Positions 1 through 28,923 of a DNA stretch of 28,923 nt are shown here, one piece after another. Within the stretch, counting starts at the first letter, position 1. Each line of letters opens with the position of its first letter. Source of the stretch: a virus. Below the pieces are notes generated by a model. It was not told the origin of the DNA, did no database searches, and saw only the letters and a list, made by a program, of their open reading frames with translations. Location: positions 1 through 28,923 of IMG/VR virus record IMGVR_UViG_3300031746_000126, one strand, 5' to 3'. The position numbers and the translations under genes are program-made.

Positions 1-2
1 TC

Positions 3-3000
3 ATTTCGTTCGGTGATCTGCTTTACGGCTTGCAGGATGGGATGCACAACGTCATAGACGACACCGGGCTAAACCACTATGACTTTGGCTACTGGCACTC
101 GGTGCGCGGGAACATTTCTGGAATGCGTAAGATGCTCAAGAAGTACAAGGGGCAGGTTGTCTCGCATTTCGGGCCCGAGGCTTTTTTCCAAGCTGGGCTA
201 CACCTGGTTGAGCAGGCTAAGACTTCTGGTTTCACCATCCAGCCCCAGTACCACAGTACCTTTGGTTCGCTCTACCTGCCGCTCAATGGGTTCTTGAAGA
301 ACAGCTTTAAGGAGTACTGCGAGGTCCAGAAAAAGTACGGCGGGATCTACGACGGTAACAAGAAGGCCTTCGCGATCAGCAAGCTCAAGCTCGCCAGCTT
401 CGACTTCTCCGCCTACAAGCAGGACATGGCCAAGTTCGGCATCGAGGTCGCCGACCCCATTGGTGCTCCACCCAAAGTTTCTGGAACTGCTGGGGGCGAG
501 GCGCTTACCACGGACAAGGTCGAGGAGTACATCAAGGGCATCAACGCCCACCAGGTTACGGACGTGATCGTGGTGCGCCAGCGCCCTGACGGGATCTTCG
601 AGTTCTACGCGCCCTATGCCCCAGCCTTCAATAATCTCTTCGCCAACAAGGGCGGACAAATTTCTGGAATCACCAAGTACAACCCGGTCACTCACGCCCG
701 GGAGACCTTTGACCTGGAGCTGACTGAAGAGGCAATAGGTAAGCTCACCGTGCTCTTCCCCAAGTGGCAGATCATGACCCACGGGGTGAAGGAAGCGCGG
801 ATCAAGCGCGACCAGGAGATCGCCGAGCTGCAGAAGCCTATCCCCGAGGTGCAGGCCAAGATCGGGCCTGACCTGAAGCTCATGAGCTTCCAGAACGAGT
901 GCGTACGTTTTCTGGATAAGGCCAACGGCAATGCGCTCATCGGCGACGAAATGGGCCTAGGGAAAACGATCCAGACACTTGCCTGGGCGGCTAAGAACAA
1001 TAAGCGGGTGCTCGTTGTTTGCCCAAAAGTCGTGCGGCGGAACTGGCTGGAGGAGGCCGAGAAGTTCTTCCCTGGCTATTTCCACGGGGTGGAACTGATC
1101 GCTGCGGATTTGAAGAAGGGGAAGGTCCCTGACCTTTCTGGAATCAACATCGCGGCGGTCAACTACGAGTCTGTGGCCAAGTTCGAGGAGACCATCGCCG
1201 CGGCTGGGTTCGATACCATCGTGATCGATGAGTCGCACCGCATGAAAAATCCCAAGGCCCAGGCCACCCAGAATATCCAGAAAATCGGCGCGGGGATGAA
1301 GCACCATATCCTGCTTTCTGGAACGGCGGTGAAGAACAAGAAGGAGGAGTTGTACACGCAGTTGGAAATGGTAGCGCCGGGCAAGTTCACCAAGAACGCG
1401 ATCAAGACCGCACCCATCGGTGGACTTTGGATGGACATGCACGATGTCTACATCGCCCGGCAGAAGACCGCGGTGCTCAAAGACCTTCCAGAAAAGACCA
1501 CTTCGATCGTCAAGCACCCGGTTCCTGGGCTGCCCGATATGGGGGCGCAGAATACGGTAGGGGCGATCAGTAAGCTCAAGGCGGAAATCGCCAAGGGCAA
1601 GACCCCGGTCACGATCTCCATGGTGCAAGAGATCCTGGACACGTCTGACTCCAAGGTGATCGTGTTCACTGATTCGGTGGAAGCGGCCAAGACACTGCAC
1701 GAGAAGTTCGGCGCGCTGGCGATACTCAACCACGGACAACTATCGGACGATGAGCGCGAGGCGAACAAAAAAGAGTTCCAGAAAAAAGACGCGGCTGGCA
1801 ACTTCATAAGCGAGAAGCGCGTCTTTGTCACTACCCGGCAATCCATGGCAGTTGGGGCGACGTTGACCGCGGCCGACAAGGTGGTGTTCAACGATCTGCC
1901 CTGGACGGCGGCCGATGTCAGGCAGGCGGAAGATCGCGCGCATCGCATCGGGCAGAAGAATGCGGTCAACGTCTACTGGATGACCGCCGAAGGCAACGTC
2001 TTCGATGAGAACGTGAACGATATCTTGCGCCGCAAGTACGAGCTGGGCCAGAAGCTGAACCAGGGTAAGCAGCTCACTGCCGCGGAGATGACCTGGTTGA
2101 GCAGTTCGATCTCCATCGAGGAGCTGATCGCTCAGATCCATGGGAAGGTCGCCGGGCCCAAGGGGAGCGACGGGGCGGAGGAGGAAGTTGCCCCCCAGGT
2201 CCCGGCCTTGGCTGACATGGCTCACCCCGAGCTGGCCCCTCCGCTGCCCGAGCCGCAAACGGCTGGCACCGAGGTGTTGCCCGGTTCGGCGACGGTGGTG
2301 GAGGTTCCCTGGCAGGCGGTCCCGCCTGTTCCAGAAACAGTGAAGCCGCCAGCAGTTCAGGCTCCGATCGTTGTCCCTGGGTCGGTATCGGTCCCAACGC
2401 TTGCGCCTGAGCATGGTGCTGCGCCGGCCCAGGGTTTTTCTGGATTTATTCAGAAGCACGGGGTGAAGATTCGAGAGCACAAGGCTGACCCTACCAAGGT
2501 CATGATCAAGGTCCCGAAGCACGAGAGCGAGGCGCTGGCCAAACTCAAAGCCTACGGCATCACCGAGGCGAGCTTCGAGGGCGGGCAGTACCACCTCATC
2601 ATGGTGGCCAAGCAGAAGGTGAAGGATCTCTTGTTCGGGAAGTCGTTGGACGCTTTTCTGGAATTGGATGATCCTGGGCAACTCAATCTGTTCAAGGGCG
2701 GGATGTTTATCGGCCCCCGGGGCGGGAAGTGGGCGGACCCCGAGCACACTATCCCCTGGCAGGAAGAGGGGGCAGGCACGGGAGGAGCTGCCGCACAGCC
2801 TGCTCCGACTCCCCCGGCGCAGGCCCCTCAACCCTCACCGCAGGTGAGCGCTCCAACCCCGGCGGCGGAGGTCACCCCGCCCGCTGGCGGAGACCCGCGG
2901 GCCTACCAAGTCGATCCGACGGCAGACACCGATGGTGATGGGGTTGCCGACGCGGCCCGGGTGGGCATGCCTGGAAATATCGTGGCCCCGCCGCCTCCCA

Positions 3001-3860
3001 TCCCCCGGCTCCCTAACCTGACCGCAGACGAGCGGGCGGTGGAGGGTAGGTTCGCCGACGCCTTCGAAGCGGACGCCGACGGGATGGCCGCTGCTTTTTA
3101 CGACGTGGCCAAGCAGAACAACTTCATCTTCGAGACCGACGCGGCCAAGAGCATGATGCCCGAGTGGACCCGGCCCGATCTTCCTCCCGATGAGAAGGGC
3201 AAGCCTATCCACCCTGAACGCGCCCAGGCCCGGGCGCTCTACAACACCGCCTTGCACCAGACGGCCAACGCGGTGGTCAAGCGCGCCTTCATCAAGCGGC
3301 TGGACGAGGTCGCCAAGATGCCTGAGAGCGAGCGGAAGATCCTGGTCACCAGCGGTGGGGTGGCCGGCGGGAAGGGCTCGGCGCTGGGTGCGCGCCCCGA
3401 GCTGGCCCAGAGTGTGGCTGCTACTTGGGACGCAGCTGGAGAGCAGAACGGGACCGAGAATCCCTGGTTGATGGAGGAGTGCGAAAAGCGTGGAATCAAA
3501 CCGGTTTTTCTGTTCGTGTCTGCGGACCCGGGAGCCACTTGGCCCGGGGCGGTGGAGCGGGCGAAGAGCATTGGGCGGATGGTAGACGCCCGGGTGTTTG
3601 CCGACAGCTACGCCCACGGGGCGAAGAACTTCTCCGCCTTCCACGGCAAAAACAAGGACAAGGCGACGTTTGTGTTCGCGAAAGCCAAGAAGGGCGACCC
3701 GGTGCAATTCCTGGACCAGATGCCCCCGGAGGCGCTTTCGGTCGACGCCGACGCCCTCTACGGCCAGGCCATGCAGTACATCCAGAGCAAGGCGGCTGAG
3801 TTGTCGCCGCATATCGTGTCCGGCGCTACGGCCGGTTCCAGAATTTGGGGTGGCGCATGA
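3..3860 (+). CDS. Polyvalent protein: SNF2 helicase plus zeta-toxin-like P-loop domain (5' partial)
   Basis: The frame is open to the left window edge, so the start lies outside; the TTG at 30 is only an internal codon. Numbering from nt 3, residues 1-285 are a helical/HARP-like lead-in. A SWI2/SNF2 ATPase spans about 289-690. It shows Walker A GDEMGLGKT (from 314), DESH (409-412), LSGTA (motif III) and the arginine-finger motif QAEDRAHRIGQ (641-651). A Pro-rich linker, a ~65-residue module (nt 2435-2640), the signature GPRGGKWADPEH (nt ~2710) and a Ca-loop-like DTDGDGVAD (nt ~2930) follow. The C-terminal ~280 residues carry a P-loop-like GGVAGGKGSA (from 1118) and a GRMVDARVFADSYAHGAKNF stretch, which resemble zeta-toxin-type kinases. 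DNA translocation by the SNF2 part is family knowledge. The kinase call is weaker, because the P-loop ends GKGS rather than GKS/T. The stop overlaps the next ATG (ATGA). Confidence 0.9.
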   Translation: MSFGDLLYGLQDGMHNVIDDTGLNHYDFGYWHSVRGNISGMRKMLKKYKGQVVSHFGPEAFFQAGLHLVEQAKTSGFTIQPQYHSTFGSLYLPLNGFLKNSFKEYCEVQKKYGGIYDGNKKAFAISKLKLASFDFSAYKQDMAKFGIEVADPIGAPPKVSGTAGGEALTTDKVEEYIKGINAHQVTDVIVVRQRPDGIFEFYAPYAPAFNNLFANKGGQISGITKYNPVTHARETFDLELTEEAIGKLTVLFPKWQIMTHGVKEARIKRDQEIAELQKPIPEVQAKIGPDLKLMSFQNECVRFLDKANGNALIGDEMGLGKTIQTLAWAAKNNKRVLVVCPKVVRRNWLEEAEKFFPGYFHGVELIAADLKKGKVPDLSGINIAAVNYESVAKFEETIAAAGFDTIVIDESHRMKNPKAQATQNIQKIGAGMKHHILLSGTAVKNKKEELYTQLEMVAPGKFTKNAIKTAPIGGLWMDMHDVYIARQKTAVLKDLPEKTTSIVKHPVPGLPDMGAQNTVGAISKLKAEIAKGKTPVTISMVQEILDTSDSKVIVFTDSVEAAKTLHEKFGALAILNHGQLSDDEREANKKEFQKKDAAGNFISEKRVFVTTRQSMAVGATLTAADKVVFNDLPWTAADVRQAEDRAHRIGQKNAVNVYWMTAEGNVFDENVNDILRRKYELGQKLNQGKQLTAAEMTWLSSSISIEELIAQIHGKVAGPKGSDGAEEEVAPQVPALADMAHPELAPPLPEPQTAGTEVLPGSATVVEVPWQAVPPVPETVKPPAVQAPIVVPGSVSVPTLAPEHGAAPAQGFSGFIQKHGVKIREHKADPTKVMIKVPKHESEALAKLKAYGITEASFEGGQYHLIMVAKQKVKDLLFGKSLDAFLELDDPGQLNLFKGGMFIGPRGGKWADPEHTIPWQEEGAGTGGAAAQPAPTPPAQAPQPSPQVSAPTPAAEVTPPAGGDPRAYQVDPTADTDGDGVADAARVGMPGNIVAPPPPIPRLPNLTADERAVEGRFADAFEADADGMAAAFYDVAKQNNFIFETDAAKSMMPEWTRPDLPPDEKGKPIHPERAQARALYNTALHQTANAVVKRAFIKRLDEVAKMPESERKILVTSGGVAGGKGSALGARPELAQSVAATWDAAGEQNGTENPWLMEECEKRGIKPVFLFVSADPGATWPGAVERAKSIGRMVDARVFADSYAHGAKNFSAFHGKNKDKATFVFAKAKKGDPVQFLDQMPPEALSVDADALYGQAMQYIQSKAAELSPHIVSGATAGSRIWGGA

Positions 3861-5164
3861 GCGACGAACTGGCCAGGCCTGGGGTGGATCTGAAGGTCGA
3901 CCCTGACGATGAGAAGCGGATCCGCGAACTGTTCGGCCAGGGGTTTGACGAGGCGCAGAAGAACCCCGAGAAGTACTGGGAGGAGCGGCGGTTGCGCGAG
4001 GACAAAACCCCACCCTACGCGCCTCTGAAGCTGCAGAAGTCCGGACCCTTCGTCGGCCCGCAAGGCGGTCTCTGGGCGGACCCACAGCATACCCAGCATT
4101 GGAGCCCTACTCCAATTTCTGGAATGCTCTCGAACTGGGCGCAGCAGTTGGGCGGGAAGGTAGTGCCGCACAAGTCGAACCCGGGTCTGGTGGTGGTGAA
4201 GATCCCCCACGGGCAGGCCAAGGCCCTCGCCCAGTTCAAGGCGAGTCAGGGCATCGAGTCCCCGATCATCCCTGGTGGCAAGTACCTCTTGATGATGCTG
4301 CCAAAGACTTTTCAGCCCAAGCTGAAGGAGGCCCACGGTGAACAGCCGGCAAAGAAGGAAGGTCAGGAGGGACCAGTGGCATCCCCCCAAGCGCCAGCAG
4401 TACCGGAATTCCCCGCTGGAGTTGGTCACCCAGGTTACACGACTCTCGGCCATTTCGTCGGCGCGGTCGAGTCGTTGGCAGCTGCTCATGCTTGGGTGGC
4501 TGAGCGCGCTCCACATCTGTCTGTCAGCTATCCAGACGTGGCTACGGCGAACGCGGTAAACAAGGCGCTGAGCGAGCAACACCCCGACGTGGTCAAGCAC
4601 CTTCGGTTCATCGGCACTGCTACTCAGCTCCAGACCTGGGCAAAGAAGCATCCCGAGGAGAACCAGATCGCGATTTCTGGAAACCACCCGATGGACTTGC
4701 GCAACGAAAGCCCACTGAAAGGGGATTCGATTGCGATTGCTCATCCCTATGATCAGAAACCCTACAAGCGCTCGGTCATGGTGGTGCGGTCGAGTTTCTA
4801 TAATGAGGATTACGCGAAAGCAACCAAGCTCGATAACCACTTCACGGTTGGGCAAGGGCTCATCTCGACCATCCGGCACGAGTGCGGGCACGTCGAGGGG
4901 TTTGCGCTACGGCACCTCTACCCAAAGGGATCGAAGCTCTCCTGCTGGGAGATCTGGAAGAAGCACTGCGTCCCCCAGCTCAAAACCAACAAGAAGGCGC
5001 TCATGGCGTCTATCTCGGACTACGCCGCGACCAATCCCCACGAGTGCTGGGCGGAGGTCGCGGTAGCGCGTCGTAGTGGGCTGTCGCTTCCCGGGTGGGT
5101 GCACAAGGCCTTCGCCGAGATGCAGATCGATACCGTTTCATGGAATGAGTTGCGGCATGGCTAA
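3857..5164 (+). CDS. Polyvalent-type protein with C-terminal zincin metallopeptidase
   Basis: This is a 435-residue protein. The ATG at 3857 overlaps the preceding stop (ATGA), which suggests translational coupling; an in-frame TTG at 3845 is possible but less likely. Residues ~60-83 carry the signature GPQGGLWADPQH. Residues ~87-155 hold the same GGKV...H...V.IP...GGKY module seen in the upstream and downstream giant proteins. After a Pro/Ala linker, the C-terminal half has a zincin active site, H341-E-C-G-H345, with a downstream NPHECWAE segment (E396 or E400) that could supply the third zinc ligand. No signal peptide or membrane segment is visible, so it is probably cytoplasmic or carried in the virion. 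Peptidases of this kind are known from phage polyvalent proteins. The substrate is unknown: it could be host proteins or the neighbouring giant phage proteins. Confidence 0.85.
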   Translation: MSDELARPGVDLKVDPDDEKRIRELFGQGFDEAQKNPEKYWEERRLREDKTPPYAPLKLQKSGPFVGPQGGLWADPQHTQHWSPTPISGMLSNWAQQLGGKVVPHKSNPGLVVVKIPHGQAKALAQFKASQGIESPIIPGGKYLLMMLPKTFQPKLKEAHGEQPAKKEGQEGPVASPQAPAVPEFPAGVGHPGYTTLGHFVGAVESLAAAHAWVAERAPHLSVSYPDVATANAVNKALSEQHPDVVKHLRFIGTATQLQTWAKKHPEENQIAISGNHPMDLRNESPLKGDSIAIAHPYDQKPYKRSVMVVRSSFYNEDYAKATKLDNHFTVGQGLISTIRHECGHVEGFALRHLYPKGSKLSCWEIWKKHCVPQLKTNKKALMASISDYAATNPHECWAEVAVARRSGLSLPGWVHKAFAEMQIDTVSWNELRHG

Positions 5165-5184
5165 GTGAACGAGGAGAGCGAGAC

Positions 5185-5499
5185 ATGCAAACCAGTCAGT
5201 GCGGAAACTGCGCCCGATACCGCGGAAGCCTGTCCTGCGACAAATACCCCGACGGTATCCCCGAAGCCATCTTGACCGGGGCAGAGACGGACATGGTGGG
5301 CTACCTGCCGATTTCTTCTTTTCTGAAAAAGGCTTTTGAGGATTTCACTCTGCCGATCGCCGAGCGAGACGGAGTGCTCTATGAGCGGGTGAAGAAACTA
5401 CTCTGTCGGCGAGGATACCAGGAGAGCGATTTTCTGGAAGGCGGACAGCTTGAAGGGTTCTCGTCCAACCAGCTGCTGGAGATCTGCGACAAGGCGTGA
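5185..5499 (+). CDS. Small Cys-rich phage protein, function unknown
   Basis: This 104-residue protein is preceded by a purine-rich RBS (GAGGAGAG) about 8 nt before the ATG. The N-terminus has a C-x2-C-x8-C cluster followed by DKYPDGIPEAILTG. This pattern (C..C..Y......C..YP.GIP..I..G) looks like a small conserved family found near phage head-morphogenesis genes, but I cannot name it. The cysteines suggest metal binding. The only other cysteines are one at about residue 73 and one near the C-terminus, so a four-Cys site would need one of those. It sits 20 nt after the metallopeptidase gene and 15 nt before the Mu-F-like gene, so it is almost certainly co-transcribed. The sequence FLEGG near residue 83 is encoded across a copy of the iterated TTTCTGGAA word. 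Confidence 0.8.
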   Translation: MQTSQCGNCARYRGSLSCDKYPDGIPEAILTGAETDMVGYLPISSFLKKAFEDFTLPIAERDGVLYERVKKLLCRRGYQESDFLEGGQLEGFSSNQLLEICDKA

Positions 5500-5514
5500 G
5501 AGGAGAAGTGAAGC

Positions 5515-8500
5515 ATGCTACTGACCCCCGAGCAGCTCCAGAAAATCGTGAAGATCGTGGAGAAGCACCACAACGCCTTCATCGTCTCGGCCATCGGCCC
5601 GGAGGCGGTGCCTCCCGAGATCCTCCAGGAGCTGGAGAAACAAGGGCTCATCGAGGATCATCTGAATTCCATCGAGCAGGCCTACCTCTACGGCCAGGTT
5701 CTGGGGATGCTGCAGAACACCGCGGCGGCCAAGATGGGGTTCGCAGATTTCCAGAAATACGTGCGTAAGAACCCTATCCCGCTTTCGGTCCCCGAGCAGC
5801 GGGCGGTGAAGTTCGCGCAGCTCCAGGCCGCCGGCTACATCAAGGGGCTGGGCAACAAGGTGAGTCAGGCGACCGGGCAGTTGATGATCAACGCCGACCA
5901 GGCGCTGGAGGCTAAGCTCCAGAAAATAGTTCAAGACAAGACCGCCGAGAATATCGCTCAGCGGGAGACGGTCAAGCAGCTCAAGACCGATCTCGGCTGG
6001 GCGAGCAAAGACTGGACCCGCGACTGGGATCGCATCGCGGTGACCGAGAAGCAGAACTCCATGCAGATGGGCATGGCCGATCACCTGTTCAAGCGGCATG
6101 GGGACAAGGTGTTAGTCGCAAAGAGGACGATGCCTGACGCGTGCAAGCATTGCTCACGGCTCTACGACGGCCCGGACGGTAACCCGCGCATCTTTCCGCT
6201 CTCGGTGTTGCTTGCTAACGGGGCGAACGTGGGCAAGAAGACCGCCGAGTGGCAAGCGGTCATAGGGACAGTTCATCCGCACTGCCAGTGCCAGCTCATC
6301 CACGTCCCGGCCGGCTACGGCTTCAGCAAGACAGGCGAGATGGTGCCCGGGGGCAAGGGCGGGAAGGTCTACAAGAGCGAGGCCGAGCTGTGCCGCGCCA
6401 TCCTGCGCGAGGATGATCTGCGCAAGGCTCTATCTGGCGGTGAGCAACTGGTGCATCTCTGGGGATTGCCCATCCACATCGAGAACCCAAAGGGCACCTC
6501 ACGGACCTTCCACACCCCCGACGGGGGCACCGACAAGACCTGGATGCTGCACGCCTACGGGGAGATCTTGGGTACCACCGGCGCCGACGATGATCCTCTC
6601 GACGTGTTCATCGGCCCAGACCCCGACTCCGAGATGGTCTACGTCATCGAGCAGCAGAATCCCGAGACCGGCATCTGGGACGAGCAGAAGTGCATGCTGG
6701 GCTTCTCCAACCAGGAGGACGCCGAGCGCGCCTATGGGTTGGGCTATGACAGGCCGGAGAAGTTCTTTCTCCAGACCAACCCGATGGAGGTCGAGGCCTT
6801 CAAGCGCTGGGTGGGGTTGACCCGGGTGCAGAGCGCTGAGGAGTCGCCCAAGATTCGCTTGGTCATTCCCTTGCCAGGATTTGGCAAGAGCGGGCAGGTT
6901 TCGGCGGATATCGGCGCAGCCAACAGCCCGGCAGGAGACCGCTCTCCGAGCCCGGGTACCTCAGCCAATTACTGCGTCGAGACCCCGAAGCGGTTCATTC
7001 CAGAAAAAGGAAAAACCCCTGGAATCGATCCAACCGATTTGATCCACGATTGGACGGAGGAAGAAGAGGTCGCCGAGGGCCTGAAGCGGGACAAGAAGAT
7101 CTACGACGTGTCCGAGCCCTTGCGGAACGTCTACCCGATTCACCTGCCTGACCACGCGGTGACTGGGCAGGCTTCTGCCCGGGAGGGCACTGAGGAGCGG
7201 CGCCGCTACGTCATCGGCAACACTGCCAAGGTCGCGCTTCGCCCCAAAAATAAGGCAGAGATGGATTTGGGCAAATCGTTTTCAATGCAGGGCGTTATCG
7301 CTTCTGGTCCTCGTGGTGGGAAGATCATCGGCTGGGATGGACCTGACCCCATCTACTACCGTGAGGGCAAGGAGACGTCTACTCATGGTTGGATGCACCG
7401 GCTGGTGCAGCACATGGGCGGGAAGGTCGCGGTGCACCAGATCGATTCCGTGAACAAGATCACGCTCAAGGTCCATCCGGATCACAAGGGCGCGCTGGAA
7501 CAGATACGCAGCCATTTCCAGGTACCGGAGGAGATCAAGGAGGGCGGGAAGTACATCATCCTTTCGGTGCCCAAAGCGACGTTCGAAAAGATGGAGAACG
7601 CGGACCCCTACGCGGTCTTCCCCCCCAAGGTTGCCGAGCCAACGCCCGCGAAGCCCCCCGTAAAGACCAAGTACCCGGCAGACCCGACGAAGTTCGGCAA
7701 GGTGGTCCAGAAAAAGACTGAGCGCCAAGGAACGGTAGAAGTTGTTTCCAGAAATACGGTGAAGAACCCGCCGGTGACGAAGGGGTTTCTCTGCAAGGGC
7801 GCACGGGTGGTCTTGCACATCGATAAGCTCGATGGCGCGGAGGCGACGTTCACTGGGAATGATCAGTACGGTAACCCCATCTTCAAGCTCAAGAACCCTA
7901 CGGGCGACGTGAAAGAAGTTTTTTTGAAGAACTTCAAGCAGGTTGAGGCGCTTGATAAGGGACCCGATAATTATAAGCCGTCTACGGCGCAGGTGCCTGA
8001 TAGCGGTTTCGTCAAACCCACTGAGCGCCAGCAGAAGCTCCTGGATGAGTTGATCGAGAAAACCAAGGTGGTCGGCAAGCATGTGGCCAAGGAGTACTCC
8101 GACTGGCTCTGGAAGAACGGGCGTGAGAGCTACGTGGTGGGCGGGGCGATTCGCGATCTCATCGCATTCACCGCGCCAGGTACTGACTACCAGGACGATC
8201 AGATTCTGCCTCAGCTCAAGGATGTCGACTACGTGACCACGGCCGGCGGCAGCATTGCGAAGCAGTGCCTGAAAGAGGTGGCCGCAGACATGGGGCCACT
8301 GGCCAACAACTCTGGAAGCGATGACTGGATGACCCAGTCAGCGCTTTACACCGGCCCGGGTATCGACATGACCGGCATGGTGTCCAAGACCACCTCCGAC
8401 GGTGAGCCGTGGCAGCATCCATTTCACGCGAAAGGCGATAAAAAGGTCCCAGACATTCGTGTCGATCACGAGATGCTAAAAGACGCGGCCCGGCGGGACT

Positions 8501-8994
8501 TCACTTGCAACTGCCTCTATTATGATCCGCAGAGCAAGGTCATCATCGACTCGACTGGCCTGGGCATCGCTGACGCACAGGCGCACGTGTTACGGTTGGG
8601 GGTACCGATCGCCCAGATGCCGAAGACCAACTCCATCTCGTTGCGCTACTACAAGTTCCGGATTCGCGGCTGGGATGGGGACGCCGACACCCACGCCCAG
8701 TGCCGCGAGCACTTCGACAAGGAGTTCGGCCCGCTGACTGCCGAGCAGCGGGCCGATAACCTCTACCGCACTATTTGCAAGAAGGGCGGAACGCCCGAGA
8801 AAAATCTGGAAAAGCTCCGGGCGTTGATGCAGGCCGACGGGGATGGGGAACTGTTCGAAAAGCATATCCAGGGAGATTGGGGCGAGATCGTCAAGCGGCT
8901 CTACTCTAACGCGGACTACTTCGCGGCTAAAGAGGCCAAGGCCAAGACCACTGCCGACAAGCTCAAGAAGGAGCTAGGCAAAGAAGAGTACTGA
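5515..8994 (+). CDS. Mu-F-like head morphogenesis protein fused to InPase-like and poly(A) polymerase/CCA-enzyme-like domains
   Basis: This is a 1,159-residue protein with an AGGAGAAG RBS before the ATG. Residues ~1-270 match the SPP1 gp7 / Mu gpF head-morphogenesis type, with C210-x2-C213 and the hallmark HPHCQC at 254-259. Residues ~315-440 resemble the pyrophosphatase-like domain of polyvalent proteins. D358-D-D-P-L-D-V364 fits the inorganic pyrophosphatase signature D-x-D-[PE]-x-D-x, and EQKCMLGF follows. Residues ~597-700 carry the GPRGGK signature and the shared GGKV/GGKY module. Residues ~846-1130 look like a class II tRNA nucleotidyltransferase/poly(A) polymerase: GGAIRD (876-881), the metal-binding pair D903-V-D905, and RRDF (993-996). 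Mu-F proteins are minor head proteins bound near the portal, so the enzymatic parts may travel in the capsid. Enzymatic activity is inferred from motifs only. Confidence 0.9.
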   Translation: MLLTPEQLQKIVKIVEKHHNAFIVSAIGPEAVPPEILQELEKQGLIEDHLNSIEQAYLYGQVLGMLQNTAAAKMGFADFQKYVRKNPIPLSVPEQRAVKFAQLQAAGYIKGLGNKVSQATGQLMINADQALEAKLQKIVQDKTAENIAQRETVKQLKTDLGWASKDWTRDWDRIAVTEKQNSMQMGMADHLFKRHGDKVLVAKRTMPDACKHCSRLYDGPDGNPRIFPLSVLLANGANVGKKTAEWQAVIGTVHPHCQCQLIHVPAGYGFSKTGEMVPGGKGGKVYKSEAELCRAILREDDLRKALSGGEQLVHLWGLPIHIENPKGTSRTFHTPDGGTDKTWMLHAYGEILGTTGADDDPLDVFIGPDPDSEMVYVIEQQNPETGIWDEQKCMLGFSNQEDAERAYGLGYDRPEKFFLQTNPMEVEAFKRWVGLTRVQSAEESPKIRLVIPLPGFGKSGQVSADIGAANSPAGDRSPSPGTSANYCVETPKRFIPEKGKTPGIDPTDLIHDWTEEEEVAEGLKRDKKIYDVSEPLRNVYPIHLPDHAVTGQASAREGTEERRRYVIGNTAKVALRPKNKAEMDLGKSFSMQGVIASGPRGGKIIGWDGPDPIYYREGKETSTHGWMHRLVQHMGGKVAVHQIDSVNKITLKVHPDHKGALEQIRSHFQVPEEIKEGGKYIILSVPKATFEKMENADPYAVFPPKVAEPTPAKPPVKTKYPADPTKFGKVVQKKTERQGTVEVVSRNTVKNPPVTKGFLCKGARVVLHIDKLDGAEATFTGNDQYGNPIFKLKNPTGDVKEVFLKNFKQVEALDKGPDNYKPSTAQVPDSGFVKPTERQQKLLDELIEKTKVVGKHVAKEYSDWLWKNGRESYVVGGAIRDLIAFTAPGTDYQDDQILPQLKDVDYVTTAGGSIAKQCLKEVAADMGPLANNSGSDDWMTQSALYTGPGIDMTGMVSKTTSDGEPWQHPFHAKGDKKVPDIRVDHEMLKDAARRDFTCNCLYYDPQSKVIIDSTGLGIADAQAHVLRLGVPIAQMPKTNSISLRYYKFRIRGWDGDADTHAQCREHFDKEFGPLTAEQRADNLYRTICKKGGTPEKNLEKLRALMQADGDGELFEKHIQGDWGEIVKRLYSNADYFAAKEAKAKTTADKLKKELGKEEY

Positions 8995-9008
8995 CAAAGG
9001 GGAATACC

Positions 9009-9299
9009 ATGGAAGAGAACGACGTTGCTTTGGCGCTGATTCCGCGCCCGGATGAGACCTACGCGCCGGTGTTGACCGGGGACACGCTCAAAGACGACAT
9101 CATGTGGGTCGGCGATGTCATCTACCCGCAGGACGATGAGGTCTCGGTCTACTTCGAGGGCGTAACCAAGAAGCTGCCAGTCATTCGTTCGCAGGCCCCT
9201 GAAGGCAGGCCGACCTATTACATCGCGCATAGCGTTGCTTGGAGGTTCATCCATGAAGTACGTGATGCCGCTAAAAAAGGCACAGGAAAAGCCGACTGA
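9009..9299 (+). CDS. Hypothetical small protein
   Basis: This 96-residue protein begins at an ATG preceded by AAGGGG, 14 nt after the stop of the large Mu-F fusion gene. It is acidic in its N-terminal half (MEENDVALALIPRPDE) and has no recognisable motif, signal peptide or membrane segment. The sequence TLKDDIMWVGDVIYPQDDEVSVYFEG suggests a small beta-rich fold. Its last 47 bases overlap the next gene in a different frame, so the two are probably co-translated. I do not recognise a family. The good RBS and tight spacing support it as a real gene. Confidence 0.7.
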   Translation: MEENDVALALIPRPDETYAPVLTGDTLKDDIMWVGDVIYPQDDEVSVYFEGVTKKLPVIRSQAPEGRPTYYIAHSVAWRFIHEVRDAAKKGTGKAD

Positions 9300-9474
9300 G
9301 GACAGCGAGGGGTTGCTCACGTCCTACGGGATGGACATCGCCCACCGTTACGCCCAGGCCTGGGCCGAGAGGGGCACGCGTGATCTCGCGATCGAACGTG
9401 AGTATCCCGAGCTGGCTGGGCTGTTCTGGGACATCCGGGTCGATCCAGCGTTGGCTCGCGCGCATGCAGCATGA
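9253..9474 (+). CDS. Hypothetical small protein overlapping the previous gene
   Basis: This 73-residue protein uses the ATG at 9253, which has GGAGG at 9241-9245 with good spacing. The frame extends upstream to a TTG at 9235, but that start lacks a comparable RBS. It overlaps the preceding gene by 47 nt. The sequence is mostly helical and charged (MDIAHRYAQAWAERGTRDLAIEREYPEL) with no known motif. It ends 12 nt before the 181-bp tandem repeat. The strong RBS inside the upstream gene argues that it is translated. The function is unknown. Confidence 0.6.
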   Translation: MKYVMPLKKAQEKPTEDSEGLLTSYGMDIAHRYAQAWAERGTRDLAIEREYPELAGLFWDIRVDPALARAHAA

Positions 9475-9486
9475 ATTTGCAGAGTT

Positions 9487-9848
9487 CGAGATGCACGGTG
9501 CGGTATGTTGTTCTGGAACGCGTGTTCCCGGGAGCGTAAAGTTTCTAGGTACGACGTGTCCAGCGACTCACGTGATCGGTTGCAGCCAGGGGTATTTTAG
9601 TCATCGGGGTAAACTGCTTGGGAGCTAACTCCATGATGTCACTTCCTAAATTCTATTTTCTGGAACCCGAGATGCACGGTGCGGTATGTTGTTCTGGAAC
9701 GCGTGTTCCCGGGAGCGTAAAGTTTCTAGGTACGACGTGTCCAGCGGCTCACGTGATCGGTTGCAGCCAGGGGTATTTTAGTCATCGGGGTAAACTGCTT
9801 GGGAGCTAACTCCATGATGTCACTTCCTAAATTCTATTTTCTGGAACC
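9487..9848 (+). repeat. Two 181-bp direct tandem repeats ahead of the giant gene
   Basis: Copy 1 (9487-9667) and copy 2 (9668-9848) are head to tail and, by eye, differ at one base (A at 9566, G at 9747). The 4 bases after copy 2 repeat again (CGAG, 9849-9852). Each unit holds a GGAACGCGTGTTCC hairpin (9515-9528 and 9696-9709), two copies of the iterated TTCTGGAA word, a GGGAG ribosome-binding site and an ATGATG start followed by the first ~11 codons of the giant gene. The element therefore duplicates the leader and translation start. The single difference argues against a pure assembly artefact but does not exclude a recent duplication. Confidence 0.95.
9633..9809 (+). CDS. Possible 58-residue leader ORF created by the tandem duplication
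   Basis: The first repeat copy carries the same GGGAG and ATGATG start as the giant gene. Reading from 9633 gives the same first residues (MMSLPKFYFLEPE), then runs through the second copy's leader and stops at a TAA (9807-9809), 4 nt before the true ATG at 9814. It could be a by-product of the duplication or a translated leader peptide coupled to the downstream start. No conserved domain is visible, and its composition (CCSGTRVPG) looks like translated non-coding DNA. Confidence 0.25.
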   Translation: MMSLPKFYFLEPEMHGAVCCSGTRVPGSVKFLGTTCPAAHVIGCSQGYFSHRGKLLGS

Positions 9849-12800
9849 CGAGCCGCTGATCAAGGCCATGGTCAAGACCGCGAAAGTGCACATCAATCTG
9901 GGGTCTTGGCAAGGTTTGTCGATCATCGCCATCGGTCCACGGAACGGCAAGATCGTGGGCTACGGATCCGCCGGCAAGCCCATCTACGCCGGCAGCGCCG
10001 CGGCGCAGAAGCTGGTCGATATCCTTCAGGCGAAACACACCTACACTCCCGCGCAACAAGATGTGGCCTTGGTGAAGTGGCTGATGGAGCTGGGGCTGAA
10101 GGGCGCGGTCGATGCCCAGCACGTGCACCTGAGCAAGGAAGGCGCACAGCTGCTCCAGGAATCGTTTTCTGTGGCCCCCCAGGCTCTTGGCGGGGGGAAG
10201 TGGGCGGTGAGTAAGGCTCTGCTGCTCCCCCATCTGGGAGAGCCCCTGAAGCCCTCTGAAGAGGATCACACCGGGTGGGCGGCGGAGATGGCCAGCGGGC
10301 AGTATGGGGACGGGTCGTTTCCTCCGATGTCCGAGTTGACTGAGCTTCCGGCTGGGAAGTTCGCGGGGTCTCACGGCAACCTGTTATTTGTAGACAAGGG
10401 TGGGCACAAGTGGGTTTTCAAGGCCTCCAACCCTACCATCGCCCGCGCTGAAGAGGCCGCTTGTCGGTTGGGTCGTCTGCTTCTGGGGGACTTGATTCCG
10501 GCGGTCAAGTACGTGGAAGTCAAAGGGAAGGGTGGAGCGCTCATCCAGATTCTGGAAGGGAAGACCTGGCAGGAGAGTTCCAGCCAGCACTCTGACCCCC
10601 AGATAGAAAACTTGAAGAAGTACAAAGAGTTGATCATCAAGCACCAGGTAGTTGACTGGCTTGTTTCCAACCATGACTCGCATGCTGGGAATTTCTTGAG
10701 CCAGGGTGACCAGTTGGCGGCGATTGACAAGGGGCAGAGCTGGAAATTCCTGGGCAAGGACAAGCTGGAGGCGGACTACTCCCCTAACCCTAGCCACCCG
10801 ATATATAACAAGTTTTGGGAAAATATTTCCGAGGGGGTGATCGATCCGGAGGGCCTCATCGAGGCGGTGGCCGTGGTGGTGAACCGTGCGGACCAGATAT
10901 CTCCTGAACAATTTCAACTGATTGTTGCTCCTTACGTGTCAACGGCCTCTGGTTGGACGCATGCGGACCCGAAAGTGCAGCTCCAGGAAATGCTCTCACG
11001 CCTTCAGAATTTGCGCTCGGATTTTGAGGGGTTCCTGAGCAAGGAGCTGGGGAAGAAAGTGGTGCTGCCGAAACCCGAGACGGTCCAGGTGGCCTGGGAG
11101 GTAGCACCCGGGGAGAAGCCAGCGGCTCCGGCGGTGAAGAAGCTCCCGATCAAATTGGAGATCCCTCTCGCCCCGGCGGCCCCGGTTATTCCAGATTCTC
11201 CGGCAAAACTCAAAGAAGTCGAGACCGTGCCGGTTACGGCGGAGAAGCCGGCGGCCGGTTGGCCGTTGACCAAGAAGGGACCGAAAGGCGCCGGTGTAAC
11301 CATCCACACCCCGGGGTTCATCCCGGCGAGCTGGTGGCCGCCAGGGATCCCGGCTCCGGGGTTGAAGCTGTCGGTGGAGTACAAGGGGAAAACCCACTCG
11401 TTGGAGGTCAAGGAGCATTGGGAAGGGAAAAAGCCTACGTTTTTGGTGACTTACCCGGATGGTGGCGTAGCGGCTTTTCCTTCGCTCAACGCGGCTGGCG
11501 ATAGCCTGTACCTGTTCAACCAGGGTCTGCCACTCACGCTGAGCGCGACCGAGAAGAAAGCCAAGGGCATCTCCCTGGGCTCGAAGGTTTTCCAGCTCAA
11601 GCTCTTCGAGAAGGAGCTGTCCGAGGCCTCTGGGAAGCAGGACGAGCCTGTTCCGGTGGCGGTGGCGACTCCCGTGCAGCTCGAAGAGCAGAAGGTCATC
11701 GAGCCCGAGCAACCGAAGGCCACGGCGTTCCAGTTGCTTGCCAAGGCGCACCCGGAGAACGCGGTGCTTTCGATGTACGATCCGGCGTTGCCGCAGGAGG
11801 TGAAGGAATTCCTGTTGGCCAATTCTGGGGGGAACCAGCTGAGCCCAGACTGGGATCTAGCCATGACCCCGGGTCAGGTAGCGGTGGCCAAGCACGACTT
11901 CTTTGGTGGGCCGGTGATCTTGGCGGCGAAGCTCTCCAAAGAGGGCAAGCCCGAGTTGTGGGGTTGGTGGGAGGACGCAGCAAAAGGCCAGGTGGTGGAG
12001 AGGTGGGGCGGCAGCACGGCGAAGGTGATGCTAGAGGCCGTGGGGTTGAAGAACAATGCGGCTCTCGCCGAGGCCAAGAAGGGCTATGAGCAGGCGGTCG
12101 CGCTGGAGCTGAAGAGCAAGGCCCCGATCGGCCCCCCGCCAGCAGTCGAACTTCCAGAAAATGCGGTGGTGCCGCCATCGGCTCCCAAGTTCACCGAGGG
12201 CCCACTCTCCAAGGGCACGGTCATCAAGGTGAAGAAGAAGGTACCCGGCTACGATAAGAAGCAGGAGGTCACGCTCACCGTTCTCCAAAATGGACAGTTG
12301 CTGGTTGAGATCCCCGGGCAGACCGCGCAGACCTTCCAGACGCTGAGCGCCGCGTCTGATCATGTCTGGGTGGTCCAGAAAGGATTCACCGATGCCGCTG
12401 ACTACAAGGCCAAAAACAAAACCAACAAAGTGCCCTCCGGTGGAGGTTGGAAGTTTTGGGGCATCAGCCCAGCGGCGACTCCGGTGGTTCAAACAAGTGA
12501 ACCTGGTGTTGGAGGTGCTGTTGCTCCTGCTGTTGGCACTGCTCCTGTACCAGTTTCTGGAGAAGCCCCCGCACCTGCCCCGACTGGTACCGTAGAACCA
12601 AAGGGCGGGAAGTTTCCCACCGACCTGGAAGCGTTCTATCAGCTGCCCGTGGGTACGTCTGTCCAGACTAAATCGAGTTGGGGCGCGACGACCATCTACG
12701 TCAAAGAGTCCGATGACAAGTGGATGGTCACGTTCGAATCGGGTGAATCCCAGAACTACGATGATGTCCAAGCGCTGGGGTCGATCAACGGCGAGGCGCT

Positions 12801-15800
12801 CTACAATTGGAACTTGGGCTTGGGGCCTCTACCTGTTCCAGAAAAGGAGGAGGAGCAAACCTTCCTCCCAGCGCCGTTGCCTCCGCCGAGTCTGGAGCAG
12901 ATCAAGGCCTACCCGCTGGGCACCAAGGTTCATGTGAATGTGCATTCCCATCCTTCTTATGTGTATGTCAAGACAGCGGCGGGTTGGAGCAATTTAGAAT
13001 CGGGAAATACATACAAGGATCTGACGGTAGCCAATTCTTGGAAACAGCCGTTCAATGAGATCACCAAGATCGAAGTTCCAGAAAAAGAGGAGAAGCCCGG
13101 TGAGGGGGGGCTCCAAGCCCAGCTAGAGCTGCTGATAAAAACCGGAGACTTCGCGTTTTTGCCGAAGAACACGGTTATCCAAAGCGAGTCCAAGAGTGGG
13201 GCGATCCAGTATAAATACGTCAAGGAGTCCGACAATTTCTGGAAGACGTATTCAGACGGAATCAATGTGGGATCGTTCAGTAGCTACGTGGTGGCTACTG
13301 AGTTGAAGGACGAAGTCATTACGAGTTGGAAGAAGCCTGGAGGGGCGGCGTTTACTCCAGAGACTGAATCCACCCCAGCCGAGGAAGTGCCCCCGGAAGT
13401 ACCTTCGGTCGGCAATCAGGTGGAGCTGGTCAACCAGATCAAGGCCTCGGCGAAGTTGGCGGGCATTTCTGGATTCGAGGACATCATCAAGGCGCTCATT
13501 GCATTGCCGCCGGGGATCGTGCTCAAGACTGAGGGCACGATGGGCCAGGAGTACCAGTACCAGAAGCAAGCCGATGGGTCCTGGGCTACGATATCCGGAG
13601 GGCTGAACCTGGTGACGGGGATCCCGCCGGGCTCATTGGCAGTTGATCTGAAGCATGAAATTATCACGGCGTTTACCCCTGCTGGTCAGCCAGTCGTTCC
13701 AGAAAAAGATAAGGCCGCCAAGGGGGCTCCGCCGTTGCTGATGAAACCGGTAGCGGACTTTCCGAAGGATGATCTGGGTACTTTCAAGAAATTGCCTATT
13801 GGAACTTCGGTGGTATCTACCACTTCGATTGGGCATACGTGGACGCATACCAAGGTCGAGGAGAATTCCTGGGAAGCCAAAAGCTCCGAGACGGGTATTG
13901 CATACCCAGCGATTCCTGATCAAGTCGTGTTCACGGACATGGCTACTGAAACGGTGGTCACGTTCGGGGTGCCGGATGCGCAAAGTATCCCAGCTACTTG
14001 GGAGGAGTTTGATAATCTTGCGTGGGGCAAGATGACCGCTGGCCCAGTACACAAGACCATTTCCGACTATGCTCAGTACCTGAATAGCCCCGCCGGGTTC
14101 AGCGCGATCCCGGTAGGCACGGTGATCAACACCGAGCATAAGACGGGGAACACCTACGAGTACACCAAGCTTGCGCCGGATGCGTGGGAAATAGTTAGCG
14201 GCGGAGGGCATAAATACGCCTACCACGATTCAAAAGCGCTCTCTGATATTCAGAACGAAACCATCCTGGGTTGGAAGCAATCGATGGAGGCTCCAGGGCT
14301 TCTCAAGCCGGTCGAGCAGATGACCCCGGCCGAGAAGATGACCAAGGTCAAAGTCAACATGCCGTTCAAGCAGGCGCTGAAGGTACATCCTGGGCTGCAA
14401 GAGGGCAAGCTCAAGATCAAGAAGGCCAAGGGCAGTGGGATGTACATCTGCCTGGACGGTGTCCCGGGGGCCAGCACCAAGCTCTACACCGCGCTCCAGG
14501 ATCTCGGGATGACCCACGTCATCAAGAACACCGGTGGCATTCCCAAGATCAACGCCCAGGGCGCCTTCGTCACGGTTGACGGTTTTGTGCTCGACCAGGA
14601 AGTGACCGTCGAGACCACTGCGCTCGACGCTTCCAGCGAGCAGCACGCACCCAGCGATCCCAACTGGCAGACCATGCCCAAGGCCAAGGCCAAGCCGAAG
14701 AAGAGCAAGGCCCAGAAAGAGGCTGAGCAGAAGTCCAAGGAGCTGCAAGCCAAGGCCGCCGAGATAAAGGCCTGGGGGGAGCAGCATCCTCCGGTGACCG
14801 ACAAGACCGAGTTGCAGGTGCTCGCCGCTCTCCAGGGCGCGTTCGACAAGTACGAGATACCGGTCGGGGCGATTGCGCGCATGGACGGCGACCAGGTGAT
14901 CTTGGGCCACAAGACCCACCAGGCCCAGCTCGACAAGCTCGTTGTCGACCTAGCTGACAAGGCGGGATTCATTTACGAGACGGTTTCAACTCCATGGGGG
15001 GATGCGTTCAAGCTGAGCATCCAGAAGGTCAAGGAGGGGGTGGAGCAGGCGACCGGGATGGTCATCGGGGGCATGATCTCCGGACCTGACGGCAAGGAGT
15101 ACCCGGCCGGCACCACTTTCCAGAAAAAGGTCGTCGAGACCACGGTAGAGCAACTCCTGCCTGGGGAGCCCGGCTTCTACAAGATCAAGGAGCACAAGAA
15201 CGAGCCGCTGGTGCTCGCGCTGATCAAGATTGCTGGAAACGGTGAAGAGCAAATAGCGCAGATGAAGGCGATGATCGAGAAGTACGAACTGAAGGGGCCC
15301 TTTCCGGAACCGAAGGTGACGGACAACTCGACCATCCATTCGGTCTATAAAACTTCGCTCCAGAAAGTTTGGAAGACCGAAGAGACCTACGAGTCGACCA
15401 TCCCCAAACAGCTTCCCGATTTTGTGCAGGGGTCATTGCCGTACAGCGAAGCGGCGGGTCTCTGGGAAGAGGTTGGGGACGGCTCAGCTGATCTACACAA
15501 CATCGACGGGGTGAAGTCTTCATTGTTTGGCGCGGTGCTGAGAATCGGGGCCCCAGGGGAGCTTCGCGATTTTTGCATCCGCTACCGTAAGGTCAAAGAC
15601 GCCAGCGGAAAACTACATCATGAGTTCACCGGGGATCTGGTGTCGATCAGCGGGACTACCACAAAGCTGAAAACAGGGACGGTGAAGTTTGGTGCTACCC
15701 TGGGAAAGACGATAAGCGGATTAGGGGGAACAGCGTCAAAAGTGCTGGATTACGATCCGGACACGGGGATCCACACTGAGTCGTCCCCGGTTCTGGAAGA

Positions 15801-16818
15801 CGGCCCAAACCCCTTGGGGTGGGTGGGGCTCACTGACAACGGCAGTTCGATTGCGGTGATCCCACCCAGCACGTCACAGGACACGTTCAAAAACACGTTT
15901 CGGGTGCGCATCCCTGTAGGGCTAGATCCAGTGGCTGAACTACGCGAGGCGTTCCAGAAAATGGGAAAGGACCCAGACAAGGTGCTTGCGCCCCTCAATG
16001 CGGACAGTGACCGCATCTGCAAGAAGTCGATGCTGGTGCGCGGGATGATGGGCGCCGCGGGTTGGAATGAGGATAGCTTCGCTCCAGCTTTGATGCACAA
16101 CGAACCTTGGTTGGACGAGAAACTCGGAAAGCTCGGTGCCAAGACGCAGGTCAAAAGTCTACGGGTAATGAAGACCTTCGATAACCAGGTGACGGTGGTA
16201 GCGGATGACGCGGAGAAGTTCAAGAGTTGGGACTTCGCCTACGTCGGATCGAAGGCGTTCGCTACTACGCTCCAGCTACTCCAGGGATCGGGGTGGTCGA
16301 GTCGACGCAATCGGTTGATGCACGGGATCTGGAACGGCGGGCAATCGGCATCCACGGACTTCAAAACTGGGGGATCCAAGGGTACGTTCTTTCGTATTGC
16401 CGGCGGAACCGCGCCCATGAGCAACTCCTACGAGTGCCAGATCATCGTCCACCCGCGGGTATTTCAGCGGACCGATTGGTGGCGCTACAACACCGATGGG
16501 TATGGTAATACCTCTTCGCACGCCCATCACGGGGGCGGGATATCGGCGTCTCCGACGCGCAATATCAGCAAACTCAACAGCACCAACGAAATACTCTTCG
16601 AGGGTGGCGTGGCTGCGCAGGATATCGTGGCGGTAGTGGTCAATTACGAAGACAACCGGGATAAGATGATCGCTGCGCTGAAAAAAGCAGGAATGACTGA
16701 ACTGAATGGCAAGCCGGTGGAGGAGGTGATCATCCTCCCCACCCATAAGGGCCACTATGCTTATGGGGATTCCACCGCATTCGCCAAACTGCTGGGGCTC
16801 AAGAAAGACGGGGAGTAG
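9814..16818 (+). CDS. Giant polyvalent protein: PI3K/HipA-like kinase, repeat array, ART-like C-terminus
   Basis: This is a 2,334-residue protein starting at ATG 9814, with GGGAG 8 nt upstream. A TTG at 9799 is in frame but lies on the RBS side. Residues 41-46 are GPRNGK, a variant of the shared signature. Residues ~170-400 look like a PI3/4-kinase or HipA-like kinase: lysine K203 in KWVFK, a catalytic loop with N286, D288, H290 and N293, and D305-K-G307 as the metal-binding motif. Two segments (~513-575 and ~798-890) resemble each other, and the second ends GGWKFW, like RAMA-type domains. Six repeats with an lPvGT core occupy ~937-1493, separated by Pro/Glu linkers such as VPEKEEE. A Lys/Ala-rich helix follows (~1623-1656). 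The C-terminus has GTFFRIAGG (~2190) and NEILFEGG (~2259), which suggest an ADP-ribosyltransferase fold (weaker call). It is probably packaged in the virion. Confidence 0.88.
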   Translation: MMSLPKFYFLEPEPLIKAMVKTAKVHINLGSWQGLSIIAIGPRNGKIVGYGSAGKPIYAGSAAAQKLVDILQAKHTYTPAQQDVALVKWLMELGLKGAVDAQHVHLSKEGAQLLQESFSVAPQALGGGKWAVSKALLLPHLGEPLKPSEEDHTGWAAEMASGQYGDGSFPPMSELTELPAGKFAGSHGNLLFVDKGGHKWVFKASNPTIARAEEAACRLGRLLLGDLIPAVKYVEVKGKGGALIQILEGKTWQESSSQHSDPQIENLKKYKELIIKHQVVDWLVSNHDSHAGNFLSQGDQLAAIDKGQSWKFLGKDKLEADYSPNPSHPIYNKFWENISEGVIDPEGLIEAVAVVVNRADQISPEQFQLIVAPYVSTASGWTHADPKVQLQEMLSRLQNLRSDFEGFLSKELGKKVVLPKPETVQVAWEVAPGEKPAAPAVKKLPIKLEIPLAPAAPVIPDSPAKLKEVETVPVTAEKPAAGWPLTKKGPKGAGVTIHTPGFIPASWWPPGIPAPGLKLSVEYKGKTHSLEVKEHWEGKKPTFLVTYPDGGVAAFPSLNAAGDSLYLFNQGLPLTLSATEKKAKGISLGSKVFQLKLFEKELSEASGKQDEPVPVAVATPVQLEEQKVIEPEQPKATAFQLLAKAHPENAVLSMYDPALPQEVKEFLLANSGGNQLSPDWDLAMTPGQVAVAKHDFFGGPVILAAKLSKEGKPELWGWWEDAAKGQVVERWGGSTAKVMLEAVGLKNNAALAEAKKGYEQAVALELKSKAPIGPPPAVELPENAVVPPSAPKFTEGPLSKGTVIKVKKKVPGYDKKQEVTLTVLQNGQLLVEIPGQTAQTFQTLSAASDHVWVVQKGFTDAADYKAKNKTNKVPSGGGWKFWGISPAATPVVQTSEPGVGGAVAPAVGTAPVPVSGEAPAPAPTGTVEPKGGKFPTDLEAFYQLPVGTSVQTKSSWGATTIYVKESDDKWMVTFESGESQNYDDVQALGSINGEALYNWNLGLGPLPVPEKEEEQTFLPAPLPPPSLEQIKAYPLGTKVHVNVHSHPSYVYVKTAAGWSNLESGNTYKDLTVANSWKQPFNEITKIEVPEKEEKPGEGGLQAQLELLIKTGDFAFLPKNTVIQSESKSGAIQYKYVKESDNFWKTYSDGINVGSFSSYVVATELKDEVITSWKKPGGAAFTPETESTPAEEVPPEVPSVGNQVELVNQIKASAKLAGISGFEDIIKALIALPPGIVLKTEGTMGQEYQYQKQADGSWATISGGLNLVTGIPPGSLAVDLKHEIITAFTPAGQPVVPEKDKAAKGAPPLLMKPVADFPKDDLGTFKKLPIGTSVVSTTSIGHTWTHTKVEENSWEAKSSETGIAYPAIPDQVVFTDMATETVVTFGVPDAQSIPATWEEFDNLAWGKMTAGPVHKTISDYAQYLNSPAGFSAIPVGTVINTEHKTGNTYEYTKLAPDAWEIVSGGGHKYAYHDSKALSDIQNETILGWKQSMEAPGLLKPVEQMTPAEKMTKVKVNMPFKQALKVHPGLQEGKLKIKKAKGSGMYICLDGVPGASTKLYTALQDLGMTHVIKNTGGIPKINAQGAFVTVDGFVLDQEVTVETTALDASSEQHAPSDPNWQTMPKAKAKPKKSKAQKEAEQKSKELQAKAAEIKAWGEQHPPVTDKTELQVLAALQGAFDKYEIPVGAIARMDGDQVILGHKTHQAQLDKLVVDLADKAGFIYETVSTPWGDAFKLSIQKVKEGVEQATGMVIGGMISGPDGKEYPAGTTFQKKVVETTVEQLLPGEPGFYKIKEHKNEPLVLALIKIAGNGEEQIAQMKAMIEKYELKGPFPEPKVTDNSTIHSVYKTSLQKVWKTEETYESTIPKQLPDFVQGSLPYSEAAGLWEEVGDGSADLHNIDGVKSSLFGAVLRIGAPGELRDFCIRYRKVKDASGKLHHEFTGDLVSISGTTTKLKTGTVKFGATLGKTISGLGGTASKVLDYDPDTGIHTESSPVLEDGPNPLGWVGLTDNGSSIAVIPPSTSQDTFKNTFRVRIPVGLDPVAELREAFQKMGKDPDKVLAPLNADSDRICKKSMLVRGMMGAAGWNEDSFAPALMHNEPWLDEKLGKLGAKTQVKSLRVMKTFDNQVTVVADDAEKFKSWDFAYVGSKAFATTLQLLQGSGWSSRRNRLMHGIWNGGQSASTDFKTGGSKGTFFRIAGGTAPMSNSYECQIIVHPRVFQRTDWWRYNTDGYGNTSSHAHHGGGISASPTRNISKLNSTNEILFEGGVAAQDIVAVVVNYEDNRDKMIAALKKAGMTELNGKPVEEVIILPTHKGHYAYGDSTAFAKLLGLKKDGE
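12622..14290 (+). repeat. Six divergent ~65-residue repeats inside the giant gene
   Basis: Each repeat has the pattern [LIY]P.GT.v.......y.y.k...W....sG followed by a conserved end. The anchors are LPVGTS (~12643), YPLGTK (~12910), LPKNTV (~13159), LPPGIV (~13504), LPIGTS (~13792) and IPVGTV (~14107). Start-to-start spacing is about 83-115 residues because Pro/Glu linkers of different length separate them. The beta-rich pattern with an invariant Trp suggests small beta-sandwich or SH3-like units. Three of the linkers are encoded over TTCCAGAAA copies (VPEK). Confidence 0.8.
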
Positions 16819-16820
16819 CC

Positions 16821-17156
16821 ATGCGCACCGACATCGTCTACGAAGTGCACTGCGTATCGAATCCGGAGTTCCCTCTTGGGCGTATCGGTAGAATTTTTCC
16901 GCACCCAGGCGGGATACTGCTGGTTACCGATGGGGTGTCCCATTTTCTGGAAATCGAAGATCCTGACGAACAGTTGATCGACGCCGAGAAAGATGGTCAT
17001 CTGGAGATCAACACGCCCAAAGGACGGTTCATTTTGAACGCCATAGATCGAGAAGCGGCTGAGGAGCTATCCCCTTTCTATGACGGTGCTCCGGCTGAGG
17101 TGGCGAGCAATGAAGAAGCTCAGGGTATCTACCTAAAGATTTTAGGCCCACTATGA
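16821..17156 (+). CDS. Hypothetical 111-residue protein
   Basis: The ATG at 16821 follows the giant gene's stop by 2 nt, with GGGGAG just upstream inside the previous coding end. The sequence looks like a compact beta-rich fold (LGRIGRIFPHPGGILLVTDG), then an acidic helix and a C-terminal ILGPL. It has no cysteine cluster, signal peptide or membrane segment. The stop overlaps the next gene's ATG (ATGA at 17153-17156), so it is translationally coupled on both sides. The sequence HFLEIED is encoded across a TTTCTGGAA copy at 16944. I do not recognise a family; it could be a chaperone or partner of the giant protein. Confidence 0.75.
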   Translation: MRTDIVYEVHCVSNPEFPLGRIGRIFPHPGGILLVTDGVSHFLEIEDPDEQLIDAEKDGHLEINTPKGRFILNAIDREAAEELSPFYDGAPAEVASNEEAQGIYLKILGPL

Positions 17157-17359
17157 GATGCCCGCATTGCGATAACCATCTGCTCCAGAAATCTGGAAGT
17201 CGGGTGCGCGTACGCACTCAAGGACCCATTGAGTTCGACGGTGCGCGCTGCCGGGCGAAGTGCTACTGGTGCAGCGCGCCGGTTGACTTACCCCTCCAGA
17301 TCCAGGAAGGCGCCCCCATCGCTCGCGAGCAATTTCTCCTTTCACGCAAAAGAGATTGA
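17153..17359 (+). CDS. Small zinc-ribbon protein
   Basis: This 68-residue protein starts at the ATG that overlaps the preceding stop. It begins MRCPHC and has a second cysteine pair in CRAKCYWC, giving a CPxC...C(x2)C-type zinc ribbon, followed by SAPVDLPLQIQEG. Small zinc-ribbon proteins such as Mu Com regulate translation of phage genes, but the similarity here is only the cysteine pattern. A nucleic-acid-binding or virion zinc-ribbon role is inference. It is the last gene before the terminator at 17436. Confidence 0.7.
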   Translation: MRCPHCDNHLLQKSGSRVRVRTQGPIEFDGARCRAKCYWCSAPVDLPLQIQEGAPIAREQFLLSRKRD

Positions 17360-17383
17360 CAGAATTCCAGAATCGGATACGTT
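17356..17383 (+). promoter_or_regulatory. Weak candidate promoter ahead of the capsid operon
   Basis: A perfect TTGACA (17356-17361) is followed after 16 nt by TACGTT (17378-17383), which matches the sigma-70 -10 consensus at only 3 of 6 positions. A TTCCAGAA copy (17365-17372) lies in the spacer. If used, transcription would run into the terminator at 17436, so either read-through or antitermination would be needed. The evidence is thin. Confidence 0.2.
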
Positions 17384-17435
17384 GAAATCAATCAGAGATG
17401 CGCGGCGATAGGCCCGTTACGGTTGAGGCCGGTTG

Positions 17436-17477
17436 GGGCGGACGCTTTGTAGAACAAGCGGTCCGCCCTTATTTTTT
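17436..17477 (+). terminator. Rho-independent terminator between the polyvalent genes and the capsid operon
   Basis: The stem GGGCGGAC-GCTT (17436-17447) pairs with AAGCGGTCCGCCC (17456-17468), with one bulged base, an 8-nt loop and the T-rich tail TTATTTTTT (17469-17477). The RBS GGAG of the protease gene follows at once (17479-17482), so the terminator sits in the protease gene's leader. Confidence 0.85.
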
Positions 17478-17489
17478 GGAGTTTTCAGC

Positions 17490-18320
17490 ATGGAATCGTT
17501 CGCGTTTGATGTACCGGTGGACTTTTTCGAGAAGGCTGATGCGGAGCCAGGCAAAGAGCGGCGCATCGGCGGTATCGCTACCATCGAGACCAAAGACCGC
17601 CAGGGGGAAGTCCTACTCGCGCGCGGGGTCGATTTTTCGGAGTTCGTGAGCAACGGCTGGTTCAACGATAACCACTCTAAAAAGACCACCGACATTCTCG
17701 GCTACCCGGAGAAGGCCCACTTTTTTCGCAAGGGCGAGGAGCTGCCCACCGGCGAGAAGGCCGCGGCTGCCGGGCATTGGGTGGAGGGGTACCTGCTGAG
17801 CACTCCGGAAGCCGACCGGGTCTGGGAGCTGGGCAAGGCCCTCGCCCAGACCAAGCGACGGCTGGGGTTCTCGGTGGAAGGCCGGATCGAGAAGCGCACA
17901 GGTTCGGCGCAGAAGACCATCGCCAAGGCGCTGGTGCGCAACGTGGCGATCACGAATTGCCCGGTGAACGCTGGCGCACGGATGGAGATCCTGGCCAAGA
18001 GCCTCTACACCCTTGGGCTCGATGAGCCGACCGAGAAGTCGCTCGGCATGGGTCCGGTTTCTGGAAGCCCTCCGACTCCGCCGGCGTTGATGGGCCCGCA
18101 GTCGGGCATGGGTGCTGGGCGGGTGATTGCCGGGCAGAGCTTGGAGCATGACGAGGTCGACATCGTTTCTGACGAGGACGAGAAGAAGCGCAAGAAGCGC
18201 ATCAAGAAGTCATTGACCGAAAATGAGACGTACGCGTGGCTGCGCGCCCGGCTGCCCCACGCTACCCCGGAACAACTCGGGCGCATCATCACGCTGACCC
18301 GCGATCGCACGCGGCGGTAG
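17490..18320 (+). CDS. HK97-type prohead protease
   Basis: This 276-residue protein starts at ATG 17490, preceded by GGAG. The frame extends 19 codons upstream through the terminator hairpin, which is not a credible start. The N-terminal domain has the prohead protease pattern: RIGGIATIETKDRQGEV near the start, a candidate catalytic His at H62 in NDNHSKK, and a candidate catalytic Ser at S128 in GFSVEGRI. This matches the order and spacing in the HK97/U35 family of capsid-maturation serine proteases. After about residue 180 there is a Pro/Gly linker (its VSG lies over a TTTCTGGAA copy at 18058), a Lys/Arg-rich stretch (EKKRKKRIKKS) and a short helical tail, possibly a scaffold-interaction tail. 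It would cleave scaffold and capsid delta regions during head maturation. The scaffold and capsid genes follow directly. Confidence 0.9.
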   Translation: MESFAFDVPVDFFEKADAEPGKERRIGGIATIETKDRQGEVLLARGVDFSEFVSNGWFNDNHSKKTTDILGYPEKAHFFRKGEELPTGEKAAAAGHWVEGYLLSTPEADRVWELGKALAQTKRRLGFSVEGRIEKRTGSAQKTIAKALVRNVAITNCPVNAGARMEILAKSLYTLGLDEPTEKSLGMGPVSGSPPTPPALMGPQSGMGAGRVIAGQSLEHDEVDIVSDEDEKKRKKRIKKSLTENETYAWLRARLPHATPEQLGRIITLTRDRTRR

Positions 18321-18340
18321 GCGCAGTGAAGGAGACAAGC

Positions 18341-19162
18341 ATGGCCAACAAGTCGAAGAGCGAGAAAGAGCTGGATCAGGATGGGCAGGGGTTCCCCGAA
18401 GAAGAGGGTGCGGGAGACGAGGACGGCGAGAAGAGCGGCTGCGGGAAGAAGAGCGCAGATCTGAGTGAGGATGACCTCCAGAAGTCGCTCGACCAGCTCT
18501 CGGCGCTCACCGAGAACCCGGCCGTATCGCGCAAGCAGCAGCTGCTGGAGAAGGCCCAGAGCAGCGAGCTGGAGAAGAGCGAACGTGACGAGCTGTTCGA
18601 GCTGCTCGGCAAGAGCGAGCAGCCCAAGAAGACGCTCGGCGACGAAGTGTCCAAGGGCTTGAACGAGAACGACACACTCCAGAAAGCGCTCGACGTGTCC
18701 GACTTCCTCCAGGAGCAGCACTCGGAGCTGATCAAGTCGCTGACCACCCTCGCCGACGCGCTGGAGAAATCCGATGCCCGGCAGCACGAGTTCAACCTGG
18801 TGCTCGCCCGCGCGGTCTCCGGCATCGGCCAGCTGACCAAGGGCCTGGGCGAACGGGTGGGGGTCATCGAGACCCAGCCAGCTCGCGGGCCCAAGAGCCG
18901 GGGCGTCACCGGCGCCCAGCCGCTGGAGAAGGGCTTCGTCGGCGGTGCCCCCCAGGGTAGCGAGCTGAGCAAGAGCGCGGTGCTCGATGAGCTGGAGAAC
19001 ATGGTCCAGGAGTCGATGACGAAGTCTCTCGGTGGCATGACCGAAGAGGGGATCGACCTGGTGACCGCCAGCTCGAAGTATGAGCAGTTCAATCTCATCA
19101 GTCAGGGCCTGCTCGGCCAGGTGCAGAAGCGCATCCAGGAACGCAGGGTCGCTGCCCACTAG
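18341..19162 (+). CDS. Putative capsid scaffolding protein
   Basis: This 273-residue protein uses the ATG at 18341 with GGAGACAAG upstream; the longer in-frame extension to 18236 overlaps the protease gene and has no RBS. The sequence is strongly charged and helical: an acidic start (EEEGAGDEDGE), long heptad-like helices rich in Leu, Glu and Lys (about residues 45-165), a Gly/Pro-rich break near 180, and a final helix ending VQKRIQERRVAAH. It has no enzymatic motif. Its place between the prohead protease and the major capsid protein and its coiled-coil composition are typical of tailed-phage scaffolds, which fill the prohead and are later cleaved. The scaffold role is inferred from position and composition. 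Confidence 0.75.
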   Translation: MANKSKSEKELDQDGQGFPEEEGAGDEDGEKSGCGKKSADLSEDDLQKSLDQLSALTENPAVSRKQQLLEKAQSSELEKSERDELFELLGKSEQPKKTLGDEVSKGLNENDTLQKALDVSDFLQEQHSELIKSLTTLADALEKSDARQHEFNLVLARAVSGIGQLTKGLGERVGVIETQPARGPKSRGVTGAQPLEKGFVGGAPQGSELSKSAVLDELENMVQESMTKSLGGMTEEGIDLVTASSKYEQFNLISQGLLGQVQKRIQERRVAAH

Positions 19163-19218
19163 CAGCCAGGACAGCAAACGCAATCGACATTTGCCCTAGC
19201 GGGCAGGAGGAAAAACTC

Positions 19219-20649
19219 ATGTTCGGATTGAATCAGGTGAGCTGGAAGGATTACGAAGGGGTCGAGGGATTCGGCGAGGCCACGGCCGCAGACGTCAGCG
19301 AACTCAACAAAGCCCTCGCCGCCGGCCAGGCCATCACTGGCCCGGGCGGAACGGCCGGAGACGGCTTCGCGCTCCGCGTGGAAAGCCTTGAAAGGACGCT
19401 GAAAAACACCACCTACCGGATGGAGCATATCCGGTTCTGGAAGGCCGTGCCCAAGCTCCCGGCCTACAACACGGTCGAAGAGCACAACGAAATGAGCCAG
19501 TACGGGGCGAACCCCGACGCTGGCTTCATCTCCGAAGGAGATCTGCCGGAAGAGGACGACTCGATCTACACCCGTAAGTACGCGGTGGTGAAATATCTCG
19601 GCACCACCCGAAAGGTCACACACGTGATGTCGTTGATCAAGCCTGCCCACGGAAACGTGGTCGCGCAGGAAACGGTCAATGGAACCATGCACTTGCTCCG
19701 CGTGATGGAGCGGGCGTTGTTCTACGGCGACAGCTCTTTGTCAGCCCTCCAGTTCGACGGGTTCGAGAAGCTGATGAAGGACCTCTGCCCGACGACCAAC
19801 ATCATCGACCTCCGCGGTCTGCCGCTGAGCGAAGATCTGCTGACAGATGGAGCACTTACGGTCCAAGATGCTCCGAACTATGGCACGCCCACCCACCTAT
19901 ACCTGAACCCTAAGACCAAGACTGACCTGGTCAAGGCGTTCTTCCCCAAGGAGCGTCACGACACGTTCCAGAAACAGGGCGGCTTCATCGGTCTGGACAT
20001 CAAGGGTTTCACCAGCCCAGCCGGAGATGTCGTGTTCGAGCCCGACGTCTTCATCACCGACGGTGGCGGCCCCACGGCCAACGCGATCGGCGATGCCTCG
20101 AAGCGTCCCGGATCCCCGACGTTCTCCACAAATCCGGCTGACACGGGCGAGGCCACGGCGAAGTTCGCCGCCGATGATGCGGGCGACTATCGCTACAAGG
20201 CGGTCGCCGTGAACCGCTACGGCCGGTCGGCTGCGGTGGCCTACGGCTCAGCCCTGACCGTCGAGGCGGGCAACAAGGTCACCTTCGGCCTGACGCCGTC
20301 TTCGGCCACGACCGGCTGGTTCGAGATCTACCGGACCGCCAAGAACGGCGCGGCTGGCACCGAGCGGCTCATCCTGCGAGTGCCCAACGCGGCCGGCGCG
20401 GGCGAGACCACCGTCACCGATCTCAACTGGAACCTGCCCGGGTGCACCGTGGCGTTCCTGTTCCAGCTCAATCTGGAGTCCTTGTCTTTCAAGCAGTTAG
20501 CCCCGATGGTCAAGATCCCACTGGCGACAATCGATAGCAGTATCAGATGGATGCAGCTCCTGTACGGAACTCCCGTACTTTACACACCTGGTAAGAACGT
20601 TCTCTACAGGAACGTAGGCAGGGCCACCGGGTACGTCGGCTCACCGTAA
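19219..20649 (+). CDS. Major capsid protein (HK97 fold) with an Ig/FN3-like insert
   Basis: This 476-residue protein has a near-consensus AGGAGG RBS before the ATG, as expected for a highly expressed gene. Residues ~60-290 fit HK97-fold capsid proteins: an N-terminal arm, then QYGANPDAGFISEGDLPEEDD, an extended-loop-like region, and the long helix region MHLLRVMERALFYGD. Residues ~295-410 look like an inserted beta-sandwich domain with DAGDYRYKAVAVNRYGRSA and GWFEIYRTAKNG, typical of Ig/fibronectin-III-like surface domains. The last ~65 residues (LESLSFKQLAPMVKIPLA... VLYRNVG) return to the capsid fold. The insert probably projects from the capsid surface. The gene is closed by a terminator 37 nt downstream. 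Confidence 0.85.
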   Translation: MFGLNQVSWKDYEGVEGFGEATAADVSELNKALAAGQAITGPGGTAGDGFALRVESLERTLKNTTYRMEHIRFWKAVPKLPAYNTVEEHNEMSQYGANPDAGFISEGDLPEEDDSIYTRKYAVVKYLGTTRKVTHVMSLIKPAHGNVVAQETVNGTMHLLRVMERALFYGDSSLSALQFDGFEKLMKDLCPTTNIIDLRGLPLSEDLLTDGALTVQDAPNYGTPTHLYLNPKTKTDLVKAFFPKERHDTFQKQGGFIGLDIKGFTSPAGDVVFEPDVFITDGGGPTANAIGDASKRPGSPTFSTNPADTGEATAKFAADDAGDYRYKAVAVNRYGRSAAVAYGSALTVEAGNKVTFGLTPSSATTGWFEIYRTAKNGAAGTERLILRVPNAAGAGETTVTDLNWNLPGCTVAFLFQLNLESLSFKQLAPMVKIPLATIDSSIRWMQLLYGTPVLYTPGKNVLYRNVGRATGYVGSP

Positions 20650-20686
20650 GGGTTGAGAACGACTGACAAAAATTGATTTTCTGGAA

Positions 20687-20735
20687 AAGGCGTCGGGGTA
20701 CCCCGGCTCCCCTTCCGGCTCCTCGGCGCCTTTTT
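20687..20735 (+). terminator. Rho-independent terminator after the capsid gene, flanked by inverted copies of the iterated word
   Basis: A 12-bp stem (AAGGCGTCGGGG, 20687-20698, with CCTCGGCGCCTT, 20721-20732, two G-T pairs) is followed by TTTTT (20731-20735). The iterated word sits immediately before it as TTTCTGGAA (20678-20686) and just after it as TTCCAGAAA (20741-20749), so the pair is inverted around the hairpin. Confidence 0.85.
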
Positions 20736-20760
20736 CAGATTTCCAGAAAGAAGGTAGATC

Positions 20761-21375
20761 ATGGAAAACACGATTTCCGATGCGGTAAAAGACCGCATCC
20801 CTACGGCAGAAGAGGAAGAGTTCATCCAGAGAAGCCTGTCCGGCGCGGTCTCCCTGTTCCTGGGGCAGCCGGTCCTCGCCGACGCCGATCGAATCGTCAC
20901 CACGATCCTGTTCAGCAACGGCACTTTGTCCATCGCGGCGCAGCCCGACTGCCCGCGCAACATCACCGCGACCTTGACTGACGCCGATGACAGCGTGGTG
21001 GGGTTGTTGACCATCACCGGCAAGGACATGATGGGCCGGACGATCGTCGAGACCATGGCCCCCGACGGCGAGGGCGCGGGCAAGACACTCACCGGCACCA
21101 AGATCTTCGCCAGCATCACTTCGGTGGTGATCAGCGGAGCGAGCGGTGGTGAAACCGCTGTGGACATGCTGGTGGTTGGCGTGGGCACCGTCATCGGCGT
21201 GCCCTTCGACCTTCCCGACGTGGACGCGGTCCGGCACACCTATCTGGGCGGTACGCGCATCGCCAGCCCCACGGTAGCGATTGGGGTCTCAGCCAGCGGT
21301 ATCGACGCTTCGGCCGGGACGTACAACGGCACCAAGGTGCTGCACGCTATCGTGCAACCGACAGCGCGGGTCTGA
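20761..21375 (+). CDS. Putative virion structural protein
   Basis: This 204-residue protein has an AGAAGG RBS. After a helical N-terminus (ISDAVKDRIPTAEEEEFIQRSL), most of the sequence is beta-rich with many Gly, Thr, Val and Ile residues (ITATLTDADDSVVGLLTITG, SITSVVISGASGG). It has no signal peptide and no enzymatic motif. It is the first gene after the capsid terminator, and the fold type and location fit a capsid decoration or head-associated protein. I do not recognise a named family. Confidence 0.7.
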   Translation: MENTISDAVKDRIPTAEEEEFIQRSLSGAVSLFLGQPVLADADRIVTTILFSNGTLSIAAQPDCPRNITATLTDADDSVVGLLTITGKDMMGRTIVETMAPDGEGAGKTLTGTKIFASITSVVISGASGGETAVDMLVVGVGTVIGVPFDLPDVDAVRHTYLGGTRIASPTVAIGVSASGIDASAGTYNGTKVLHAIVQPTARV

Positions 21376-21398
21376 TTCCCGGGAAAGGAGAGCGGGCA

Positions 21399-21722
21399 AT
21401 GAAGCTCCAAAACGTGCTTCCGTACATGGCCAACGGCTCGGTGTTGGTCAACGGCCATCAATACGAGCTAGATGCTCAGGGCATAGTGCTGAGCGATATG
21501 ACGGATGAGGACGCTCGGAAGCTGCTCACCAATCGAGCCGCCTGGCGGATAGCGGTTGAACGGCAGGTAGTGACCCCGGAGCCAGTGGCACCAGCGCCAG
21601 TGCTTTCGGAGCGGCCCATCACCATCCCGAACATGCGTGAGCCGGTGGCGGTCCCACCAGCGCCAGAGCCGCTGTCAGTTTCCGAGTTCAGGTCCTCGGT
21701 GAACAAGATCCGGAAGAAGTAG
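21399..21722 (+). CDS. Hypothetical 107-residue protein
   Basis: The ATG at 21399 is preceded by GGAAAGGAGAG. The first ~50 residues are a small domain (VNGHQYELDAQGIVLSDMTDEDARKLL). Then comes a Pro/Val/Ala-rich stretch (VTPEPVAPAPVL, AVPPAPEPL) and a basic end (KIRKK). This architecture, a small fold with an extended Pro-rich tail, is common in small head-completion or linker proteins, but I cannot assign one. Spacing to both neighbours is short, so it is part of the same small-gene operon. Confidence 0.65.
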   Translation: MKLQNVLPYMANGSVLVNGHQYELDAQGIVLSDMTDEDARKLLTNRAAWRIAVERQVVTPEPVAPAPVLSERPITIPNMREPVAVPPAPEPLSVSEFRSSVNKIRKK

Positions 21723-21770
21723 CGTTCCAGAAAAATCCAGAAGGCCCCATAGGGCCGATAGGAGAATGAA

Positions 21771-22112
21771 ATGGCAATAAGCAACCTGCCGAAAAGCGCA
21801 CAGGAATACATCCCCTACCTGAAGGATCAGGGGATCCCCAACCTAGTCGGCGCTGCCGCCAGAGGATTCTCGATGCAAGGGCATCAGATCGCCATGCCGG
21901 CCGATGGCATCGTGGTCTTCGCCACTCACGGGCTGATGGACATGGCGGACACGAACTACCTGGTGCAGATCCACAATCACACCACCGAGTCGAAGCAAGG
22001 CAAGGTGGCGCTGGCCGACCGCAAGACCAGCCAGATCACCATCGTCGGCCCGGCCACGTCCGAGGTGCTGGATGTGGTGCTCTTCGGCAAGCTCAAGGGC
22101 CAGATCGCCTGA
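21771..22112 (+). CDS. Hypothetical virion-type protein, 113 residues
   Basis: The start is supported by TAGGAGAATGAA before ATG 21771. The 48-nt gap upstream holds a TTCCAGAAA copy (21725) and a small GGCCC/GGGCC hairpin (21743-21756). The protein has a short helical start (SAQEYIPYLKDQG) followed by beta-rich sequence (GHQIAMPADGIVVFATHG, SQITIVGPATSEVLDVVLFG). It has no motifs of known enzymes. It is probably a virion component because it lies between capsid and fibre genes. Confidence 0.65.
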   Translation: MAISNLPKSAQEYIPYLKDQGIPNLVGAAARGFSMQGHQIAMPADGIVVFATHGLMDMADTNYLVQIHNHTTESKQGKVALADRKTSQITIVGPATSEVLDVVLFGKLKGQIA

Positions 22113-22129
22113 GCTGAAAGGATCCGGGC

Positions 22130-22438
22130 ATGAGCGTTCTGGAATCCAGAGGCGGAGCCCCTCACGTGTTCCGCGAGACCATCTACACCGCCGGTCGAGT
22201 GCATGCCTTCCCCTTCGTCTCGAAGTATCTGAAGGTGCGCGCGACGACCAACCCCTGCAAACTCTATTTCACTGAGGCCGACTTCACCAGCGGTACCAAC
22301 TACGTGCTGGTGCCGGTGGCGGGGACCAGTACCCCCAACGGGGAGTGGGAAGGCCCGGTGGAGGCCACCCGCGTCTGGGTCCAGGGCAGTGGTGGGAACA
22401 GCGCGATAGAGCTAGTAGCTTTCCAGCGACGCGGATAG
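22130..22438 (+). CDS. Hypothetical virion-type protein, 102 residues
   Basis: The ATG at 22130 has AAAGGA upstream. The coding start contains a perfect inverted repeat, TCTGGA-A-TCCAGA (22138-22150), built from two copies of the iterated word; it could fold close to the start codon and affect initiation. The protein is beta-rich (PFVSKYLKVRATTNPCKLYF, EATRVWVQGSGGNSAIELVAF) and looks like a single small beta-sandwich. Such folds are common in decoration and neck proteins. I do not recognise a family. Confidence 0.65.
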   Translation: MSVLESRGGAPHVFRETIYTAGRVHAFPFVSKYLKVRATTNPCKLYFTEADFTSGTNYVLVPVAGTSTPNGEWEGPVEATRVWVQGSGGNSAIELVAFQRRG

Positions 22439-22472
22439 ACTAGGGCCATACCCGAGATCCGGGAGGTGCTTA

Positions 22473-23069
22473 GTGGGACCGCGTCAGCTGCTGCGGCTAT
22501 TCGAAACCCGCAAGTCAGAGCAATTCGACGATCAGAAAACCTCTGCGGAAATTCAGCTTGCCGAAGGCACAGCACAGACACACCAGGACTTTGTCCAGTA
22601 CATCATCTCCCAGGTGCGGCAGATCCTGGGCACTCAGAAATGGTACGACCCAGTACCGATCAGTCTGGCGCAGGTACTCGCTGGCCAGCACGCGTTTCCA
22701 GCGAATTGCTTGGCTGAAGATCGACTGGGAGATTGCGTCTATTCCAGACAATCTCCGGTCGGCGGGATCATCCAGGTGGCCCATTGCGACCCTTACGACT
22801 ATTCAACATTGCCGGCCATTGGGGTCATCGTGTCGAAAGCTGCAGCGACCAGCTGCGTGGTGCAATACGGTGGCGTGCTCAGCGGGATTTACAGCGGGTT
22901 GGAGAGGCCGCTTCCGGTGTTCCTTGCAGAAGATGGTGGGCTCACGCACGCGGTTCCGGCCCCTTCCGTGGGGCGTCCGGTTTATTTGCAGCACCTCGGA
23001 GTGGCCATTGCCGATAGCATCATCGCCCTGACACCCAGCCCCCACCTGACCAAGATAACTCCAGCTTGA
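22473..23069 (+). CDS. Hypothetical virion-type protein with GTG start
   Basis: This 198-residue protein starts at GTG 22473, with GGGAGG at 22461-22466 at good spacing and no closer ATG. The N-terminal third is helical (ARTKSEQFDD-like to VQYIISQVRQILG), followed by WYDPVPISLAQ and a beta-rich C-terminal domain (SPVGGIIQVAHCDPYDYS, IGVIVSKAAATSCVVQYGGVLSG). It has no enzyme motif. It is the last gene before the AT-rich gap and the fibre genes, which fits a neck, connector or fibre-attachment role, but this is position only. Confidence 0.65.
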   Translation: MGPRQLLRLFETRKSEQFDDQKTSAEIQLAEGTAQTHQDFVQYIISQVRQILGTQKWYDPVPISLAQVLAGQHAFPANCLAEDRLGDCVYSRQSPVGGIIQVAHCDPYDYSTLPAIGVIVSKAAATSCVVQYGGVLSGIYSGLERPLPVFLAEDGGLTHAVPAPSVGRPVYLQHLGVAIADSIIALTPSPHLTKITPA

Positions 23070-23297
23070 GTTCCAGAAAAATATAAAAGTTGCGGAATTT
23101 ACTGTGAATTAAAAAATCATCGACCAATTTCTAGCTTTTGTCAAAATATCCCCCGTATTCTGGAAGAAATCACTTTTGCAGCCGGGTAACTCTATTTGGC
23201 TGATTTTCACCACAGAACAAAAAGTAGCAGACCATAGTGGTCTGACAACTGCTGCCTGGTAATTTGTTTCTACAAACCCGCTACAAGGAGAAAGCGC
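23070..23297 (+). promoter_or_regulatory. AT-rich intergenic leader upstream of the fibre gene
   Basis: This 228-nt gap is clearly richer in A and T than its surroundings. It contains the last two copies of the iterated word (TTCCAGAAA at 23071 and TTCTGGAA at 23158), a TATAAAAG (about 23082) and a perfect hairpin CAGACCA-TAG-TGGTCTG (23228-23244) without a T-tract. No convincing -35/-10 pair was found. The AAGGAG RBS (from 23285) belongs to the next gene. It is probably the regulatory start of the fibre transcription unit, and it coincides with the point where the iterated word stops. Confidence 0.4.
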
Positions 23298-25397
23298 ATG
23301 ACTCTACGTCAATTCCTGTTTTTGAATGTCGACAACAACTACGGGTACAACGAGGTGGCGCCAAGTACCGACTCGTTGGCACTTGGTGGGCTGTCGATGT
23401 CCGGCGCCATCACCATGGCGACCAACAAGATCACTGGCCTGGGCAATGGCGTAGACGCCCAGGACGCCGTCACCAAAGCACAGATGGATGCGGCCATCAC
23501 GGGCCTGACCTGGAAGCCCCCGGTTCAAGTTCTGAAGATGAAGAGTGACGTGGCTCGCGCGGCTGCGGCTGCGCTCGTCGCGGGTTCTGGCGGAACGGGG
23601 ATCGTCAGCCTGACGACCGGCAACTCGTTCACCGTTGCGATCGACGGCGAGACCCCGGTGGTCATCACCTTGGCTTCGGCCCCGGCTGATCGCGCGGCTG
23701 CGATCACGGCCATCAACACGCTGTACGGTGCTGGCGGTGGTCTTGGCGGAACCATTGCGGTTGCTGGCGCAGCCGATCAGATCGACATCAAGAGCAACAC
23801 CACGGGCACGGGTTCGACCGTGGCCATCACCTCGGCTCACGCGAACTGGCTGGAAGTCGGTATCGTCAATGCGACGGATGCCGGAACGAACAATGTCCCG
23901 ACTGCGGCCGTGTCTGGCGAGGCGTGGGTTGTCAACAACTGGGGTACCGGCTATGTCGACGGCGACATCGTGGAGTGGAGCGGGTCGGCTTGGGTCGTGG
24001 TTCTGCCCGGTGCGACCCAGGAGCCACCCGACAACACCCGCGTGACGGTCATCTCTTCCGGTGCAGCCGGGTCGTTCGTCGGCCAGGAAAACAAGTACGG
24101 TACTTACGATGCCGATCCGGTCGATCCTACCTGGTCGTTTGTGGCCATGGTGGATGGCGACGCCGAGCTGGTCAGTGGCGAAGGCAGCGTGTTCGAGAAC
24201 ATGGCTTTCACCTTCGACACTGGCACGGGCTGGGTGCAGTTCACGGGGCCGGCTTCCCTCCCCGATGCCACCAGCGCTCCCGCTGGCGGGACCAAGGGTA
24301 AGGTCGGGTTCGACTCCAGCTTCGGTCTGCAGGTGAACAGCGGGCAGGCCAAGATCAATGTCACGGCCGACACGGGTCTGATTTTCAATGTCGGCACTGG
24401 CGCCATGGAAGTCGAAGTCAACGCCGCCCAGGCCATCCATGTCGATGGGGATGGTATCGGGTTGTCCATCAAGGCGCTGTCCGGCCTCGAATTCGATACC
24501 AACGAGCTGGCGGTCCTGCTGGAAGCCGCTGGCGCTGGCACGGGTGGCTTGCAGTTCAATGCCGGTGGTGAAATCGGGATCCTGCTTCAGGACACCAGCC
24601 CTGGTCTGCAGCTGACCGCCGACGGACTCGACACCAAGCTCAAGGCCGCCTCTGGTCTGGCCGCCGACGCCGACGGTCTCTACGTTGTCGGCGATGCCGA
24701 TGCCGGTATCGTCGTCTCGGGCACTGGCGTCGGCATCGCGCTTGAGGCGGGCGGCGTTGGCACTGGCGGTCTGGAATTCAATCTGGATGGTGAATTGCGG
24801 GCGGACCCCGATACCGCTGCTGGTATCACTCTCACCGCCAACGGTATCGGTGTGGCTCTGGCCACGGCTGGCGTGGGCGTTGGCGGTCTGCAGTTCAACG
24901 GTTCGGGTGAGATGGAGCTTGACCTCGACGCTGCCGACGGCGCCCTGGCTCTGAGCGCCGACGGTCTCGCGGTGGTCATCGACAACACGACCATCGGAAT
25001 CAACGGCAGCAACCAGTTGTACGTCAAGGGCGCTGGCGACGCAACGCGCGTTAGCGCCCAGCTCATCGCGGGCGCCGGTGGCATCGCCAAGGGCAACGCG
25101 GTTTACATCTCGGGTAACAACACGGTCCTCAAGGCGGACAAGGACGCGGCTCTGACCGCGGCCGCGATCGGTGTGGCTCCTTTGGCCATCACCGCTGGCG
25201 ATCCTGGATCGATCGTGTTCAGCGGCATCGTGACCGGGATCCTCGCTGGTGCGACCGCTGGTGCTCCCTACTTCGTCACGGACGCTGGTGTGCTTTCGCC
25301 CACCGTCCCCAGTGGCGCGGCCTACGTTCGGCGTGTTGGTTACGCCGTCAATGCCACGGACCTTCTGGTCATGGTCGGCGAGGTGACCAAGAAGTAA
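23298..25397 (+). CDS. Tail-fibre-type protein with internal beta repeats
   Basis: This 699-residue protein has an AAGGAG RBS 8 nt before the ATG. The N-terminus (LGGLSMSGAITMATNKITGL, then DAQDAVTKAQMDAAITGLTWKPPV) is typical of phage fibre proteins that attach to the virion. The middle has repeats of about 40-55 residues with the pattern G.GGLQFN..GE...........L.LTADGL.....A at roughly nt 24540-24970. These are nearly all Gly, Ala, Leu, Asp and Val and suggest an elongated trimeric beta-structure. The C-terminus (VFSGIVTGILAGATAGAPYF... VGYAVNATDLLVMVGEV) resembles fibre C-terminal domains. It has no enzymatic motif. It has none of the exact iterated words found upstream. Confidence 0.8.
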   Translation: MTLRQFLFLNVDNNYGYNEVAPSTDSLALGGLSMSGAITMATNKITGLGNGVDAQDAVTKAQMDAAITGLTWKPPVQVLKMKSDVARAAAAALVAGSGGTGIVSLTTGNSFTVAIDGETPVVITLASAPADRAAAITAINTLYGAGGGLGGTIAVAGAADQIDIKSNTTGTGSTVAITSAHANWLEVGIVNATDAGTNNVPTAAVSGEAWVVNNWGTGYVDGDIVEWSGSAWVVVLPGATQEPPDNTRVTVISSGAAGSFVGQENKYGTYDADPVDPTWSFVAMVDGDAELVSGEGSVFENMAFTFDTGTGWVQFTGPASLPDATSAPAGGTKGKVGFDSSFGLQVNSGQAKINVTADTGLIFNVGTGAMEVEVNAAQAIHVDGDGIGLSIKALSGLEFDTNELAVLLEAAGAGTGGLQFNAGGEIGILLQDTSPGLQLTADGLDTKLKAASGLAADADGLYVVGDADAGIVVSGTGVGIALEAGGVGTGGLEFNLDGELRADPDTAAGITLTANGIGVALATAGVGVGGLQFNGSGEMELDLDAADGALALSADGLAVVIDNTTIGINGSNQLYVKGAGDATRVSAQLIAGAGGIAKGNAVYISGNNTVLKADKDAALTAAAIGVAPLAITAGDPGSIVFSGIVTGILAGATAGAPYFVTDAGVLSPTVPSGAAYVRRVGYAVNATDLLVMVGEVTKK

Positions 25398-25437
25398 GCA
25401 GTTCTAGATAGTTAGATGTTCTTTGGTAACTGAGCAT

Positions 25438-25497
25438 AGGGGGCGGGTGACCCGAAGTCTCCAGTAGCCTGAGCCGATTGGTTGCCCGCCCCCTTTT
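25438..25497 (+). terminator. Rho-independent terminator after the fibre gene
   Basis: GGGGGCGGG (25439-25447) pairs exactly with CCCGCCCCC (25485-25493), followed by TTTT. The arms can be extended inward with mismatches (TGACC with GGTTG). It lies 41 nt after the fibre stop codon and before the leader of the next gene. The rest of the 168-nt gap (25398-25565) shows only an AT-rich stretch and the GGAGA RBS of the next gene. Confidence 0.85.
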
Positions 25498-25565
25498 CTA
25501 TGTGGCCGAATGTTCAGTCATGGAGCTAAACTAAAATCTGAATTTTTACCATTGGAGACAGCCAC

Positions 25566-28500
25566 ATGGTCAAGCGCTCAGGGTCTATCGACTTCACGGG
25601 TTCCCCAGTCCTAACTCTTCGGAATGAGAATACGCTTTGTGAATACACCGGGGACTCGGTAGATCCAAACGGCAACTGGCTTGACCAATCTGGGGAGAAC
25701 CAGGTTAAGGCCAGCGAGGATATGACCCAGAGCATTTGGGTCAAGGTCAACGGGGAGATCGTCTCCGACGCGGTCCTCTTGCCCGACGGTAACATCGGGA
25801 CTGTCAATGTCCTCAAAGAGAACACGAGCGAAGAACAGCAACTCCATGCGGTGACCCAGCTCAAGACCAGCCTGGTGGCTGGGAAGACGTATCGCTTGAC
25901 TGCGTTGATTCGCTCGATGGGCAGGCCTTGGGCCGTTCTCAAGGTGACAGATCTGTATTCTGGTGAAGTAGATTACGGGTTCTACCTCAATCTTGCGACT
26001 GGGGTGTTTGGAGCAAATCTCTCCGGGAGCATTATCAAACTGAGAAGCTGTTACCGGGCGCCCTATGGTTGGCAGAAAGTGGTGCTAGAATTCGAAGCGG
26101 CCCACTCAGCCGATTATGATATTCGCATTTGTGGAGCCAAGCAAAACAACCTGCACATCTACACTGGCGGTGGGGTGAATGCTATCGCTGTAACTCGGGT
26201 GCATTTCGTGGAGATCACCGGGGTAGCTAAATCGCTGGGGCACATGCCCCGGTACGTGAAGACTACCGATGTCGTCAAACCGAAAATCAATCTGACTGCC
26301 TATGGAACTCCTCCGACAGTAGTCACGGCCATTCCAGGCGTGCGTAGTGCATATCTGCAGGGACGGGGATTTAATGGTGTTGGCCAGTTTTTCTCGGTGG
26401 GTGCTTTACCCGATCCAGCGTTGTTCGCGCATGACCACACGGTGAGCGGGCTTGTGCACGTTGATGCCGATAGCGGATCTTGCCTGCTGTCCTATTACGC
26501 CGCGGGGCCAGATCGCGGTTTCGAGCTTTGGTACGATATCGCCGAGGGGACCGTCAATGCGACGTACTACAATACGACCAGCGTGACCCTGACAGGCGCT
26601 ATTCACGTGGGGGCTGTGAATCGAATTGTTTTGGTCCGTCAAGACGACGTCGCGACTCTTTCCGTAAACAACAAGATGGTCGAGATGAAGAACGTAGCGG
26701 GGTTTGGGGTATCGCCAGGCGCGGGATTTTATGTTGGAGCGCGCGGAGGAGTCAGCAATTTCTTAAAGGGGTATATGGTTTATTTGCGAATTGATACCGC
26801 GGCGCTGAATTCGGTTCGGAAGACGCGTGAAGAGGACTTGCTTACCGGCGTCAAGCACGGTTCCCAAAATAAGGTGATCACCCACGTAGCTTTCACACGT
26901 GAGAGCCCTGCAGATGTTCACAAGTCTGACGGGGCTATAGTCAGTACGCCAATTGACGAGATGCGAATCGGTAGCTCCGGGCGCATCAAGAATATTTTGA
27001 AGCGGACCAATCTGTTTACCCATAGCGATTGGGTGAAGAATAACGGTACGGTTGATACATACGGTGGTCTTGATCCTGATGGGGGAAACAGTGCGTTTGT
27101 CCTTCATGAGAACGACGCTGACGCGGAGCACAACATCGACCAGGTGCTACCGACTCTGGCCCCGGGCAAGTATACGCTGTCAGTCAAAGTCAAACCCCTG
27201 GGGCGCGAGTGGTTCTCATTGCCGGTCGGGACAGATGTCTCCAAGCAATACTCGTTGTTCCATTTGGTGAACCACGGGAATGTTGGCACTCGGGTCGGTG
27301 GATGCGGGTCGAAAATAGAACCGGCCGGTAACGGTTTCTACTGGGTATCCCAAGCAGTTGAGCTTCTTGATCCGACGGAGACCTACAAAGTCTTTTTGAG
27401 CGTAGCTGTTTCAGGGAACTTGCCGTACCAAGGCTTAGACCAGGACGCCGTGGCCATCTACGAGGTCCAGCTCGAAGAAGGCGACTCGGTCAGTGATTAC
27501 ATCGAGGGAACCGATGCTGTCGCCATGCCGACGACGTGGATAACTGAGCGGCGAGGGGCGTTTACCTCGCTGGTCTTGGAGACAGCTGCGTCTGAAAGTA
27601 CGAATTCTTCACTGAGCAAGTTGTCAAAAGACATACCCATCAACCATATCCCTACGTTCCTGTGCAATTTCGAGAAAGCTCCTATCGGCACGCAGACCTC
27701 GGACGACACGACTGGCTATCCGATGGACATGATCGGTGGGCCGAGATTGGTAGATGACGACTCTGATGGCAAGAGCTACGAGTTTGACGCGGAGACCCAG
27801 CATGTTGATATTCAGCATGATGACGGTGGGATCGATTTCAATCTTGGCAATATGGACATGGTTCGACAGAACAAAGGCTTGCCCGTTCTGTCTCCAGGGT
27901 CCGTTGGCAAGTTCGACAACGAGTTTGTGTACGAACCCAGCGTCATCAACGATGGCGGAACTCTCAAGCTTTTCTACAGTGGCAACGATGGTGACAAGAA
28001 TCGCATGGGTCTTGCGACATCTACTGACAGGCTTGCCTGGACGAAGCAAAACAGTGGCAATCCTGTGATCGATGTCGGTGGTACTGGGTTTGATTCAGTC
28101 GGTGCTGCGGCTCCTTCGGTTATTCTTGATAATGACGTCTTCAAGATGTGGTACGTCGGATCAGACGGCACTGTGTCAACAATCGGTTACGCAACGAGCG
28201 AAGATGGCCTTATTTGGACCAAGCAAAACAACGAACGAAAAGTATTTGGCATTGGGGTTGCCGGCAAGTTTGACGATGCGTCCATTGGTTACTGCTCGGT
28301 CATCAAAGACGTTACTTACAAAATGTGGTACGCCGGGTGTCAAGCAGCGGGTGTCTACAAGATTGGGTACGCGACGTCGATAGACGGCATTTCCTGGTTG
28401 CGCCAGAACCTTGGTGAGCCGGTCCTGGATCTCGGGACCAGTGGCCAGTTCGATGACAAGAGCCTGGGTTCTCTCTGCGTGGTAAAAGACGGGGTAACGT

Positions 28501-28923
28501 ACAAGATGTGGTTCACGGGCTTGAAAGACTCAGACTCGAAAAAGCGCATTGGCTATGCCACGTCCTCAGATGGCATTACCTGGGTCAAGCAAAACTCTGA
28601 GAATGCCATTCTTGATCTCGGAGTTGGGGGCAAGTTTGACGCCAACTCTGTAAGTGACCCCAGCGTAGTGAAAATTGGGAGCGTCTACAAGATGCTCTAC
28701 CGCGGGTACGATGGGAGCATCAGCAAGTTCGGTTATGCCACAAGTTTGGACGGGGTCGCTTGGGATCGCGAGAATACTGCTAATGCTATCTCGACCGTCG
28801 GTGCCGGTGGCAAGTTCGATGTGACCGACACGGGGTCCCCGACCATCGTGTTTGACGGAACCACGTACTGGGTATGGTACGCCGGGTTTGATGCAACCAA
28901 CTGGCGCATTGGTTACGCGACGA
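25566..28923 (+). CDS. Large fibre/receptor-binding protein with C-terminal beta-propeller (3' partial)
   Basis: The ATG at 25566 follows TTGGAGACAGCC. The frame is open without a stop to the window end (1,119 residues seen), so the C-terminus is missing. Residues ~1-200 and ~460-640 look like carbohydrate-binding beta-sandwich regions (LVAGKTYRLTALIRS; LAPGKYTLSVKVKPLG, then QLEEGDSVSDYIEG), and residues ~235-430 like a LamG-type domain (YVGARGGVSNFLKGYMVYLR). From about residue 780, six repeats of 59-62 residues (GKFDD.S...PSV..DG..YKMWYAG.......GYATS.DG..W.KQN) match the blades of five-bladed GH43/GH32-type propellers. It probably binds or processes host surface glycans. Codon use is less GC-rich than upstream genes, consistent with transfer. 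Confidence 0.85.
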   Translation, partial: MVKRSGSIDFTGSPVLTLRNENTLCEYTGDSVDPNGNWLDQSGENQVKASEDMTQSIWVKVNGEIVSDAVLLPDGNIGTVNVLKENTSEEQQLHAVTQLKTSLVAGKTYRLTALIRSMGRPWAVLKVTDLYSGEVDYGFYLNLATGVFGANLSGSIIKLRSCYRAPYGWQKVVLEFEAAHSADYDIRICGAKQNNLHIYTGGGVNAIAVTRVHFVEITGVAKSLGHMPRYVKTTDVVKPKINLTAYGTPPTVVTAIPGVRSAYLQGRGFNGVGQFFSVGALPDPALFAHDHTVSGLVHVDADSGSCLLSYYAAGPDRGFELWYDIAEGTVNATYYNTTSVTLTGAIHVGAVNRIVLVRQDDVATLSVNNKMVEMKNVAGFGVSPGAGFYVGARGGVSNFLKGYMVYLRIDTAALNSVRKTREEDLLTGVKHGSQNKVITHVAFTRESPADVHKSDGAIVSTPIDEMRIGSSGRIKNILKRTNLFTHSDWVKNNGTVDTYGGLDPDGGNSAFVLHENDADAEHNIDQVLPTLAPGKYTLSVKVKPLGREWFSLPVGTDVSKQYSLFHLVNHGNVGTRVGGCGSKIEPAGNGFYWVSQAVELLDPTETYKVFLSVAVSGNLPYQGLDQDAVAIYEVQLEEGDSVSDYIEGTDAVAMPTTWITERRGAFTSLVLETAASESTNSSLSKLSKDIPINHIPTFLCNFEKAPIGTQTSDDTTGYPMDMIGGPRLVDDDSDGKSYEFDAETQHVDIQHDDGGIDFNLGNMDMVRQNKGLPVLSPGSVGKFDNEFVYEPSVINDGGTLKLFYSGNDGDKNRMGLATSTDRLAWTKQNSGNPVIDVGGTGFDSVGAAAPSVILDNDVFKMWYVGSDGTVSTIGYATSEDGLIWTKQNNERKVFGIGVAGKFDDASIGYCSVIKDVTYKMWYAGCQAAGVYKIGYATSIDGISWLRQNLGEPVLDLGTSGQFDDKSLGSLCVVKDGVTYKMWFTGLKDSDSKKRIGYATSSDGITWVKQNSENAILDLGVGGKFDANSVSDPSVVKIGSVYKMLYRGYDGSISKFGYATSLDGVAWDRENTANAISTVGAGGKFDVTDTGSPTIVFDGTTYWVWYAGFDATNWRIGYAT
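27909..28923 (+). repeat. Six propeller-blade repeats, 177-186 bp period
   Basis: The anchor codons for (K/Q/G)FD begin at 27909, 28086, 28266, 28446, 28632 and 28812. The intervals are 177, 180, 180, 186 and 180 nt. Each unit encodes KMWY.G, a GYATS.DG loop and a W.(K/R)QN strand. The sixth is cut by the window end. The repeats are divergent at DNA level but clear in protein, which argues for old duplication under selection. Confidence 0.85.

Follow-up and report, generated by a model that had tools for sequence, protein, structure and literature searches.

Iterated words of the HIP1 type have gone for decades without an accepted explanation. The DNA uptake sequences of naturally competent bacteria (DUS of Neisseria and USS of Haemophilus) are short words that occur about once per kb through coding DNA. 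In cyanobacteria, HIP1 (GCGATCGC) is an iterated palindrome present at ~1–2 copies per kb, mostly in genes and under selection (PMC3025956, PMC6604393), and its paucity, together with odd codon use, has been employed to call acquired genes (PMC3025956). Among phages, some lambdoid phages are Chi-rich (PMC3784561), and the stoperators of cluster A mycobacteriophages are asymmetric repressor sites (PMC9283540, PMC6550527). A phage counterpart of HIP1 was not found in the literature. Here, we describe an iterated word in an uncultured phage lineage and analyse why it is missing from a pair of fibre genes.

The window (abbreviated W) is the whole of a 28.9-kb IMG/VR virus fragment, the 28,923 nucleotides of record IMGVR_UViG_3300031746_000126. 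Its iterated word is TTCCAGAAA (reverse complement TTTCTGGAA), with the 8-mer cores TTCCAGAA and TCCAGAAA and the six-base core TCCAGA/TCTGGA. The window contains 41 copies of TTCCAGAA, split 19 versus 22 between the strands, and 44 of TCCAGAAA, which together give 54 distinct sites. All of these sites lie in a word-rich tract at positions 1–23166, on both strands (44 coding and 10 intergenic), with the last one at 23160, and none is present in 23167–28923 (5,757 bases, ~5.76 kb), confirming the claim of an earlier sequence-only reading that the word stops before the fibre genes. The density to the left of the gap is 2.3 sites per kb when either core is counted (54 sites in 23.2 kb), and the "nearly two per kb" given in that reading is right for TTCCAGAA alone. 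The switch was also correctly placed in the AT-rich gap ahead of the 699-residue fibre gene, an intergenic stretch of 228 bp (23070–23297, + strand) that still holds the last two words, at 23073 on the + strand and at 23160 on the − strand. The same stretch contains a 7-bp hairpin at 23228–23244, which resembles a terminator on the − strand by consensus match only. The word-densest large gene is that of an SNF2-type helicase (3–3860, + strand), with 15 full words, and the other products of the window include a head protease and a scaffold-like protein.

A second-order Markov model predicts 1.3 copies of TTCCAGAA for the left part of the window and 0.17 for the right part. At the left-hand rate, 13.4 sites would be expected in the right part, where 0 were seen (uniform-rate P(0) = 1.5e-6), and with 54 uniformly placed sites the probability of any equally long gap is 4e-4. 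Taking the uniform-rate P for the gap at face value was rejected as correct but misleading, because the word capacity varies between genes. The TCCAGA/TCTGGA core occurs twice in the last part of the window, at 24770 and 24782, both in fibre gene 1, and the six-base core is therefore not wholly missing there.

Relatives were searched for with the major head protein (phrog_752, SPO1-type; 19219–20649, + strand) as the query, which yielded G001 (109,277 bp, 90% identical), G002 (96,810 bp, 86%), and G003 (110,400 bp, 69%), together with G004 and G006. Querying with fibre gene 2 instead added G011 (55,720 bp, 86% identical). The nearest cultured phages are distant SPO1-type phages only (best head protein 38%, portal 45%), and no cultured relative of fibre gene 1 was found. 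The either-core densities are 1.56, 1.77, and 1.40 per kb in G001, G002, and G011, respectively, and the genome-wide over-representation of TTCCAGAA is strong (135/5.3 in G001 and 141/5.4 in G002). The TCCAGA core is enriched 3.2–4.0-fold in W, G001, G002, G004, G006, and G011, with 4.9-fold and 2.5-fold enrichment in the small L010 and L015. The sister phage G003 favours TCCGGA (319 versus 50), with TCCAGA at 2.2-fold, and no comparable enrichment is seen in L011, L012, and G044, which are close relatives or match gene for gene. Switching of sites in place between TCCAGA and TCCGGA was considered and set aside, being seen at just 8 of 129 aligned sites, a weak signal though above the 0.3% background. 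A two-word scan of viral contigs returned mainly AT-rich chance matches, together with the known relative G002.

Comparison of the relatives revealed that the core is kept at 52–74% of aligned places, against 12–37% for all 6-mers. Between W and G001, 25/44 cores are kept (all 6-mers, 15%), and between G001 and G002, 62/120 (all 6-mers, 12%). Where the peptide is conserved, the six word bases are identical in 72–86% of cases, compared with 6–46% for non-words of the same peptide and phase, these matched controls being small (n = 16–53). The word is maintained by selection on the DNA, mainly in coding DNA. It is found on either strand in each of the three codon phases, and its orientation in W, G001, and G002 pooled is balanced (295 sense versus 289 antisense), with no cumulative trend along the genome. 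The core is strict, in that one-mismatch variants of TCCAGA are not enriched, and the flanks favour A/T in a graded manner; in this clade the TCCAGA core is not a perfect palindrome, whereas the TCCGGA of G003 is one. The word density is higher in intergenic than in coding DNA (6.6 versus 1.6, 2.4 versus 1.5, and 2.4 versus 1.7 per kb). The word also alters protein sequence, as exemplified by the tripeptide FQK, which is enriched 7–8-fold (19 versus 2.6 expected in G001 and 18 versus 2.2 in G002) and occurs 3 times versus 1.5 expected in G003.

Fibre gene 1 (23298–25397, + strand) encodes 699 residues with YadA-stalk-like or fibre-shaft repeats and contains the two cores but no full word. The gene is orthologous and syntenic in G001, G002, and G011, and a full word is present in 0 of the 4 genomes, the window included. 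Its codon use is ordinary (rank 7/11 in atypicality, GC3 0.754 versus a mean of 0.758). The protein is rich in Gly (15%) and Ala (16%) and contains little Lys, Gln, Glu, or Arg, and the full word is therefore expected at only 0.016 per kb; the corresponding values are 0.019 per kb for fibre gene 2 and 0.18 per kb for the other window genes, all of them derived from protein and codon use, a partly circular basis given that proteins elsewhere have been shaped by the word. In wordless relatives the full-word capacity is also low (0.01–0.08 per kb), which makes the capacity gap partly a consequence of the word. When bare synonymous possibilities are counted without codon weights, the fibre genes of the window realise 0 of 17 and its other genes 44 of 91 (Fisher P = 7e-5), a contrast that counts against protein composition as the explanation of the gap. 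With a codon- and protein-aware model scaled by each genome's own core enrichment, the observed and expected cores in fibre gene 1 are 2/2.4 in W, 3/3.8 in G001, 1/2.5 in G002, and 2/2.0 in G011, a total of 8 versus 10.7, and the gene shows no core depletion.

A second gap was observed in the relatives. In G002, a word-free tract at 33,257–38,574 (5.3 kb) covers baseplate-distal and lectin-domain genes, and in G001 a gap at 67,921–71,475 (3.6 kb) surrounds the same kinds of genes, which occur in G001, G002, and G011. The core counts in these genes are near expectation. The tail sheath was rejected as the cause, since the sheath-like gene carries words and the gap consists of the baseplate-distal and lectin-domain genes; the full word is therefore sparse in other receptor-type proteins too. 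The sequence-only reading had taken comparable gaps elsewhere, if free of transfer signs, to speak against acquisition of the fibre genes. The G002 tract is comparable in length, but its lectin-domain gene (328 aa) has atypical codon use in both G001 and G002, so the tract is not entirely without signs of transfer.

Two readings of the fibre gap had been offered from the sequence alone, and both can be weighed against the relatives. The sharp last occurrence at 23160 could suggest that the word marks a functional genome domain, such as first-injected or packaged-end DNA, which ends before the fibres. This is contradicted by the spacing of the word, which is near-random over the entire 97–109 kb contigs (CV 1.0–1.05, with a slight excess of pairs 20–50 bp apart), and by its return after the fibre cassette, which the sequence-only reading had proposed to check: in G001 and G002 the words resume in the gene adjoining fibre gene 1, and in G011 they continue through the giant fibre and then through a region syntenic with G001 and G002. 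Therefore, the word is not a marker of one genome half, and the domain reading is extremely improbable. The other reading holds that the fibre module, or at least gene 2, was recently acquired from a wordless source and has not yet gained the word. Fibre gene 2 (25566–28923, + strand) is open-ended in the window, its first 1,119 aa forming GH130/GH32-like propeller repeats; no tandem repeats were detected in this portion. It has no core (0 versus 4.2 expected, with a nominal P = 0.015 for one of 17 genes tested), and its codon use is the most atypical in the window (rank 1/11), with a GC3 of 0.624 that bears out the less GC-rich codon use ascribed to it earlier. Neither G001 nor G002 carries a homologue of the gene. 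Its counterpart in G011 (86% identical) is a giant fibre of 5,673 aa whose codon use ranks 2/21 in atypicality, flanked there by fibre gene 1 on one side and by a truncated copy of the following gene on the other. Being codon-atypical in both genomes and without a G001 or G002 homologue, fibre gene 2 may therefore be acquired. Where G011 has words, the window differs by synonymous or other changes, as at the site where G011 has CTTTCTGGAAGC and the window CTCTCCGGGAGC, with three synonymous differences. There is precedent in the HIP1-poor genomic islands of cyanobacteria, and when the rule used there (word-poor and codon-atypical; PMC3025956) is applied to the window, fibre gene 2 alone qualifies, which at the same time limits the acquisition reading to that gene. 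Likewise, absence from close relatives combined with atypical codon use was found for fibre gene 2 and not for gene 1, which is syntenic, codon-native, and at its expected core count. The acquisition reading is further opposed by the G011 counterpart of gene 2, which is fully worded (37 cores versus 42.4 expected; 4 versus 5.0 in the first 1,119 residues), and by the words in intein-like insertions of the helicase (3 full words per kb) and in unshared genes (1.28 versus 1.55 and 1.57 versus 1.72 words per kb for unshared versus shared genes in the G001–G002 comparison). The G011 line may since have gained words in fibre gene 2, or may have received the gene already worded. The proposed recent acquisition of both fibre genes is thus not supported for gene 1 and is plausible for gene 2, and as an account of the gap we consider it unlikely.

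Other alternatives concern what the word is for. It might be a Chi-like recombination signal for a host helicase-nuclease, since lambdoid phages can have extreme Chi numbers (PMC3784561) and a host nuclease would account for the word having changed to TCCGGA in G003 and being absent from G044, both of them related phages. However, Chi is directional, whereas the word lacks orientation both on the genome and relative to genes, and the phages possess their own RecA, an SbcC-like protein, and a RuvC-like nuclease. Nor did a limited survey point to a host: among 30 genomes counted, the word reached at most ~0.07 per kb, a three-word collection scan gave no genome with a higher density among the matches listed, which is weak evidence, and no tRNA genes that might serve as a host clue were found in G001–G003. 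A Chi-like role accordingly seems quite improbable. The word might instead be the site of a phage-encoded DNA modification enzyme or of a nucleoid-type protein, serving self-marking or compaction, which would be consistent with the near-palindrome, the strict core with graded A/T flanks, the lack of orientation, and the additive spread; the cyanobacterial HIP1 is itself a methylation site (PMC6604393). Against this, no methyltransferase domain and no recognised sequence-specific DNA-binding regulator was found among the scanned G002 and window proteins, many of which have no Pfam match, and the wordless G044 has most replication and structural genes in common with the worded phages. We regard a modification or nucleoid site as possible, though on the unlikely side.

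Taken together, we consider it likely that the word is a lineage-wide DNA element under selection and that the fibre gap mainly reflects protein composition rather than a genome boundary. Under this explanation, selection maintains the near-palindromic TTCCAGAAA at hundreds of sites, with copies on either strand and in all codon phases, and words would gather where a DNA change is cheap or where Phe-Gln-Lys, Phe-Leu-Glu, Pro-Glu, Ser-Gly, or similar peptides are acceptable to the protein. Both fibre proteins, rich in Gly, Ala, Thr, Asp, and Val, would barely be able to spell the full word, and for that reason the 5.7-kb stretch would be empty. In fibre gene 2, a modest extra deficit may be a remnant of that module having been acquired more recently, so that the gap is probably mostly composition with some history in fibre gene 2. 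The reader would recognise the word in double-stranded DNA and would most likely be a dimeric, sequence-specific protein encoded by phage or host, whose benefit may be additive over many sites, for example in marking, organising, or repairing phage DNA. The specificity of this putative reader may have shifted from TCCAGA to TCCGGA in the sister lineage (TTCCAGAAA versus TTCCGGAAA). A wider proposal, which we put forward tentatively and hold at somewhat less than even odds, is that an SPO1-like uncultured clade carries a "self" word of its own throughout the genome, for which a putative sequence-specific protein would be the reader; selection on most copies would fix synonymous bases and even alter proteins (FQK, FLE), sister phages would have switched specificity (TCCAGA, TCCGGA, or none), and incoming fibre modules would gain the word later.

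The word itself, rather than the fibre gap, is the main discovery. A phage lineage of ~100 kb with its own word, whose close sisters have another word or none, offers a small system for finding the reader, to which a low-GC sister with most genes in common adds. The fibre gap also calls for caution, as beta-rich fibre genes can be free of the word over a stretch because of their protein composition, and gene transfer should not be inferred from word gaps without a protein-aware control. In comparison with the described systems, the word resembles the stoperators in that many copies of one site are distributed across a phage genome, the stoperators being bound by a phage protein; it differs from them in its lack of orientation, its mostly intragenic location, and its far greater copy number (~170 full words per ~100 kb), and none of the scanned proteins was recognised as a repressor. 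Chi is similarly an octamer whose strong over-representation in some phages is not shared by their relatives, whereas the phage word shows no orientation bias and is near-palindromic, with tolerant flanks round a 6-bp core. The uptake sequences share with it a short form, a density of about one per kb, and the spread in coding DNA, but they belong to competent bacteria, and no link of the phage word to uptake was seen. With HIP1, the phage word shares iteration at ~1–2 per kb, a mostly intragenic location, and selection; it differs in its sequence, in its imperfect palindrome, and in its confinement to one phage lineage. We judge the stop at the fibre genes to be largely ordinary and the word to be a phage-borne relative of the HIP1-type words.

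The helicase gene (window 3-3860) was also located in two worded relatives, which are enriched in the core TCCAGA, at 19849-25371 in G001 and 81598-87390 in G002. In G002 it is interrupted by an intein-like insertion of approximately 1 kb with a homing-endonuclease domain inside, and the G001 gene is also interrupted, at roughly the corresponding position; each of the two insertions contains three full words, whereas the window's helicase lacks the insertion. At residues ~890-940, the gene at window 3-3860 contains a segment of approximately 30-40 residues which, according to tblastn matches elsewhere, recurs in several unrelated genes within each phage (the window and G001-G004). Analysis of window 9501-9850 revealed a direct repeat with a spacing of 181 bp, spanning the start of the 2,339-residue gene, with word-containing repeat segments that are identical at 9513 and 9694 and nearly identical at 9660 and 9841.

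Comparison of hexamer counts in the relatives revealed that TCTAGA is strongly avoided (0-2 occurrences vs 3-11 expected) in G001, G002, the fibre-matched relative G011, and the sister phage G003, all of them phages in which TCCAGA or TCCGGA has multiplied. In the 81-kb relative G008, TCCGGA is absent (20 expected) and CCTGGA occurs once (53 expected), a near-total avoidance of both words that looks as if restriction had acted. The relative G044 (102 kb, 33% GC) has most of the structural and replication genes common to the worded phages, with neither TCCAGA nor TCCGGA enriched.

In G011, a single gene of about 17 kb (1568-18589 on the reverse complement), nearly a third of the contig, encodes a 5,673-residue fibre whose propeller-like repeats (YKMWYxG) each span about 60 residues. 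The large multidomain protein at window 5515-8994 combines an InPase-type domain (PF18823) with a poly(A) polymerase head domain (PF01743). In G002, a CobT-like VWA protein adjoins a CobS/MoxR-like AAA ATPase (14815-18122), a pairing similar to that of some Rhizobium and SSU5-type phages.
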